Position numbers and translations under genes: made by a program. The notes below the pieces were generated by a model that was not told the DNA's origin, ran no database searches, and saw nothing but the letters and a program-made list of their open reading frames with translations. Below, piece by piece: positions 1-64,000 of a stretch of 64,000 bases of DNA (position 1 is the stretch's first letter; the number at the start of each line of letters is the position of its first letter). Origin of the DNA: Marinilabilia rubra (GTDB taxonomy: Bacteria; Bacteroidota; Bacteroidia; Bacteroidales; Marinilabiliaceae); assembly GCF_003121985.1 (NCBI RefSeq), contig NZ_QEWP01000010.1, positions 124,001 through 188,000 of the forward strand, in the 5' to 3' direction.

Positions 1-679
1 CCGATGATGAGTTTTTAAGACGGACAATGAAACGAAGTAAAAAGATTTGATCTGAGGGGTGGACACAATTACTTAGATCCATTGATCGGTATTCAGCGCT
101 GTTATATCCGGTGAAAAACCTGACAGAATTGCCAACAAATGTTAGCTTAAGATTTTTATTGTAGCGCGTGACCAAATCGGAGGAATATTCTGATACCAGT
201 TCATAATCCTGGTTCAACTGCTTTAATTTTGAATTGAGTTGATTCACCTCTTCATTCCACTCATTTAACTCTTCATTTATAGTCAGATATTCATCATTGA
301 TTTCCCTGTACTTTATCTCAGAATTTTTTATATCCGAAACATCTCTCAAAATATCGGCAAATCCTTCCAGATTGCCATCTTTATCGTACATAGGGGATGA
401 TTTTATGGAAAACCATTTTCCCCCTTTCAGGTTCAGATACTGTTCAGTTGATTCAGGTTTGCCCGTTTCTTGGCTGATATGAAAGGGACAGTGTTTGCAG
501 GGTTCTGATTCGTTCCATAATGCCTTGTAGCACTTTTGACCGTTGATCCTCTGCTCTGAAGTATTAAAATACTCCAGTCCTTTCTTATTTATTTTTTTGA
601 TGTGATGATTGCTGTCAATAAAAAGTATAATGTCATCAAAAACATCAAAAAGGTCAGTCCATTTCTCAGTCATCTCCAT
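1..679 (-). CDS. PAS-domain sensor protein, N-terminal part (cut by window edge)
   Basis: On the minus strand an uninterrupted frame starts at ATG 679 (a second in-frame ATG is at 673) and leaves the window without a stop, giving at least 226 residues. Residues ~5-118 look like a PAS/PAC unit: the opening TEKWTDLFDVFDDIILFID, a Cys50/Cys61/Cys64 cluster (CYKALW then CKHCP) seen in many PAS sensor kinases, and the closing GFADILRDVSDIK. Residues ~119-160 are a charged, Glu-rich stretch likely to be a coiled-coil linker, and a second PAS-like unit seems to begin near residue 165. PAS proteins of this shape usually end in a histidine kinase or other output module, but that part is outside the window, so the output is unknown. 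It is divergent from the cheW-chemoreceptor pair. No signal peptide or membrane helix is visible, so a cytoplasmic sensor is likely. Confidence 0.8.
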   Translation of the reverse strand, partial: MEMTEKWTDLFDVFDDIILFIDSNHHIKKINKKGLEYFNTSEQRINGQKCYKALWNESEPCKHCPFHISQETGKPESTEQYLNLKGGKWFSIKSSPMYDKDGNLEGFADILRDVSDIKNSEIKYREINDEYLTINEELNEWNEEVNQLNSKLKQLNQDYELVSEYSSDLVTRYNKNLKLTFVGNSVRFFTGYNSAEYRSMDLSNCVHPSDQIFLLRFIVRLKNSSS

Positions 680-699
680 CGGTTTTTATTTAGTCTTGC

Positions 700-707
700 C
701 AAAATTA
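700..707 (-). promoter_or_regulatory. Putative -7 promoter box of the PAS gene
   Basis: Reading leftwards, TAATTTTG matches the Bacteroidota -7 consensus TAnnTTTG exactly and lies 20 bases ahead of the ATG at 679, so the leader would be short. I do not see a clean TTTG at the expected -33 distance, so this is a weak call. Confidence 0.4.
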
Positions 708-822
708 GTGTTTTTTGAACGACTAATGCCAGTGTGTACGAACACTTCCGGGTTTTAGTTTTTGTAGGGTGAAAGTTGAAGGTGCTTATTGTTAAGTTTT
801 TGTGAAACAGGATCTCACTTTA

Positions 823-884
823 GGTGATTTGCCTCACCTTTTTACGGTGATGAGAATCACCACCCGGGGGTAATGAGCATCACC
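823..884 (+). promoter_or_regulatory. Three palindromic iterons with exact 23-bp period
   Basis: Three 16-bp palindromes begin at 823, 846 and 869: GGTGATTTGCCTCACC, GGTGATGAGAATCACC and GGTAATGAGCATCACC. The period is exactly 23 bp, close to two helical turns, so bound dimers would lie on one DNA face. The core TGAT-N4-ATCA has the layout of CRP/FNR-family sites (known for that family); that such a factor binds here is inference. The array lies between the divergent PAS gene and cheW, ending 93 bp before the cheW start. The first palindrome is followed by a short T run and could alternatively form a weak terminator, but the shared spacing favours an operator array. Confidence 0.6.
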
Positions 885-977
885 TGCGATATTGAACCCC
901 TCATTTGCCGTCCGGCGTATACTGCTTAGAAAAAAACGATTCCGCATTTTTTGATATAACCAAATAACCAGTATCAC

Positions 978-1499
978 ATGGATGAAAAACGACAAAAAAA
1001 GAACATCTCTTATCTCTCGTTTTATTTGGGAGATGAAATTTTTGCACTTCACGTGAGTAAAGTGCATAAAATTTTGGAGATGATGCCAATCACCGTGGTG
1101 CCCCATACACCCGATTTCATGAAGGGGGTCATCAATTTGAGAGGCAAAGTGCTGCCCGTAATTGACACCCGCAAAAAGTTTGGGATGCCTGCTGTGGAGG
1201 CCACCAAAAAGACCTGTCTGTTGGTAACTGAGGCCAATATCGGTCAGGATGAAATCATGGTTTGTCTGTTGGTGGATTCTGTGCAGTCGGTATTAAAGCT
1301 TGATGATGAAGAAGTTCTGCCTCCTCCGGGTATTGGCAGTAAATACCAGTCAGATTTCATGACCGGTATGGCCAGGGTTAAGGAGAAATTTATCATGGTG
1401 TTGGATATTGACAAAGTCATGTCTTCCGATGAGCTGCTTAACCTGAGTGAAATTAAAAATGCAATCAATAAAACCGAACAAAAACCTGTTGAAAAATAA
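978..1499 (+). CDS. cheW: Chemotaxis coupling protein CheW
   Basis: This 173-residue soluble protein matches the CheW family, which bridges chemoreceptors to the CheA kinase at the inner membrane face. The double beta-barrel fold is marked by YLSFYLGDEIFALHVSKV near residues 11-28 and by GVINLRGKVLPVIDTRKKF near residues 50-68, the classic CheW signature with the conserved NLRG turn. A third conserved part is the MTGMARVKEKFIMVLDIDKV segment near residues 129-148. Length is normal, with a short charged tail. It sits 6 bases before the chemoreceptor gene, so the two should be cotranscribed. No cheA, cheB, cheR or cheY lies in the window; the rest of the pathway must be elsewhere. The upstream palindrome array is a possible control site. 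Confidence 0.93.
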   Translation: MDEKRQKKNISYLSFYLGDEIFALHVSKVHKILEMMPITVVPHTPDFMKGVINLRGKVLPVIDTRKKFGMPAVEATKKTCLLVTEANIGQDEIMVCLLVDSVQSVLKLDDEEVLPPPGIGSKYQSDFMTGMARVKEKFIMVLDIDKVMSSDELLNLSEIKNAINKTEQKPVEK

Positions 1500-1505
1500 A
1501 TAACT

Positions 1506-3575
1506 ATGAATTGGAAAAATCTTAAAATAGGTCAGAAGCTGGGGCTTGGTTTTGGCTCTTTAATAGCTATTTCTGCGATAATAGGACTAATCGCTGTTAT
1601 CAATATGTCGCGTGTTACGACAAAATCAACTTATCTGGCCGAAGAGTATGTGCCTGAGGTTGAGTTGGCCAATAAAATAGAGCGGTTTTCTTTATTGACC
1701 ATGTACAACAATCGGGGGTATGGTTTTACTGAAGATGAAACTTTTCTTAATAAGGGAAATAATTATCTTCAGATGGTGAAGCGTGAACTGGCTAATGCTG
1801 AAGATCTTGCCAATAAATCTACTCAGTTGGTGAAGTTGAAAGAATCTGTTGGCGAAACGCAGTTGTCTCTTCAGAACTATGAAAATCTGGTGAATAAAAC
1901 AGTCCGGCAGAATGAGACCCTTGCAAATTTGAGAAATAATATGGATGAAGCAGCTGACGGTTTTGTTCAGAGCTGCAGTAATTACCTGAATTCTCAAAAC
2001 CGCCAGTTTGATGAAGACGCACGCGCCGGAGCCGGAGTTGCAGCCATGGAAGAGAGGCACGAGAAAATTACACTGGCCAATGATGTCCTTGATAAAGGGA
2101 ATGAGTTAAGGGTAAATAATTTTAAGGCCCAGGCAACCCGGGATCCTCAAATGCTCGAAGCATCACTTAGGGATTTCGACATTGCCACAGAAATGAGACG
2201 ACTGCGAGAGCTTACCCGCCTCAGGGTAGACATAGAAGACCTGAATGAAATCAGAGCCAGTGCCGAAACTTATCAGGAGGCCATTGGAGCTTTTCTTAAA
2301 ACCTGGAATGAACGTGAAGCTCTTAATTCACAAAGGAATGAAGTGGCCCAGGTGGTGCTGGACAATGCCCAGGCGGTGGCCATGGCTGGCATAGATCAAA
2401 CTACCGGTATTGCCAAAGAGACAGTTGAGGCGCTTAATTCTTCCAATGCAGTAGTAATTATTGGTCTTGTTATTGCCTTAATACTTGGTATTATTCTGGC
2501 TTATTTTATTTCTCAAATCATCACCAAAGGCATTAATAAAGGTGTTTCTTTTGCCGAAGATGTGGCTAATGGTGATCTGACCATAGAGATTGAGGATGAA
2601 TTCCTTAATCAGAAAGATGAAATAGGACAACTGGCGAGGGCATTGCAGCATATGGTTGGTCAGTTACGGGATATTATCGGGGACATCAACAGCAGTTCCG
2701 ATAACATAACATCTGCCAGTCAGGAAATGAGCTCTACTTCCCAGCAAATGTCTCAGGGTGCCAGTGAACAGGCTTCATCTGCTGAAGAGGTCTCCTCTTC
2801 AATGGAGGAAATGGTATCTAATATTCAGCAAAATACAGATAATGCCATGCAAACCGAAAAGATTGCGTTGCAGGCGGTGGATGCGGTTCGTAAGGGTAGC
2901 GAAAGCACAACAATTGCTGTTAAGTCAATGAAAGACATCGCTTCCAAGGTATCCATTATTGGCGATATTGCCTATCAAACGAATATTTTGGCGCTCAACG
3001 CAGCGGTGGAAGCGGCGCGTGCCGGAGAATATGGTCAGGGATTTGCTGTGGTGGCCGAAGAGGTTAGAAAACTTGCTGAACGCAGTCAGGTGGCTGCAGA
3101 GGAGATTGACGGACTTACCGAAAGTGGGGTGGCTGTGGCCGATGAGGCAGGTAAGCAGTTGGTGGAGATAGTCCCGGACATTGAGAAAACGGCCAAACTG
3201 GTGCAGGAAATAGCTGCTGCAAGCATGGAGCAAAATACCGGTGCCGATCAGGTAAACAATGCCATTCAGCAGCTCAATCAGGTCATTCAGCAAAATGCTG
3301 CAGCCTCTGAAGAAATGGCTTCCAGCTCAGAAGAATTGTCAAGCCAGTCGGAGCAAATGAAAGAGGTGGTGTCGTACTTCCGCCTGGATTATGGGCGAAT
3401 GAAGCGTGCCAGGGCGGCGTCAGCAAAGAAAACCACTAAGGTTAAACAATTTGAATCCGGGAATGGTCAGGAAAAGAAGGTGCCTAAAACTGAAGTACAT
3501 TCAGAATCTCATTCCTCACCCGGCATTGATCTGAAAATGGACTATAACAAAGATGAAGATTTTGAGAGATATTAA
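1506..3575 (+). CDS. Methyl-accepting chemotaxis receptor
   Basis: A 689-residue transmembrane chemoreceptor. Residues ~10-34 form the first membrane helix, residues ~35-310 a mainly helical periplasmic ligand domain, residues ~311-340 the second helix, followed by a HAMP linker ([20 protein letters not shown]) and a long cytoplasmic signalling hairpin. The tip near residues 483-525 carries [20 protein letters not shown] and [16 protein letters not shown], the contact site for CheW and CheA. Heptad S/E/Q-rich stretches on both sides are methylation-type helices. The C-terminal tail of ~75 residues is charged and ends DEDFERY; a terminal aromatic pentapeptide can dock CheR/CheB in other receptors, which is only a suggestion here. 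Ligand unknown. It follows cheW by 6 bases and is followed by a strong terminator. Confidence 0.95.
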
Positions 3576-3635
3576 ATGAGCCTTTTTAATTTGGTTTAGT
3601 AACTGGCCTGTTCTTGTCTATTAAGAGGCCAATGT

Positions 3636-3674
3636 AAAGGAGTGGTGAATTTTGGTTTACCACTCCTTTTTCTT
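3636..3674 (+). terminator. Intrinsic terminator after the chemoreceptor
   Basis: An 11-bp perfect stem (AAAGGAGTGGT at 3636-3646 with ACCACTCCTTT at 3659-3669) closes a 12-base loop and runs into a T-rich tail. It lies 60 bases after the chemoreceptor stop and ends the cheW operon. Confidence 0.85.
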
Positions 3675-3935
3675 TAAAATAGGGTTTGCTGAAAACCATT
3701 TAAAAAAATTAAAATATATACTATTCAGTGCACGATTCGGTTTAATATTCAAGGTTTTTTCTGCAAATATTTTAAAAAGTCTGCACTTAGAAAGGTCTAT
3801 CCCTAACAAATTATTGTTTAAAAGAATGTCTTAATAATGAACGACTTCAAGTAATTAAAAGGCGCGGTGGCCTGTCCGCTTTCCGGGCCGACGGATGGCA
3901 GAAAGCCAAAATGGGCGACTTTCAAAGATTTTTTT

Positions 3936-4089
3936 GTCCACGAATTCTTGCAAGCAAGCGGCATAGCCGAGCGGCACGAATTAAACGAATTATTGTCGCA
4001 CTTGACGTGCGACTTAAAACGGCTTTGCCGTTTAAAAAAGCTGTAAAACAGCTTTTTTTCATTTCGTGTATTTCGTATAATTCGTGGAC
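3936..4089. repeat. Multi-hairpin element bounded by inverted GTCCACGAATT
   Basis: Outer arms GTCCACGAATT (3936-3946) and AATTCGTGGAC (4079-4089) are perfect inverted repeats. Between them stand consecutive hairpins: CGGC-ata-GCCG near 3959-3969, GTCGCAC/GTGCGAC (3995-4013), AAACGGC-ttt-GCCGTTT (4017-4033), and an 11-bp stem closing on AAA (4034-4059) that ends in seven Ts and would work as a terminator. No open frame here looks protein-like. It could be a MITE-type element or a structured RNA. Confidence 0.55.
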
Positions 4090-4137
4090 CCAAAACAAGA
4101 AATGGCGCAGCCATTTTGCATTAAATTTCTGGAAAAT

Positions 4138-4173
4138 ATTTTGCCAAAATAAACACGAATATTAGGAGTAAGA
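4138..4173 (+). repeat. 36-bp dispersed repeat, copy 1
   Basis: This 36-base block recurs in inverted orientation at 45396-45431 with a single mismatch (T versus A in the A-rich middle). The core is CACGAATATTAGGAGTAAGA. Weaker similarity (TTTTGCATT) continues beyond it after a gap. Both copies are intergenic. Confidence 0.75.
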
Positions 4174-4705
4174 CACTAAATAATCCCAACAATTGGCCAA
4201 ATGATATTTGAAAGGAACCATAAGAAATGGTATTTTTAAAAATTGTCGTGTAAGCACGGGATGGATCTTAATCCGGAAAGAGTGATCTTAGATGTATTTA
4301 CCTTTACTGGCTGATTTACATTGCAAAAACGTCAATTTAAAACTACAGCCTTTCAGAATCAATAGATCGTTAGATTTAAGTAGTCCAGCCGCGCGGAAGC
4401 CGGAAGCCGGAAGCTGGAAGTTAGAAGCTGGAAACTTTCGACTATAAGAAATTTTGATTCTTTTTGCGGCATGTTCAAAAATCTAAGAAAAATCTTAAAG
4501 ATCAAATTTAAGCGGTTTATGATTTTACTTAGATAAAGATAAATCATAACAAATTGATAATCCGAGCGTTAATCCAGAAAGCTATTGATCTGTAAACAAT
4601 TGATTCAAAGCTCATTGCAATCCCGAGCCATCGGGATAACGGACTATTAAGAATGATACACACAAAAAAATAAAACCTATTTTTAAACACATTAATTTAA
4701 AACCT
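4174..4705. other. Intergenic stretch with heptad repeat and no gene
   Basis: Open frames here have no protein-like composition. A tandem run of GGAAGCC-type heptads covers 4395-4436 (two perfect units, then four decayed ones). The 17-base motif ATCAATAGATCGTTAGA at 4358-4374 is the inverse of a motif in the longer repeats near 28.8 and 48.1 kb. A short TCCCGA/TCGGGA hairpin lies at 4621-4636, before the beta-mannosidase gene. Confidence 0.5.
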
Positions 4706-7288
4706 ATGAATTTAAAGCGGATTGCTTCATTTGTTTTTTTAACAGCATGGACTGTCTTGCTGTTCTCCTGCAAACAGAAGCCCGAAAGGTTATCAAAAAC
4801 CCTTGTTTTAGGTGATGATTGGGAATTCTCGCAAGCTGATGACGGGGATTGGATGCCTGCCAAGGTGCCGGGAACAGTACACTCTGATTTAATGGCCAAC
4901 GGTGTAATAGAGGACCCTCATTACAGAATGAACGAAGACGATGTTAAGTGGATTGAGCATAAGGACTGGGTTTACCGGACCAACTTTTCTGTGGACCAGC
5001 CCCTTTTGAAAGGCTCTGATGTGGTGGAACTTCAATTTAAAGGGCTTGATACTTATGCCGATGTTTACCTTAATGATTCATTGATCCTGAATGCCGATAA
5101 TATGTTTGTGGGCTATAATGTGAATGTTAAGGATCTTTTGGTGGCCGGGGAAAATCAACTACGTGTTTATTTCCACTCTCCGGTTGATAGTGGGATGAAA
5201 AAGCTCAATCAACTGGATTATCTCCTTCCTGCTACAAATGAACAGGCGCCGGAGGACGAAAAGACCAATGTGTTTACCCGCAAGGCCCCTTTCCATTACG
5301 GTTGGGACTGGGGACCCCGATTGGTTACCTCAGGAATTTGGAGACCTGTAGAGCTTAGAGCGTGGAAACAGGCAGAAATTAAAGATGCTTATTTGTCTAC
5401 TGAATCTCTGGAAGATGATTTGGCATTCCTTGAGGGACATTTGACCATTGAAGCTTTTGAAGCCGGGCAATATCAAATTTCTATGGATGTTAATGGTATA
5501 GGCACATTGAACCAGGCCGTTGAATTGGAGAAAGGGGTGAATGAAGTCCCGGTGGAATTTGAGATTGAGAACCCACATCTGTGGTGGACCAACGGTTTGG
5601 GTGAGGCCCATCTTTACGATTTTAAATTCTCACTGCTATCAGGTAAAGCCTTGCTGGATGAAGAACAACTGGATTATGGTATAAGGACCCTGAAGTTGGT
5701 TCAGAAACCCGATGAAACTGGTCATTCATTTTATTTCGAATTGAACGGGGTTCCTGTTTTTATGAAAGGAGCCAATGTGATTACTCCTGAAACGCTTACC
5801 CCGCTGGCCACGAAAGCACGTTACGACCGGTTGGTCGACAATGCCGTGGCAGCCAACATGAATATGATTCGTGTGTGGGGAGGAGCCATTTACGGAGAAG
5901 ATTATCTGTACGATCTTTGCGACCGGAATGGTATATTAATTTGGCAGGATTTTATGTTTGCCTGTGCGCTGCAACCCGGTGATGAAGCCCATTTGGAGAA
6001 TATTCGTAATGAAGCAGAATACAATGTGAAAAGATTACGTAAACATACTTCTCTGGCCCTTTGGTGCGGAAATAATGAAAACTATCATGGCTGGCACGAA
6101 TGGGGTTGGGATCAAATGTATGAACCCGATGATAAAGATTTTGTCTGGAATACCTATGAGACTATTTTCCATGAAATTCTGCCCGAAGTCGTTCAAACTT
6201 TTGATTCTGAGAGATCCTACTGGCCGTCTTCACCTATGGCTTATGGTGGCAAAAAAGCCGACCGAAAATCAGGTGATGAGCACGACTGGACCATCTGGTT
6301 TGGTGAAAAACCTTTTTCAGCTTTTGGAGAAAATGTTCCGCGGTTTGTGAGTGAGTACGGTTTGCAGTCATTTCCTTCGATGCACACCATTCGTAAATTT
6401 TCTGAAGAGAAGGACCGGGCTTACGACTCTGAGGTGATGCGCCACCGCCAGAGGGGGAAGATGCCTTATGTGCGACCCGGTTTTGATGGGAATGATATGA
6501 TAAGGCGTTATATGAAACGTTACTTTAAGGTACCTGATGATTTTGATGATTTTGTATATGTGAGTCAGCTCCTTCAGGCAAGGGCCTACAAAACTGCGAT
6601 AGAGGCCCACCGTAGGCATATGCCACATTGTATGGGATCGCTTTACTGGCAATTGAATGACAGCTGGCCAACTATATCGTGGTCAACCGTTGATTATTAT
6701 GGAAACTGGAAAGCTTCTCAATATGCTGTTAAGAAAGCCAATGAACAGGTAATTCTTGCCCCGGTGAATGAAGATGGATTGTTCAAGGTTTATGCGGTGA
6801 GTGATCATCTTTCGTCAATTGACGGAAAACTGTTTGTTACAGTAATGGATTTCTCCGGTAAGGTAATTACCAAACATCGGTTAGGAGCCCACATACCGGC
6901 TAATACTTCCCAGATTGTTTTTGAAAAGCAGGTTGTGAAATTGATTGAAGGCAGCCATTCTAATTCTGTGGTTGTTGAAATGGAATTGAAAAGCAAAGGG
7001 GATAAAGTGGCAACCAACTTGTTTTATTTCCACCGTCCCAAAGATCTGGTGCTTCCTCCCTCCAAAGTGAGCATAACAGCAGAGAAAACAGAGAAAGGTT
7101 ACGGATTGACCATTTCTGCCGACAAACTGGCCAAAAATGTATATCTGACAACACCTGATGGAAAAGGTTTTTTTACTGATAATTTCTTTGATGTATTACC
7201 GGGTAAAGCCAAACTGATTTTGCTGGAAACTGATGAGGAGCTGAATCCGGAAGAGGATATTCAGGTAACAATTTTGAATGATTTATAA
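4706..7288 (+). CDS. GH2 beta-mannosidase, lipoprotein
   Basis: An 860-residue GH2 exo-enzyme expected to release beta-linked mannose from non-reducing ends. A signal peptide ends in a lipobox (LLFSC, Cys near residue 22), so it should be membrane-anchored and periplasmic or surface exposed. The order is: N-terminal galactose-binding-like sandwich (residues ~35-200, with FHYGWDWGPRLV typical of beta-mannosidases), an immunoglobulin-like linker domain, then the TIM barrel. The acid/base is predicted as Glu458 in LWCGNNENYHGW and the nucleophile as Glu550 in FVSEYGLQSFP. LYWQLNDSWPTISWSTVDYY is the family's substrate-site signature. Length is normal. It stands alone with its own terminator, ~13 kb from the PUL, but mannose chemistry links it functionally to the GH130 gene (inference). 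The ATG is preceded by an A/T-rich leader without a Shine-Dalgarno. Confidence 0.9.
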   Translation: MNLKRIASFVFLTAWTVLLFSCKQKPERLSKTLVLGDDWEFSQADDGDWMPAKVPGTVHSDLMANGVIEDPHYRMNEDDVKWIEHKDWVYRTNFSVDQPLLKGSDVVELQFKGLDTYADVYLNDSLILNADNMFVGYNVNVKDLLVAGENQLRVYFHSPVDSGMKKLNQLDYLLPATNEQAPEDEKTNVFTRKAPFHYGWDWGPRLVTSGIWRPVELRAWKQAEIKDAYLSTESLEDDLAFLEGHLTIEAFEAGQYQISMDVNGIGTLNQAVELEKGVNEVPVEFEIENPHLWWTNGLGEAHLYDFKFSLLSGKALLDEEQLDYGIRTLKLVQKPDETGHSFYFELNGVPVFMKGANVITPETLTPLATKARYDRLVDNAVAANMNMIRVWGGAIYGEDYLYDLCDRNGILIWQDFMFACALQPGDEAHLENIRNEAEYNVKRLRKHTSLALWCGNNENYHGWHEWGWDQMYEPDDKDFVWNTYETIFHEILPEVVQTFDSERSYWPSSPMAYGGKKADRKSGDEHDWTIWFGEKPFSAFGENVPRFVSEYGLQSFPSMHTIRKFSEEKDRAYDSEVMRHRQRGKMPYVRPGFDGNDMIRRYMKRYFKVPDDFDDFVYVSQLLQARAYKTAIEAHRRHMPHCMGSLYWQLNDSWPTISWSTVDYYGNWKASQYAVKKANEQVILAPVNEDGLFKVYAVSDHLSSIDGKLFVTVMDFSGKVITKHRLGAHIPANTSQIVFEKQVVKLIEGSHSNSVVVEMELKSKGDKVATNLFYFHRPKDLVLPPSKVSITAEKTEKGYGLTISADKLAKNVYLTTPDGKGFFTDNFFDVLPGKAKLILLETDEELNPEEDIQVTILNDL

Positions 7289-7314
7289 TGTAGCTGTGGA
7301 TTTAGATTAAAAGG

Positions 7315-7356
7315 AAAACGGCGAAAAGGCAAAATAGACTTCTTCGTCGTTTTTTA
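7315..7356 (+). terminator. Intrinsic terminator after the beta-mannosidase
   Basis: An 11-bp stem with one G-U pair (7315-7325 with 7343-7353) closes a 17-base loop and ends in a T run, 27 bases after the stop codon. Confidence 0.75.
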
Positions 7357-7379
7357 TTTCAGCTATTAATCCTAAATTT

Positions 7380-7685
7380 TGGGAGTGAAAAACCAACTTT
7401 TGTGAAATAAGGAGTTGGCTCCAAAGTCCCAATTTTAGGTTATTCTGAGTGCCTACCCCAAATAATCTTGGTGAATAATGCGGATATGACAAGATTAGCT
7501 CTCTTCGGCTCCTGGTCCCTGAAAGGGGCCAATGACCAATATGTTGATATTTTGGTTTTTCCCGCAATCTGTCATTGGTAGGAGGCACGACGAAGAATCT
7601 GTTTGTGAACAAGAGGAATCACTAATTGTATGATTTAATGGATTGTCTATGAACAGTTAGAGATTCTTCACTTCGTTCAGAATGA
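7380..7685. repeat. Decayed dispersed intergenic repeat
   Basis: Non-coding stretch. At 7658-7685 it carries an inverted copy of a GTCATTCTGAACGAAG-type sequence of the kind scattered through Bacteroidota intergenic DNA. The CTGTCATTGG part near 7568-7580 resembles CTGTCATTGG near 29200-29215, and the CTACCCCAA-TGG/GAATAATG blocks also resemble the 29.0-kb stretch. The copies are too decayed to define ends. Confidence 0.45.
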
Positions 7686-7715
7686 CTGATTTGCTTTTTG
7701 ATAGTGGGAGATTTG

Positions 7716-7884
7716 CTAGTGTCAAGTCAAGCATAGTCTTACGGGCCAAGCCTTGCTCTTTCTACCTTGTGCTTCTCAAAAAAAAGACTCACGTAGCTAC
7801 GGCTATGCTTACTTTTTTGTTGATTTGCACAAGGTGAAAAATAGCGGCAGCTTACCCGAATTTCTACACTTGACTTGACACTAG
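7716..7884. mobile_element. MITE-like element with 16-bp perfect terminal inverted repeats
   Basis: Ends CTAGTGTCAAGTCAAG (7716-7731) and CTTGACTTGACACTAG (7869-7884) are perfect inverted repeats enclosing 137 bases. Inner complementary pairs (CCTTGTGC/GCACAAGG; GCATAG/CTATGC) would let the whole element fold into a long arm. No open frame is present, so any mobility would need an outside transposase. No obvious target duplication is visible. Confidence 0.6.
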
Positions 7885-8126
7885 TTTAGTTTGGGTTTCC
7901 GGAAAATCGGGATTCGTAATAAAAATCAATATCTCGCCAAGACGCCAATACTCAAATAAGGGATTTTAAAATTGCGCCTTCGGCGTCTAAGCGAGAGATT
8001 TTTTGATATCTTAAAACTGTCAAAACATGTCTGGCTTATTTTGGAAAAGGTGTGTTCGGAAGCATTGGCGACAAATAAAATTTTGCGTGGATGAAACAAG
8101 CATGATTTATAATAAATTCTATAAGG
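7885..8126. other. Intergenic, imperfect inverted repeat
   Basis: An imperfect inverted pair (ATCTCGCC-AAGACGC near 7930 and GCGTCTAAGCGAGAGAT near 7984) frames an A/T-rich loop. A related GCGTCTTCGCG block occurs near 56535. No gene is visible. Confidence 0.35.
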
Positions 8127-9116
8127 ATGAAAGTACTTTTTATTGGAGGAACCGGGAACATAAGTGCCGCCTCCAGCCGTTTATCAATTAGAAAAGGCAT
8201 TGATTTGTACCTCCTGAACCGGGGCAAATCCTCCGAAAGAATTGAAGGGGCCAATACACTGGTTGCAGATCATTCTGACAAGAGGGCAGTGAAAAAAGTT
8301 ATTGATGGCCATAACTGGGATGTGGTTGTTAACTGGATTGCCTTTACAAAGGAGGATGTAGAAAGAGACTTTGAATTGTTTAAGGGTAAAACCAAACAGT
8401 ATATTTTTATCAGTTCGGCATCGGCCTATCAAAAGCCGGGGGGGCATCCTGTTATTACTGAATCCACGCCGCTTTACAATCCCTACTGGCAATATTCGCG
8501 GGATAAAATTGCCTGTGAGGATTATCTGACTAAAATGTTCCGTGAGAAAGGATTTCCCATTACTATTGTCCGCCCATCGTTGACTTACGATACAGTAATT
8601 CCGATACCACTATGCGGATGGAAAGACTTTACCATCATTGACAGGATTCGAAAAGGGGAAGAAGTGGTTATTCATGGAGATGGTACTTCCATCTGGACCA
8701 TTACTCATGCAGAGGATTTTGCTAAAGGGTTTGTGGGGTTGTTGGGACACCGACAGGCCATAGGTCATAGTTTTCATATTACTTCTGATGAACTGATGAA
8801 CTGGAACCAGATTTTTGAATGGGTGGCCGAAGCTGCCGGTGCCCCATTGAAAGCAGTTCACATTCCTTCCGATTTCATTGCCCGCCATAATGAAGCGTCA
8901 TATGGCAGTTTGTTGGGAGATAAGGCACAAAGTGTGATTTTTGATAATTCCAAGATTAAACGTTTCGTGCCCGATTTTAAAGCCACGATCCCCTTTAGTG
9001 AAGGTATTAAACGAACTTTAAACTGGTTTGAGGCGAAACCGGAGCGCATTAACATTGATCCGGAAAAGGGAGAATTGGTGGATCGGATCATTGGGGCGTA
9101 TAAAAAGTTGAAATAA
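8127..9116 (+). CDS. NAD-dependent epimerase/dehydratase family protein
   Basis: A 329-residue extended short-chain dehydrogenase/epimerase-type protein. The N terminus has the Rossmann strand and dinucleotide loop MKVLFIGGTGNIS (residues 1-13), followed by LNRGK, typical of NADP-preferring members. FISSASAY carries the serine, and YWQYSRDKIACE has a tyrosine-x3-lysine-like arrangement. VVRPSLTYD-like and IHGDGTSIWT segments fit the substrate side of sugar-nucleotide epimerases and their CSP41/isoflavone-reductase-like relatives. No signal peptide, so cytoplasmic. The substrate cannot be read from sequence. The start is preceded by ATAAGG, a weak ribosome site. It stands alone between repeats and an LpxH-like gene 200 bases downstream. 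Confidence 0.82.
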   Translation: MKVLFIGGTGNISAASSRLSIRKGIDLYLLNRGKSSERIEGANTLVADHSDKRAVKKVIDGHNWDVVVNWIAFTKEDVERDFELFKGKTKQYIFISSASAYQKPGGHPVITESTPLYNPYWQYSRDKIACEDYLTKMFREKGFPITIVRPSLTYDTVIPIPLCGWKDFTIIDRIRKGEEVVIHGDGTSIWTITHAEDFAKGFVGLLGHRQAIGHSFHITSDELMNWNQIFEWVAEAAGAPLKAVHIPSDFIARHNEASYGSLLGDKAQSVIFDNSKIKRFVPDFKATIPFSEGIKRTLNWFEAKPERINIDPEKGELVDRIIGAYKKLK

Positions 9117-9315
9117 AATAGATTCACAAATAATTTATTATTTCCTACATCCATTTTATTTGTGGCTGATTGTATTTCCTGATATTTGAACATCTCTTTA
9201 CAATAATTCATGAATAGACCAGGTTAACAATGTATGGATTCCGGGATGTTGATTTGTCAGCAGTGTTTTTGAGCTCCGGGCAAAATCTTTATATTTATAT
9301 TCATAACCAGGGTTT

Positions 9316-10164
9316 ATGAGTCCAAAGAAAAGAAATCTGAAGGCCGTTGTAATCTCGGATGCACATTTAGGAACCTACAGCAGTAAAGCGAATCAGCTGC
9401 ATTCTTACCTAAAGACCATTCAGCCGGAAACTCTTGTGCTGAACGGAGATATTGTGGATGTTTGGCGGTTCTCCCGCCGTTATTTCCCAACTTCACATCT
9501 GCGGGTTATCCGGTATCTTTTTAAACTTGCCGAAAGAGGGACTAAGATCATATTTATCCCGGGAAACCATGATGAAGTGGGACGTCGTTTTACGGGTGTC
9601 GATTTCGGGCACTTCAGGATTGACAATAAAATTGTCCTGACATTGGATGGAAAGTCTTCCTGGATATTTCACGGAGATGTTTTTGATGTGGTCATGCATC
9701 ATTCCAAATGGTTGGCAAAGATGGGGGCTATGGGGTACGGTATCCTGTCCGGGATCAACAGGATGGTAAATAGGTTTTTGCAGTTCTTTGGCAAATCACC
9801 TGTTTCATTGGCGGCTAAAATAAAAGACAAAGTGAAAGGTGGTAAGAAAGAAGCAGTGACTGATTTTGAAGCCATGGTTTCTCGTCTGGCCATTCGAAAA
9901 GGTTATCATTATGTGATCTGCGGCCATATTCACAGGCCTGCCAAGAAACGCATTAAATCAGCATCGGGTGCCATTACCTATTTGAATTCAGGCGACTGGG
10001 TAGATCATATGACTGCCCTTGAATATGAAAACAACGACTGGCACCTGCGGTATTGGAATCAGGAAGAAAATGACTCTTCTGAGGATCCTTACGAGGAAGA
10101 GATTCTTTCTGAAACCCTGGAAGATGTATTTTCCAGGGCTTTCAGAGAGATATTAAAAAGTTAA
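9316..10164 (+). CDS. LpxH-like metallophosphoesterase
   Basis: A 282-residue calcineurin-type phosphoesterase similar to UDP-2,3-diacylglucosamine pyrophosphatases, which make lipid X in lipid A synthesis. All metal-binding motifs are present in order: SDAHLG (residues ~14-19), NGDIVD (~42-47), GNHDE (~82-86), HGD (~116-118) and GHIHRP (~200-205). The middle helix (residues ~125-175, basic, ending KVKGGKKEA) matches the membrane-leaning insert of LpxH relatives. It is longer than E. coli LpxH (~240) because of an acidic C-terminal tail. Known relatives in Bacteroidota act in lipid A synthesis, but some have unclear substrates, so the pathway is probable rather than certain. Its stop overlaps by 4 bases the stop of the opposite-strand UspA gene. 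Confidence 0.82.
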   Translation: MSPKKRNLKAVVISDAHLGTYSSKANQLHSYLKTIQPETLVLNGDIVDVWRFSRRYFPTSHLRVIRYLFKLAERGTKIIFIPGNHDEVGRRFTGVDFGHFRIDNKIVLTLDGKSSWIFHGDVFDVVMHHSKWLAKMGAMGYGILSGINRMVNRFLQFFGKSPVSLAAKIKDKVKGGKKEAVTDFEAMVSRLAIRKGYHYVICGHIHRPAKKRIKSASGAITYLNSGDWVDHMTALEYENNDWHLRYWNQEENDSSEDPYEEEILSETLEDVFSRAFREILKS

Positions 10165-10988
10165 TTTTCAGTTTGCTCCTGCTCATGGAGAATGATCATA
10201 GGGTGATGAGGGTGGCGAATCATCTTTTGAATCACATGGGGATTGAACATCCTTTGGAAGAAATTATGGTGATGGCGGACAAGGGTCAGCATTTTAGCAC
10301 CATTTTCATCCATGAATTTCAGGATGCTCTTGCACAGGTCTCCGTTGTGGTCAATAAAGTGAAAGCTTAGCTTGATCCCGGGGAAATAGGAGGCAATTTT
10401 CTCTTCTGCCTCAACCCGGTTAACATATTCTTCTTCCAGGACATTTAAAAAGAGGAGTTCACTGTTGTAGGCTTTAACCAGATTGTTAAGGGGAGTGGCC
10501 ATCCTGGAAATGTCCACTTCCTTAAGATCGGTAGCAAAAACAATCTTTTCAGGTGGCGAAAACTTTGCCTTAACGGGTATCACCATCATGGGGAAATGAA
10601 CGTGTTTTATAATTTCCAAAGCATTGCTCCCAAGAAGGAAATGCTCAAGGGCACTTTCGCCTTTACATCCAAGTACGGTTAATTCTGGTTCATACTCTTC
10701 AAGCTCTTTACGTATAACTTCGGTCATAGCCCCAAAACGGGATGCCAGTTCAATTCGTGCATTGGGGTACTGTGCATGGAGCAATGATAATTCTCTTCTA
10801 AGACCGCGCATGCTTTCCTCTGCCATTTCTTCTTTTACCTGCATGATGTAAGGGCTTCCGCTAAACTCTACATCAAAAATATTGAGCAATTGAAAATGGA
10901 CATTCTCTTTCTCATACATTTTTAGTGCATAAAGGGAGGCATTCCGGGCTGCTTCGGAGAAATCGGTGAGTAATATAATGCGTTTCAT
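10161..10988 (-). CDS. Tandem-domain universal stress protein (UspA family)
   Basis: A 275-residue cytoplasmic protein with two UspA folds. Domain 1 (residues ~1-142) starts MKRIILLTDFSEAARNA and carries the nucleotide-loop pattern VLGCKGESALEHFLLGSNA, that is G-x2-G-x9-GS, so it probably binds ATP. Domain 2 (residues ~146-270) begins PPEKIVFATDLKE and has a less canonical loop (LVRHHHNFFQRMFNP), so it may not bind nucleotide. Such tandem proteins appear in stress and stationary-phase responses; the specific role is unknown. The gene converges on the LpxH-like gene with a 4-base overlap of stop codons. No partner gene lies upstream. Confidence 0.9.
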   Translation of the reverse strand: MKRIILLTDFSEAARNASLYALKMYEKENVHFQLLNIFDVEFSGSPYIMQVKEEMAEESMRGLRRELSLLHAQYPNARIELASRFGAMTEVIRKELEEYEPELTVLGCKGESALEHFLLGSNALEIIKHVHFPMMVIPVKAKFSPPEKIVFATDLKEVDISRMATPLNNLVKAYNSELLFLNVLEEEYVNRVEAEEKIASYFPGIKLSFHFIDHNGDLCKSILKFMDENGAKMLTLVRHHHNFFQRMFNPHVIQKMIRHPHHPMIILHEQEQTEN

Positions 10989-11160
10989 AGGCTTGGTATT
11001 TGGAGGTGAAACAATGATTTCCTGATTTTTGTAATACCTTCTAACTTTACCTATAAAATTTACGAAAAATAGTGGTAAATGGAAAGGGTAAATGGTTTTA
11101 ACCTGGATTATTCTTTTTTACCGTCTTCCGTATCAAATGGGTGCAGTGTCTTGATTAGAA

Positions 11161-11520
11161 TCAGAGAATTCGCTCCATTACAAAAACACCATGAACCCCT
11201 TGCCTGTCTTCACCCGATCCAACAATCTGCCCCATGGCATTTAATAATCCGGAGCGTTCCTCCAGAACGTACTCCGAACCTTCAGGACCGGAAAGCACCA
11301 CGGCTGAGGTCTCATGAAAACTTATCTGTGTTTCTTCCACCTTCCCCTTTATAGAAACGCGAATATAAAGGGGAGTTTCGCCCTGTATAGTTTCTTTGAA
11401 TGCAATGTGTCCACTAAGATGTTTCCCATTTTGAAACAGACGTGCCTCTCCAAGGTCTTCGCCTTCGTCAAATTCTTCACGAAAACGCCAGAAACCGGTT
11501 AAGTCAGTGGACTGCTTCAT
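11161..11520 (-). CDS. Small conserved-type protein of unknown function
   Basis: A 119-residue soluble protein with no signal peptide or membrane helix; I do not recognise the family. It opens MKQSTDLTGFWRFREEFDEG, and its alternating pattern (ARLFQNGKHLSGHIAFKE, PLYIRVSIKGKVEETQISFH) suggests a small all-beta fold of the lipocalin-like type. It begins 3 bases after the stop of the NicO/UreH-like gene, so it is the third gene of a tight Nudix - membrane protein - unknown operon. That spacing, protein-like codon use over the full length and the absence of a better frame on the other strand make it a real gene. Function not inferred. Confidence 0.7.
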   Translation of the reverse strand: MKQSTDLTGFWRFREEFDEGEDLGEARLFQNGKHLSGHIAFKETIQGETPLYIRVSIKGKVEETQISFHETSAVVLSGPEGSEYVLEERSGLLNAMGQIVGSGEDRQGVHGVFVMERIL

Positions 11521-11523
11521 CTG

Positions 11524-12168
11524 TTACAAGCCAAGAAATTGTATAGACATTCCTGATGCAAAAATAATAACGCCGGCCAAAAAATGGGACAAAGGCTGAA
11601 GTTTGTGAAGTTTTACTTTGGACAATCCGAGTGATGCTGCCCATACAGCTACCAGCATGGTCCCAACTGTGGCAAAAGAGAAAACTGTCGTTACCAAAAT
11701 CAGTGCATGAAGGCTTTCATGAGCCGCCGGATACATTAGCAATGGGATCAACGCTTCGCATGGACCCAGCAGAAAAATAATGAACAGCATCCACGGAGTG
11801 GCTTTACTTCCCGGGGCATGACTGTGGCTTCCCGGTTGCTTATGTTTGTAATAATGTCTTAACCCCCAGATGGCATAAACAAGTCCGAAGGCAATGAGTC
11901 CCCATGCAGCGAGATTGCCCCTGAATCCTTCAAACCAGGTCAGTTTTTGAAGCTGAATACCAATAAAAATACCAATCGCACCAATTATTACACTACTAAG
12001 TACATGGCCAACTCCACAAAGAGCAGTTAATCCAATGGTCCGTTTTAATGTCCAGTTACGGGCTTTCCCAATCATTATAAATGGAAGATAATGATCGGGG
12101 CCAAGGATCGTATGAACAAATCCAATACTGGCCGCACTCCAAAGAAGTATTAATAATTCGCTGGTCAT
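11524..12168 (-). CDS. NicO/UreH-like integral membrane protein
   Basis: A 214-residue inner-membrane protein with about six helices. The first helix carries HTILGPDHYLPF, close to the H-x(4,5)-DH metal motif of nickel/cobalt transporters of the NicO and UreH groups. A second signature, FLLGPCEALIPLLMYPA near residues 133-149, lies in a later helix, and a His-rich cytoplasmic loop (HYYKHKQPGSHSHAPG, residues ~105-120) could bind metal. No urease, hydrogenase or cobalamin gene is adjacent, so nickel, cobalt or another metal are all possible; sulfite-exporter-like relatives are an alternative. Its start overlaps the Nudix stop by 4 bases, showing translational coupling. Confidence 0.7.
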   Translation of the reverse strand: MTSELLILLWSAASIGFVHTILGPDHYLPFIMIGKARNWTLKRTIGLTALCGVGHVLSSVIIGAIGIFIGIQLQKLTWFEGFRGNLAAWGLIAFGLVYAIWGLRHYYKHKQPGSHSHAPGSKATPWMLFIIFLLGPCEALIPLLMYPAAHESLHALILVTTVFSFATVGTMLVAVWAASLGLSKVKLHKLQPLSHFLAGVIIFASGMSIQFLGL

Positions 12169-12692
12169 TGCTTTTTATCTGAAAGGTAATATTTAAGTAT
12201 TTTTTTTATCGAGTTGCTGCTAATCTTATTGAAATCAATCTCTTTGGGGTTGAAAAACTGAAAGTCAGCAATGTCGTCATCTACTTTAATGTTTTCAAAA
12301 CTCTTTACTTTGCAGGCAAATCCAAGGTCTGTTGTAAAAACCGAGTAGTTTTTATAAACATATTCATTGGGGAAGCTTGCCAGATACTTCAGCTCTGTAA
12401 TGTCAAGGTTTAGTTCTTCTTTTATCTCTCTTTTAAGGGCATCTTCGGCATTTTCCATGGGATCCACAAAACCTCCCGGGAGATCGAGGGCCCCAATGGC
12501 CGGTTCGACACCTCTCACAGTTAACAGAATTTCTCCCTCTTCATTTTCGATAATGGCGGCAACCGCTGCTGCACTGTTAATAAAGAATTTGAAGCCACAA
12601 CTATCACATTTAAAGGACTTCGGTGAATCGGTCTTAAATAAACCGGAGCCACAACTTGGGCAATACTTTAGAACTTTTTCCGGACGTGCCAT
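12165..12692 (-). CDS. Nudix hydrolase with N-terminal zinc ribbon
   Basis: A 175-residue Nudix enzyme, which hydrolyses nucleoside diphosphates linked to another moiety. The N terminus carries a zinc ribbon, CPSC (residues ~11-14) and CDSC (~29-32), like NudC-type NADH pyrophosphatases. The Nudix box follows as GFVDPMENAEDALKREIKEE, fitting G-x5-E-x7-RE-x2-EE, so the metal-binding glutamates are present. The protein is shorter than NudC (~260 residues), and an NADH substrate is not certain. It is the first gene of the three-gene minus-strand operon. A TAGGTTTG box on the minus strand (12777-12770) could be its promoter. Confidence 0.88.
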   Translation of the reverse strand: MARPEKVLKYCPSCGSGLFKTDSPKSFKCDSCGFKFFINSAAAVAAIIENEEGEILLTVRGVEPAIGALDLPGGFVDPMENAEDALKREIKEELNLDITELKYLASFPNEYVYKNYSVFTTDLGFACKVKSFENIKVDDDIADFQFFNPKEIDFNKISSNSIKKILKYYLSDKKQ

Positions 12693-12797
12693 ATATAAAG
12701 TTTTGTATTTTAGTCAGATAAAAACTCTTGCAGAGTTTCACCCGAAGAGTAAACCTAATTACAAATCAACAAACCTACAAATGATTTGACAAAAAAA

Positions 12798-14387
12798 TCA
12801 GAAACCGTTTAGATCCATTGTTACGGTCGGGATTAATAAAACCACTCCCAAAAGTATTAATATGGTGATGAGCGGGGCAATCCACCTGGCCCATTTAACA
12901 TAGGGTATCCGGGCTACACCCAACACCCCGATTAAAACACCGGAGGTGGGAGTGATAAGATTGGTAAATCCATCTCCAAATTGAAATGCCATTACCGTTG
13001 CCTGACGGGAAAGACCTATTAAGTCGCTGAATGGTGCCATGATGGGCATGGTAAGTGCTGCTTTAGCCGATCCGCTGGGAATGACTATGTTGATGACCGT
13101 TTGAATAACATACATGACACTTACGGAGGCTATATTGCCCAAATCCTGCATTCCACCTGCCATGGCATGAAGAATGGTGTGGACAATTCGTCCGTTTTCC
13201 AGTATGGCAATAATACCGCCGGCCAGGCCAACAATTAATGCGGCTGACATAATATCTTTTGCTCCGTCAAGAAACAAGTGAGTGATCTTATCTGCACTTC
13301 TGTTCATGGCGGCTCCGGAAAGAATTCCCATGGCAAAAAAGAGGGTGGCAATTTCCATAATGTACCAGCCAAATCCCATTACGCCAACGATTAAAAACAG
13401 TATGGTAAAACCTAAGATAACAAGCACGAAGGCGGGTGAAGACTTTCGTAAAGCTATGTATCCGGAGAGTGCGAAAAGAGCTGTTAGTCCGGGAATAAAC
13501 CATCCGGTAATACCATCTCCGCCACCAATTCGTAACGTGGTGACAGGCCAGTAGATCGAAAACATGATCAATGCACCAAGTGTGAGGAAATAAGTTACCC
13601 ACGAGGCTGTATAGGTTTTATGATGTGTGTCTGTATTATTTTCATTAATCTCGTGCCGCCAGTGATGGTCTTCTTCGTAAACCGGCGATCGTTTTGGGTC
13701 TTTCTTGATGCGGGCCCCGTACCAAAGTACATAAGAGATACCAACAATGTTGATTACAACCCAGGCAAAGAGCCGGTACTCAAACCCACTGAAAAGAGGT
13801 AATCCTGCCAATCCCTGAGCGATTCCTATGGTAAAGGGGTTAAGCACCGCTCCTGCAAAGCCAAGTCCGGCGGCAACAAAAACCATCGAAACCCCCATAA
13901 TGCTATCGTAGCCCATGGAAATAGCAAGTGGTACCACTATGACTACGAAGGCAATGGTTTCTTCGCTCATTCCGAAGACTGCTCCAAAGATGGAAAACAT
14001 CAGCATTATCATAACGATGATGAGATTGTTGGCGCCAATGGCTTTGATGAGTTTGTATTTGTCAAGTTTTTTGGTGAATTTCAAAAAAGAAAGAATCCCA
14101 ATATCTATGGCTTTACTGTCGTTCATAATCCAGAAAGCACCACCAATCATTAAAATGAATACAATAATTCCGGCTTGTTTCTCAAAGCCTTCGAACATGG
14201 CAGAAAAAACATGCCAGGTTTGTGGTTGACTCTCTACCCTGGTAAAAACAACTTCCTGAACTTCTCCGTCAGCAGGTGGCTCGTCAATGGGGATATATTC
14301 TCCTCCCGGGACAAACCAGGTGGCTATTGCCGCTATTACAATTAATGAGAATACAATAACATATGTGTGAGGGACTTTCTTTATCAT
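12798..14387 (-). CDS. YfcC-type C4-dicarboxylate/amino-acid carrier
   Basis: A roughly 529-residue carrier with about 12-13 membrane helices, of the YfcC/DcuC-like group. It opens KKVPHTYVIVFSLIVIAA with WFVPGGEY next, a family hallmark. GMSEETIAFVVIVVPLA and the late NIVIPSGSAKAALTMPIMAP and GDGFTNLITPTSGVLIG segments match the two inverted halves of this fold, with paired re-entrant serine/asparagine motifs. Relatives move amino acids, peptides or C4-dicarboxylates; the substrate is open. I chose ATG 14387 over the upstream TTG at 14420, because the extra 11 residues are polar and a -7-like TATTTTTG on the minus strand (14425-14418) would fall inside the longer version. It is divergent from the GroES-like gene. 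Confidence 0.85.
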   Translation of the reverse strand: MIKKVPHTYVIVFSLIVIAAIATWFVPGGEYIPIDEPPADGEVQEVVFTRVESQPQTWHVFSAMFEGFEKQAGIIVFILMIGGAFWIMNDSKAIDIGILSFLKFTKKLDKYKLIKAIGANNLIIVMIMLMFSIFGAVFGMSEETIAFVVIVVPLAISMGYDSIMGVSMVFVAAGLGFAGAVLNPFTIGIAQGLAGLPLFSGFEYRLFAWVVINIVGISYVLWYGARIKKDPKRSPVYEEDHHWRHEINENNTDTHHKTYTASWVTYFLTLGALIMFSIYWPVTTLRIGGGDGITGWFIPGLTALFALSGYIALRKSSPAFVLVILGFTILFLIVGVMGFGWYIMEIATLFFAMGILSGAAMNRSADKITHLFLDGAKDIMSAALIVGLAGGIIAILENGRIVHTILHAMAGGMQDLGNIASVSVMYVIQTVINIVIPSGSAKAALTMPIMAPFSDLIGLSRQATVMAFQFGDGFTNLITPTSGVLIGVLGVARIPYVKWARWIAPLITILILLGVVLLIPTVTMDLNGF

Positions 14388-14417
14388 AGTTCTTTTGGTT
14401 TGTTGTTTTGACAACTC

Positions 14418-14455
14418 CAAAAATAGACTTTTGCCGGGGAATATTTTTATATTTG
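14418..14455. promoter_or_regulatory. Divergent -7 promoter boxes, yfcC-like and groES-like genes
   Basis: In the 77-bp divergent gap, TATTTTTG on the minus strand (14425-14418) and TATATTTG on the plus strand (14448-14455) both match TAnnTTTG. The plus box lies 9 bases before the GroES-like ATG, giving an almost leaderless transcript. Neither has a perfect -33 box. Confidence 0.4.
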
Positions 14456-14464
14456 CGTTAAAAA

Positions 14465-14848
14465 ATGGTTTCCGGAATTAAAGAGAAAGACATCAATAAG
14501 TTTATTGTTGTGGGTGATCGTATTCTAATTCAGCCCAAAACCCCTGAAAAACGAACCAAGTCTGGTTTGTTCCTTCCGCCAAATGTTCATGAGAAAGAAA
14601 AAGTACACTCGGGTTACGTTATAAAAACCGGGCCCGGTTTTCCCATTCCTGCCATTACCAATGAGGATGAGCCCTGGAAATCGGAAAGTGAAAATGTGAG
14701 ATACGTGCCTCTTCAACCCAGGGAGGGCGACCTTGCAATCTATCTTCAAAACAGTGGTTACGAGATCGAATTTAATAACCAAAAGTACGTTATTGTTCCG
14801 CAATCGGCAGTGCTGATGTTGATCAGGGATGAAGGGTTGTTTGAGTAA
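14465..14848 (+). CDS. GroES-like co-chaperonin domain protein
   Basis: A 127-residue cytoplasmic protein with the Cpn10 fold: VVGDRILIQPKTPEKRTKSG near residues 14-33 (strand plus the start of a mobile-loop-like stretch), LFLPPN, then GYVIKTGPG and a final NNQKYVIVPQSAVLMLI. It is longer than normal GroES (~90-97 residues), with a ~30-residue insert (residues ~60-90), and it has no groEL next to it. It is therefore probably a divergent paralogue rather than the main GroES; a role with GroEL is unproven. The start lies close behind a TATATTTG promoter-like box. Confidence 0.8.
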   Translation: MVSGIKEKDINKFIVVGDRILIQPKTPEKRTKSGLFLPPNVHEKEKVHSGYVIKTGPGFPIPAITNEDEPWKSESENVRYVPLQPREGDLAIYLQNSGYEIEFNNQKYVIVPQSAVLMLIRDEGLFE

Positions 14849-15271
14849 AATGGGCATAGAGCATGGAGCATAGACTTCGCTAATGCGGATTTGTAATCCG
14901 CATTCCTTAAGACAGGGATTTGTAATCCCTTTGTGTTGTATGATTGTGCGTTTTAAAAATTATTCGAATGCCAATCAATAAATTAAAATTGAAACTTGCA
15001 TTGCTTAAACCACGAAATTCTCATTTCTGCCAGGCATGCTTTCAGCGTTAAGCCTTCATGGTAGGCAATGAAATAAAGATTGAAATTTTAATTGGGGGAT
15101 TGCAAATCCCCTATCTAAAGAGGCGCAGATTCTTTGTGACCAAAGCAGCAGAGCTGAGCGGCAAATCCGCGCCAGCGGCATTTCGCTAACCCATTCACCA
15201 GGCCCCAAGCACTTTGCTTCATGCTTTTTCAATCTAACTCTCTTAAGCTCAATCTCAACCTCAGTCTCTCC
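14849..15271. repeat. Intergenic REP-like palindromes
   Basis: Three compact hairpins with 3-base loops share the sequence GGATT-nnn-AATCC: a 10-bp stem at 14882-14904 (AATGCGGATT/AATCCGCATT), a 7-bp stem at 14914-14930 (AGGGATT/AATCCCT), and a 7-bp stem at 15095-15111 (GGGGATT/AATCCCC). They resemble REP sequences moved by RAYT transposases, but no such gene is in the window. The rest of the stretch shows no gene. Confidence 0.55.
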
Positions 15272-17068
15272 TTAATACTCTCCTGAAAAACGTTTCACAA
15301 AATTCCGGTAAGCAGTAAATGCATTGGCGCGGGATATGAAGCCAAGATATTTTCCTTTGTCGATCACAGCAATGTTAAAACGACCGGATGTTCTGAACAT
15401 TTCCACAAGGTCTTCCATGGAATCATCGGGGCTGATGTAATATTCGGGCATATACATCAGATCCTGGACCATGGTGGTGTCATAAAGTTCCGGCTTAAAA
15501 ATAATGTCGCGAATGTCGTCCATTTTTACCATCCCATGCAAAATGCCTTTTTCGTCAACAACGGGAAACAGGTTTCGATGGGCTTTGGAGACTACCTGCA
15601 CAAGATCTCCCAGTGTTGCGTTAAGGGGAATGATGGAAAAATCTGTTTCTATCAATTTGCTTACATCCATAAGGGCAAGGGCTACCTGGTCTTTGTCGTG
15701 GGTCAGCAACTCTTTTCGCTGGGCCAGCTGGTGATGGTAGACTGAGTTTTTCACAAAAGTCTTGGCGGTTGCAAACGATATGGTGGCGGTAATCATCAGT
15801 GGTAAAAACAATTCATAACCTCCGGTTACGTCAGCAATCAGAAACAGTCCGGTAAGGGGGGCCTGCAAAACGCCTGCAATCAGACCGCCCATTCCGACAA
15901 GGGCAAAGTTTTGTTCCGAGATTTCCTGGAATCCCAATTGATTGATAATGATGGCAAACAATAGTCCTGTGTTGGCCCCGATAAACAGGGTAGGGGCAAA
16001 AATGCCTCCTACACCACCACTTCCGAAAGTGATTGATGAAGCCACCACTTTTAGCCCTATTACCATAAGTATAAGGCCAACCATCGCAGGCCAGTAATAT
16101 TGAAGTCCGGCGAATAAATCCTGTTCGAAAACAAAAGAAGCATCTCCACTTAAAACCCGGTTGATGACATCGTATCCCTCACCGTAAAGTGAAGGAAAGA
16201 AAAACAGTAAAACACCCAGGGCCAATCCTCCCACAATAAGACGGTTTCGGGCGCTTTTTAGCTTTTCAAATAATTTTTCAATGTAAAGGTAGGTCTTGGT
16301 GAAATAAACGGCTACCATACCCGTGACTATGCCCAGAAGTATATAAAACAACAGGTCGTTGATTTCAAATGTTTCTGTGATATTAACCGGGTATAAAACT
16401 TGCTGACCCATAAAAAGGTAAGAGGTAAGTACTGCTGAAGCCGATGCCATGAGCAAAGGAACGATGGCCGTTAAAGTCAGGTCTAGCATGATTACTTCCA
16501 ATGCAAATACAATTGCTGCGATGGGGGCTTTAAAAATGGCCGACATGGCAGCGGCAGATGCACATCCCAGAAGAAGGGTGATTTGACGAAAGTTGAGGTG
16601 AAAAAGCTGACCTATATTGGAGCCAATGGCTGCTCCGGTAGAAACAGTTGGTCCCTCCAGTCCCACACTCCCTCCGAAACCAACGGTAAGTGAACTGGTA
16701 ACGATGCTGGAGAAGGTATTGTGAGGCCGGATACGCCCACCGCGTTTGGATAAGGCATACAGGACATTTGGAATTCCGTGACGCACGGGGCGTTTTAAAA
16801 TGAATTTGATGAATAAAACTGCCAGGAGAATGCCTACAACCGGGGAAAATAAGTAAATATACGCTGGGCCTTCGGAATTAATGACATCCTGAACTAAAAC
16901 GCTGATAAAGTGGACGCTGTTTTTTATGGCCACTGCACCCAACCCAGATGCGATCCCCACCAATATGCTCAAAAACATCATGAACTGTCGATTGCTGATG
17001 TGTCGCAAACGCCACTTTAAAAAATTACGCAGTATTTTTTCAGGACTAAATTTATCTCGTAGACTCAT
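15272..17068 (-). CDS. ClC-family chloride channel/antiporter with CBS pair
   Basis: A 598-residue integral membrane protein of the ClC family. The selectivity-filter segments are visible: RHGIPNV (GIP at 98-100), GSVGLEGPT with Glu138 at the position of the gating glutamate, and GSGGVGGIFAPTLFIGA for the later filter loop. Keeping the gating glutamate allows a proton/chloride antiporter rather than a pure channel, but the choice cannot be made here. Residues ~455-590 hold two CBS motifs (FPVVDEKGILHGMVKMDDI and AVIDKGKYLGFISRANAF), which usually bind adenine nucleotides and regulate gating. Length is normal for a CBS-containing member. The 165-bp structured repeat lies 44 bases upstream of its start. 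Confidence 0.93.
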   Translation of the reverse strand: MSLRDKFSPEKILRNFLKWRLRHISNRQFMMFLSILVGIASGLGAVAIKNSVHFISVLVQDVINSEGPAYIYLFSPVVGILLAVLFIKFILKRPVRHGIPNVLYALSKRGGRIRPHNTFSSIVTSSLTVGFGGSVGLEGPTVSTGAAIGSNIGQLFHLNFRQITLLLGCASAAAMSAIFKAPIAAIVFALEVIMLDLTLTAIVPLLMASASAVLTSYLFMGQQVLYPVNITETFEINDLLFYILLGIVTGMVAVYFTKTYLYIEKLFEKLKSARNRLIVGGLALGVLLFFFPSLYGEGYDVINRVLSGDASFVFEQDLFAGLQYYWPAMVGLILMVIGLKVVASSITFGSGGVGGIFAPTLFIGANTGLLFAIIINQLGFQEISEQNFALVGMGGLIAGVLQAPLTGLFLIADVTGGYELFLPLMITATISFATAKTFVKNSVYHHQLAQRKELLTHDKDQVALALMDVSKLIETDFSIIPLNATLGDLVQVVSKAHRNLFPVVDEKGILHGMVKMDDIRDIIFKPELYDTTMVQDLMYMPEYYISPDDSMEDLVEMFRTSGRFNIAVIDKGKYLGFISRANAFTAYRNFVKRFSGEY

Positions 17069-17111
17069 GTTGTTTCTTTGCCGCGTTGTTTTCAGTTCCG
17101 GATTTAAGGGC

Positions 17112-17276
17112 CTGCTGAAAAAGTCAAAAGAGCAGAATTTACAAGCTGATCCGATCGAAGGCGTATTGAAATACTCCGAGATTGGAACGATGAAGTGAAT
17201 TTTGTTCTTTTGATTAGCTGTTTTCTTATATAAGTGTAAAGGTATATGAGTATTTTGTGTAATAACCTTGCACTTA
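17112..17276 (+). repeat. ~165-bp structured repeat, copy A
   Basis: First of three copies (the others at 56632-56798 and, inverted, 61291-61456). Opens CTGCTGAAAAAGTCAAAAG and closes ATAACCTTGCACTTA. The body forms a long hairpin: an outer arm near 17122-17140 pairs with an arm near 17193-17211, and an inner arm lies around GAAATACTCCGAG. This is the most diverged copy. It starts 44 bases upstream of the minus-strand ClC gene. Confidence 0.8.
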
Positions 17277-17541
17277 CAAACTTGTTGTCATGATTTAAAT
17301 ATTTAATAAAATATGCGTTTTTCAGCGCGCCCTAATAAGGGTTTAAGATAATAAAATCTTTCCACTCTCAAACTGGATTGGAAGGGTTCACCTTGTATAA
17401 TTATTTGTTGTGAAAAACGGCATTGGAGATGTTTTCTCAAAGCGGATATTTATTTTTCTACCCGGTTTGAAAAATACAACCTTGTTTTTAAACATCTTTG
17501 CAGAATAATCGTTTAACTTTTCAAACTTAAATGCTAAACAG
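17277..17541. other. Intergenic leader of the TonB receptor gene
   Basis: No gene. A TTTG (17466-17469) and CATCTTTG (17493-17500) pair with 23-base spacing resembles a Bacteroidota promoter about 40 bases ahead of the receptor ATG; the first two -7 bases deviate (CA for TA). Confidence 0.3.
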
Positions 17542-19950
17542 ATGAGGCTAAATATAACCAGCTGGGGGATTTTGTTAATTTTTTTATTGCAGGCAGCAAC
17601 CGTTTTTGCCCAAACAACCGAATTGAAAGGTTTGGTGAAAGATGCTTATACAAATGAACCAATGCCTTTTGTTAATATTGTAATCGAAGGCACCAATACC
17701 GGAACTACTACCAACGAAAACGGAGAGTTTGTATTCGAAGACCTGGAGCCTGGTTTTATTCAGTTGCAACTGTCTTCGATTGGGTATGAAAACAAACTAT
17801 CTGAAGAAATTAATATTTCAGCGGTGCGGCCCAATTATGTGGAAATTGCCATGCAGCAAAAAACGACCCAGCTGGAAGAAGTACAGGTAACTGCAGGTGC
17901 TTTTGTCAGAGCTGGTGAAACACCTGTTTCTCTTCGCAGAATCGGTATTGAGCAAATAGAAAAAGGAGCTGGTGCTGCACGCGATTTGGCCAAAGTACTT
18001 CAGAGTTTTCCCGGGGTAGGCGGAACGGTTTCTTTTCGAAACGATTTAATAGTCAGGGGAGGTGGTCCTTCAGAAAATCGTTTCTTTCTGGATGGCATCG
18101 AAATTCCGGTTTTGAACCATTTTTCAACTCAGGGTGCTTCCGGCGGACCTGTAGGTATTTTGAATGTAGATTTTATCCGGGAAGTGGATTTTTACTCCAG
18201 TGCATTTCCTGCCGATCGCGGAGGTGCCTTAAGTTCTGTTTTTGAGTTTAAACAAATTGATGCCAACAAAGAGAAACCTTCATTTAAAGCTACGGTTGGC
18301 GCGTCTGAATTGTCTTTGTCAACCAATACCCCCTTGGGAGAAAAAACCGGAGCCCTGTTTTCCGTTCGCCGATCCTATCTCCAGTTTTTATTCGATCAGA
18401 TTGGGTTGCCGTTTTTACCCACTTTTAACGACTTTCAGTTTAGAACCCGAACCCGCTTCGATCAGAAGAATGAGTTGATTCTTCTGGGAGTAGGGGCCAT
18501 CGATCAGTTTGAACTCAACCCGTCCCCTGAGCCCACTGAAGAGAACCGCTATACATTAAAATATCTGCCGTCGTACGAACAATGGAATTATACAGTAGGA
18601 GCCAGTTTTAAACATTTTATGGATCAAAATTATTATGTGCTGGCTGTAAGTAGAAGTCATTTGAATAATGTCATTACAAAATATGAGGACAACGAAGAAG
18701 ACAATCCCGATAAGCTTTTGAATGATTACGTAAGCGATGAAATTCAAAACCGTTTGCGTTTTGAGCTGTATAGCCGCCCTGGAGATTATACTCTTCGAAC
18801 CGGAGTTAATCTTGAATCAGCCTCTTATTACAACCGGACTTTTACCCGTATTTTTCGCGATGGCCAGCCAGCAGAGAAAAACTATCGCTCTGAGGTTGAT
18901 TTTATGAAATTTGGAGCTTTTGGTTCATTGTCCCGTAAATTTTTTGAGGAAAAACTGGATGTCAGACTTGGAGTGCGTTTCGATGCAAACACCTACAGTG
19001 ATGAGATGAACAATCCATTGGAGCAATTTAGTCCCCGCTTTACCTTTTCTTATGCATTTGCGCCCAGATTCAGTCTGACATTTAATACCGGTCGCTACTT
19101 TCAGCTGCCGCCTTATACAAGTCTTGGTTTTCGTGATAATGCAGGCAATTTGGTCAATAAACAAAATGGACTGGAGTATATTCATGCCGACCATTTTGTA
19201 GGGGGAGTTGAATGGCGTCCTAACAACCACACCCGCATTAGTGTTGAGGGCTTTTTAAAAAATTACCGGGATTATCCGTTTTCCGTAACCGATTCTGTTT
19301 CACTTGCAAGTAAAGGCGGAGATTTTGGCGTATTGGGAGACGAGGAAGTTACCAGCTCCTCAGAGGGAAGAGCCTATGGTGCTGAACTTTTGATCAGGGA
19401 AAAATCACCTAAGGGATACAGTTACATCCTGGCCTATACATGGGTTAATAGTCAGTTTACCGATATCAATGGTGACTATATCCCTTCTTCCTGGGATAGT
19501 GGGCATTTGCTGACGTTTACTTTCAATAAATCGTTTAAAAGGAACTGGGACTTTGGTCTTAAATGGCGATATGCCGGAGGTTTACCCTATACACCGTATG
19601 ATCTGGAAAGATCTGAACGTGTTCAGGCCTGGGATGTGAGGGGACGGGAATACATCGATTACAGCCGTTTTAATGAAAAACGACTCGAGCCATTCCACCA
19701 ACTTGATTTGAGGGTAGATAAAACCTGGCTGTTTCCTAAATTTTCTTTGGGGGTATATCTGGATATTCAAAATGTTTACAATAAGCAAAACGAGCAGCCC
19801 CCAAATCTTGTACAAAGGTTGGATGAAGATGGAAACCCTATCGTAACTAACCCGGATGCGCCTGTCGAAGAGCAACGCTATGATTTAAAAGAACTGGCTT
19901 CAACTTCGGGGACAGTATTGCCTACTATCGGGGTGATTCTGGAGTTTTAG
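17542..19950 (+). CDS. TonB-dependent outer-membrane receptor
   Basis: An 802-residue outer-membrane receptor. Residues 1-23 are a signal peptide (VFAQ cleavage). Residues ~26-112 form a carboxypeptidase-regulatory-like beta-sandwich (LKGLVKDAYTNEPMPFVNIV, GEFVFEDLEPG), typical of Bacteroidota receptors. A plug follows (LQSFPGVGGTVSFRNDLIVR near residues 153-172, then FFLDGIEIP), and the rest is the 22-strand barrel, ending in the aromatic VILEF. Plug and barrel are complete. No SusD gene follows and the protein is shorter than SusC (~1000), so it is more likely an iron-siderophore, cofactor or peptide receptor than a glycan porin. A good terminator follows, separating it from the PUL. Confidence 0.9.
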   Translation: MRLNITSWGILLIFLLQAATVFAQTTELKGLVKDAYTNEPMPFVNIVIEGTNTGTTTNENGEFVFEDLEPGFIQLQLSSIGYENKLSEEINISAVRPNYVEIAMQQKTTQLEEVQVTAGAFVRAGETPVSLRRIGIEQIEKGAGAARDLAKVLQSFPGVGGTVSFRNDLIVRGGGPSENRFFLDGIEIPVLNHFSTQGASGGPVGILNVDFIREVDFYSSAFPADRGGALSSVFEFKQIDANKEKPSFKATVGASELSLSTNTPLGEKTGALFSVRRSYLQFLFDQIGLPFLPTFNDFQFRTRTRFDQKNELILLGVGAIDQFELNPSPEPTEENRYTLKYLPSYEQWNYTVGASFKHFMDQNYYVLAVSRSHLNNVITKYEDNEEDNPDKLLNDYVSDEIQNRLRFELYSRPGDYTLRTGVNLESASYYNRTFTRIFRDGQPAEKNYRSEVDFMKFGAFGSLSRKFFEEKLDVRLGVRFDANTYSDEMNNPLEQFSPRFTFSYAFAPRFSLTFNTGRYFQLPPYTSLGFRDNAGNLVNKQNGLEYIHADHFVGGVEWRPNNHTRISVEGFLKNYRDYPFSVTDSVSLASKGGDFGVLGDEEVTSSSEGRAYGAELLIREKSPKGYSYILAYTWVNSQFTDINGDYIPSSWDSGHLLTFTFNKSFKRNWDFGLKWRYAGGLPYTPYDLERSERVQAWDVRGREYIDYSRFNEKRLEPFHQLDLRVDKTWLFPKFSLGVYLDIQNVYNKQNEQPPNLVQRLDEDGNPIVTNPDAPVEEQRYDLKELASTSGTVLPTIGVILEF

Positions 19951-19997
19951 TTTTTTAGTGGGTAATACTGCTATTATAATTTGAAGAAGTATTAAAG

Positions 19998-20030
19998 AAG
20001 AGAACTTTATCAATAGGGTTCTCTTTTTTT
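19998..20030 (+). terminator. Intrinsic terminator after the TonB receptor
   Basis: Stem AAGAGAAC (19998-20005) with GTTCTCTT (20018-20025), 12-base loop, then continuous Ts. It lies 48 bases after the receptor stop and marks the left border of the PUL. Confidence 0.8.
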
Positions 20031-20210
20031 ATTTTCCAAACACTTTCAAAAAGTTTAAACTTGATTCTCATAATCCTTAATCCTGATCAGAAGGTTCATT
20101 TCCTGAGTCAGGGAGCGTTGCCTTTTTGAAATAAAGGATTCTTGTTGGCATTGGCTTGCGTTGAAAAACGCATGGGTGACCGCATTTTAAAGGCAATTGA
20201 CCAGAAATAA

Positions 20211-20242
20211 AACCTGTTTAAGCAGGTTGGGATTTACTTTTG
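20211..20242 (+). promoter_or_regulatory. Putative promoter and operator ahead of the GH130 gene
   Basis: TACTTTTG (20235-20242) matches TAnnTTTG and lies 29 bases before the ATG. Directly upstream, the 18-base palindrome AACCTG-TTTAAG-CAGGTT (20211-20228) covers the place of the -33 box, a natural position for a regulator. The rest of the 320-base gap shows nothing else. Confidence 0.45.
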
Positions 20243-20270
20243 ACAATCATTATTAACATTTTTTTGAGTT

Positions 20271-21284
20271 ATGAAATTAGAGAAGTTTAAAGGTAATCCC
20301 ATTTTAGAACCCAATTCAAAAAATCATTGGGAGAATTTGGTTGTGTGTAACCCCGGAGCATATTACGATAAGGGAAAATTTTATCTGCTTTACAGGGCAG
20401 CCGGAGATGATGAAGATCATATTATAAGATTTGGATTAGCTGAAAGTGATGATGGATTTACTTTTTCACGTGTAAGCGATGACCCTGTCCTGGGCCCCAG
20501 CTCTCAGGGACCTGATTCCGGATGTGTTGAGGATGCACGGATTGTCAAGTTTGATGAGTATTATTATGTTACATATGCCTTCCGTCCTTTTGCTCCCGGA
20601 CAATATTGGAAATTTGCTCATGACGTGGTATTGACTAAAGATTATGGGGCCAATGCTCCTTTGTTTGTTAAAAACAACGTTGCAAATACTGCTTTGGCTA
20701 TCACTAAGGACTTTAAAAACTGGCAAAAGCTGGGACGGATTACACAATCCAACCTGGATGATCGGGATGTTATTTTGTTCCCTGAGAAGATTAATGGAAA
20801 ATATGCCATGTTGCACAGACCTAAAGAATGGATAGGCGAGGATTATGGCACCGAATACCCTGCGGTTTGGCTCCGGTTCAGTGATGATATGCTGGTTTGG
20901 AACGAACCCAGTCATTTAATTATTGCCGGAAAGCCTGGTACCTGGGAAGAGAAAACCGGTGGAAGTACCCCTCCGTTAAAAACTGCAAAAGGCTGGTTGG
21001 TATTATATCATGGTGTTGAAACTGGTGGAACTGGTTATTACAGGGTTGGGGCTGTGATGTTAGATTTAAATGATCCTACAAAGGTTATTGGCCGAACCCG
21101 GGATTATATTATGGAACCCGAGCATTGGTATGAGAAAGAAGGTTTTTATCAGGGATGTGTTTTTCCTACCGGAAACATGATTGTTGGAGATACTTTGTAC
21201 GTTTATTATGGAGGTGCAGATAAATATATTGGTGTTGCTACCTGTAATGTTAATGAGCTGCTTGATTTTATTCAGCAATCATAA
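20271..21284 (+). CDS. GH130 beta-mannoside phosphorylase-type enzyme
   Basis: A 337-residue five-bladed beta-propeller enzyme of family GH130. Known members phosphorolyse beta-mannosides (beta-1,4-mannosyl-glucose, mannobiose or mannosyl-GlcNAc) to mannose 1-phosphate; a few are hydrolases. The N terminus GNPILEP and the general-acid motif CVEDARIV (Asp88) are diagnostic. DDRDVILFPEK, MLHRP and VLYHGVE supply the Arg and His residues that bind phosphate in phosphorylases, which favours phosphorolysis (inference from family knowledge). No signal peptide, so cytoplasmic. It is the first gene of the PUL block and is followed 127 bases later by a symporter, which suggests it acts on imported beta-mannosyl oligosaccharides. 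The gap to the symporter holds a 9-bp stem, ACTTTCACG/CGTGAAAGT (21298-21358). Confidence 0.88.
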   Translation: MKLEKFKGNPILEPNSKNHWENLVVCNPGAYYDKGKFYLLYRAAGDDEDHIIRFGLAESDDGFTFSRVSDDPVLGPSSQGPDSGCVEDARIVKFDEYYYVTYAFRPFAPGQYWKFAHDVVLTKDYGANAPLFVKNNVANTALAITKDFKNWQKLGRITQSNLDDRDVILFPEKINGKYAMLHRPKEWIGEDYGTEYPAVWLRFSDDMLVWNEPSHLIIAGKPGTWEEKTGGSTPPLKTAKGWLVLYHGVETGGTGYYRVGAVMLDLNDPTKVIGRTRDYIMEPEHWYEKEGFYQGCVFPTGNMIVGDTLYVYYGGADKYIGVATCNVNELLDFIQQS

Positions 21285-21411
21285 ACCTTTGTATAATACT
21301 TTCACGGGTTTGGGGGATTTTTGAGTGTAAGGAATTCCTCTTTTGAGCTCGTGAAAGTTATAGATAATACTAACTACTTTGGATAATACCAATCATTAAT
21401 CATAACTATTT

Positions 21412-23040
21412 ATGGGAGATTTAGATGTTTTCGGAGGAGGGCCTTCCTGGGCCACCGGGTTGGCATGGATTGACGTTCTAATCATTTTTTGTTATTTCAT
21501 TTTTATCGTTTTATTAGGGGTGAAATACAGTAAAAGTAAAGACGAAGCTTCATATTTTCTGGCCGGGCGGGGAATGACCTGGCCTGTTATAGGGTTTTCT
21601 CTTTTTGCTGCAAGTATTTCAAGTTCCACACTAATTGGGCAGGCTGGTGATGCCTATAGCACGGGTATTGCTGTGTTTAACTACAACTTAATTTCTGTAT
21701 TAGTGATGGTTTTCTTTGCCTGGTTTTTGCTTCCTTTTTATATAAAATCAAAAATTTTTACCATCCCCGAATTTCTTGAAAAACGTTTTAGTGTCCATTC
21801 ACGTTACTATTTCTCAGGTATTACCATTGTTGTAAATATCTTTTTGGATGCAGCTGGTTCTCTTTATGCCGCAGCAATGGTCATGAAATTGATATTCCCG
21901 GAGGTTTCTATTACTGTTTTAGCGGCGGTTTTCGCGTTAATTGTGGCTGCTTATACCATCCCGGGTGGATTATCAGCTGCTATCAGAGTCGATTTGATGC
22001 AAGGTATCTTCTTATTGGTTGGGTCTATTGTTTTAACCGTTTTCGCTACGGTAAATGGTGGTGCTCAGTATGTAAAGGAGTTGCTTGCAGAAGGTGATCT
22101 GCTGATGAAACTGGTACGACCAATGTCGGACAAGTCGGTGCCATGGCTGGGAATGATTGTAGGTATTCCTATTTTAGGATTGTTCTTTTGGGGAAATAAC
22201 CAGCAACTGGTTCAGCGTGTTTTAACTGCCAAATCTATTGATGAAGGGCGTAAAGGGGTCTTATTGGTAGGCTTCCTCACTATGCTGACTTTATTTATTA
22301 TTATCATTCCGGGAGTTATGTCGATCGACTTATTTCCCAATCTGCCCAAGCCTGATATGGTATATCCAAACATGATTATGCAATTGCTTCCCAATGCATT
22401 AATTGGCTTCATGATGGCGGCCATGGTAGCAGCGTTAACTTCGTCATTAAGTGGTTTGCTTAATTCGGTAGCAACCTTATTTACAATGGATTTTTATTCA
22501 AAATGGGTACCTGAGAGTTCTTCCAAACAAAAGGTGGTAATTGCACGAATAGTTTCTTTGGTGGTATTGCTTATTGCTGTTTTATGGGCTCCTCAGATTG
22601 GCCGTCGGTTCGGAACACTTCTAAAATACTATCAGGAAATGTTGTCTATAATGGCTCCACCGATTGTTGCTGCATTCCTGATTGGAATCTTCTGGAAACG
22701 GGCCAATGCAAAAGGTGCTTTTGCCGGATTAATGGCCGGAATGCTTCTGGGCAGTGTTAATATGTTTTTCTCGGTAAAGATGGGTACATCCATTTTTGGC
22801 GATATGCATTTTCTGTTAACCGTACCTTTCTACTTTGTTTGGAGTATTCTGGTTATGATTGTAGTTAGTTTGGGGACTGAAAAGCCCAAAGAAGAAAAGG
22901 TTAAAGGATATACTTGGTCTCTGGCTGAGTTTAAACAAGAAACATTGGATTTGAGAGAGAAATCTTTGTTTAGCAGTTATCGTTTCTGGTCTCTTTTTCT
23001 GATTCTTTTTTGTGTGATTGTATTAATAATTTTCTGGTAA
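21412..23040 (+). CDS. Sodium:solute symporter (SSS family)
   Basis: A 542-residue inner-membrane protein with about 13-14 helices, of the SSS (SGLT-like) family. The signature segments are VLLGVKYSKSKDEASYFLAGRG near residues 38-59, typical of sugar and sialic-acid type members, SASISSSTLIGQAGDAYSTG-like helix 1, and the mid-protein AYTIPGGLSAAIRVDLMQG, a strong family hallmark. The late ALTSSLSGLLNSVATLFTMD segment bears the serines of the second sodium site. It lies between GH130 and a sulfatase in a PUL, so import of a sugar or short oligosaccharide with sodium is likely; the actual solute is not deducible. The sulfatase start is 5 bases after its stop, so the two are coupled. Confidence 0.9.
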   Translation: MGDLDVFGGGPSWATGLAWIDVLIIFCYFIFIVLLGVKYSKSKDEASYFLAGRGMTWPVIGFSLFAASISSSTLIGQAGDAYSTGIAVFNYNLISVLVMVFFAWFLLPFYIKSKIFTIPEFLEKRFSVHSRYYFSGITIVVNIFLDAAGSLYAAAMVMKLIFPEVSITVLAAVFALIVAAYTIPGGLSAAIRVDLMQGIFLLVGSIVLTVFATVNGGAQYVKELLAEGDLLMKLVRPMSDKSVPWLGMIVGIPILGLFFWGNNQQLVQRVLTAKSIDEGRKGVLLVGFLTMLTLFIIIIPGVMSIDLFPNLPKPDMVYPNMIMQLLPNALIGFMMAAMVAALTSSLSGLLNSVATLFTMDFYSKWVPESSSKQKVVIARIVSLVVLLIAVLWAPQIGRRFGTLLKYYQEMLSIMAPPIVAAFLIGIFWKRANAKGAFAGLMAGMLLGSVNMFFSVKMGTSIFGDMHFLLTVPFYFVWSILVMIVVSLGTEKPKEEKVKGYTWSLAEFKQETLDLREKSLFSSYRFWSLFLILFCVIVLIIFW

Positions 23041-23045
23041 ACAAA

Positions 23046-24533
23046 ATGGCTATGTTTTTTAAAAAAATACCTCTATTCATGCTATTATTGGTGATGTTTT
23101 CTTCTTGCCAATCAATAGATAAAGCTAAAAAGCAACAAGACGGTCGCCCCAATTTCCTGTTTGTAATGGTTGATGATCAGCCTTATGATGCTCTTGGTAT
23201 CTACGAGCGCTACCCTTTTCTTGAAACTCCTAACATGGATCGACTGGCAAAAGAAGGTGCCAACTTTACAAACTTTTTTGTTACACAGTCAATTTGTTCT
23301 CCTTCCAGAGCAAGTTTCTTAACTGGAACTTATCCTCATATTCATGGTGTGAATCAAAACAACCCTCATGTTGATCCGAATTGGGAAGCTTATCCACCTT
23401 ACACTTCCATTCTTCAGGAACAGGGTTATGAAACGGCCATGGTGGGGAAGATTCATATGGCCCACTATCGTGGAGAAAAGCATGTTCGCCCTGGATTTGA
23501 TTATTGGTTTAGTTTTATTGGCCAGGGAGAATATTTTAATCCTGAAGTAAATGAAAATGGGAAAGAGTATCAGGAGGAAGGATACATGACAGATATTCTT
23601 ACAGATAAAGCAATTGATTGGCTTACCGAAAAAAGAAGTGAGAACAAACCCTTTAATCTTTGCCTTTGGCATAAGGCTGTGCATGAACCTCATGCACCTG
23701 CCCCCCGTCACTCAGATCTTTACGAAAATACGGAGCTTCCTGAACCTCCTTTCGATATGCATAAGGAGAATTTTGCCGGAAAGCCTGAATGGCAGCGTGT
23801 CAAAGCTTATGACTCTAAATGGAAAGACTATCAGCCCGTGGATTCTCTTCCCATGAAAAGCTGGCCCATCAAAGAGCAAAAATTTAAAAATCTGTTAAAA
23901 ACATTAATTTCGGTTGATGAATCGTTAGGGAAGGTATTAGATACTCTTGAAGAAATGGGGGAGCTTGATAATACTGTTGTTATTTTCACCAGTGATAACG
24001 GGTATTTCATGGGCGAACATACCTATTGGGATAAGCGTATTGCGTACGAAAGTTCCATGCGGATACCTATGTTAATAAGGTATCCTGAATTGATCAAACC
24101 GGAAAGTGAAGTTACGGAGTTGTGTTTAAACATTGATATGGCCCCAACTCTTCTTGATTTATCAAATAATACAATACCAGGTTATATGCAGGGTGAATCT
24201 ATGGTTCCCTTGCTTGATGAGGAAAAAGATGTGGACTGGCGTGATGCTGTTATGTTTGAATATTATGTGGATGATGCCTACCCTTATGCTGGCCCAGACA
24301 TGTTGGCTGTAAGAACGGATACCTTAAAATTAGTGGATAATTTTTTGGAAGATGATATCGATGAACTGTATGATTTGAAAAATGATCCCGGGGAGATGAA
24401 TAATTTAATTTATGAATCTAAATACGAGGATGTTGAAAAAAGATTGCGAAGTGAATTGGAAATTTTAAAGGAGAAATACAAGTATAATCCTGATAGAGAT
24501 TGGTGGCTTAGACAGGTGATCAATGAAAAATAA
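23046..24533 (+). CDS. S1 family sulfatase, lipoprotein
   Basis: A 495-residue arylsulfatase-type enzyme. The sulfatase signature is SICSPSRASFLTG with Cys84 as the predicted formylglycine precursor, which needs an anSME-type maturase not in this window. Other catalytic elements are MVDDQ (metal Asp), GKIH (Lys-His), HKAVHEPHAP and TSDNGYFMGEH. I start it at ATG 23046 rather than the upstream frame start at 23010, which overlaps the symporter; the shorter form gives a clean lipoprotein signal (MFFKKIPLFMLLLVMFSSC), with the lipobox Cys at residue 23. It should sit in the periplasm or at the surface. It follows the symporter by 5 bases and ends before a strong hairpin. The sulfate ester removed is not known. 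SYWD-type residues near the C terminus do not identify a subfamily I can name. Confidence 0.9.
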   Translation: MAMFFKKIPLFMLLLVMFSSCQSIDKAKKQQDGRPNFLFVMVDDQPYDALGIYERYPFLETPNMDRLAKEGANFTNFFVTQSICSPSRASFLTGTYPHIHGVNQNNPHVDPNWEAYPPYTSILQEQGYETAMVGKIHMAHYRGEKHVRPGFDYWFSFIGQGEYFNPEVNENGKEYQEEGYMTDILTDKAIDWLTEKRSENKPFNLCLWHKAVHEPHAPAPRHSDLYENTELPEPPFDMHKENFAGKPEWQRVKAYDSKWKDYQPVDSLPMKSWPIKEQKFKNLLKTLISVDESLGKVLDTLEEMGELDNTVVIFTSDNGYFMGEHTYWDKRIAYESSMRIPMLIRYPELIKPESEVTELCLNIDMAPTLLDLSNNTIPGYMQGESMVPLLDEEKDVDWRDAVMFEYYVDDAYPYAGPDMLAVRTDTLKLVDNFLEDDIDELYDLKNDPGEMNNLIYESKYEDVEKRLRSELEILKEKYKYNPDRDWWLRQVINEK

Positions 24534-24556
24534 GTAAAATTGATTGTATCTCCGTT

Positions 24557-24605
24557 AAAATTAGTCGTAAAAAAAGGGATAATTCCCTTTTTTACGACTA
24601 ATTTT
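24557..24605 (+). terminator. Long hairpin terminator after GH130-symporter-sulfatase
   Basis: Arms 24557-24580 and 24582-24605 are complementary over more than 20 bases with one A/T-run offset (AAAATTAGTCGTA at the base of the stem). The stem contains a run of As and Ts and closes on a tiny loop, so it can terminate in either direction. The right arm ends in TAATTTTG (24599-24606), a -7-like box that could start the regulator transcript. Confidence 0.8.
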
Positions 24606-24655
24606 GATTAAGTTGTAAACGGGTGATGGGGCAATTTCTTTTAAAAACTTTAATT

Positions 24656-27600
24656 ATGAAGTGCTTCTTGAGGATTGGTTTCCTGGCATTGTTATTATTG
24701 TTAAATATTAAGGGTGAGGCATTAGAGTTTAAAAACCTGGGAACTGATGATGGTCTGAATGCAGGATATGTAAACGATTTTGTCAAGGATTCCCTGGGAT
24801 ATATGTGGATTGCTACGGCCAATGGAATAAATCGATACTCAGGGTATGAATTTAAATCTTATGACATTAGAGCATTTTCGTCTTGTAAAAATAAAAATGC
24901 TGTAAGACTCCTGAATTTGGAAGGGGATATCTACGTTTTTCTTAAAAGTGGAGGAATATTAAAATATGACTATGAACAAGATGATTTTACAGAAATAAAA
25001 AGACTGTCTCAGGAAAATGTAATAACGGCCTCGGAGTTTGGTGATGGTTTTCTTGTGGGATTATCAGATGGAATGCTTTACTGGGACTTGAAGTCGGATA
25101 AGATTCAAGGATTCAATGAGTTTGGTTTTTTATTTGTGAGGCGCATCATTGCTTCAGCCAGTGGTGCTTATATCGCCACTTCCAGAGGTGTTTTTAAGTT
25201 GGGCAAACAGGATAAGGGAGGATTTGAAGTCAGAGATTCAATTCTTTATGGGAAAGATATTATTGATATTGTTTTTGATCAGAAACAACGATTGTGGATT
25301 GGTACCGAAAAGAGCGGATTATTTGTAATTTCATCTGAAGAGGAGAAAAAAATAGATTTGTTCAATGAATCTTTGAAGAACTATACTGTTAGAAGTATTG
25401 CTTTTAATAAGCAAAATGAAGCTTTTGTTGCTGTTGATCGGTTGGGGCTTTTTAAAATAGGGAAAAATGATGAAATAGAAGCTCAATACACTCATGACCC
25501 CAATAAAACAAAAAGCCTGAGACAAAACAGCATCCATAATATCTATATTGATGAAAAAGGTGTCTGCTGGCTTGCTGCCGGTGATCTTGGAATTGATTTG
25601 TTATACTCAAAAGACAATCCTTTTTTAAACATCAGACACGTTTTAAACGATGAAAACAGTCTTGCCAATAATTCCGTAAGAGCTATTTTCAAAGATCTTT
25701 CAGACAATGTTTGGTTTGGAACTGAGAATGGGGTAAGCTGTCTTTCTCCCGGGGGGCAATGGATTCACTACAATAAGTCTTTAGAATTAGCCAGTACACC
25801 TGTTTTGGCAATCAATGAATATGAAGGAGACTTGGTTTTAGGTACCTATGGAGAGGGCCTATTAAAAATTAATAAGCAAGAAGGGCGGATTGAAACTTTT
25901 TTTGGTCCGGACCAAAGTCCCCTGGATTTGATTTTTACCATTTTTGTAGATGGAGACGAGTTGTGGATTGGCGGGAACGATGGGTCGATTTGTTTTTACA
26001 AAAATGGTCGTATTAACCATAGAGTAGAGATTGGGCAGGCTAAGGCCATAATAAAAGGATTGAACGAAAGAATATATGTTGCTTCCGTTACAGGGGTTTT
26101 TGAAATAAATAAAAGAAATTTTAGTCAGAGACGAATCGCAGGTGTTTCTTCTGAAAAAGGAAATTCTATAAATAATGCTTTTTCTTTATGTCTTGATTCT
26201 CTTCGAAATTGTTTGTGGATTGGCACTGATCTTGGATTACATCGTTACGATTTGAGAGTGCAAGAATTAGTCTCATATAGTCCGGCAGCACATCAGGAGA
26301 CAGGTACTGTTTATTCTATCCAGTTGGGCGACGATCATGATTTATGGCTGGGTACCACCCATGGTTTGTTTAGATTTAACCCGGAAGTAAAAGATTTTAG
26401 ACTTCATGATTATGAAGACGGAGTGTGTATTGATGAGTTTGGTTTTGGAGCAACCAATCGCTTTAGAGATGGAACTCTGGGATTTGGAGGCCCTGAAGGT
26501 GCTGTGCTTTTTAATCCAAAAGATATAGAGAGAGATACTGTCGTTTCTGAACTTTTTATATCAGAATTTTTAATTAATGGTGCTAAACCCGAACCTGATA
26601 TTGTATCCGGGAACATTAATTTTAAAGAAGAAATAGAACTTCCTTATAATTATAATTCATTGTCGTTTACATTCGAAGTGGTAAAGTTCCATGGCAGCAG
26701 GAAAAATAAATTCGTTTGGCAACTGGATGGGTATGATCAAGTTCCTTTTGCATCCAAGGGCAATCGGGTTGCTACATATCCTAAGTTAGATCCCGGTAAC
26801 TATTTATTGAAAGCAAAAGTTTTTGATGCGGAGGGAGTAAGAAGTGAGAAGAATATTATTTTGGGGATAAAGATTCATAAGCCCTGGTGGTTGCGATGGT
26901 GGGCTATAATGCTATATGTTATTGTGAGTGCATTGCTCCTGTATTTAATTGTGATTTTGGAACGTGCAAAAGCTCATCAACGTTTTAGTGATGAAAAGGT
27001 GAAGTTTTTTGTTAATCTGGCTCATGACATCAGAACTCCCGTTTCTTTAATTCAATTGTCTGCCGAGCAATTAGTAAAACATGAAAACTTTGAAAATGCG
27101 GTTAAGTTAATATATAGAAATACCCAAAGCCTCAGTCAGTATGTTTCTCAGTTGCTCGATTTTCAGAAATCTGAACAGAAGAAAGTGAAGCTTAAGGTTG
27201 AAGAGGTTGATATAAAGTTGTTTTTAGAGAGTATAGTGGAGGAGTTTAATCCGTTATTACAACAAAAGTCGATTGACCTTTTCCAGAATATCCCAAATGC
27301 TCAAATTTGGGTAGATAAGGAAAAGATGGGGCGTGTATTCAATAATTTAATTTCCAATGCTATAAAATATACCGAAGAAGGAGGAGAAATAAATATTGAT
27401 GTTGAGAAACAACCAGAGTCCATAAATATAATAATTGAAGATAATGGCATCGGCATTCCTGAAAAGCAGCAAAAAATGATTTTTGAACGGTTTACAAGAG
27501 CCGATAATGTAATGAAAGGTGGATTCAGTGGAATTGGAATCGGCCTTATGCTCTCAAAGCGTTTTGTTGAGCTGCATCACGGTGAAATACATGTTATCAG

Positions 27601-28489
27601 TAAGGAGAAAATTGGTTCTAAATTCATTGTCTCTTTGCCGGTTGGCACTGGTCATTTTAATGAAAATGAGATTTTTATTCCGGATCATAACCTTGAAATC
27701 CGTGATTTTTCAGATCAAAAGCTAAGTGGAAATAAGCTTGTGCTGATTGTTGAGGATAATGACGATTTGAGAGGAGTGTTAAAGAGTGAACTTGAGTTGT
27801 TTTATAAAGTAATTGAAGCATCTAATGGGAAAGATGGTTTGTTTTTGGCGCTCAAAAAGAATCCGGATCTGGTGATTACTGATGTAATGATGCCTAAAAT
27901 GAGCGGTAAAGAACTTTGTCATATCCTTAAACAGGATTTCAAAACCAGCCATATTCCTGTTGTGATGATCACTGCCTTGAGTGGGTTTGAAGATAAAGTG
28001 GAAGGAATTGAGGTGGGTGCTGATGCTTATGTAGAGAAACCATTTAATATGGAGGTTTTAAATGCCACCATCAATAACCTGATAAGAAGTAGATATGCGC
28101 TTAATCAGTTAAGAAAGAAGGTTGATAAGGAAGAACTTCAGGCTTCCTCCGTCTCTCCTGATGAGGATTTTCTCTCCAGAGCCTTTGAAATTATAAAAGA
28201 GAACATCTCCAATCCCGATTTCAATATTGATGTTTTGTGCGAGAAGTTGGGGTTCAGCAGATCTAATTTGTTCAGAAAACTTAAAGGATTAACTGGATTG
28301 TCTCCCTCCGATTTAATTATTAAAATGAAGCTTAATAATGCAGTGGAGCTTATGGATGAGGGTAAGGAGCAAAGAATTGGAGATATTGCTTTTGAATCAG
28401 GCTTTCATGACCCCAAATATTTTAGTACGCTCTTCAAAAAGAAATTTGGAAAAACTCCAAAAGAATACATGGAAGGGTTAAGAAAATAG
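24656..28489 (+). CDS. Hybrid two-component system regulator (HTCS)
   Basis: A 1277-residue one-protein sensor-regulator, the usual control protein of Bacteroidota glycan loci. Order: signal peptide (~1-22); two seven-bladed propeller sets rich in W-IGT/W-GT repeats (residues ~25-640); Y_Y_Y domain (~668-738); membrane helix (~743-770); histidine kinase with His790 in AHDIRTPVSL; ATPase motifs NLISNAIKY (~898), DNGIGIP and GIGIGLML; receiver with Asp1076 in VITDVMMPKMSG; and an AraC-type helix-turn-helix (~1182-1275, GFSRSNLFRKLKGLTGLSP and FESGFHDPKYFSTLFKKKFG). It should bind a periplasmic oligosaccharide and switch on the PUL. I chose ATG 24656, which gives a clean signal peptide; an upstream ATG is at 24626. 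It lies between the GH130 operon and P1. Confidence 0.94.
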   Translation: MKCFLRIGFLALLLLLNIKGEALEFKNLGTDDGLNAGYVNDFVKDSLGYMWIATANGINRYSGYEFKSYDIRAFSSCKNKNAVRLLNLEGDIYVFLKSGGILKYDYEQDDFTEIKRLSQENVITASEFGDGFLVGLSDGMLYWDLKSDKIQGFNEFGFLFVRRIIASASGAYIATSRGVFKLGKQDKGGFEVRDSILYGKDIIDIVFDQKQRLWIGTEKSGLFVISSEEEKKIDLFNESLKNYTVRSIAFNKQNEAFVAVDRLGLFKIGKNDEIEAQYTHDPNKTKSLRQNSIHNIYIDEKGVCWLAAGDLGIDLLYSKDNPFLNIRHVLNDENSLANNSVRAIFKDLSDNVWFGTENGVSCLSPGGQWIHYNKSLELASTPVLAINEYEGDLVLGTYGEGLLKINKQEGRIETFFGPDQSPLDLIFTIFVDGDELWIGGNDGSICFYKNGRINHRVEIGQAKAIIKGLNERIYVASVTGVFEINKRNFSQRRIAGVSSEKGNSINNAFSLCLDSLRNCLWIGTDLGLHRYDLRVQELVSYSPAAHQETGTVYSIQLGDDHDLWLGTTHGLFRFNPEVKDFRLHDYEDGVCIDEFGFGATNRFRDGTLGFGGPEGAVLFNPKDIERDTVVSELFISEFLINGAKPEPDIVSGNINFKEEIELPYNYNSLSFTFEVVKFHGSRKNKFVWQLDGYDQVPFASKGNRVATYPKLDPGNYLLKAKVFDAEGVRSEKNIILGIKIHKPWWLRWWAIMLYVIVSALLLYLIVILERAKAHQRFSDEKVKFFVNLAHDIRTPVSLIQLSAEQLVKHENFENAVKLIYRNTQSLSQYVSQLLDFQKSEQKKVKLKVEEVDIKLFLESIVEEFNPLLQQKSIDLFQNIPNAQIWVDKEKMGRVFNNLISNAIKYTEEGGEINIDVEKQPESINIIIEDNGIGIPEKQQKMIFERFTRADNVMKGGFSGIGIGLMLSKRFVELHHGEIHVISKEKIGSKFIVSLPVGTGHFNENEIFIPDHNLEIRDFSDQKLSGNKLVLIVEDNDDLRGVLKSELELFYKVIEASNGKDGLFLALKKNPDLVITDVMMPKMSGKELCHILKQDFKTSHIPVVMITALSGFEDKVEGIEVGADAYVEKPFNMEVLNATINNLIRSRYALNQLRKKVDKEELQASSVSPDEDFLSRAFEIIKENISNPDFNIDVLCEKLGFSRSNLFRKLKGLTGLSPSDLIIKMKLNNAVELMDEGKEQRIGDIAFESGFHDPKYFSTLFKKKFGKTPKEYMEGLRK

Positions 28490-29583
28490 TTTCTTTCGCC
28501 TATTTAGTCTTTGCAAGAAAATATCAACTACTGCGTTGTTCTCGTTTTTGAATCAGTTGTTTACGAAAAGTAAACTCCTTGGATTTAGAAACTTCCAAAA
28601 TTTTATGTTTGATGCTTTCTTATCAAATATAAAGAAAGCCGCAAGAAGAGCCAGGCTTGCTAGAGCTATTCCGAAGAGCATCTTATATTACAATAGTCCG
28701 TTAATCTTTTACAAAAGCCCCTTAATTAACTGTTTATACGCAATATGTGTTTTGTGTCAACATGCAGAATTCAGAATTATACAATTCATCTTAAATCTTT
28801 TATCTAAAAATCTAACGGTCTATTGATATTATTTTAAGACTGAACAAGCTTAGTTTTCCTGCTGGCAATATTTAAGCCGATAGCCGTTTAAAAAATTAAG
28901 ATTTGCTTTACTACGTTATCAATGACAGGTTTTTGTAATATTCGAAAACTCAATGGGTCATAATATTGAGGATCGCTCGCCCCTCCAATCTGGTTAAACC
29001 CTTTAGCACAGGGTCATTTCGAGTGACTACCCCAATTAAATATTGGGGAATAATGCCTAAATGACAGAATTGGTTCGTCCCTGTAGGGGGCATACTTGAA
29101 TAATCCCGGGTTATCGACCCAGAGTAGATTGGGCAAATGAATCAGGTTCCGAATGGGGGCTAATTATTAATTGTTTGATTTTTTGCTTGTTACATAAATC
29201 TGTCATTGGCAGCAAAGCGAAGCAATCTCTTTTTAAAAAATATTTTCTCCGGACAATAGTGTTTTTAAATATTAATTAAGACAATAGTTATTCTTAAAAA
29301 ATGCTCGTTTCGTTTTCCGGCAGATTAGGCAGACTTTAGTTGTTTTGTGATTAATTAATCAAATGTTGGTGTACAATAAATTAGTTAAAGGTTGCATGTT
29401 TTTCATCTAAGGAGTAATGGAATAAAACGGAATTCTGTTGTGAAGCTAAATGAATCAGGATTATTGTCAGATCATCTATGAAATAACGGGTAAGTTGAAG
29501 CTGTTTTTTGCTTTTTTCAAAATGAGATTAAGGGAGCACAGCAATAGCTATGTGAACTTTTTATCATGAAGAAAAAACGAAAA
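28490..29583. other. Long gene-poor stretch with two decayed repeats
   Basis: No protein-like frame. At 28689-28830 lies a ~140-base decayed repeat related to 48008-48147 (shared AATAGTCCG, TTTGTGT, ATGCAGAATT, TTCATCTTAAATCT and a final TCTAACGGTCTATTGAT). At ~28999-29230 lies a second decayed repeat with GGTCATTTCGAG and CTGTCATTGGCAG, related to the 7.4-7.7 kb stretch. The remaining A/T-rich sequence shows nothing I can name. Confidence 0.5.
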
Positions 29584-29841
29584 TCAGTAATGTCTGGGCG
29601 GATGCTTAATGCCTGACATGACATTAATAGAGTTTCTTTCGAACAAGTGATCGTCTCTCTTTACCAGACACTGCTGATGGTGCATTAATATCTTATTCAG
29701 TCCGGATTCTTCCATTGCATCAATCAACTTATATTTTTCGTGAAGATTGTGATCGTCAATATGCACTAGAGGACAGGTAATTTCCCTTGATGAAAAAGGG
29801 CAGTCAAATGCGATTCCAAAGAGACGGCTTCGATTAATCAT
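29584..29841 (-). CDS. Small Cys/His-rich protein of unknown function
   Basis: An 85-residue frame on the opposite strand to its neighbours. It opens MINRSRLFGIAFDCPFSSRE and carries CP (residues 14-15), CPL (24-26), and HHQQCLVKRD (55-64). The paired CP motifs followed by HH-x2-C-x-KR resemble small conserved Bacteroidota proteins I know only as hypotheticals. No signal peptide; cytoplasmic. Composition is protein-like and no better frame overlaps, but the gene stands alone in a 1.8-kb gap and lacks clear upstream signals. The cysteines and histidines could bind a metal (inference). Confidence 0.55.
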   Translation of the reverse strand: MINRSRLFGIAFDCPFSSREITCPLVHIDDHNLHEKYKLIDAMEESGLNKILMHHQQCLVKRDDHLFERNSINVMSGIKHPPRHY

Positions 29842-30307
29842 ACTGCTGTTTATTAATTACACAAATTTAATAAATCCTGTTTTTTCGAGGTTCATTTGCT
29901 GTTCAATGAGCTTTGCTATGCCGTCAAATGCGCCATTTTGTCGTGGTGTTCTTGTTCATGTCTTTTATTCTTGGTTTTAGAAATAACTGTTAATTTATTG
30001 TAAAAGAGTTGTATAGCATTGTGTTCAGATTTTAAACCTATTTGGGCAGCATTTAAACTCATGCTTTTTAATATTTATTGACATTGCAAAAGAAAAAGAT
30101 GCATTTGGAGTACGCCCCTTAGGATAAACAAAAATGAGTTATGCATTTGAAATTATTTTTTATGGGGCTCATTTTTTTATTTATGTTTTTAGCCATTAGT
30201 TGATTAGAAGGTGGTGGCGAGTTATTAGTAAATAATAAAAATGTTAGCATCTGGATGTGGTATTTAGTGCGTTGAAAATATTAATAAACTTAAAAAAAGT
30301 TTCACAG
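29842..30307. other. Upstream region of P1 with an orphan terminator-like hairpin
   Basis: A 9-bp stem AAAAATGAG (30130-30138) with CTCATTTTT (30168-30176) followed by further Ts looks like an intrinsic terminator, yet no gene on the plus strand ends before it. It could end a small RNA or be a leader attenuator of P1. The rest is A/T-rich with no gene. Confidence 0.35.
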
Positions 30308-31573
30308 ATGAAATTAATGTACATTTTGACAGGAGCCTTATTGTTATTTGGAGGGGGGTTCGCTCTTTATGCTTTATTAAATGGAAAGAATCCTGATCAC
30401 CTGAATCAGTTACTTGATGATTATAATTATGTGATAGGGACTCAGACGGTTGGTTCAAAATACCAGTTTACCGATGAAACCATGCTGGTAGAAACTGCAA
30501 AAGAGATTAAAAATATGGGCTCCAACCTTTTGAAATTCTCAATGAATCCCAGGTATTGTACCGAGAACTATGGACTGCCTAAAAATGATTCCATTAAATC
30601 TTTATTAGACCTTGCCACGATGGAACCTTCCGTTAAAAAAGTTTTGGATATGGATTTTAAATATTATCATATCTGGGTTTATGGTTTTTCTCAGTATACC
30701 GAAGAGCCTGAAGGTGAAAAGAGAGATACCAATCAGATAAAATTTATTGGTGGGTATCCTGATGAGTATGCCAATGCTCTTTATCAGGAATTGTATGATT
30801 TAACTTCTTATTTCCTTAAAAAGTATAACAATAGTGGAAAGATTTTTTATCTGGGACATTGGGAAGGGGACTGGCATTTAAGATGGCACTTTGACAGAAC
30901 AAAACCCGTAGATATTCAGACTCTTCAAGGGATGAAGAAGTGGGAATTAGTTCGGCAAAAAGCCATTGATGATGCTAAAAGAGATATTTCTCATGAGAAT
31001 GTTGAGATCTATAATTATATCGAAGTTAATTTGGTCAAAATTGGCATGGAAGAGGGGGCTGCAACTGTTACCAATTCTGTTCTGGAAGTAGTAAACCCTG
31101 ATTACGTGTCTTATTCTGCTTATGATACTACCAATCCCTACAAGTCGGAGGAGGCTCTTACTGAAGGATTGCATGAAGGATTGGATTACATTGAATCATT
31201 TTTACAACCCAAAAGCGGTTTGCCTGAAGGAAAACGTGTGTGGATTGGTGAATATGGAAGTCCTACGGTACATTATTCAGAGGAAGAGCAAAATGAAAGA
31301 TCTGTGTGGAGCATCAAAGCTGGCTTGAAATGGGGAAGTCCTTTTATTTTGTATTGGGAGTTGTATAATAATGAAATTGATAAGGAAACCGGGGAGCAGG
31401 TAGGTTACTGGATGATTGATGATAGCGGTGAAAAACAAAAAATCTGGTATACTTATCAGCAATTTTATGAGGAAGCAAGATCTTTCGTTAATCGTTACTA
31501 TCTGGATCATGGGGATGTGCCTGATTTTGATACATTCCGAGATAAGGCTCTTGAATTTAATGCGTTAAATTAA
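30308..31573 (+). CDS. P1: secreted/anchored protein of unrecognised four-member family, predicted glycoside hydrolase
   Basis: A 421-residue protein and the first of four paralogues here (with P2, P3, P4). I do not recognise the family. An N-terminal hydrophobic segment (residues ~3-22) is a signal anchor or signal peptide. The shared core starts at GTQTVGSKYQFTDETMLVETA. Conserved acidic motifs in order: HWEGDW (Glu186, Asp188), YIEVN (Glu239), DYVSYSAYD, IGEYG (Glu315), and YWELYNNE (Glu351, Glu356). Alternating strands and helices ending in these residues resemble a TIM barrel of clan GH-A, with the acid/base after strand 4 and the nucleophile after strand 7 (inference). P1 is closest to P4 in its core opening. 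I start it at ATG 30308; the upstream GTG at 30257 would add a non-signal segment. A sulfatase follows P2. Confidence 0.72.
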   Translation: MKLMYILTGALLLFGGGFALYALLNGKNPDHLNQLLDDYNYVIGTQTVGSKYQFTDETMLVETAKEIKNMGSNLLKFSMNPRYCTENYGLPKNDSIKSLLDLATMEPSVKKVLDMDFKYYHIWVYGFSQYTEEPEGEKRDTNQIKFIGGYPDEYANALYQELYDLTSYFLKKYNNSGKIFYLGHWEGDWHLRWHFDRTKPVDIQTLQGMKKWELVRQKAIDDAKRDISHENVEIYNYIEVNLVKIGMEEGAATVTNSVLEVVNPDYVSYSAYDTTNPYKSEEALTEGLHEGLDYIESFLQPKSGLPEGKRVWIGEYGSPTVHYSEEEQNERSVWSIKAGLKWGSPFILYWELYNNEIDKETGEQVGYWMIDDSGEKQKIWYTYQQFYEEARSFVNRYYLDHGDVPDFDTFRDKALEFNALN

Positions 31574-31643
31574 TTGGGCTTTTATTATAGTTTTTTTTTA
31601 TGCATCAGTTAATTAAGGTTCTTAGACATTAAAAATTTCAATC

Positions 31644-34073
31644 ATGAAATTTAAATATACTTTTTTTGTATTTCTTCTTTTTTTATTCGTTACTGTCTCC
31701 GGCACTATCAGGGGTCAGTCTATTGATTTTTCTCAGGCCAGTTTTACGATAGCTGATGGCAATTGGTCTGATCCGAATATATGGAACGACGGACAGGTGC
31801 CAAATGGCAATACTGATGTTGTGATACCATCAGGGAGCAATGTTTATGTTGATGTTGAGGGAAGTGTGTCAGGTGAAATTGTTTCGCTTTGCAAAAACCT
31901 GATGGTTCAAAAATCAGCCGTTTTGCAACTGGGCCACAATACCGTTGGCTTTTTGAAAGCACTTGAAATAAGCGGCAGTATTATTTGTGATGGAACCATT
32001 TCTCAGGGGAGACAAATACCCTCAACCAGCGGTGATGGCATTATCTACCAGAATAATGCCCGTATATATATGACCTTAAGCGACGCGACAACATATATTT
32101 CTGGAAAAGGGTATTTTCACCCAGGTGGCATTTATATATCATCTGCAGTAGGCGAGAAAAACCTGACTGTTAATCATTATAATGTAGTAGTCAATAATAA
32201 CTTTATTGTAGATTCCGAAAATCGGATCTCCGTTTTAATTGATCATTTTTCGTTTGTAAACATAGGGCAAACCCTTGCGATATCAGGTGGTATTTATCAG
32301 GAGAGTTCAGCTCAGGTTATGAGTGACTTGCAGATTGATGGTATCGTGTCAGCCAATGATGTCAGTCTTTTTACCCGAAATGATAATTCCGGAGAAGGTA
32401 GTTCTATTGTTGTAGGATATGAAGGCAGCCTTTGGGTTAAAAGTTCAATTAATCAAGGGGCAGCCTATCAGAGTGGTAGTTCGGGGTTTAGTCTTGAAGT
32501 CCAGTCTGGAGGTTTATTCAGATGTGGATCCGGTGTGAGAAGTCCGGAAACGGTAGCTGCTGATGATGCAAATTTTTCTTTCTCCAATCAGGGGGAGATA
32601 CGGCCTCATTATTCTCAAACCCTGACCTCTGTTACCCAGATCCAGACAATTATTGATCAGTATAAACCCACTCAGAATAATAATTTAGATAGGCTGAATG
32701 ATATTTTTGGTGCTTCCCATATTGACGGGCGATATCATTTTACCGATAGACCCTATCTGCTTGAAGGACTGGATTACTTTAGAGAATTTGGGTCCACTGC
32801 CATAAAGACAAGTCTAAGCGCTATTAATGGAGCGATGAATGCCAATTATCATTTTAATCATACCTGGCCTGCTTTTGATCAATTGGTAGATGTTGCCAAC
32901 CATAAGATGATGGATTCGTTATTTAGCAGAAATCACATTAAAACCCATGCTTTCTGGGCAACAACGGGGCGTGTTGATAAAGGATTCTGGAAAGATGGAC
33001 CGGATTTCAATCATGAAATTTTTCTGGATGAAGAAAATCAATTCTATGAACTGACTAAATATCTGCTTCAAGAATACGGGAATACAGATAAAACTTTTAT
33101 TTATCAGAATTGGGAGGGCGACTGGATGCTTAGGGGGCAAGGCGTTTCATGGGAAAATAATCCTTCTTTGATTCCCGATGATGTTGACTGGGTAACTGCA
33201 GGTATGGCCCGTTACTTTAGAGCAAGGCAAAGAGGGACAGAGCGTGCCAGAAAGGAGTTTCCAAATGCAACAGCTAAAATTTTGAATGCAATAGAATTAA
33301 ATAAACTCTGGTATAAAACGCCCTCAGGTGCGTTTTCTATGATGGAATCAAATATCCCTGCAGTTGCTTCTGATGTTATTCCTTATTGTCGTCTCGATCT
33401 TTCTTCCTGGTCTTCTTATGATGGACTTATTAAAACTGCAGAAAAACCATTTCCTACATTTTTGTGGAATGGACTGGAGATGATTAATTACTTCACTGTT
33501 TCGACGGAACAAATTCAAAATGGTATTCCTGTTCAAATAGGGGAGATTGGGTTTAATGAGAATACCGGCTATTTTGGAGAATATCAAATCAGATCGTTCT
33601 ATGATCGTGTGGGCGGAGTGGCTTTAGGTTTGGGGGTTCAGCAAGTTTTCTTATGGAATCTTTATTGTGTTCTTGGTGATGCAGGCGGACTTCAAAGAGG
33701 CGTTGAGTATGATACAGTTGTATTATATGATGCTCTAAAAGGAAAATGGCTGTTAGAGCCGGATGGAACCTGGGGATGGGCTGCCGGATTTTTTATGGAA
33801 CAATTTGCCAAAGAATCTACTTCCACTGGGATTGAAAATTTAAGAGAAGATGTAAAGCTTGTTCCATCGGTGACTGATGAAGCCAGTTTAAGCATAAAAA
33901 TGCCTTATCTAAAGGCAAATATCCGGATGTATGATATGAACGGACGAATGGTTACCAACAGGGCATACAGTGCTGGTGAAAATATTTTTATTGGTTCCTT
34001 ATTGCCTGGTTACTATGTGATATGTGTTGACACACCTGAAGGAATGGTGTGTTTGAAATTTGCAAAGAAATAA
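31644..34073 (+). CDS. P2: family member with N-terminal beta domain and type IX tail
   Basis: An 809-residue secreted protein. Residues 1-25 are a signal peptide (GTIRGQ). Residues ~33-340 form a repetitive beta-rich region that opens DGNWSDPNIWNDGQVPNGNT, the W-x2-P/W-x5-P pattern of G8-like domains, then runs of strand-turn units like a parallel beta helix. The P-family core occupies residues ~360-735: GASHIDGRYHFTD, NWEGDW (Glu491, Asp493), IELN (Glu551), DLSSWSSYD, and IGEIG (Glu634). Unlike P1, P3 and P4, the late W-E motif is W-N (Asn672). The final ~75 residues (IRMYDMNGRMV, GYYVICVDT, ending KFAKK) look like a type IX secretion sorting domain, so P2 is probably exported to the surface. 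It starts 70 bases after P1. Confidence 0.72.
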   Translation: MKFKYTFFVFLLFLFVTVSGTIRGQSIDFSQASFTIADGNWSDPNIWNDGQVPNGNTDVVIPSGSNVYVDVEGSVSGEIVSLCKNLMVQKSAVLQLGHNTVGFLKALEISGSIICDGTISQGRQIPSTSGDGIIYQNNARIYMTLSDATTYISGKGYFHPGGIYISSAVGEKNLTVNHYNVVVNNNFIVDSENRISVLIDHFSFVNIGQTLAISGGIYQESSAQVMSDLQIDGIVSANDVSLFTRNDNSGEGSSIVVGYEGSLWVKSSINQGAAYQSGSSGFSLEVQSGGLFRCGSGVRSPETVAADDANFSFSNQGEIRPHYSQTLTSVTQIQTIIDQYKPTQNNNLDRLNDIFGASHIDGRYHFTDRPYLLEGLDYFREFGSTAIKTSLSAINGAMNANYHFNHTWPAFDQLVDVANHKMMDSLFSRNHIKTHAFWATTGRVDKGFWKDGPDFNHEIFLDEENQFYELTKYLLQEYGNTDKTFIYQNWEGDWMLRGQGVSWENNPSLIPDDVDWVTAGMARYFRARQRGTERARKEFPNATAKILNAIELNKLWYKTPSGAFSMMESNIPAVASDVIPYCRLDLSSWSSYDGLIKTAEKPFPTFLWNGLEMINYFTVSTEQIQNGIPVQIGEIGFNENTGYFGEYQIRSFYDRVGGVALGLGVQQVFLWNLYCVLGDAGGLQRGVEYDTVVLYDALKGKWLLEPDGTWGWAAGFFMEQFAKESTSTGIENLREDVKLVPSVTDEASLSIKMPYLKANIRMYDMNGRMVTNRAYSAGENIFIGSLLPGYYVICVDTPEGMVCLKFAKK

Positions 34074-34285
34074 TCAAGTGTTCCTGGATTTTTATTGTCA
34101 TTCAACCATGTAATGACTTAATTTTAAAAGAACAAGGTAGTATTTTCTTAGGTGGTTTTTCTTCCGTTTTGCGATAGGTTGAGGTGCAGGTGGAAGCGTG
34201 CTAATTTCCAGGTTTCAACTACAGTCTGTTGAAATTTCTGGGTCATTATGATTCAATATTTATTACGACAAAATCGGTTTTTAGT

Positions 34286-36118
34286 ATGAAAAGAATAGGT
34301 GTTGTTTTAGTTTTTTTGCTGGCTTACTATGGCTCCTTTGTGGCCTCGCAGGAACAAGCAGGTCCCAATGTGGTTTTTATCATATCTGATCAACACAAAC
34401 TGGATGCATTGGGTTGTTATGGTGATGAAATGGCCATTACGCCAAATATTGACAAATTAGCTGAAGAAGGGGTCAGACTTACCAATTGTTATACCCCCGC
34501 TCCGGTTTGTGCTCCCGCTAGAGCTGCAATGATGACCGGGATGTATCCTGCAGCAAATGGTGCGCCTTATCACAAGGCTCCTGTTGTTGGAAATGATGGC
34601 AAAATTAAGGATGTCGGAACAGGAAGACTTCGGGAAACAGGCTATTATGAAGAGTTAACCACTCTGGCTCAGGTATTCCGGCAAAATGGATATGCGACTG
34701 GTTCGCCAGGTAAAATGCATACGCATGGTGAGCTACAGACGGATGTGGATCCTGCAATGCCAGAAGGGAATGATATGGGTTTTGATGAGGTCAGCGTTCG
34801 TTATTATACGCATTTCCCGGGTGGCCATTATGAGGATGAAGTAGGAACTGATACTTATCAGCGATACCGGGTTTTTGAGAAATATAATTCTTATCGCAAA
34901 GCGGGATATTATTTAAATACTGTTTACAAACCTACTCTTGTCAAAAAAGATGAAGAAAATTTTGACATGGTGGTAACTAAAAAAGCTGTTGAATTTATTG
35001 ATGACAGAGCCAATGATAATAAGAATTTTTTCCTGCATGTCGGACTTGAAAAGCCTCATCCTCCTTTTACCACAACTAAAAAATATCTGGATATGTACGA
35101 TCCGGATGACTTTGAATTGCCCGACAATGCGAATGCCTGGTATGGAGTAGGAAAATATCCCTGGTTGCCTGACTGGATTCACAACGGATTACCTCAAAAT
35201 CCACAGGAGGCAAAAAATGCCATGGCTTCTTACTATGCTTGTGTCACTGAAGTTGACGATATGGTTGGTCGGATTGTGAACAGGCTGAAGGAGAATGGTT
35301 TATATGATAATACAGTGATTATTTATACTACCGATCATGGTGAACACCTTTTCGAACATGGTCTTAGGGGCAAACATTGTATGCTCGAAGATGCTGTAAA
35401 TATTCCATTTATTATTTCATTTCCTGAAATGATGCCTCAAAATGAGGTCAATGAATCATTGGTGTCTTTAATTGATATGATGCCCACTTTCTGTGATTTG
35501 ATGGGATGGGATGTTCCAGAAACTGCACAGGGAAAATCTGTGCTGCCATTTTTGAAAAATGGATATGACGAAAAAGACCGAAAAATATTTGCTGAATTCC
35601 GTGGAGGGAACTACAATGCTTTCCCGGAAATGAAGAATCTGCCCTCCCGTATGTTGAGAACCGGGGATTTGAAATTTATCTACACTCATGGCATGGCAAA
35701 CCAATTATATCATGTGGTAGAAGATCCCGACGAAGAAAACAATCTGGCGTTTGAAATGAGTCACTATGAAAAAATGCGTGACCTCTGTTTTCAGACCATT
35801 GCAGGTTGGGAGCCTCAGGAATATCATTTGATGAAAACCTCTCTCACAAACAAAACCATAAACTGGGATTCATATGACAATGTGGAAGAATATGTGGTAT
35901 ATTATTCTGAAACTGCAGATCCTGAGTCAGCTGTTGTTTACCAGGAGGGCATCACCGAGACTTTTTTGACTCTGTCCAGAGATGGATATTACTGGGTAAT
36001 GGCCGTTCCCGGGTTTTCCCGAACAGCAAAGAGAACAGGAAATATCCCGGTATTCAGGGAGGAGTATACTTTGAAATTACCAGTTTCCGGAAAGATTTGT
36101 GTTCAACGGAATATTTAA
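34286..36118 (+). CDS. S1 family sulfatase with C-terminal beta domain
   Basis: A 610-residue sulfatase. The signature PVCAPARAAMMTG has Cys75 as predicted formylglycine. Other conserved parts are SDQHKLDALGCYG, GKMHTHGE, EKPHPPF, TTDHGEHLFEHG and LRGKHCM. I start it at ATG 34286, giving a signal peptide (FLLAYYGSFVASQ), not at 34229, which adds an unrelated segment. The C-terminal ~90 residues after the sulfatase fold (KTINWDSYDNVEEYVVYYSE, GYYWVMAV) look like a fibronectin-type-III-like sandwich, perhaps used to hold the glycan; this is unusual for S1 sulfatases. It sits between P2 and SusC. The substrate is unknown. Confidence 0.88.
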   Translation: MKRIGVVLVFLLAYYGSFVASQEQAGPNVVFIISDQHKLDALGCYGDEMAITPNIDKLAEEGVRLTNCYTPAPVCAPARAAMMTGMYPAANGAPYHKAPVVGNDGKIKDVGTGRLRETGYYEELTTLAQVFRQNGYATGSPGKMHTHGELQTDVDPAMPEGNDMGFDEVSVRYYTHFPGGHYEDEVGTDTYQRYRVFEKYNSYRKAGYYLNTVYKPTLVKKDEENFDMVVTKKAVEFIDDRANDNKNFFLHVGLEKPHPPFTTTKKYLDMYDPDDFELPDNANAWYGVGKYPWLPDWIHNGLPQNPQEAKNAMASYYACVTEVDDMVGRIVNRLKENGLYDNTVIIYTTDHGEHLFEHGLRGKHCMLEDAVNIPFIISFPEMMPQNEVNESLVSLIDMMPTFCDLMGWDVPETAQGKSVLPFLKNGYDEKDRKIFAEFRGGNYNAFPEMKNLPSRMLRTGDLKFIYTHGMANQLYHVVEDPDEENNLAFEMSHYEKMRDLCFQTIAGWEPQEYHLMKTSLTNKTINWDSYDNVEEYVVYYSETADPESAVVYQEGITETFLTLSRDGYYWVMAVPGFSRTAKRTGNIPVFREEYTLKLPVSGKICVQRNI

Positions 36119-36167
36119 CTGTCTTTTCAACTGGTTATAGCGAAAGGTAAATTAAGAATGTAGATCA

Positions 36168-36265
36168 AGCTTTATTATTCAGAACTAAAATAAAGCTGCT
36201 AAAATGAAATCAGGAGAGGGAACCTTACAAAAGCAAAAAAAGGAAATCGCGGTAACGATTTCCTT
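36168..36265 (+). promoter_or_regulatory. Two hairpins in the SusC leader
   Basis: AGCTTTATT (36168-36176) pairs with AATAAAGCT (36189-36197), and AAGGAAATCG (36240-36249) pairs perfectly with CGATTTCCTT (36256-36265) around a 6-base loop. Neither is followed by Ts on the plus strand; the second is followed by Ts on the minus strand. They sit between the sulfatase stop and the SusC start and may be leader structures. Confidence 0.35.
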
Positions 36266-36308
36266 AAAAAAATTGTTTTTAATTTTTTACATTAAACTTT
36301 TCAAATTT

Positions 36309-39300
36309 ATGAAAAAAATCAATTTTTATCGTGAGTGTGGGTATCACATTCTGTTTAAAACAATTCGGATTGTGAGTATAACGTTGTTTTTACTCCTCAC
36401 AACTAATCTTCAAACCTGGGCGAACAGTGGGAATTCACAAACGGTTGCTCAGCAGCAAAAAGAGGTTTCAGGAACAGTAACGGATGATTATGGAGACCCG
36501 TTACCTGGAGTCACAGTTGTTTTAAAAGGAACAACAGTCGGCACGATTACCAATGCAGAAGGGGTATATTCACTTAGCAATGTACCTGACGATGCTACTT
36601 TGGTTTTCTCTTTTATTGGTATGGAAACTCAGGAAGTACAGGTGGGGGATCAAACGGAGATTAGTATAAAAATGGAGAGTGGGGATATTAGTCTCGAAGA
36701 AGTAGTCGCAGTGGGCTATGGGGTCAGAAAAAAAGAAACACTTTCAGGATCCATTACCAATATCAGAACTGATGATATCCAGAAAAGTAAATCTGAAAAC
36801 CTTATCAACATGCTTCAGGGGAAAGTTTCAGGTCTTCTCGTGAGACAGAAGAGCGGGGCACCCGGGGATTTCAGCAATATGATCAGTGTCCGTGGATTTG
36901 GAGAACCATTATACATTATTGATGGTGTACCCAGAGACGGTAGTTCCTATTTTGCTCAGTTAAATTCAAATGATATAGAAAGTATTTCTGTATTGAAAGA
37001 TGCTGCAGCATCTATTTATGGAATGAATGCCGCAAATGGAGTTATTATTGTAACGACCAAGCGCGGTCATGTTGGAAAACCTTCTGTTTCGTATTCAGGC
37101 TTTTACAGTGCTAAGGAGCCAACCGGATTGCCCCAGACAGTGGATGCTTATTCTTACAGGGTTTTGAGAAATGAAATGGATGTAAATGCGGGATTAAATC
37201 CTACTTTTAATGAAGAAACATTAGAGAAATACAGATTAGGAGAACCCGGATACACAGATACTGATTGGCTTGGATTAACTATGAAAGATGCTACTTTTAG
37301 TCATAGTCATAACCTGTCAGTAAGCGGTGGAACTGAAAAAACGAAGTACTTTACCAGCCTGGAGTATAACAATGACAACGGGCTGCTAAGGAGTGACGTT
37401 CAGGAGTATGAGAGAATTAATTTCAGAGGGGGAATTAAGACAAAAATCACAGAGGATTTAACCCTTGATTTCAACACCTCCCTCAGGCATACTTATACCA
37501 AGGGGCCTCAAACCGATTACATCTGGGCTTACAAATTTATGGTTGTCAACGACAGGGGTATAGGTGCTTATACATTAGATAACCCTGATCATTTGACTGC
37601 TCCACCACCAAACGGTGTTAATCCGGTGGGAAGAACATCTGAAGAACGTAGTGGTTATAACAGAGTTTCTGAATTGAGAAATTATAACACTTTAAAACTC
37701 ATTTATGAGTTGCCTTTTGTAAAAGGATTGAAAATTACTGCAAATACTGCCTTTGATAGTAGGCATACAGATCACAGGAATCTGCAAAAAGAAGTTGATC
37801 TGTATGATTATCGTACTGATGCCTATATTAAAACTGACCGTAAAAACCAATTCCAGAAGTGGAATAATCAACGTTATCGGTTTTATGTAATGGGCCAGAT
37901 TGATTACAACCGGAAATTTGGTCGTCATCAAATAGGGGCTTCAACAATTGCGGAGTATCGAAGCATTGAAGATGGTTCGTTATATGGCAGCCGTTTGTAT
38001 GAAGATGTTTATACCAATGACGTAATCAATCAGGGAACGCCCACAACTGCAACAAATTCAGGGGATCGGAGTTATCAGAAATTTGCTGCTTATATCGGCA
38101 GGATAAACTATGATTTTGCAGGTAAATATCTTTTTGAAGGAGTTGTAAGGTATGATGGTTCCTATCGTTATGCTCCGGAAAATCGATGGGCTTTGTTTCC
38201 TTCTGCCAGTATTGGCTGGAGAATATCAGAAGAACCGTTTTTTGCCGATAATCTTCCCTTTGTAAATAATTTCAAACTTCGCTTTTCTTACGGGGAGAGT
38301 GGTTATGATGCTGGTCAACCGTTCAGATATGTACCTGCCTACTCGAGTTCACTCGGGTATGTGTTATCGCCAAATTCTCTGACGGTGGGATATGCTCCTC
38401 CATCAGGACTGATTGACAATAAATTATCATGGGTGACAACAGTTACTTCAAATATTGGTATTGATTTTTCTTTGTGGAAGGGGCTGTTAGGAGGTACTTT
38501 TGATGCTTTCCAGAGAGAGGATGACGGACTGTTGGGTACACGCATTCAGTCAGTTCCTAACACTTTTGGTGCAACCTTCCCGCAAGAGAACATCAATTCG
38601 GCAAGAACCCGGGGATTGGACATGGAAATTACCCATCGTAACAAAATAGGTAAGGATTTTTCATATTCAATCGCTGTTAATGCCACATTCTCTCGTTATA
38701 TGGATCGGCATATTGAAAGAGCTGAGTTTAATGATTCCTGGGACAGATGGCAGAATGGAAGAGAAAACCGATATAATAATTTTGTGTGGTTGTTTGAGAC
38801 AGACGGAAGGTTTGAGTCTGTGGAAGATGCGGAAACAGCTGTGCTGCATACACCCGCAAATCATTTGGGGAATTCAAAGTTATTGCCCGGAACTTATAAG
38901 ATGAAGGATCTTGATGGTGATGGTATCATTACTGCAAAGGATAAAAGCAGTGAGAATTGGAATTATGGTGGTTCAAGGAGTAGTATCAATAATTTAAATC
39001 CCCCGCTGCAGTTTGGTTCTTCAATAAGTGCAGCGTATAAGAATTTTGATATAAATGTGCTTCTACAGGGAGCTTCGTTGTATTCAAAAAGATTTCATGC
39101 AGATGATATTTACGGATATGGTCGTTATCCCTCAGTTCATGAACAGTATCTTGATCGATGGCACACTGCTGATCCGTCTGCCGATCCTTATGACCCGTCA
39201 ACGGAATGGGTAGAGGGTTTTTATGGACCTCTTCGCAAGAATTTTGCAGGAACCAAAGATTTGGCTCCATCTGATTTCTGGTTTGTACCGGCAACTTATC

Positions 39301-39524
39301 TGAGATTAAAGAATTTGGAGGTTGGTTATAATTTGCCTGAAAATGTTTTAGATCGGTTGGGTTTTGAGCAGTTTCGCGTCTTCTTTAACGGATCCAACCT
39401 TGCAACACTGACGAACGATAGACTAAATGAAATTGACCCTGAGAAATGGGAAGGTCCATACTCCGCAGGTCTTACATATCCTCTGTTGAGGACATATAGT
39501 TTTGGTATCAACTTAAAATTCTAA
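36309..39524 (+). CDS. susC: SusC/RagA-type TonB-dependent glycan porin
   Basis: A 1071-residue outer-membrane importer that pairs with the SusD lipoprotein. After a long signal peptide (ending near LQTWAN) comes the carboxypeptidase-regulatory-like domain (EVSGTVTDDYGDPLPGVTVV, GVYSLSNVPDDATLVFSFIG), then the TonB box and plug (LEEVVAVGYGVRKKETLSGS, VRGFGEPLYIIDGVPRDG, LKDAAASIYGMNAANGVIIV), all SusC hallmarks, and the barrel ending in an aromatic residue (INLKF). I start it at ATG 36309, because the frame upstream to 36204 carries a hairpin and a non-signal segment. SusD starts 5 bases after its stop. The pair should bind and import oligosaccharides released by surface enzymes. Confidence 0.94.
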   Translation: MKKINFYRECGYHILFKTIRIVSITLFLLLTTNLQTWANSGNSQTVAQQQKEVSGTVTDDYGDPLPGVTVVLKGTTVGTITNAEGVYSLSNVPDDATLVFSFIGMETQEVQVGDQTEISIKMESGDISLEEVVAVGYGVRKKETLSGSITNIRTDDIQKSKSENLINMLQGKVSGLLVRQKSGAPGDFSNMISVRGFGEPLYIIDGVPRDGSSYFAQLNSNDIESISVLKDAAASIYGMNAANGVIIVTTKRGHVGKPSVSYSGFYSAKEPTGLPQTVDAYSYRVLRNEMDVNAGLNPTFNEETLEKYRLGEPGYTDTDWLGLTMKDATFSHSHNLSVSGGTEKTKYFTSLEYNNDNGLLRSDVQEYERINFRGGIKTKITEDLTLDFNTSLRHTYTKGPQTDYIWAYKFMVVNDRGIGAYTLDNPDHLTAPPPNGVNPVGRTSEERSGYNRVSELRNYNTLKLIYELPFVKGLKITANTAFDSRHTDHRNLQKEVDLYDYRTDAYIKTDRKNQFQKWNNQRYRFYVMGQIDYNRKFGRHQIGASTIAEYRSIEDGSLYGSRLYEDVYTNDVINQGTPTTATNSGDRSYQKFAAYIGRINYDFAGKYLFEGVVRYDGSYRYAPENRWALFPSASIGWRISEEPFFADNLPFVNNFKLRFSYGESGYDAGQPFRYVPAYSSSLGYVLSPNSLTVGYAPPSGLIDNKLSWVTTVTSNIGIDFSLWKGLLGGTFDAFQREDDGLLGTRIQSVPNTFGATFPQENINSARTRGLDMEITHRNKIGKDFSYSIAVNATFSRYMDRHIERAEFNDSWDRWQNGRENRYNNFVWLFETDGRFESVEDAETAVLHTPANHLGNSKLLPGTYKMKDLDGDGIITAKDKSSENWNYGGSRSSINNLNPPLQFGSSISAAYKNFDINVLLQGASLYSKRFHADDIYGYGRYPSVHEQYLDRWHTADPSADPYDPSTEWVEGFYGPLRKNFAGTKDLAPSDFWFVPATYLRLKNLEVGYNLPENVLDRLGFEQFRVFFNGSNLATLTNDRLNEIDPEKWEGPYSAGLTYPLLRTYSFGINLKF

Positions 39525-39529
39525 TAGCA

Positions 39530-41503
39530 ATGAATATATTAAAAAAATATTTTGTAATACTCGGTATCTTATTGGCAGTATTTGCTTGTAACGATACATT
39601 GGAGTTAGAGCCCCTTGATAAAGTATCAGGAAAAGTACTTTTCGAAACGGAGGAGGGTATTAAAACTGTAGTGGCTGATATGTACAAACGTATTCCGGTT
39701 GAGAATTTCTGGTACAGGCCAACTGGGAATTTTGCTGGTTTTAACAACAAAAATGCTGAAAGTGCAGGGGCTATGATTGCTACTGATCACTTTACTGACG
39801 ATGCTTGTTTAAGTCACGGTTCAGGATGGAGTCTTACAGCAAATTATTGGCCTTATGGCAATATAAGGTATGCGAATATTTTTCTGGAGACCGTAGAGGA
39901 ATCAAAAGGCAACTTGAGTGAGCCCGTGTATAACCGACTAATTAGTGAAGGCCATTTTTTCCGTGCTTACATTTATTTTGGTATGGCAAAAAGGTATGGT
40001 GGAGTTCCTTTAATTGATCGATTGCTGGATGATGAATATCAGCCGGGAAGCGATAATGAAAACCTTAATATCCCAAGAAGTACTGAAAAAGAAACTTTTG
40101 ATTTTATTCTGGCCGATCTTGATGAGGCGGTGAAGTATCTTCCGGAATCTACTCCGCCAGATAAAGAGGGGAAATTCAGGGCTACCAAGTGGGCAGCCTA
40201 TGGTCTAATGTCCCGCGTAGCCCTTTTTGCTGCATCTACAGGTAAATATAACTCCAATGCTGATGTAGCCGGAGAAGCATTCGACAAAAAGCTTGCTTTT
40301 GGTATCACCCCTGCCGAAGCGGATGAATACTACCAAAAATGTATTAGCGCCAGTGAAGCAATCATTGATAATTCCGGCAAATCATTATTTCAGCCAAATC
40401 CGGGTAGTCCCGCTGAAGCAGCATTTAACTTTTTGGGTTTATTTCACCAGGACATTACAGATGGGAATGAAATAATTTTCAAGCAAGGTTTTATTCCGGA
40501 AGCTGCAGCTGAGACACAGGGCCACAGGTACGATGGTTTGAATACACCACATCAGCTGAACCAGGGATACCATGTTGATGGGCGTTATAGTGTAAGTCTG
40601 GATATTGTGGATGTTTTTGAAGATTATTCCGATGATGGATCCGGTAATAGTGTAAAGGTGAAAACAAGAACAGACGGAAATGAAAGCTATACTTTCTCTG
40701 ACATTTCTGACGGTTTTGATGCTGATTTGCCTTTTATTAAATACGATAGCCCTCTGGATGCTTTTGCAGACAAAGATGCCCGTTTACATGCCAGTGTTAT
40801 GTTGCCATATTCCAACTGGCGAAATACCGAAATCGTAGTACAGGGAGGGCTTATTACACCAACCGGAACACAGCAGATTTTTGTTAATCAAAGTGCTCAG
40901 GGACTCGATGGTAATACCTATTATGTGTACGGTGCGGCTGGGAATAGCTTGTTTTCAGGATTCTATGGCTTGAATTTCTGGCAGGATGGAAACTATTACA
41001 GCACTGGTTTTGGTGTTAAAAAATATCTTGACATTAAAGATGTTGACCGGGGAAGAAATTCTGACACTGACTGGATTGATATCCGTTTAGCTGAGATCTA
41101 TTTAAACTATGCAGAGGCTGTAATTGAAAGCGGAAGTGGAGATGCCGCAAAAGCGCGGAATTTGCTTAATGCATTAAGACAAAGGGCCGGACATACTGAT
41201 AATATTCCCCTTACTCTGGAAAATGTTCTGAAAGAAAGACGTGTGGAACTTGCTTTTGAGGGCCACAGATATTGGGATTTGATGAGAAGGAGAGATGTTC
41301 ATGAACTTTTTCAGAATTACAAAAGAGAAGCTTTGGTGCCGGTTCTTGACCTTCGGGAAAATCCGCCTAAGTACATTTTGGTCAGGACAAATCAATATCA
41401 CGATGAAAGAGCTGGTGGAAGAACTGTTTTTGATCATGAGTACTATCGTCCTATTCCGGGTAGAAATACCAACAACCTGATCGATAACCCAAACTATAAT
41501 TAA
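39530..41503 (+). CDS. susD: SusD/RagB-type glycan-binding lipoprotein
   Basis: A 657-residue surface lipoprotein. The lipobox is VFAC (Cys near residue 20). Helical repeats of the SusD fold appear as NRLISEGHFFRAYIYFGMAK near residues 140-160 (the RAYxY motif of SusD tetratricopeptide-like helices), GGVPLIDR, TKWAAYGLMSRVALFAA, and a C-terminal DIRLAEIYLNYAEAVIESG then LRQRAGHTD, VLKERRVELAFEGHRYWDLM, a very strong SusD signature. It is larger than typical SusD (~550 residues), with extra residues in the middle. It starts 5 bases after susC and a DUF3823-like lipoprotein follows, so the three form one operon. The ligand is unknown. Confidence 0.95.
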   Translation: MNILKKYFVILGILLAVFACNDTLELEPLDKVSGKVLFETEEGIKTVVADMYKRIPVENFWYRPTGNFAGFNNKNAESAGAMIATDHFTDDACLSHGSGWSLTANYWPYGNIRYANIFLETVEESKGNLSEPVYNRLISEGHFFRAYIYFGMAKRYGGVPLIDRLLDDEYQPGSDNENLNIPRSTEKETFDFILADLDEAVKYLPESTPPDKEGKFRATKWAAYGLMSRVALFAASTGKYNSNADVAGEAFDKKLAFGITPAEADEYYQKCISASEAIIDNSGKSLFQPNPGSPAEAAFNFLGLFHQDITDGNEIIFKQGFIPEAAAETQGHRYDGLNTPHQLNQGYHVDGRYSVSLDIVDVFEDYSDDGSGNSVKVKTRTDGNESYTFSDISDGFDADLPFIKYDSPLDAFADKDARLHASVMLPYSNWRNTEIVVQGGLITPTGTQQIFVNQSAQGLDGNTYYVYGAAGNSLFSGFYGLNFWQDGNYYSTGFGVKKYLDIKDVDRGRNSDTDWIDIRLAEIYLNYAEAVIESGSGDAAKARNLLNALRQRAGHTDNIPLTLENVLKERRVELAFEGHRYWDLMRRRDVHELFQNYKREALVPVLDLRENPPKYILVRTNQYHDERAGGRTVFDHEYYRPIPGRNTNNLIDNPNYN

Positions 41504-41520
41504 TAACATTAAAATACTGA

Positions 41521-42258
41521 ATGATGAAAAGAATTATATATGTTAACATAGTCATTTCGTGTTTATTACTTACTCTGTTTTCTTGTGAGCCTGACAATTA
41601 TGATGGCCCCACTTCTCAGATACATGGTAGTATTAAAGATGCCTCAACAGGAGAACTTGTTGAAACCGAATTAATAAACGGAAATGTGATTCGAACCTAC
41701 GAACAGGGGTTTGAGGTTGAACAACGAAGAAACTGGTTCGTGAAGAATTCCGGTGAATATCGTAACAACTTAGTTTTTGCCGGCGAATACAGGTATGAAA
41801 TGTTCGAATGTAATTTCTATCCTATTGAAGGTATGTTTACCCTTAGTGGAGGAGAGAATAATATTGATTTTGAAGTCATACCTTACATTCGAATTGTAAA
41901 TCCTTCCATAGAGAAAGTTGGAGATGAAATTATTGCAACATTTTCTCTGGAGGCCGGAGGACCTGAAGTAGCCCTCAAAGAGATCAGGTTGTTTGCATTC
42001 TCTGATGTTTATGTTGGAAACTTCACACGATTTGATCTGAAAAGTTCAAATGACAGGATACAGTTTAATCCTGCCGTGGCAGTAGATAATTCAACCTATA
42101 CATTAACAATTGATTTGTCTGCAAATGAAAATTTCTTCCCCTACGCTAAGAATTATTACTTTAGAATTGGGGCGTTGGCAGCAGTCAACGGTGTTGTAAA
42201 TTCAGGTGCTGTGAAATTTAATTATGCACCCTATGAAGTTATAACATTAAATCAATAA
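41521..42258 (+). CDS. DUF3823-like surface lipoprotein
   Basis: A 245-residue lipoprotein (LLLTLFSC lipobox, Cys near residue 22). Residues ~33-120 form a carboxypeptidase-regulatory-like sandwich (IHGSIKDASTGELVETELI, NFYPIEG), and residues ~125-240 a second beta domain, as in DUF3823 proteins encoded after SusD in many loci. Such proteins are taken to be extra glycan-binding surface proteins next to the SusCD complex; this is context-based. Two adjacent ATGs (41521 and 41524) can serve as start. It follows susD by 17 bases and is followed by a strong terminator, so it ends the susCD operon. Confidence 0.82.
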   Translation: MMKRIIYVNIVISCLLLTLFSCEPDNYDGPTSQIHGSIKDASTGELVETELINGNVIRTYEQGFEVEQRRNWFVKNSGEYRNNLVFAGEYRYEMFECNFYPIEGMFTLSGGENNIDFEVIPYIRIVNPSIEKVGDEIIATFSLEAGGPEVALKEIRLFAFSDVYVGNFTRFDLKSSNDRIQFNPAVAVDNSTYTLTIDLSANENFFPYAKNYYFRIGALAAVNGVVNSGAVKFNYAPYEVITLNQ

Positions 42259-42285
42259 TGTTTTAAAACTCTAACTATTCTTTAA

Positions 42286-42313
42286 ACACCCTGCCTGATA
42301 TCGGGCAGGGTGT
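42286..42313 (+). terminator. GC-rich terminator-like hairpin ending the susCD operon
   Basis: ACACCCTGCC (42286-42295) pairs perfectly with GGCAGGGTGT (42304-42313), and three further inner pairs (one G-U) close on a two-base loop. It is followed by A/T-rich sequence with short T runs. Confidence 0.75.
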
Positions 42314-42336
42314 GAAGAATAGTATTTTGATTTTGA

Positions 42337-42519
42337 GCGGATGAGGATTTTTTAGCCTGGTTTATTAATACATCTATCTTAATATTTTTAGAAGCAGATG
42401 TTTTTTATAGTCCTGATATAAAGCGCTTTTTAAAGTGGAATGATCTTGAGTTAGTGTGCTTGAACTGCAGGGAAATAAAAATTTATGGTGAACTCTTTTG
42501 TCCAAAATGTGGAGGTTAG
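42337..42519 (+). pseudogene. Possible zinc-ribbon remnant without a usual start codon
   Basis: An open frame after a TGA at 42334-42336 runs 60 codons to TAG at 42517. Its end reads LVCLNCREIKIYGELFCPKC then GG: two CxxC pairs 13 residues apart, a zinc-ribbon layout. I see no ATG, GTG or TTG early in frame, so it is likely the relic of a longer protein or a small gene with a rare start. It lies between the terminator and P3. Confidence 0.4.
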
Positions 42520-42567
42520 AAAGTGCTGGATCTTCCAATTGTAATTTTCACCATTGAATAAAATAAT

Positions 42568-43824
42568 ATGAAATCACTTATCGTTTTTTTATTAATAGTT
42601 TCATTTGTTTCGTTAGCATGGGGGCAAGACCTTCAGCAAAAAAAATTGTCTGACGAATGCATTACTGAAATTATTGAAAAGCACCGGCCTCTGAAAGGAT
42701 ATAGAGTTCCTGCAGATATTGAACACAGATTGGGAGCGACCCATGTGGGAGGAAAATATTATTTCACCGATGAACCATACATTATTGAAGGAGCCAGGAA
42801 GTTATCGGAAATGGGTTATGGGGTAATAAAATTGTGGCTGACCAAAAATGAGCGGCAATATCCATATAATTCTGACTGGGACCTTTCGAAGGATGTTACG
42901 CTGAAAGAACTTGCTCAGCACCCTTATTATCAAACATGTTTTGATATGCCTTTTTCTACAATTGCACTAAGTGTTGGCGGAGCTGGATTAAGGACAACCC
43001 CGGAAAGTGTTGCCAGAGAAGAAAAGCAGATATACGAATTAACAAAATATCTTCTCAAAAAATATAAAGACAGAGAAGTTAACTTTATTCTGCACAACTG
43101 GGAGGGTGATTGGCTGCTTAGAGGAGGAACGGGAAGCCATGCACGCTGGTCCAGGAATCCTGGTCAACCGATTGATGCTGTAGATGGCCAGAGACATACT
43201 GTCGCTGTTCCTGCAGATTCTATGCTTCGTGTCAATGCCATGTCTAAATGGTTTGAAGCGCGTCAAAAAGGTGTTAGCAGGGCCAGAGCAGAAAATCCGA
43301 ACAGTAAATGCAAGGTTTACCATGCCATTGAAGCCAATAAGGTATTGGATAGCATGAAGGGTATTCCCGGAATTGCGAGTTATGTTCTCCCAAATGTTGA
43401 AGTGGATATGGTTTCCTGGTCCAGTTATGACGGGATGGATCCTGATGGTACCGATTTGTTTCGGGGGATTGAATATTTAAGAAATCAAATGAAACCCACA
43501 CCATATATGAACGGAGACAGGGTTGTATTTCTCGGTGAAATCGGCATCCCTGAACAACGTTACGAAGGTCTTACAGAAAAAGATGCTGTAATTGAACGTT
43601 GGGATACCTATATCGGGGTTTGCCTGGCGCTCGATGTTCCCTATATTATTCAGTGGGAGTTGTATTGTAATGAACCTAAAAATGAAAAATTCAGAAGGGT
43701 TCTGGAGACACGCAAAACAGATGAGATGAGGGGTTTTTGGCTGATACGTCCGGATGGGACTCAGAGTTTTGTTGGGCAGTATTTTGAGAAACTTTTGAAA
43801 AATTCCGGGGAAAAGATTGAGTGA
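42568..43824 (+). CDS. P3: secreted member of the unrecognised P family
   Basis: A 418-residue protein with a signal peptide (residues 1-19, ending AWGQ). It is the compact form of the family, with no added domain. Core landmarks: GATHVGGKYYFTDEPYIIEGA, HNWEGDW (Glu179, Asp181), AIEAN (Glu255), DMVSWSSYDGMD, LGEIG (Glu324), and QWELYCNE (Glu364, Glu369), all conserved with P1 and P4 in order. The HNWEGDWLLRGG region has two Arg-rich flanks (HARWSRNPGQP). P3 and P2 share W-SSYDG, so they are nearer to each other than to P1 and P4. It is probably periplasmic, since no lipobox or type IX tail is seen. P4 starts 56 bases after its stop, suggesting one transcript. Confidence 0.72.
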   Translation: MKSLIVFLLIVSFVSLAWGQDLQQKKLSDECITEIIEKHRPLKGYRVPADIEHRLGATHVGGKYYFTDEPYIIEGARKLSEMGYGVIKLWLTKNERQYPYNSDWDLSKDVTLKELAQHPYYQTCFDMPFSTIALSVGGAGLRTTPESVAREEKQIYELTKYLLKKYKDREVNFILHNWEGDWLLRGGTGSHARWSRNPGQPIDAVDGQRHTVAVPADSMLRVNAMSKWFEARQKGVSRARAENPNSKCKVYHAIEANKVLDSMKGIPGIASYVLPNVEVDMVSWSSYDGMDPDGTDLFRGIEYLRNQMKPTPYMNGDRVVFLGEIGIPEQRYEGLTEKDAVIERWDTYIGVCLALDVPYIIQWELYCNEPKNEKFRRVLETRKTDEMRGFWLIRPDGTQSFVGQYFEKLLKNSGEKIE

Positions 43825-43880
43825 TTCCAGTTCGCTTATGGACTTATCAACATTAGAATTTATTTTTTAAAATTTCGCTT

Positions 43881-45335
43881 ATGAAAACCATAACTAATAT
43901 ATCTATACTTATTGTTTTACTCTTGGGCTTGCTTAGCTGCGGCAATGAGAGTGACGATGATATTCCAGCTATAAATCAACCTGTAATAGATTCTTTTTCT
44001 CCTGATTCCGGTCGTGAGGGAACCCAGGTTGTTATTACCGGAAGTAATTTCAGCAATTACACGAGCAATAATACTGTTTATGTAGGTGATAAAAGCACAG
44101 TCGCTGCTTCTGCAGATTTTAATCAATTGACATTTACGATTCCGGCTGGAATTGCTCCCGGTGAATATCAAATTAAAGTAAAAGTAGATACGCTGACAGC
44201 TACCTCGTCTCAATACTTTACGGTGAAAGAGAAGGTTAATATTACAGATCCTGAGGTGTTGAATTTTAATTATTCCGCAGGAACGCAGACTATTGGGCCA
44301 ACTTATAGCTTTACACAGGAAGATATGCTGGTTGAGACAGCCAGAGCTATATTGGAAATGGGAAGCAATATATTAAAAATTTCGTTGAATACATCAAAGT
44401 ATGCTGATATAGTTCAAAACAGGCAGGCTTCTGCAGTTGAGTTGGTTAGGGATCATCCGTCCTTCAAAAAAGTTATGGATATGCCTTTTACTTATTATTT
44501 TTTCTGGGCAAATAATTCAAAGCATTGGAAGGATGGATATTCTGCGGCAGAAAGAGTTGCTGATTCGATTCAAATTGCTGATTTAACTACTTATTTATTA
44601 ACGAACTATAATGATTCCGGGAAGGAATTCTATTTGGGAAACTGGGAAGGTGACTGGATGCTCCTTGGGAGCGGAAACATAACCAGAGTACCTTCTGATG
44701 AGGAGATTCAAAGAATGATTCAGTGGTATGAATGCAGGCAAAACGCGATGGAGGAAGCTATTCGAATTACGGACCATCAAAATGTAAAGGTGTTTTCGTA
44801 TTGTGAAGTGAACAGAGTGGTTGATGCAATGGAAGGGCAGTCCAGGGTTGTCAATAAAGTGCTCCCTCATACGAATGTTGATTATGTTTCTTATTCTTCT
44901 TATGACGCTCAGAATTTGCCACAATCGGAGTATGTTGCTGTATTGGATTATATTGAGACCAAATTACCTGCGAAGCCACAAATAGAAGGAAAAAGGGTTT
45001 TTATTGGTGAAATGGGAATAAAGGCCAAGGCTTTAAATTTTTCCAAATCCCGGCATGAGGAAAGAAACCGGGAGAATATGGCAAAAGCTTTTGAATGGGG
45101 AGCTCCTTTTATTCTTTACTGGGAAATGTACAATAATGAAATTCATAATGGAATTCAACAGGGTCTGTGGTTGATTGATGATCAAAATGAAAAGTGGCCC
45201 TTGTATTACACGTTCTCGAATTTTTATGAAGATGCCAAAATCTGGGTTTCCACGCAAAAGAAAGAATTGAATCGTTTGCCCACCCGGCAAGAATATCTGA
45301 ATTGGGCTGTTCCCAGGTTTAAGAATCCTTATTAA
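43881..45335 (+). CDS. P4: lipoprotein member of the P family with IPT/TIG domain
   Basis: A 484-residue lipoprotein (lipobox LLSC, Cys near residue 20). Residues ~33-118 form an IPT/TIG immunoglobulin-like domain (PVIDSFSPDSGREGTQVVIT, then GSNFS and ISVG-like strands), common in surface glycan-binding SusE/SGBP-type proteins, so P4 may be tethered on the outer surface by a spacer. The core follows: AGTQTIGPTYSFTQEDMLVETA, NWEGDW (Glu256, Asp258), CEVN (Glu309), DYVSYSSYD, IGEMG (Glu377), and YWEMYNNE (Glu415, Glu420). The lipid anchor plus TIG plus predicted catalytic core is a rare arrangement. A terminator-like hairpin follows, so P3-P4 probably end a transcript. Confidence 0.72.
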   Translation: MKTITNISILIVLLLGLLSCGNESDDDIPAINQPVIDSFSPDSGREGTQVVITGSNFSNYTSNNTVYVGDKSTVAASADFNQLTFTIPAGIAPGEYQIKVKVDTLTATSSQYFTVKEKVNITDPEVLNFNYSAGTQTIGPTYSFTQEDMLVETARAILEMGSNILKISLNTSKYADIVQNRQASAVELVRDHPSFKKVMDMPFTYYFFWANNSKHWKDGYSAAERVADSIQIADLTTYLLTNYNDSGKEFYLGNWEGDWMLLGSGNITRVPSDEEIQRMIQWYECRQNAMEEAIRITDHQNVKVFSYCEVNRVVDAMEGQSRVVNKVLPHTNVDYVSYSSYDAQNLPQSEYVAVLDYIETKLPAKPQIEGKRVFIGEMGIKAKALNFSKSRHEERNRENMAKAFEWGAPFILYWEMYNNEIHNGIQQGLWLIDDQNEKWPLYYTFSNFYEDAKIWVSTQKKELNRLPTRQEYLNWAVPRFKNPY

Positions 45336-45359
45336 CCATTCAGCCTGTTTAATTTATAA

Positions 45360-45387
45360 ATCTTCCCAATAGATTACTTGGGAAGAT
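45360..45387 (+). terminator. Terminator-like hairpin after P4
   Basis: ATCTTCCCAA (45360-45369) pairs perfectly with TTGGGAAGAT (45378-45387) around an 8-base loop; a short ATTT tail follows. The T tract is weak. Confidence 0.6.
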
Positions 45388-45395
45388 ATTTAGGC

Positions 45396-45431
45396 TCTTA
45401 CTCCTAATATTCGTGTTTTTTTTGGCAAAAT
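45396..45431 (-). repeat. 36-bp dispersed repeat, copy 2 (inverted)
   Basis: Reverse complement matches 4138-4173 in 35 of 36 bases. Both lie near terminator-type hairpins in gene gaps. The rest of the 45336-45622 gap shows no gene. Confidence 0.75.
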
Positions 45432-45622
45432 GTGAATGCAAAAAAGTGTGGGCTCTTATTATGAAACAAATATTTCGTAAATGCTTGAAATATAATAGTG
45501 TCTATTTGTTTCGAGATATTTCAACTTATTTCCAAATAATGATTCTTTCATGTTTGGTTCTAGCTTAGCCAGGTTAGGATACTACTGGTTTTTAAGTATT
45601 AAATACGTAAAAGTAAAAGGTT

Positions 45623-47782
45623 ATGAAAGGTGTAATGAAAAGCATCATCCTTTGTGCAATGTTTTTTAGTTCAGTCAGTTGCTGGGGTGCTTCGGAAGAA
45701 ACAAAAAAGCAGCCTAATATCCTGTTAATTCTTGTGGATGATTTGGGATATGGTGATTTGTCAATAAACGGAGGTACAGATATTAAAACCCCGCATATTG
45801 ATAAGCTATTTGGTCAGGGAATGAAGTTTACTAATTTTTATTCCAACAGTACCGTCTGTTCACCTACAAGAGCAAGTCTTATAACGGGATGTTATCCCGA
45901 CATTGCAGGTGTTCCGGGTGTAGTTCGTTCAGACGAAACCAACAGCTGGGGGTATTTACGGGAAGACCTGGCCACGCTTCCCACGATGCTAAAAAAAGCA
46001 GGCTACAGAACAGCCATTATTGGAAAATGGCATCTTGGTCTGGAATCTCCCAATACACCCAACGAAAGAGGGTTTGACCTTTTTCACGGATTTTTGGGAG
46101 ATATGATGGATGATTATTGGACGCATTTACGGCATGGCAAAAATTACATGCGTTTAAACGATAAGGTGATTAAACCCGAAGGTCATGCTACAGATATTTT
46201 CTCTTATTGGGCAGTTGATTATTTCCAGGAGGCCAAAGATAAGGACAATCCCTTTTTCCTTTATCTGGCTTATAATGCCCCTCATTTTCCTATCCAGCCA
46301 CCCGAAGCCTGGCTTGAAAAAGTTCAGCAAAGGGAGCCGGAACTTTCCGGTCTCAGAGCGAAAAATGTGGCCTTTGTCGAACATTTGGATGATGCCATTG
46401 GCCGTGTATTGAATGGTTTGGAATCAAACGGTTTGTTGGATAATACGCTTGTGATTTTTTCTTCCGATAATGGGGGGAGTCTTCCTCATGGTGCCTCTAA
46501 CGGCTCTCTTCGTGGAGGCAAACAGGATATGTATGAAGGCGGAATCAAAGTGCCTACTTGTTTTGTTTGGGAGAATCAGATCCAGAGAGGAACGCAAACT
46601 GAAAACATGGGCCTGACGATGGATATTTATCCCACTTTGCTAGATATTACGGGTGTAGATATAGAAAATGAGGTTGATGGGTTAAGTTTATATCCAACAT
46701 TAATTGGTAAGCCACAAAATACCTCAGACAGAATCGTTTATTTTATGCGCCGTGAAGGAGTGGTCTATGGTGGTCTCTGCTATTACGCTACAAGGCAGGG
46801 GGATTTTAAACTATTGCAAAATACTCCTTTTGAACCATTACAACTTTTTAATCTGGCCAGGGATCCCAAAGAACAAAATCCTCTGGATCCGTCTCTCAGG
46901 AAATTTGAACAACTGAAATATATACAATCTCAGCATATCAGAAGAGCCGGTGCAATTCTGTGGCAGAAGCCTTCAATCAAATATGAACAAAGCATCGTTT
47001 CAGTGGATACTGTGTTGACAGATGAGGGAAATGAAGATTTATATGGTTATAGAGCCATGAAATACAGTAATGGCAATTACAATTATGATCTTCCGTATAG
47101 GCTTTATGTTCCTGAAAAGTATGAAGAAGGGGAAAAGCTTCCCCTTGTAATATTTCTGCATGGGGCTGGAAGAAGGGGGAGTGATAATGTTTCCCAAATA
47201 AAAGACATGACGGGTCCTATGGCATTTGTGGATCCGGGAGTCCAGCAAAAAAATCCATCTTTTGTATTGGCGCCACAGTGCCCCCGGAATGAAAAGTGGA
47301 GAGGTTCCACATACAGTGGTAAAAGAAGGCCCGGAACTTTGGAAGATGTCAAACCTTCTTCTGCTTATTTAATGTTAATGGAGTTGGTACAGAATATTCA
47401 AGACCAGTATGGCATTGATTCTGATAGGATATTCCTAACCGGGCAATCCATGGGAGGCGCTGGAACCTGGTTTGTCGCCCTGAGTAATCCTGAGAAGTTT
47501 GCGGCTATTGCTCCAATTTGTGGATGGAGTTTTCCTGCTGAAGTTTCAGCGATTGCTGATGTGCCTGTATGGGCTTTTCATGGTGAAGATGACAAAACCG
47601 TTCTGCCGAGGGGATCCAGAGAAATGGTGAAGGCTTTGAAAGAGGTTGGAAACACTAAAGTGAAATATACTGAATATCCAAATGTCGGACATGAATCATG
47701 GAAAAAAGCATACACAGAAGACTCTGACAATAATGGAGAGGCGGATTTGATAGAATGGATGTTTTCACAAAAGCGAAAATAG
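45623..47782 (+). CDS. Sulfatase-esterase fusion protein
   Basis: A 719-residue secreted protein joining two enzymes. Signal peptide residues 1-23 (CWGAS). The N-terminal half (~30-440) is an S1 sulfatase: LVDDLGYGDL, TVCSPTRASLITG with Cys79 as predicted formylglycine, GKWHLG, NAPHFPI, SSDNGG, and GSLRGGKQ. The C-terminal half (~465-719) is an alpha/beta hydrolase close to the two following genes: LPYRLYVPEKYEEGEKLPLV, the oxyanion-type HGAGRRGSD, nucleophile Ser609 in GQSMGGAGTW, Asp657 in HGEDDKT, and His690 in VGHESW. A protein with both a desulfating and a de-esterifying unit suggests that both groups sit close together on the same glycan. Two stand-alone copies of the second half follow. 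Confidence 0.9.
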   Translation: MKGVMKSIILCAMFFSSVSCWGASEETKKQPNILLILVDDLGYGDLSINGGTDIKTPHIDKLFGQGMKFTNFYSNSTVCSPTRASLITGCYPDIAGVPGVVRSDETNSWGYLREDLATLPTMLKKAGYRTAIIGKWHLGLESPNTPNERGFDLFHGFLGDMMDDYWTHLRHGKNYMRLNDKVIKPEGHATDIFSYWAVDYFQEAKDKDNPFFLYLAYNAPHFPIQPPEAWLEKVQQREPELSGLRAKNVAFVEHLDDAIGRVLNGLESNGLLDNTLVIFSSDNGGSLPHGASNGSLRGGKQDMYEGGIKVPTCFVWENQIQRGTQTENMGLTMDIYPTLLDITGVDIENEVDGLSLYPTLIGKPQNTSDRIVYFMRREGVVYGGLCYYATRQGDFKLLQNTPFEPLQLFNLARDPKEQNPLDPSLRKFEQLKYIQSQHIRRAGAILWQKPSIKYEQSIVSVDTVLTDEGNEDLYGYRAMKYSNGNYNYDLPYRLYVPEKYEEGEKLPLVIFLHGAGRRGSDNVSQIKDMTGPMAFVDPGVQQKNPSFVLAPQCPRNEKWRGSTYSGKRRPGTLEDVKPSSAYLMLMELVQNIQDQYGIDSDRIFLTGQSMGGAGTWFVALSNPEKFAAIAPICGWSFPAEVSAIADVPVWAFHGEDDKTVLPRGSREMVKALKEVGNTKVKYTEYPNVGHESWKKAYTEDSDNNGEADLIEWMFSQKRK

Positions 47783-48182
47783 ATTTCAATTGTGGCAGTT
47801 CACTGCGTTGGTTTTTTTTGCAAAGCAGAAATCATTTTTGATATGCATAATATAATGATTGACAGGAGTCTGCATGAGTTAGGGCTCGTTTGGGCAAATA
47901 AAAATGCAGAACCTGGTAACGCAGTGTATTAATCAGGATAGAATTCTAATTCATCCTATAATCTTTTATAATACATCTTCAATTTTGAGGTTTTCCGAGT
48001 GCTTTAATAAGGTAATAGTCCGGTAAGCTTTTGTAACGATCTTAAAATTAACCTTTTGCAAATAGAGGCTGGTTTGTGTTAATATGCAGAATTTCAATAT
48101 TATTCATCTTAAATCTAAAAGTCTAACGATCTATTGATAAGGTATAGACAACATTATTTTCCATTTATTTTAATAAAAAAAT
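47783..48182. other. Intergenic with decayed ~140-bp repeat
   Basis: 48008-48147 is related to 28689-28830, with shared blocks AATAGTCCG, TTTGTGT, ATGCAGAATT, TTCATCTTAAATCT, and TCTAACGATCTATTGAT at 48122-48138. No gene is visible in the rest. Confidence 0.5.
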
Positions 48183-49166
48183 ATGAAAGCTATTACATTT
48201 AATCGGACAGGACTTCTGTCTCTACTTCTAATTTTTTCATTTACTGCAAATGCAGGAAATAACTCCGGTAATGACAATGTCAAATCCAATGATGTTGTTT
48301 TATCTGCAAATATTATCGTTGAGGATCAAACTCAGTCATTGGCTCTGTTTTCGTCTGTTAATAATGCAGTTGTAACCAGTGCTTCAGCTGATACCGTATC
48401 AGCCTATAACAATAGTGAAAATTTATATGGTTATAGGGCCCTGGAATATAGTGGTTGTAACTTAAATTATGATCTTCCTTACAGACTATTTGTTCCTGAA
48501 GATTATCAGGAAGGAGAAAAGTATCCCCTGGTTATATTTCTACATGGAGCAGGAAGAAGGGGGAGTGATAATGTTTCCCAAATTAAAGATATGACTGGTG
48601 CATTGGCTTTTGTGAAATCGGAAGTCCAGGAAAAACATCCCTCTTTTGTTCTGGCACCCCAGTGCCCGAAAACTGAAAATTGGGTCGGCAAATCTTATAG
48701 TGGGGCCAGATTAGCCAAGTCATTGGAAGATATTAAACCGTCTTCCGCTAATTTAATGTTAAAGGGTTTAGTGAAAGAGATTCTGGATAAATATGATATT
48801 GATTCAGACAGGATTTATCTTACCGGTCAGTCAATGGGAGGAATTTCAACCTGGTACTTTGCCCTGACGCACCCAAATAAGTTTGCAGCGATAGCTCCTG
48901 TTTGTGGAAGGAGTTTTCCTTCTGAGGCTTCTGTTATTGCTGATATGCCTGTATGGGCTTTTCATGGTGCAGAGGATAAAACCATTACACCTGAAGGTTC
49001 CAGGGAAATGGTGAAAGCATTGGAGAAGGCAGGAAATACGAAGGTGAAATATACCGAATATCCCAATGTGGGTCATGATTCATGGGTACAGGCATATACA
49101 CAAGATGCTGATAATAATGGCGAAGTGGATATAGTTGAATGGATCTTTTCACAAAAACGTGAATAA
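48183..49166 (+). CDS. Secreted alpha/beta-hydrolase esterase, stand-alone copy 1
   Basis: A 327-residue secreted enzyme. Signal peptide residues 1-22 (FTANAGN). Residues ~23-75 are a low-complexity linker with SADTVSAYNNSENLYGYRA, then the hydrolase: YRLFVPEDYQEGEKYPLV, HGAGRRGSDNVSQIKDM, nucleophile Ser217 in GQSMGGISTW, Asp265 in HGAEDKT, and His298 in VGHDSW. The triad order fits carbohydrate esterases of the PHB-depolymerase/feruloyl-esterase type; acetyl or feruloyl substrates are possible. It shares a 77-base identical DNA run with the next esterase (48519-48595 versus 49872-49948), so the two are recent or converted duplicates. It is a stand-alone form of the esterase half of the preceding fusion. 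Confidence 0.85.
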   Translation: MKAITFNRTGLLSLLLIFSFTANAGNNSGNDNVKSNDVVLSANIIVEDQTQSLALFSSVNNAVVTSASADTVSAYNNSENLYGYRALEYSGCNLNYDLPYRLFVPEDYQEGEKYPLVIFLHGAGRRGSDNVSQIKDMTGALAFVKSEVQEKHPSFVLAPQCPKTENWVGKSYSGARLAKSLEDIKPSSANLMLKGLVKEILDKYDIDSDRIYLTGQSMGGISTWYFALTHPNKFAAIAPVCGRSFPSEASVIADMPVWAFHGAEDKTITPEGSREMVKALEKAGNTKVKYTEYPNVGHDSWVQAYTQDADNNGEVDIVEWIFSQKRE

Positions 49167-49598
49167 TTTCCGTCTTCCAGGTAGATAAAAAATTCTTAGT
49201 GGCCATGTATGCGTTCAGAAAGTGTTAGTTACAAGGTTTATCCTTCCCGGAGATGCGTAGTTTCCGGGAAGGTGATCGCGTAGTAATTTTTCCTTTATGA
49301 ACAGGCACTAATTAGGCTGCAATCATGGTATTTTTCAGCAGGATACACGAGGGGAATATTCAAAAAAAACCGCCAGATCGTAAGTTTTTGGCTGGGAGTG
49401 TATTGCAGGATTTTGCCGGCTATTGTAATTATATAATACATGAAACGAGCGTGATATTTCTTAGCATAAATAGTACGACTTGTCCCGCTTATTCTGGAAA
49501 AGAATAGGTTTAAAAAAAATAATGTGAGAGCGAAGCAGTTCAATTCGTTTTCAAATTTTAATTGATTTTTTATCAGGTAATTATAAAATTTTAAACGC
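49167..49598. other. Intergenic between the two esterases
   Basis: A perfect GC-rich 10-bp hairpin CCTTCCCGGA (49242-49251) with TCCGGGAAGG (49263-49272) lies 76 bases after the upstream stop and is followed, after 14 bases, by T-rich sequence; it probably terminates that transcript. No further gene or repeat is visible; frames here are not protein-like. Confidence 0.5.
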
Positions 49599-50498
49599 AT
49601 GAAAACACAAAAAATCAAACAACTGGGATTCTTATTTCTAATTTTATTTTTCTCTATTGTTGTAATGGCTTGTGATGAGAAAGATGTTGCCAGCCTTCTG
49701 GAAAATGAAGAAATAGAAGAAGAGACGGAATTGGTCGAAGAGACAGGATCGTTAGAAGCTACAGATGATGAAGCTCTATATGGTTATAATGCCATGGAAT
49801 ACCGTAATTCCAAATACACTTACCCGCTCCCGGTTAGGCTGTATACTCCTGAAGGTTATCAGGAAGGGGAGAAGTATCCCCTGGTTATATTTCTACATGG
49901 AGCAGGAAGAAGGGGGAGTGATAATGTTTCCCAAATTAAAGATATGACAGGTGCGCTGGCTTTTGTGAAATCGGAAGTCCAGGAAAAACACCCCTCTTTC
50001 GTGCTGGCACCCCAATGCCCCGAGAACCAGCTATGGGTAGGCAGATCAAAAAGTGGTGACGGAAGGGCCAAATCATTGGATGACGTTAACCTTTCTTCTT
50101 CCTATTTAATGTTAATGGACTTGTTAGAGACTATTCCTGAACAATATGGTATTGACTCCACAAGGATTTACCTTACCGGACAATCTATGGGGGGAACCGG
50201 AACCTGGTTTATTGCCCTGAGCAATCCGGATAAGTTTGCGGCAATAGCTCCTGTTTGTGGTTGGAGTTTTCCTTCTGAAGTTTCTGTTATTGCAGATATG
50301 CCTGTCTGGGCTTTTCATGGTGCAGACGATAAAACCATCTTGCCAAAAGGTTCCAGAGATATGGTTCAAGCTTTACAGGAGGCCGGAAACACGAAGGTGA
50401 AATATACCGAATATCCCAATGTTGGGCATGAATCATGGTACAAAGCCTATAAAGAAGCCGGTTTAATTGAATGGGTGTTTTCTCAAAAACGCGAATAG
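49599..50498 (+). CDS. Lipoprotein alpha/beta-hydrolase esterase, stand-alone copy 2
   Basis: A 299-residue lipoprotein: the lipobox IVVMAC is followed by an acidic linker (LLENEEIEEETELVEE), then the same hydrolase as its two neighbours: VRLYTPEGYQEGEKYPLV, HGAGRRGSDNVSQIKDM, Ser196 in GQSMGGTGTW, Asp244 in HGADDKT, His277 in VGHESW. Compared with the preceding gene, this one has a lipid anchor instead of a plain signal, so the pair may act at different places (inner leaflet or surface versus periplasm). The body is nearly identical in DNA around the oxyanion loop to the previous gene. It is close in protein sequence also to the fusion (residues 465-719). The substrate ester is unknown. Confidence 0.85.
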   Translation: MKTQKIKQLGFLFLILFFSIVVMACDEKDVASLLENEEIEEETELVEETGSLEATDDEALYGYNAMEYRNSKYTYPLPVRLYTPEGYQEGEKYPLVIFLHGAGRRGSDNVSQIKDMTGALAFVKSEVQEKHPSFVLAPQCPENQLWVGRSKSGDGRAKSLDDVNLSSSYLMLMDLLETIPEQYGIDSTRIYLTGQSMGGTGTWFIALSNPDKFAAIAPVCGWSFPSEVSVIADMPVWAFHGADDKTILPKGSRDMVQALQEAGNTKVKYTEYPNVGHESWYKAYKEAGLIEWVFSQKRE

Positions 50499-50728
50499 GC
50501 TGAGAAATGGTTTAAGTTTTATCTTTTGAGATCTGTTTTGAATTCTTATGTTTCGTTAGAATTTCTTCAAGTCGCACTGCTGTTCTTGTGAATTCTGGGT
50601 TGCATAAGAATTCATACATTAAAAATATCTTTAAAAAATAAAGCATAAACTGATATTAATACTTTTTGGGTGAAGGAAATGTTATATTCTTGATATCCAT
50701 GGGGTTTGTGTGGTTGTTTTGAAAAAAT

Positions 50729-53566
50729 ATGAGTGTTATGAAGTTCCCTATTATTGCATTTTTTTGCATTTTGTGTGCATTACAAGTAAATGCGCAGGAG
50801 TTAAATTTTGGACTCCGTCAGGAGCAAGATCCGGAAACCCTTCCAAAATCCAGAACAGAAATAAATGTGGAAGGGGAGAAGCCATCTGAAGAAAAAGATA
50901 ATCAACTTAGCTTTCTCCAGGTAGAAAGAAATAAATTCTTAATTGAAAAGGGATGGAAACTTTCCAGTTTAACAGATGTTCAGTTCAATTCGGCCTACAT
51001 TTTTAATGCTGATTATAGCACCTCCGATTGGTATGATGCAACAGTTCCTGGAACGGTTTTAACAACCCTGGTAAATGAAGGGGTTTATGCGGATCCTTAT
51101 TTTGGATTAAATAACTTGCTGATACCAGAGGCGCTCTCAAGAATGGAGTGGGTGTATCGTTTATCTTTTAATTTACCAAGGGAACGTGATCCGGATGAAA
51201 GAGTCTGGCTGAATTTTGCCGGAATAAATTATGAAGCAGATATTATCCTTAATTCAAAATTATTAGGAGGAATAAAAGGGGCATTCAGGCAAAAAAGGTT
51301 TGATGTAACAGAACTATTAAAGGAGGAGGCCGAAAATGTGTTGGTTGTTAATATTAAACCTCCTCATAATCCTGGTATTCCTCATGAACAGTCTGAGTTG
51401 GCCGGAAGAGGTCCTAATGGTGGGCAGCTGTGTTTAGATGGGCCAACTTTTATATCTTCAGAAGGTTGGGATTGGATACCGGGAATAAGGGATCGTAATA
51501 TCGGAGTCTGGCAAAATGTATTTATTGAATTTACCGGTGATGTTGTTGCCACTGACATTCAGGTGATAACAGATTTGCTATTACCGGATACAACCAGAGC
51601 TGAATTGAGTATTAATGCCACATTGATAAACCAAAGTAATACTGAAAAGGAAGTTAAACTTTTTGGTAAAATTGAAGATGTAAGGATAGAGAAGACGCTC
51701 AATTTAAAGCCTTTTGAGAAAAAGGATATTTCATTCTTACCGGAAGATTATCCGGATTTGGAATTTAAAAGTCCCAGACTTTGGTGGCCTAATGGTTATG
51801 GCAGTCCTGAGTTATATTTTTTGGAGTTGAATGTTTGGGATGGAGAAAAATTGTCGGATATTGAAAATGTTCGTTTTGGAATTAGAGAATTATCCTATGA
51901 GTTAGGTGTATCTGAAGGTTCAGAAATAAACCGTGTAGAGTATAATCCCTTATTGGCTGATGGCGAAATATTGTTTGACAATGTAAACCGTGTGGATGTG
52001 GGAAAAGGCACCTCTGTCCCTACTTTAAAAAACGCCGATTCGGAAGGTTTGAAATTATTAGAAAATGATTCCGATAATCCCTTTTTTACCATAAAAGTGA
52101 ATGGAGAGCCAATATTTATCCGGGGTGGAAACTGGGGAATGGATGATGGTATGAAACGCGTTTCCCGAGACAGGTTAGAGCCTTACTTTCAATTGCATGA
52201 AACAGCAGGGTTTAATATGATTCGTAATTGGACCGGAGAAAGCACTGAGAAAGTTTTCTATGAATTGGCAGATGAGTATGGAATGCTTATTTGGAACGAT
52301 TTCTGGCTCTCTACTGAAGGATATAATCTAAATGTCAATGACTACGATCTTTTTATGGAGAATGCTATTGATGTTGTGAGAAAGTTTAGGAATCATCCTT
52401 CTATTGCTGTTTGGTGTCCAAGAAATGAGGGATATGCCCCTGAAGAGTTTGAGAATCTGCTCATTAAAATGATTTCAGAGGAGGATGTATCCCGTCACTA
52501 TATTGGCAATTCCAGGAACCTGAATTTAAGACCCAGTGGACCCTGGCGCTATGTACCCCCGGTTAAATATTATGATGAAATATCAGGTGGTTTTTCCACG
52601 GAAGTAGGGACGCCTTCTTTGCCAACTGCTGCCTCCATGCGAAAATTTATTCCGGAAGCCGATCAGTGGCCAATAAGCGATACCTGGCATTATCACGATT
52701 TTCACAGAGGACAGCCTAAATATGTTCTTGAAATACGAGAACGTTATGGCAGAAGTAATAATCTTGATGAATTTGCTCAAAGGGCTCAGTTTATAAATTA
52801 TGAAAGTCACCGGGCTATATTTGAGAGTTGGAATAGCAAAATGTGGAATAATGCAAGTGGTATTTTGCTGTGGATGAGCCATCCCGCCTGGCCAAGTTTG
52901 GTATGGCAAACGTATTCCTGGGATTATGAGACATTTGGTTCTTATTATGGGTCAAAGGCAGCATGTGAGCCTTTTCATATTCAGCGAAATGAGGATGATG
53001 GGCAAATTATTGCCATAAATTCTACCCGAAACAGTCTCGAAGGCTTAACAGCACAGATGAGGGTGTTGGATCTGAAAGGAAAAGAGATCTTCAGGAGGAA
53101 GAAAGAGATTGATCTTGAAAAAAATACCATCACGGATTGCTTTGAACCCCAAATACCGGAGAATTTACCCGTTGTTTATCTTCTAAGGTTAGAATTATTT
53201 GATGGCGATGACCGTCTGTCTGTCAATGAATATTGGCAGAGCTCTTCAGATAAGGGACGATTTAAAGCTTTCAATGATTTGTCTGAAGCTGCGTTTTCAG
53301 GAAAGATAGTATCGGTTACAGAGGATAAAATTGGTTTTACCATAGAAAATACCTCAGAATCCCCGGCCTTAAACGTTAAGTTCAACTTGCGGGATAAGGC
53401 CTCTGGTGAAATACAACTACCAGCAATTTTTACTGAAGGATATTTTACATTATTTCCTGGTGAGTCAAGGTTTGTAGAACTGGAACTGAATAATCTGAGT
53501 TTAAAGGACTCAAAAATTACAGTTGAATCATACAACAACAATACACAAACCTTGCTTTCAATGTAG
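50729..53566 (+). CDS. Large GH2 family glycoside hydrolase
   Basis: A 945-residue secreted GH2 enzyme. Signal peptide residues ~1-23 (LQVNAQ). A sugar-binding sandwich (residues ~70-270) ends with GWDWIPGIRDRNIGVWQNVF, the pattern of exo-acting beta-mannosidase, glucosaminidase and related GH2 enzymes. Immunoglobulin-like domains follow, then the barrel with GGNWGMDDGMKR and MIRNWTG. Glu567 in VWCPRNEGY is the predicted acid/base and Glu625 in STEVGTPSLP the predicted nucleophile. C-terminal beta domains complete the protein. RNEG in place of the usual NE-x2 context and a longer length set it apart from the 860-residue beta-mannosidase at 4.7 kb; the substrate sugar could be beta-mannose, glucosamine or galactose-type. 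It is followed at 40 bases by a sulfatase, so desulfation and exo-cleavage may work together. Confidence 0.87.
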   Translation: MSVMKFPIIAFFCILCALQVNAQELNFGLRQEQDPETLPKSRTEINVEGEKPSEEKDNQLSFLQVERNKFLIEKGWKLSSLTDVQFNSAYIFNADYSTSDWYDATVPGTVLTTLVNEGVYADPYFGLNNLLIPEALSRMEWVYRLSFNLPRERDPDERVWLNFAGINYEADIILNSKLLGGIKGAFRQKRFDVTELLKEEAENVLVVNIKPPHNPGIPHEQSELAGRGPNGGQLCLDGPTFISSEGWDWIPGIRDRNIGVWQNVFIEFTGDVVATDIQVITDLLLPDTTRAELSINATLINQSNTEKEVKLFGKIEDVRIEKTLNLKPFEKKDISFLPEDYPDLEFKSPRLWWPNGYGSPELYFLELNVWDGEKLSDIENVRFGIRELSYELGVSEGSEINRVEYNPLLADGEILFDNVNRVDVGKGTSVPTLKNADSEGLKLLENDSDNPFFTIKVNGEPIFIRGGNWGMDDGMKRVSRDRLEPYFQLHETAGFNMIRNWTGESTEKVFYELADEYGMLIWNDFWLSTEGYNLNVNDYDLFMENAIDVVRKFRNHPSIAVWCPRNEGYAPEEFENLLIKMISEEDVSRHYIGNSRNLNLRPSGPWRYVPPVKYYDEISGGFSTEVGTPSLPTAASMRKFIPEADQWPISDTWHYHDFHRGQPKYVLEIRERYGRSNNLDEFAQRAQFINYESHRAIFESWNSKMWNNASGILLWMSHPAWPSLVWQTYSWDYETFGSYYGSKAACEPFHIQRNEDDGQIIAINSTRNSLEGLTAQMRVLDLKGKEIFRRKKEIDLEKNTITDCFEPQIPENLPVVYLLRLELFDGDDRLSVNEYWQSSSDKGRFKAFNDLSEAAFSGKIVSVTEDKIGFTIENTSESPALNVKFNLRDKASGEIQLPAIFTEGYFTLFPGESRFVELELNNLSLKDSKITVESYNNNTQTLLSM

Positions 53567-53606
53567 TTTTGAGACGCATATTTACTTTTTATTAAAATTC
53601 AAATCT

Positions 53607-55157
53607 ATGATTTCCAACTTCTTTAAAATAATTGGACTAATATTTATTGCTCTTTTGTCTTCCTGCGCTTCAAAACAGGAAGAGACCAAAAAGCCCAATA
53701 TTATTTTTATCTTCAGTGACGATCATACCACTGGTGCCATTGGGGCTTATGGACCAAAACACAATAATCCCGAATTGCACAAACATGTTCAGACACCGAA
53801 TTTGGATAAACTGGCCTCAGGTGGCATGCTCTTTACGAATACTTTTTGTGCCAACTCTATTTGTGGTCCAAGCCGGGCTTCAATTCTTACCGGGAAGCAC
53901 AGTCATTTAAATGGTCTTTTGAACAACGATACCGTATTTAATGGAGCCCAGCAAACTTTTCCCAAGCTTTTGCAAGACGGGGGATATACAACGGCATGGA
54001 TCGGGAAGTGGCATTTGTTTAGCGATCCAACAGGGTTCGATGATTGGAGTATTCTAACACAATCGGGGCAACAAGGCACCTATTACAATCCGGTTTTTGG
54101 TACTCCCGAAGGAGAAGAACCAGAGACTGGTTACACTGCTTCATTAATAACCGACCGGGCTATCGATTGGATGGAAAAGTCAAAAGATTCCGGAGAACCC
54201 TTTTTTCTTGCTTATTCTCATAAAACTCCACACCGCGAATGGGTACCGGCACCTGATGAATATGATCTTTATAAAGATATTGATTTGACTTTGCCTGATA
54301 ATTTTTACGATGATTATTCCACCCGGTCTTCTGCGCTTACGGAACAGGAAATGGAGATTGCCAATCATATGGATGAGAAAGATCTGAAACTGGTTCCACC
54401 GGATTACATGAACGAGGCGCAGATGGAGCAATTCATGGCATCTTATGGACCGGAGAATGAAGCTTTTTATGAGGCCGATCTCTCGGGAGATGAGTTAACA
54501 GAATGGAAGTATCAGCGTTATGTGAAAGATTATCTGCGATCGGTTACTTCCATGGACCGGGAAATTGGGAGAGTGCTTAAGTATTTGGAGGAATCTGGGC
54601 TGGCAGAGAATTCTATCGTTATTTACAGTTCCGATCAGGGATTTTTCCTTGGGGAGCATGGCTGGTATGATAAACGCTGGATGTATGATGAATCGCTGCG
54701 TATGCCCTTAATTGTAAGATGGCCCGGCATCATGGAAGGAGCCCAAAAGAACGATGAATTGGTTCAAAATATAGATTTTGCACCTACTTTCCTTGATATG
54801 GCAGGTCTGTCTATCCCGGATGACATCCAGGGGCGCAGTATTTTACCATTCCTTAAAGGGGAGATGGTAAATGACTGGCGGGAGAATATATACTATCATT
54901 ATCTGGCTTATCCTGACTGGCATATGGTGCGACCGCATTATGGAATCCGCAACCATCGTTATAAGCTGATTCATTTTTATACTATCGATGAGTGGGAGTT
55001 CTTTGACCTCAAAGCAGATCCTTCCGAAATGCATAATGTTTATTCCGATGAAGCTTACGGTACTATCGTAGCTGAAATGAAACAGGAGCTTGAGCAAAAG
55101 CGCATTGCCGTGGGGGACACTGCAGAAATGAAGGCGACTTCTACCTATCATCGGTGA
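53607..55157 (+). CDS. S1 family sulfatase, lipoprotein (fourth sulfatase)
   Basis: A 516-residue sulfatase. I begin it at ATG 53607, which gives a lipoprotein signal (LIFIALLSSC); the longer frame from 53523 overlaps the GH2 stop and has no signal. The signature is SICGPSRASILTG with Cys86 as predicted formylglycine, plus SDDHTTGAIGAYG, GKWHLF, KTPHREWV, SSDQGFFLGEHGWYDKRWM and the final HNVYSDE, typical of S1 enzymes that act on glycosaminoglycan-like or marine glycan substrates. It differs from the other three in residues around GEHGWYDKRW, so the four sulfatases may remove different sulfate groups. The gene follows GH2 by 40 bases and precedes an MFS permease by 113. Confidence 0.9.
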   Translation: MISNFFKIIGLIFIALLSSCASKQEETKKPNIIFIFSDDHTTGAIGAYGPKHNNPELHKHVQTPNLDKLASGGMLFTNTFCANSICGPSRASILTGKHSHLNGLLNNDTVFNGAQQTFPKLLQDGGYTTAWIGKWHLFSDPTGFDDWSILTQSGQQGTYYNPVFGTPEGEEPETGYTASLITDRAIDWMEKSKDSGEPFFLAYSHKTPHREWVPAPDEYDLYKDIDLTLPDNFYDDYSTRSSALTEQEMEIANHMDEKDLKLVPPDYMNEAQMEQFMASYGPENEAFYEADLSGDELTEWKYQRYVKDYLRSVTSMDREIGRVLKYLEESGLAENSIVIYSSDQGFFLGEHGWYDKRWMYDESLRMPLIVRWPGIMEGAQKNDELVQNIDFAPTFLDMAGLSIPDDIQGRSILPFLKGEMVNDWRENIYYHYLAYPDWHMVRPHYGIRNHRYKLIHFYTIDEWEFFDLKADPSEMHNVYSDEAYGTIVAEMKQELEQKRIAVGDTAEMKATSTYHR

Positions 55158-55270
55158 TTATATAAAACGATAATCAGGATATTTGCCCGGATATTTTTAA
55201 CGAACAAGGCGGACGAGTCAGTCGGCCATTTGCCTGCAAAGTTTTGGATTTTAGTCAAAAAAGAATATAT

Positions 55271-56422
55271 ATGAGTAAAAATACTTCTTTATCAAAGGTA
55301 TTACCGGTTCTTTTCGGCTTTTTCATCATGGGATTTGTCGATGTGGTTGGTATTTCTACAAGTTATGTGCAAAAAGATTTTGGTTTAAGCGACAGTGTTG
55401 CCAACTTATTACCCATGATGGTTTTTCTCTGGTTTGCCGTTTTTTCGGTTCCCACGGGGTTGTTGATGAATAAGATAGGACGCAAAAATACCGTGTTGCT
55501 GAGTATGGTTATTACCATTGTTGCCATGTTGGTTCCATTATTGGCTTACAGTTATGGTGTGATTTTGTTTGCTTTTGCCTTACTCGGTATTGGAAATACC
55601 ATATTACAAGTTTCGCTTAATCCGTTGGTAGCAAATGTGGTTGTGAAAGAGCAATTGACCAGTAGACTTACACTCGGGCAATTTCTCAAAGCCATATCAT
55701 CATTTCTTGGACCTGTTATTGCCGGTTTTGCTGCCGCTTCACTGGGCAACTGGAAGCTTTTGTTTCCCATATTTGCCGTTATTATTTTTCTTTCTTCTTT
55801 GTGGTTATGGTTTACACCCATTCCTCATGATGAGAAGGTTGAACAAACCACCTCCTTCGGCGCCGCTTTTAGTCTTTTAAAGGACAATTCAGTATTGCTT
55901 CTGTTTCTGGGTATATTGTTTGTTGTGGGTGCTGATGTAGGTATGAATATGGCTACTCCCAAGTTTTTAATGGAGCGAATAGGCCTGCCATTAGAGCAGG
56001 CGGGACTTGGTACAAGCCTTTATTTTGCCGCCCGCACGGCAGGAGCGCTTACAGGTGCCATTCTTTTGGCAAGATTCGCTGCCATGCGTTTTTTTAAATT
56101 CAGCATGATGGCCGCCATTGCTGCCATGATTGTTTTGCTTTTTAGTTATAGTATGGTTTTAGTACTTGTAATGGTCAGCATAATTGGTTTTGCTCTGGCC
56201 AATATATTTTCTATCCTTTTTTCCATGGCGCTCCAAAAGAGGCCCGAGCGTGGCAATGAAATATCAGGGCTAATGATAATGGGGGTTGCCGGTGGAGCTG
56301 TTTTGCCTCCACTGATGGGACTTGCATCAGATGCCATCGGTCAGGTTGGAGGAATGCTTGTGATTCTTTTGGCGATGGGCTACTTGCTTGTTACTTCTTG
56401 TATTGTGAAGGTTCAGGAGTGA
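55271..56422 (+). CDS. MFS sugar permease (fucose-permease-like)
   Basis: A 383-residue inner-membrane carrier with 12 helices, of the FHS/fucose-permease-like branch of MFS. Diagnostic segments are GFVDVVGISTSYVQKDFGLS, a helix-1 fit for FucP-type carriers, LLMNKIGRKNTVL as the MFS loop, and GIGNTILQVSLNPLVANV. Such carriers move hexoses or fucose with protons, so it may import a monosaccharide released by the PUL. I start it at ATG 55271 rather than the in-frame start at 55244, because the added residues are polar. A weak terminator (GTTTAAC/GTTAAAC then Ts, 56436-56460) follows. Confidence 0.86.
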   Translation: MSKNTSLSKVLPVLFGFFIMGFVDVVGISTSYVQKDFGLSDSVANLLPMMVFLWFAVFSVPTGLLMNKIGRKNTVLLSMVITIVAMLVPLLAYSYGVILFAFALLGIGNTILQVSLNPLVANVVVKEQLTSRLTLGQFLKAISSFLGPVIAGFAAASLGNWKLLFPIFAVIIFLSSLWLWFTPIPHDEKVEQTTSFGAAFSLLKDNSVLLLFLGILFVVGADVGMNMATPKFLMERIGLPLEQAGLGTSLYFAARTAGALTGAILLARFAAMRFFKFSMMAAIAAMIVLLFSYSMVLVLVMVSIIGFALANIFSILFSMALQKRPERGNEISGLMIMGVAGGAVLPPLMGLASDAIGQVGGMLVILLAMGYLLVTSCIVKVQE

Positions 56423-57039
56423 TTTTCTAAAGGACGTTTAACAATACTCCGTTAAACTTTTAGAACTACTTGATAGTTAAAGGTTTATGTAAATTGCGCG
56501 CCAATGCGCAACTACCTCATAATAAATACTTTGCGTCTTCGCGTTTAAGCTTTTTTTAACGAACTATTGTAAAACAGTGAGCTATAATTATTGTCTGTTT
56601 TAAAAGTTGGCGTTGAAACTTCAATTAGAGTCTGCTGAAAAAGTCAAAAGGGCAAAATTTACAAGCCGACCAATCGAAGGAGTATAGAAATACTTCGAGA
56701 TTTGGGCGGTGAAGTAAATTTTGTTCTTTTGATTAGCGATTTTCATATTATCAAGTGCAAAGAAATCCGATTGTGAAGTGAAATAACCTTGCACTTAAGT
56801 GTTTGTCGATATGATTACCACATCTTAATATTCACGACTTCTTGCTTTAACATCCTTTATGCGCAAATAATCTTTTCAGAAGCGCTGTTCTATAGATTTT
56901 TTGGTATTTAAGTATTTCAATTAGTGCGCGTTGCTTAAAATTAGAAGTATATGACCAATATTTAAACCGCCGAAAGTTGGTGGGGGATTAGTTTTGGAGT
57001 GAAGTTAATTTTAAGTAAAATTTTTAAAAATTGTATGTT
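56423..57039. other. Intergenic with structured repeat and promoter box
   Basis: After the weak terminator lies a GCGTCTTCGCG-type stretch near 56535, then copy B of the 165-bp repeat (56632-56798). TAGTTTTG at 56989-56996 matches TAnnTTTG and lies 43 bases before the beta-helix gene ATG. No gene is visible. Confidence 0.5.
56632..56798 (+). repeat. ~165-bp structured repeat, copy B
   Basis: Outer arms TCAAAAGGGCAAAATTTAC (56644-56662) and GTAAATTTTGTTCTTTTGA (56714-56732) are inverted in 17 of 19 bases. An inner stem lies around GGAGTAT/ATACTTC (56679-56696). The end CAAGTGCAA...TTGCACTT makes another short hairpin. Strongly similar to copies A and C. Confidence 0.82.
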
Positions 57040-58548
57040 ATGAAAAGATTTACTGCAACTCTTTTTTCGTTAATGCTTGTTTGTTCAGTGTTTGGACAAA
57101 CAGTAAAGATTGGTACTACTAATTTTGGGACTATTCAAGAGGCCATCACTGCTGCTTCTGCTGGTGATGTAATCGACATTACCGGTGTGCACACTGAAAC
57201 GATTGCCATCTTTAAAAATATTACCTTACGGGGAACCAATCCTGCTACCGACATTATTCAGGCAGCTGCCGACCAGGCTTCTGCAACGGGTCGTGTAGTT
57301 CACGTTGCCGGTGAGGACGGTGCTTCAGATGTTGTTATTGAAAACCTTACCATACGAAATGGAAATGCCACTGCTCATGGTGGTGGAATTTTTGCAGATA
57401 AGGTAACTGGTTTATTGTCGTTGAATAATGTAACAATAAGTAATAACACCACAACAAAAAATGGTGGTGGTATTAATACAGGTGGTTCGAATGTGGATTT
57501 TAACAATTGTACCTTTGAGAACAATACTGCTATAAACAGTGGATTTCCTGGCAATGGGGGTGGGCTCTTCATAGCTCCGAATAATGCTGCAGGTATTGAT
57601 GCAACTGTTAATGTTAAAAACTCTCTGATTAATAATAACGCAAGTACACTGAATAAAGGAGGTGGATTTGTTGTTGATGGTAATAATCAATATGGCGATC
57701 AATATACCATAACTGCCAATTTTGAGAATGTAACGATTACCAACAATAGTTCAGCGGTTATAGGTGGAGCCGGTCTTGTTGTGGGTGTGGATTATCAGGG
57801 ATCTAATGGTAGTTTGTCAGTTGGGGAAACCAATGTTACCTTTAACATGATTCATTGTACTGTAGCCTATAATACTTGTCCTGATCTGTTTAAATCCGGA
57901 CTTGCGTTTGCGAATGGAAATGCAACCACCGGTCCTCACTTTAGTTTGTACAATTCCATTGTTGTAAGTGCTGATGATCTTGGTGAAAAGGCCATCGATT
58001 TTACAAATCCCAATACACTGGATGTTGTAAATTGTGTGTTAGGTGGATTAGAGGCAGCACCTGCTGTCGTTGATGGTTTTGGCAAGAATAATTTGAAAGG
58101 GCAAACAGCTACAGCTGCCGGAATTGCAACCTCACTTACCAATGAAGGCGGAAAGGTAAATGTATTGACATTAAATGTGGGTGCTACCTCTGTTGATTAT
58201 TGTACTGCCTCTACATCAGTTACTATGCCTTCGAATGATGCCAGAGGTTATACTCGTGATAGCTCTCCTGATGCAGGTTCTTACGAACTCAATGCTACGC
58301 CGACTGCTCTGAATGATATCGCAAAAGGCACTCAGGTTTCGTTGTATCCCAATCCTGCAACTACCAGTTTTAAGGTAAATAGTGAAAAGCAGGTTTTGAA
58401 TATTAGCCTTTTTGATTTTAGCGGCAAACTTATTAAGCAGGTTTTCAGTACCAGTGAAATGAATGTTGCTGACGTTCAGGCAGGGGTATACCTGGTTGAG
58501 GTGAAGACCGAATCAGCTGTCTTTATGTCCAAGTTGTTGATTAAGTAA
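57040..58548 (+). CDS. Secreted right-handed beta-helix protein with type IX tail
   Basis: A 502-residue secreted protein. Signal peptide 1-19 (SVFGQ). Residues ~24-400 consist of beta-helix repeats rich in N, T and G (GGGIFADKVTGLLSLNNVTI, GGGINTGGSNVDFNNCTF), the choice-of-anchor or pectate-lyase-like layout seen in polysaccharide lyases, GH28-like enzymes and adhesins. I see no catalytic set that would name an activity. Residues ~425-502 (VSLYPNPATTSFKVNSE, ISLFDFSGKLIKQ, GVYLVEVKTES) are a clear type IX secretion sorting domain. It is probably on the cell surface. Start is at ATG 57040, with an in-frame TTG at 57031 also possible. It ends the PUL block and a hairpin follows. Confidence 0.82.
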   Translation: MKRFTATLFSLMLVCSVFGQTVKIGTTNFGTIQEAITAASAGDVIDITGVHTETIAIFKNITLRGTNPATDIIQAAADQASATGRVVHVAGEDGASDVVIENLTIRNGNATAHGGGIFADKVTGLLSLNNVTISNNTTTKNGGGINTGGSNVDFNNCTFENNTAINSGFPGNGGGLFIAPNNAAGIDATVNVKNSLINNNASTLNKGGGFVVDGNNQYGDQYTITANFENVTITNNSSAVIGGAGLVVGVDYQGSNGSLSVGETNVTFNMIHCTVAYNTCPDLFKSGLAFANGNATTGPHFSLYNSIVVSADDLGEKAIDFTNPNTLDVVNCVLGGLEAAPAVVDGFGKNNLKGQTATAAGIATSLTNEGGKVNVLTLNVGATSVDYCTASTSVTMPSNDARGYTRDSSPDAGSYELNATPTALNDIAKGTQVSLYPNPATTSFKVNSEKQVLNISLFDFSGKLIKQVFSTSEMNVADVQAGVYLVEVKTESAVFMSKLLIK

Positions 58549-58551
58549 TAA

Positions 58552-58580
58552 ACTAAAGCCACACAATCCCGGCTTTAGTG
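58552..58580 (+). terminator. Hairpin after the beta-helix gene
   Basis: ACTAAAGCC (58552-58560) pairs with GGCTTTAGT (58571-58579) around a 10-base loop; T-rich sequence follows about 10 bases later. Confidence 0.6.
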
Positions 58581-58597
58581 TGATATGAGATTTTTGC

Positions 58598-58722
58598 AAG
58601 GAGCTGTCTCAAAAGAGTTTTGCATTTAATGAAAGAAAAAAAATCAATACAGGTGAAAGTTTTTATTTCCTGGTTTCTTCAGAAAAAAATGCGATCATTC
58701 AACTGTTTTGAGTCAGCCCCTT
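58598..58722. mobile_element. MITE-like element with imperfect terminal inverted repeats
   Basis: AAGGAGCTGTCTCAAAA (58598-58614) and TTTTGAGTCAGCCCCTT (58706-58722) are inverted in 15 of 17 bases and enclose about 90 bases with no frame. GCTGTCTCAAAA-type ends are like the ends of some transposons (general knowledge), so this may be a non-autonomous relic. The remaining gap to 58987 shows nothing else. Confidence 0.5.
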
Positions 58723-58987
58723 TTATATGTTTTAATGGATGAGCCCCGTATAAAAAACATCTTTATTGCCAAACTCTTAGTTGTTTAAAATTTTTGATTC
58801 AGTGTTTCTTTTTTCAAGACAATATTTACAGGCATAGACGAAGTTACGGCAAAAAAGATTAGCCAGGAAAAAGGAAAACAGATAAAAAATTAGTTCGGGA
58901 TATTTAGATTTTATGAATTAGGATAAACCTATCATTAACAACAAGAATTTAACAGCACATTAGTTGAGAATATATTTATACGAATGA

Positions 58988-60115
58988 ATGAAATTTACAA
59001 AGACCAACCGAAAAGCAAGGCATAACAGAAAATTGGTGCTGCTCTTTTTTCAAATTCCCAATGAGATAATATTATCGAGTATCCGGGAATACTTGAAATA
59101 TTATCAATACAGCCAATTCGAATATTTCTGCGACCAAAAAATCCCGTTAACTTTCCCCTATGCAGGCAAGGTTGAGCAATTCTCTTCTTCTTTCGATAAC
59201 AATCCCACAGATGAGCTTATTATAATAGGTTATCCTCCGGGAAGCGAAATATCTCAGGAATTACTTCTCAGCCTTAAACTTTCGGGTATTATTATAAAAT
59301 TAATACCTGTTGATCTAAGCCTTTTCTCCGGACTTATGTGTATCGATAATATCAGAGACCTGCCACACATCACACTATTTCCTGATAGAACTAAAGTTAT
59401 CCAGCGAATTTTGAAGGAAGTATTAAACAAAGTCATTGCTTTAATTGGCATCATCTTCTCGGGATTTTTTCTGCCTTTCATAGCTCTGTTTATTAAAATA
59501 ACCTCGTCGGGACCGGTTTTTTATAAGCAAACAAGACTGGGTAAAAATGCACGTCCTTTTACGCTTTATAAATTTAGAACGATGGGTGTTTCTGCTGAAA
59601 AAAACGGACCTCAATTGTCGGGATCAGATGATAGTCGAATCACCAGGGCAGGCAAAATCCTTCGTTATTGGCATATTGATGAGTTTCCTCAATTCTGGAA
59701 TATACTAAAAGGCGACATGGCATTGGTTGGTTCGCGGCCTGAAAGGCCATTTTTTGCCCGTTTTCTGGCACAGGAAATACCGTATTACAAAATTGTTTAT
59801 CAGCAAAAACCCGGACTTACTTCCCTGGGAATGATAAAATACGGATACGCTACCAGCATAGAAGAAATGATGGATCGTCTGTATTATGACATTATTTATC
59901 TCAACAATCCTACTTTTTGGATGGATATAAAAATTTTAATAAATACCCTTCGTTATATCATACACAAAGCCTTTTATGATCCTTCGAAAGAAAAAAATAC
60001 CCCCAAAGAGGAGAATGTAAAACCGATTTTGGCGGGTTGGAGTCCCACAAAGAGTGATGTGTCAAAAACACGGTCATGTCTTAATACACTTGACCGTGTT
60101 ATTTATCAGCACTAG
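58988..60115 (+). CDS. Bacterial sugar-phosphate transferase (initiating, WcaJ/PglC-like)
   Basis: A 375-residue membrane protein that would transfer a sugar phosphate to undecaprenyl phosphate, starting exopolysaccharide or O-antigen synthesis. Residues ~1-140 are a soluble N-terminal region I cannot assign. A hydrophobic segment (residues ~143-170) is followed by the transferase domain: GPVFYKQTRLGKNARPF, LYKFRTM, and the catalytic-region DEFPQFWNILKGDMALVGSR then PERP. LTSLGMIKYGYA and YDIIYLNNPTFW match the end of the family. The gene stands alone; no glycosyltransferase cluster is adjacent. Its last ~50 bases contain a perfect hairpin that looks like the terminator of the opposite-strand gene. 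Confidence 0.87.
   Translation: MKFTKTNRKARHNRKLVLLFFQIPNEIILSSIREYLKYYQYSQFEYFCDQKIPLTFPYAGKVEQFSSSFDNNPTDELIIIGYPPGSEISQELLLSLKLSGIIIKLIPVDLSLFSGLMCIDNIRDLPHITLFPDRTKVIQRILKEVLNKVIALIGIIFSGFFLPFIALFIKITSSGPVFYKQTRLGKNARPFTLYKFRTMGVSAEKNGPQLSGSDDSRITRAGKILRYWHIDEFPQFWNILKGDMALVGSRPERPFFARFLAQEIPYYKIVYQQKPGLTSLGMIKYGYATSIEEMMDRLYYDIIYLNNPTFWMDIKILINTLRYIIHKAFYDPSKEKNTPKEENVKPILAGWSPTKSDVSKTRSCLNTLDRVIYQH
60064..60100 (-). terminator. Minus-strand terminator inside the 3' end of the transferase gene
   Basis: AACACGGTCA (60067-60076) pairs perfectly with TGACCGTGTT (60091-60100). Read on the minus strand the stem is followed by a run of five Ts (complement of 60064-60068). It lies 12 bases beyond the stop of the phosphoesterase, so it can end that transcript although it lies in the coding sequence of the convergent gene. 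Confidence 0.7.
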
Positions 60116-61269
60116 TTAAACTTTAATTCAAACAGCATCACCTCAGGCCTGTTTCCGGTTCTAACCGGTGGTCCCCAGGTTCCAAATCCTGTACTTACCC
60201 AGAAATGGGTATCACCTTTCTTTTTGTAGCCACGGCTGACTTCGTAAATTTTGTTCGTGATATAGCCAAAAGGCCACATTTGTCCGTGATGCGTGTGACC
60301 TGAAATTTGCAGGTCAATACCTCTGTTCATGACCGAGTCCAGATGATAAGGCTGATGATCAAGCAGTATTACCGGCATATTAATATCGGTTCCGTTCATC
60401 AACTCGTCAATCCCTTTTCTGGGGTGCTTCGTGTTGTGCCTGGCGTGAAGATCTTCACGTCCAACGATGTAAAAAGCGTCATTGATCAGCACGGAAGTGT
60501 CTCTCAAAACCTTGATGTTGTGTTCTTGAAGATATTTAATGGAGGGTTCGCCGCCACCAATGTATTCATGGTTTCCCGTGCAGGCATAAATGCCCATAGG
60601 GGCTTTCAGTTTTCGTAAAGAGTCTCCCAGATTTTGGCTGATGACCGGACCAACATCTTCATCCAGAACATCCCCGGCCAGCAGTATGATATCGGGATCC
60701 AGGCTGTTGATGGTATTAACGAGCTTGGCCGTTTTTCGAGGACCGATAATGGTTCCCAGATGCACATCACTCACTGCTGCTATGCGAAGGGTTTTGAGAC
60801 CGTTGGCATCTTTGGGAACTTCAAGGGAGAGATTTACAATCCTCGGATGCCAGGCATTGATGTGCCCTGCTGTAATGACAGTGAAGGTGATGCCTGCAAC
60901 TATGGCACCAACAATGAATTTGAAACGTGGATAATCCGGGCCACTTATTTTCCGGATAAAAGGGATGGCCAAATCCAAAAGTCTGGCAATATCAATGAGC
61001 AACACCTGTAATGTGGCATAAAGCATTACTGCAAACCAGAATGCGCCCAGCCAATGTAACGAAACGGTAAGTGGATTGTACATGTTTCTTTCCAGAATGC
61101 GCCCCACTATGTAAGAAAAAGTGGCTAATACCATGAAAGCAATAAACCACGGCCTGATTTTGGGATAGGCCTCTAGAGCCTGATAGCCGCGAACAGTCAG
61201 ATATAGATTGACAAGAACCTGAACGGTGAGTACTATAGCAAAAAACATAATGTATTGACTTTTTTCCAT
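60112..61269 (-). CDS. Membrane-anchored metallophosphoesterase
   Basis: A 385-residue protein with about four N-terminal helices (residues ~1-135) and a calcineurin-type phosphoesterase. Metal-site motifs in order: VSDVHLGTIIG (~166-176), LAGDVLDED (~196-204), TGNHEYIGG (~228-236), and ISGHTHHGQ (~333-341). The layout is that of YkuE/YaeI-like phosphodiesterases that cleave UDP-sugars, phospholipid or related substrates; the exact reaction is open. It converges with the transferase, with a 4-base overlap of stop codons (CTAG at 60112-60115). The 165-bp structured repeat lies 21 bases upstream of its start. Confidence 0.86.
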   Translation of the reverse strand: MEKSQYIMFFAIVLTVQVLVNLYLTVRGYQALEAYPKIRPWFIAFMVLATFSYIVGRILERNMYNPLTVSLHWLGAFWFAVMLYATLQVLLIDIARLLDLAIPFIRKISGPDYPRFKFIVGAIVAGITFTVITAGHINAWHPRIVNLSLEVPKDANGLKTLRIAAVSDVHLGTIIGPRKTAKLVNTINSLDPDIILLAGDVLDEDVGPVISQNLGDSLRKLKAPMGIYACTGNHEYIGGGEPSIKYLQEHNIKVLRDTSVLINDAFYIVGREDLHARHNTKHPRKGIDELMNGTDINMPVILLDHQPYHLDSVMNRGIDLQISGHTHHGQMWPFGYITNKIYEVSRGYKKKGDTHFWVSTGFGTWGPPVRTGNRPEVMLFELKFN

Positions 61270-61290
61270 GAAAAAGGTTTAAACAGTTTC

Positions 61291-61456
61291 TTAGGTGCAA
61301 GGTTATTTTCATCACACCCGGATTTCTTTGCACTTGATAATTCGAAAATCGCTAATCAACAGAACAAAATTTACTTCACCACCGCAATCTCGAAGTATTT
61401 CAATACTCCTTCGATTGGCAGGCTTGTAAATTTTGCCCTTTTAACTTTTTCAGCAG
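61291..61456 (-). repeat. ~165-bp structured repeat, copy C (inverted)
   Basis: Reverse complement runs CTGCTGAAAAAGTTAAAAG to ATAACCTTGCAC and matches copy B closely throughout, including the inner GGAGTATTGAAATACTTC stem. Here the repeat lies in the leader of the phosphoesterase and close to its start. Confidence 0.82.
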
Positions 61457-61515
61457 TTCCGGCTTAAAAATACCAGGAATAGAAAAGGAAAACATTTATG
61501 CCACTATTTGGTTCG

Positions 61516-62334
61516 CTAGATGTTTATCAAAAACCTTGTCAACCAGCGGAACCAGCTGCCCGGTAATAGTTGGTAGGCCAAAAGAAAAAGCCATGACTGA
61601 AAGCCTGCAGGAAATCTCAGGCGGTTGGTTTTTGATGTGGCTGCCCGGTAAATGGTACGTGCCACCACTTCCGGTTTGGCTGCATGCTTAAAGGAGTGGT
61701 TATAGAAATGGGTGGCTTTCTGAGATAAAGCAATATATTTGTCATCATCCGGCGGCAGGATTTCATCTTTCGACCGATTGTTGAAATCTGTTTTCACAGG
61801 CCCCGGTTCAATTAATCTGACTTTAATATTAAAGGGGTGCAATTCATAAAAAAGACTTTCGGTGAAGCCCTCCACCGCGAATTTACTGGCATTGTAAAGG
61901 GAATAAATGGGTAATCCCATCCGCCCTGCGATAGATGAGACGTTGATAATGGTCCCTTTTCCCCGCTGACGCATGAGGGGGAGTATATTTCGGGTAACTC
62001 GCAAGATTCCCAAAAGGTTGGTATCCATTTGGCGGATGATTTGTTCGTCGCCCGCACCTTCAAAAATTCCCAAAGCCCCATATCCGGCATTATTCACAAC
62101 CACATCAATGCCACCCATATCCTGCCATGCTTTTTCTAATGTTTGCTCAACATTATGCGGCTGGGTAACATCCATCGTATATATGGCAACACCGGGTATG
62201 TTATTAAGGTCACCGGCTCTTTTGGGATTACGCATTGTAGCGGCTACTTTCCAGCCACGGGCGGCAAAGAAACGAACAGTTTCGTGGCCGATACCGGAGG
62301 AGGCACCCGTTATAAGTAAATTTTTTGTCTTCAT
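61516..62334 (-). CDS. Short-chain dehydrogenase/reductase
   Basis: A 272-residue classical SDR. TGASSGIGHET near residues 10-20 is the NAD(P) loop, VNNAGYGALG the structural Asn motif, and SSIAGRMG with YSLYNASKFAVEG gives the catalytic Ser, Tyr and Lys in proper spacing. The basic patch after the first strand (MRNPKR) favours NADP. A hydrophobic C-terminal segment (residues ~240-268, SWLFLLAYQLLPGSWFRWL) could be membrane-associated. The substrate is unknown; relatives often act on lipids or retinol-like compounds. It stands alone, and the repeat copy C lies downstream of its end. Confidence 0.88.
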   Translation of the reverse strand: MKTKNLLITGASSGIGHETVRFFAARGWKVAATMRNPKRAGDLNNIPGVAIYTMDVTQPHNVEQTLEKAWQDMGGIDVVVNNAGYGALGIFEGAGDEQIIRQMDTNLLGILRVTRNILPLMRQRGKGTIINVSSIAGRMGLPIYSLYNASKFAVEGFTESLFYELHPFNIKVRLIEPGPVKTDFNNRSKDEILPPDDDKYIALSQKATHFYNHSFKHAAKPEVVARTIYRAATSKTNRLRFPAGFQSWLFLLAYQLLPGSWFRWLTRFLINI

Positions 62335-62706
62335 TAAAAGGTCTGAATTATCAAGTTTGTCTGTAACTCGATTTTAAAGATATAGATTCTGCCGATAAAG
62401 AACCATTATATTTTGATGCGTGGCTTATTATTTTTGCTTAGCAGTGCGATATCAAACGCCTGTTTCATAACCTAAGTTCCCTTTTCTCTTTTGCAGGATT
62501 GAAATTTTTCACCTTAGCTCAGAGTAGTGGTGCGCAGAAAGGAAAAATGAATAACAATTGTTTGAAGCGCTTTTCTTTGAAAACTCTACCGGTTGGTTGA
62601 GTCAGAAAATAGTTGTTACTTTTGTCTCCGATAGAATTCGGAATTAAAGAGGCAAACAAAAAGTGGAAAAGGCTGTTTTCTCTTTTTATACTTTGAGGTT
62701 ATTTTG
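62335..62706. promoter_or_regulatory. Intergenic with a good promoter ahead of the small membrane protein
   Basis: TTG at 62593-62595 and TACTTTTG at 62617-62624 (matching TAnnTTTG) are 21 bases apart, the best Bacteroidota-type promoter pair in the window; its start point would be about 75 bases before the ATG. Nothing else is visible in the rest of the gap. Confidence 0.5.
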
Positions 62707-63066
62707 ATGAAGAGTAAGAGTTTGTTATTTACGGGCCTGGCCCTGGTTTTTTTATCCCTAGGATTGAAACTTTTTGAAATAGAATGGTATTCTGTCGTTC
62801 TGATTGCCGGAATAGTGCTGAAAGTTACCTATTTGATTACCGGCTTGTTGAGCGGCCGGCTTGCCGGAGGGCGTTACCTTGCCATGTTATTTGCAGGAAT
62901 TGCAATGGTAGGGGCAGGCGGTTTTTTAAAAAGTTCTTTGGCATCACCTGTTCCGGGAGCCTGGATTATGGGGGGCGGTTTTTTGCTTAAAGCAGTTTCA
63001 ATAGTTTTGATGGTGGTGGTTGGCCGCAAAAGAAGGATGCAGGCTGAAAAGCTGATGAGCCAATAA
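62707..63066 (+). CDS. Small integral membrane protein of unknown function
   Basis: A 119-residue protein with four predicted helices (residues ~5-22, 27-45, 55-72, 82-105) and a basic end (GRKRRMQAEK). I begin it at ATG 62707; the TTG at 62704 is directly before it. The first two helices (FTGLALVFLSLGLKLFEIEW) resemble the helical pair of GldL-like membrane proteins of Bacteroidota gliding/type IX machinery, but the protein is too short and lacks the GldL cytoplasmic part, so I do not assign it. Converges toward the S9 peptidase gene. Confidence 0.6.
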   Translation: MKSKSLLFTGLALVFLSLGLKLFEIEWYSVVLIAGIVLKVTYLITGLLSGRLAGGRYLAMLFAGIAMVGAGGFLKSSLASPVPGAWIMGGGFLLKAVSIVLMVVVGRKRRMQAEKLMSQ

Positions 63067-63102
63067 ACTTATCAGTTTACCGGCTCACCAATTATGATTC
63101 TG

Positions 63103-64000
63103 TTAATTGTCTTTTAGCCATTTATTCAGCCAACCTTTAAATTCTCTTTGCCACAAAATGCCATTTTGTGGTGTCAGCACCCAGTGGTTCTCCTCGGGGA
63201 AGAACAGAAAACGGGCCGGAACATCTCTCAGTCTGGCAGCATTGAAGGCGCCCATTCCCTGGGTGTAAGGAATCCTGAAGTCTTTGGCGCCATGTATAAC
63301 CAGGATAGGGGTATCCCAGTTTTTTACGAATAAATGAGGTGAGAAATCATAATGCTGATCCGGCATTTCCCAGTACGGTTTTTTCAAATCCCAGTTAACA
63401 AAGAACATCTCTTCTGTGGTGGTATACATCATTTCCTGATTAAATACGCCACAGTGAGAAATGAATGCGCTGAATCGCTTATCGTGATTGCCGGCAAGCC
63501 AGTAGACGGAATATCCACCGTAACTGGCACCTATTGCGCCCAGGTTGTTTTCATCCACATAGGATTCTTTGGCAAGGGTGTCGATTGCACTCAAATAATC
63601 CTGCATGTTTAGTCCGCCGTAATCGCCACTTATCTGCTCTGTCCACTCGCGGCCAAACCCCGGAAGTCCTCGGCGGTTGGGAGCAACAACAATGTAATCG
63701 TTAGCTGCCATCATCTGGAAATTCCAGCGGTAACTCCAAAATTGACTGACACTGCTCTGCGGTCCGCCCTGACAGTAGAGAAGTGTTGGATATTTTTTCT
63801 CAGGATTGAAATTGGGAGGATAGATTACCCATGTCAGCATTTCTTTGCCATCGGAGGTTGTAATCCAGCGTTTTTCAACATTTCCCATCTTCAGGTTGTT
63901 CAAAATGGGACGATTTACCTCCGAAATATTTTTGGTGGTTCCATCAACAGGATTAACACTGTATATTTCGGTGGGCATACTCATGCTCATCCTGGTTGAG
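63103..64000 (-). CDS. S9 family prolyl-oligopeptidase-type peptidase, C-terminal part (cut by window edge)
   Basis: Read on the minus strand the frame is open beyond 63990 to the window edge (codons S-T-R precede the in-frame ATG), so this is the C-terminal ~299 residues of a larger protein. It holds the alpha/beta-hydrolase unit of the S9 family: YCQGGPQSS oxyanion segment, nucleophile Ser in IGASYGGYS, Asp in HGAKDFRIPY, and His in EENHWVL. The last part of a beta-propeller (EIYSVNPVDGTTKNISEVN) is visible at the start. S9 enzymes such as dipeptidyl-peptidase or acylaminoacyl-peptidase relatives cut short peptides. Any signal peptide lies outside the window. Confidence 0.88.
   Translation of the reverse strand, partial: STRMSMSMPTEIYSVNPVDGTTKNISEVNRPILNNLKMGNVEKRWITTSDGKEMLTWVIYPPNFNPEKKYPTLLYCQGGPQSSVSQFWSYRWNFQMMAANDYIVVAPNRRGLPGFGREWTEQISGDYGGLNMQDYLSAIDTLAKESYVDENNLGAIGASYGGYSVYWLAGNHDKRFSAFISHCGVFNQEMMYTTTEEMFFVNWDLKKPYWEMPDQHYDFSPHLFVKNWDTPILVIHGAKDFRIPYTQGMGAFNAARLRDVPARFLFFPEENHWVLTPQNGILWQREFKGWLNKWLKDN

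Follow-up and report, generated by a model that had tools for sequence, protein, structure and literature searches.

Four paralogues of an unnamed protein family, very probably clan GH-A glycoside hydrolases, in a polysaccharide utilisation locus of Marinilabilia rubra

Several described glycosidase systems resemble, in structure or in setting, the locus presented here. BlMan5B, which we take to be a GH5_18 beta-mannosidase, and its relatives have been solved with Man-beta-1,4-GlcNAc, and the PDB titles of GH5_18 structures name E-to-A mutants. PslG, presumably a member of GH39, and the GH164 beta-mannosidase act on mannose-containing glycans, and in GH53 endo-beta-1,4-galactanase the Glu of the segment VVVETAYP is assumed here to be the nucleophile. 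In most families of clan GH-A an Asn stands immediately ahead of the acid/base residue. In marine Bacteroidota a GH99-like endo-enzyme of family GH195 degrades, together with sulfatases, a diatom sulfated mannan; GH195 is presented there as a distant relation of GH99, with an alpha-1,3-mannan as substrate (PMC13063451).

The stretch of Marinilabilia rubra DNA analysed (the window, 64,000 nucleotides) encodes four proteins, P1 to P4, which the first-pass annotation had presented as tandem paralogues of an unrecognised family of predicted glycoside hydrolases. All four are confirmed in the window ORF list and flank SusC/SusD with one adjacent pair per side:

30308..31573, + strand: P1, 421 aa; barrel core (BLASTP and motif check) behind a hydrophobic N-terminus; E186 (HWEGDW), E239-x-N241, E315 (GEYG), WELY at 350
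31644..34073, + strand: P2, 809 aa; barrel core about 350-725 (BLASTP and motifs); E491, E551/N553, E634
42568..43824, + strand: P3, 418 aa; N-terminus resembling a signal peptide (judged by eye), followed by the barrel core; E179 (NWEGDW), E255-x-N257, D280, E324 (GEIG), W363
43881..45335, + strand: P4, 484 aa; N-terminus resembling that of a lipoprotein (LLSC, judged by eye), with the barrel core starting at about 130; E256, E309-x-N311, E377

An alternative start of P1 is possible (GTG at 30257). The four proteins are mutually related, with BLASTP E-values of 9e-20 to 8e-83 in the four of six pairs compared (P1-P4, 40% identity, 8e-83; P2-P3, 31%, 8e-52; P1-P3, 28%, 1e-35; P2-P4, 27%, 9e-20; P1-P2 and P3-P4 were left out), and a search of the organism's own genome returned P1 to P4 as the only family copies. 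To judge from their termini they look secreted or surface-bound: P2 ends in a T9SS sorting tail (TIGR04183 at 757-809, scoring 23.6 bits where the cut-off is 23), P4 resembles a lipoprotein with a TIG domain as spacer (34-113; PF01833, 1.4e-13), and P1 and P3 have hydrophobic N-termini. The N-terminal region of P2 (about 330 aa) has no Pfam or NCBIfam family match above cut-off.

The ordered set of motifs reported for the family occurs in all four proteins, with two of its members corrected in spelling. As first written, G-x-[SYT]-x-[FY]-x-F-T and D-x-S-[WY]-S-x-Y-D are found in none of P1 to P4; they should read [GD]-x-x-Y-x-F-T and D-x-x-S-[WY]-S-x-Y-D, respectively. Fifteen further proteins of the window were tested for [NH]WEGDW and lack it, and among shuffled copies WEGDW arose by chance in 1 of 4000. 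The conservation counts and the tree are based on 114 rows, the 117 available less three short fragments, and include family genes of nine loci that a longest-first ORF rule had missed; a smaller alignment of 68 rows comprised 64 of 80 loci, after removal of fragments and near-copies, plus the four window cores. In P3 numbering, D181, N257, D280, E324 and the strand-8 Trp, W363, are kept in every one of the 114 cores, and E255, like E179, in 113; the exceptions are haloarchaeal, Gln replacing E179 in one member and Ser replacing E255 in another. The residue directly before the WEGDW Glu is Trp in 112 of the 114 cores, in place of the Asn-Glu (NE) feature of clan GH-A, and Asn is the consensus two residues ahead of this Glu in the 68-row alignment.

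Single proteins and profiles of four and 68 rows gave chance-level matches only when the core was searched against Pfam, NCBIfam (June 2026) and PDB sequences (2026). The description of the family as unrecognised therefore holds for these three databases, in which the core has no model above cut-off, and extends as far as they do; no confident match to a non-enzymatic family arose. Single members scored E-values such as 0.0041 (NCBIfam) and 0.026-0.05 (Pfam) against families with no relation to them, each of which was matched by between one and five of the 68. At E 1 or better none of the 68 matched PF00150 (GH5) or PF07745 (GH53), and neither model is among the 24 families listed, in searches where the HMMER filters discard most matches above about E 0.1. 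The best PDB profile match, GH53 6gpa (E 0.64), is a lead only. By hhalign, GH5 was matched at E 0.0018 (probability 15%) over only 86 columns, all of them before strand 4, and GH53 at E 0.046 (probability 1%) over 223 columns, with GH18 (E 0.28) and AP_endonuc_2 (E 0.39) as controls. The loci used were 14 of 15 for GH53, 25 of 25 for GH5, 24 of 25 for AP_endonuc_2 and 22 of 22 for GH18; three fetched GH53 loci and three fetched GH18 loci were left out. In the GH53 alignment the Glu of GE-x-G is paired with that of VVVETAYP and the strand-8 Trp with YWE, and the strand-4 Glu is not aligned with the GH53 acid/base.

AlphaFold2 models of P3 (pLDDT 96.5, pTM 0.94) and of the P1 core (pLDDT 89.4) each have eight strands in barrel order, and the TIM barrel of clan GH-A type that had been proposed is supported by both, which match clan GH-A glycosidases. 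Two codons of P3 mark the proposed catalytic pair:

43102..43104, + strand: codon of E179, proposed acid/base; Glu in 113 of 114 cores; model residue 145
43537..43539, + strand: codon of E324, proposed nucleophile; Glu in 114 of 114 cores; model residue 290

In the P3 model E179 lies three residues past strand 4 (138-142) and E324 within strand 7 (285-291), at its end; the placement suggested earlier for these near-invariant residues is thus reproduced by prediction. Each is predicted to sit at the C-terminal end of a barrel strand, and such ends point to the same side of the barrel; together with the strand-8 Trp they would form an arrangement as in retaining GH-A enzymes. Foldseek returned 136 PDB matches for P3 and 325 for P1 at E 1e-3 or better, the best being 6moy BlMan5B (9.4e-08) and 7lr6 GH5_18 (1.6e-08), respectively. 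Nearly all of the best 50 in each set are glycosidase barrels, which we take to belong to families such as GH5, GH39, GH10, GH53, GH26, GH164, GH1 and GH2 and to clan GH-A. The TM-scores against GH5_18 rows are modest (0.55-0.60). P1 to P4 are therefore assigned to an unnamed family, very probably of retaining clan GH-A glycoside hydrolases with a (beta/alpha)8 barrel, the Glu of W-E-G-D-W as acid/base, the Glu of G-E-x-G as nucleophile and the Trp of strand 8 as a sugar platform.

One scan of GTDB genomes found 271 stretches with the family, of which 80, from several phyla, were retrieved. Three haloarchaeal plasmids encode members annotated as 'hypothetical protein', and a scan of viral contigs gave two remote relatives (24-25% identity). 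The family thus appears, from these scans, to be rare yet wide, occurring in bacteria of several phyla and a few archaea. Carriers with species names include Carboxylicivirga mesophila, Labilibacter sediminis and Pedobacter puniceum. In the tree the four window genes fall into deep, old subfamilies, each with its own orthologues, so that 'tandem paralogues' does not hold in the sense of recent duplicates; the P1 subfamily is common to type A loci.

The genes around P1 to P4 that bear on function are:

20271..21284, + strand: GH130 mannoside phosphorylase (PF04041, 9e-52; nearest solved structure 9fj8, 1.4e-60, a 1,2-beta-oligomannan phosphorylase)
21412..23040, + strand: sodium:solute symporter (PF00474)
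23010..24533, + strand: sulfatase, CSPSR motif; nearest solved structure GlcNAc-6-sulfatase 5g2v
24623..28489, + strand: hybrid two-component sensor/regulator (HTCS), by eye; relatives in type A loci
34229..36118, + strand: sulfatase, CAPAR motif
36204..39524, + strand: SusC-like TonB-dependent transporter, by eye; relatives adjoin the family elsewhere
39530..41503, + strand: SusD-like lipoprotein, by eye; relatives adjoin the family elsewhere
41521..42258, + strand: DUF3823 protein (PF12866 / PF18003), between SusD and P3; relatives in 13 of 82 loci
45623..47782, + strand: fusion of a sulfatase (CSPTR) with an alpha/beta-hydrolase esterase
50729..53566, + strand: GH2, exo-beta-D-glucosaminidase / beta-mannosidase-like; relatives in 14 of 82 loci
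53523..55157, + strand: sulfatase, CGPSR motif; nearest solved structures mucin-desulfating sulfatase 7p24 and GlcNAc-6-sulfatase 5g2v

With SusC/SusD, linked enzymes and a regulator (SusC, SusD and HTCS being recognised by eye) the window qualifies as a polysaccharide utilisation locus. Of 82 loci, 26 contain relatives of SusC and 24 contain relatives of SusD; the Pfam scans of neighbours covered 72 and 90 chosen proteins, with raw counts for the 25 commonest families of each. The 1.8-kb stretch upstream of P1 holds no ORF longer than 85 aa and no convincing relative. A cluster of 22 neighbour ORFs was considered as one new family and rejected, being a single-linkage product of three families bridged by fusions (a PL35-like lyase, a SASA esterase and a 600-aa family).

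The window merges two locus types, a sulfatase-rich one (P1, P2) and a sulfatase-poor one (P3, P4). The link to sulfated marine glycans drawn in the first-pass annotation stands for the P1/P2 type and fails for the P3/P4 type; because only 2 of 13 loci of the latter show a sulfatase, such glycans are not a general substrate of the family.

Other explanations of P1 to P4 differ in how far the same evidence carries them. Pfam trails behind CAZy. It is rather unlikely, and the strongest of the alternatives, that the family is already named there under a recently assigned GH number that Pfam, NCBIfam and the PDB do not cover; printed GH families do reach at least GH195 (PMC13063451), but NCBIfam and the PDB sequences yielded no above-chance core match, and the three haloarchaeal plasmid records carry no family name. 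Among the matches listed for GH187-GH194 and GH196-GH200, the families that titles and abstracts describe do not fit (GH191 is a galactosaminidase, GH192-194 are beta-1,2-glucanases and GH188 is a sulfoquinovosidase), and the description of GH195 as GH99-like sets it apart (PMC13063451). Likewise, the titles and abstract openings among the matches listed for WEGDW-type motifs, new GH families and this type of locus contain no description of the family. That the four proteins form no separate family but a divergent subfamily of GH5 or GH53-like type is improbable: GH5_18-type enzymes are the top structural matches of both models and the profiles of GH5 and GH53 match weakly, whereas neither Pfam model finds any of the 68 members and the NE pair is missing from strand 4.

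A barrel enzyme of other chemistry (sugar isomerase, epimerase or lyase) serving the same locus is very improbable. Among the best 50 of 136 Foldseek matches of P3, ranks 31, 41 and 50 are taken by D-allulose/D-tagatose 3-epimerases, but no such enzyme is found among the best 50 of 325 for P1, hhalign places the AP_endonuc_2 barrel at chance, the 68-row alignment contains no invariant His, and the N-termini, like the T9SS tail of P2, point to enzymes that are secreted and face a polymer. Surface glycan-binding proteins are frequent in polysaccharide utilisation loci, and P1 to P4 might be non-catalytic barrels of this kind; this is the least credible reading, as two Glu are near-invariant across bacteria and archaea, in the manner of catalytic residues.

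If P1 to P4 are retaining glycoside hydrolases, they would serve a single polysaccharide utilisation locus, in which P2 and P4 may cleave the polymer outside the cell, SusC/D would take up the resulting pieces, the four sulfatases and the esterases would remove substituents, P1 and P3 may act in the periplasm to trim oligosaccharides, and beta-mannosyl or glucosaminyl ends would be left to GH2 and GH130. Tentatively, and with less than even confidence, P1 to P4 may represent a new family of clan GH-A, with members in haloarchaea as well as in several bacterial phyla, that opens a beta-mannosyl/uronate heteropolysaccharide of wide occurrence, sulfated in marine settings and free of sulfate in fresh water; the window locus would then join the two types, with four non-redundant specificities for one polymer. 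Should they prove active, P1 to P4 would be the founding set of a new glycoside hydrolase family, and annotators could name the genes now 'hypothetical' in three annotated records. The sulfatase-poor and sulfatase-rich versions of the locus, maybe for one glycan, make the substrate question testable, and they point to a polysaccharide whose degradation is not yet mapped, as far as the titles and abstracts searched show.

Among known systems, GH5_18 is closest in predicted structure and comparable in length, and differs in its low identity to P1 and P3 (10-14%, at the TM-scores given above), in its Pfam model, which no member matches, and in the strand-4 pair. GH53 endo-beta-1,4-galactanase is alike in the aligned GE-x-G Glu and strand-8 Trp, but the match is weak, the acid/base is unaligned and no PF07745 match is listed. 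PslG and the GH164 beta-mannosidase are glycosidase barrels among the listed Foldseek matches of P1 and P3, with 8-12% identity over the structural alignments and no PDB sequence match. The GH195 locus, compared by its published description, shares with P1 to P4 the proximity of sulfatases and differs in its relation to GH99 and its alpha-1,3-mannan substrate (PMC13063451). By these comparisons, P1 to P4 are acceptable as a new-looking family within a known clan, GH-A, their novelty being relative to Pfam, NCBIfam and the PDB.

The family under study is represented in the window by four paralogous genes, placed on either side of a SusC/SusD sugar-uptake pair:

30308-31573, + strand, P1
31644-34073, + strand, P2
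42568-43824, + strand, P3
43881-45335, + strand, P4

ORF calls in the window confirm these four reading frames as proposed in the first-pass annotation, and their homology is borne out by BLASTP (E between 9e-20 and 8e-83 for the four pairs compared, whose alignments span 351-414 columns). The motifs W-E-G-D-W, E-x-N, D-x-x-S-x-S-x-Y-D, G-E-x-G and a late W-x-x-Y are invariant across the P1-P4 alignment; the motif set first described was correct in substance, except for two mis-spelt strings that have zero matches as written. By profile search, P1-P4 are the sole family copies in their own genome (5.38 Mb).

The barrel core common to the four proteins was modelled for P3, whose residue numbering is used here, by AlphaFold2 from a 68-row alignment (pLDDT 96.5, pTM 0.94). 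The predicted strands (counted within the modelled core: 21-25, 52-57, 97-102, 138-142, 215-222, 247-251, 285-291, and 326-329) follow the order of an eight-stranded barrel, and a model of P1, which is 28% identical to P3, has the same strand order (separate 34-row alignment; pLDDT 89.4). Foldseek against the PDB places GH5_18-type enzymes at the top for both models (9.4e-08 for P3 and 1.6e-08 for P1; TM 0.55-0.60) and, at lower ranks, mostly GH39, GH10, GH5, GH53, GH26, GH164, GH1, and GH2 barrels, all of clan GH-A. Sugar-epimerase chains account for 3 of the best 50 matches of P3 and for none of the best 50 of P1. In the P3 model E179 comes after strand 4 and E255 sits on strand 5; E324 is at the end of strand 7 and W363 at strand 8. 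These positions fit the earlier proposal of a GH-A-type barrel with the acid/base in the WEGDW motif and the nucleophile in GE-x-G.

Among 114 cores, D181, N257, D280, E324, and W363 are each conserved in 114, and K88, E179, and E255 in 113, the exceptions for the two glutamates being a Gln and a Ser in different haloarchaeal copies. The Gln replaces the proposed acid/base in the plasmid member L085:8809-10770, near which a protein annotated as GH99-like is found. From residue position and conservation we infer retaining catalysis, in which E179 would protonate the leaving oxygen and E324 would attack the anomeric carbon, the glycosyl-enzyme then being released by water with retention of configuration. 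Judging the N-termini by eye, P2 (T9SS tail) and P4 (lipoprotein-like, with a TIG spacer) are probably surface enzymes, and P1 and P3 are probably periplasmic or membrane-anchored.

A single scan of the GTDB collection (84,980 species) yielded 296 candidate stretches; a relative is encoded in 271 of them. By database record and tree grouping, the best 80 of the 271, whose loci were retrieved, represent Bacteroidota, Verrucomicrobiota, Planctomycetota, Acidobacteriota, Armatimonadota, Kiritimatiellota, and Lentisphaerota; many of the fetched relatives come from metagenome bins. The family is rare, since the window's own genome is the single positive among 395 genomes across the phylum and among 198 across the order. 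Two remote relatives (L184 and L185, 24-25% identity) occur on putatively viral contigs of a virus collection.

In a tree of the 114 cores, obtained by a quick method without bootstrap and with some long branches, P1, P2, P3, and P4 fall into four separate groups (SH-aLRT 100, 100, 98, and 100), each including orthologues from other organisms. Two locus types accompany these groups. Type A, found in Flavobacteriaceae and Marinilabiliaceae (L072, L074-L076, L080, L082-L084), has the gene run P1, a further subfamily and P2, preceded in most loci by a hybrid two-component sensor/regulator (HTCS) gene; type B (L005-L008, L010, L018, L027) has P3 and P4 orthologues adjoining or one gene apart after SusC, SusD, and DUF3823. 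Further type B loci (L012, L014, L015, L017, L023, and L051) have P3 without P4. The window holds both halves, flanking its single SusC/D pair, and L009 is likewise mixed: its SusC and SusD share 79 and 83% identity with those of the window, and it carries P3, P1, GH130, a sodium:solute symporter, an HTCS and a sulfatase. P1-P4 are therefore old subfamilies that were brought or kept together and not recent duplicates, which corrects the earlier description as tandem paralogues. Between the HTCS gene and P1 of the window lies a 1.8 kb stretch (28490-30256) that holds no ORF >85 aa and matches no Rfam family at the gathering score.

The neighbouring genes, taken together, give a hint of the substrate, suggesting a beta-linked heteropolysaccharide that contains uronic acid and has mannosyl or glucosaminyl ends, with sulfate in one locus type. 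For the window GH2 the nearest match is exo-beta-D-glucosaminidase, followed by beta-mannosidase, and for the GH130 it is 1,2-beta-oligomannan phosphorylase; relatives of these two window genes occur in 14 and 6 of 82 loci, respectively. Of the window sulfatases, one is nearest to a GlcNAc-6-sulfatase and a second both to this enzyme and to a mucin-desulfating sulfatase; all four retain the C-x-[PA]-[STA]-R motif, which matures to formylglycine. Relatives of the four sulfatase genes occur in 9, 7, 10, and 3 of the 82 loci, the 10 including matches to the esterase half of a sulfatase-esterase fusion. A window-sulfatase relative lies within the locus stretch covered in 7/8 P2-bearing type A loci and 2/13 DUF3823-bearing type B loci, although a missing sulfatase is not proof of absence because the stretches are short. 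Type A carriers presumably live in the sea or on tidal flats, and a lake origin is likely for many type B bins, going by their names. ORFs resembling L012:6052-8049 are present in 13/82 loci; the solved proteins closest to L012:6052-8049 are a DUF4962 protein, a heparinase II/III-like protein and a PL35 chondroitinase. Single cases include GH26 (L026), GH3 with PL8 (L029) and GH29 with GH95 (L011); a GH9 sits between P3 and P4 in L027, and L006 and L018 have comparable ORFs. For members from planctomycetes, verrucomicrobia and other groups the neighbours are mixed, and the commonest Pfam family, GH10, occurs in only 3/90 of those scanned.

Further genes were observed in these surroundings. At 4706-7288, 23 kb upstream of P1, the window encodes a second GH2 that has Ig domains of the mannosidase type, and at 45623-50498 three tandem alpha/beta-hydrolase esterase domains (mutual identity about 71%), of which the first is joined to a sulfatase. 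ORFs of about 600 aa beside P3 orthologues (L014:13211-15013 and others like it, in 13/82 loci) form a second unnamed family, which in L015:11146-14703 occurs as a fusion with a PL35-like lyase; its scanned members have no Pfam/NCBIfam match above cut-off, and one member searched against PDB sequences gave no match.

The view that the P1-P4 core belongs to no named family agrees with Pfam, NCBIfam, PDB sequences and the literature among the matches listed. Above cut-off, Pfam/NCBIfam recognise only appendages, namely the TIG domain of P4 and the T9SS sorting tail of P2; 68 members scanned singly gave chance-level matches only, and PDB sequences searched with 4-row and 68-row HMM profiles yielded nothing beyond chance level. 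The titles and abstract openings among the literature matches listed, and passages of PMC13063451, contain no fitting family, and three relatives on haloarchaeal plasmids are annotated "hypothetical protein". It is well supported that P1-P4 constitute a glycoside hydrolase family of a known clan, apparently unnamed with reference to Pfam, NCBIfam and PDB sequences; it is not categorically new and merits a biochemist's time.

Profile-profile comparison gives weak, ordered E-values for GH5 (0.0018) and GH53 (0.046) versus GH18 (0.28) and AP_endonuc_2 (0.39), the GH5 match being limited to 86 columns, all ahead of strand 4. When the family is aligned with GH53, E324 stands opposite the Glu of VVVETAYP and W363 opposite the Trp of YWE, whereas the strand-4 Glu does not line up. 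As modelled, the family would share the strand-4/strand-7 Glu layout of clan GH-A, but has Trp instead of the Asn usual in the clan before the strand-4 Glu.
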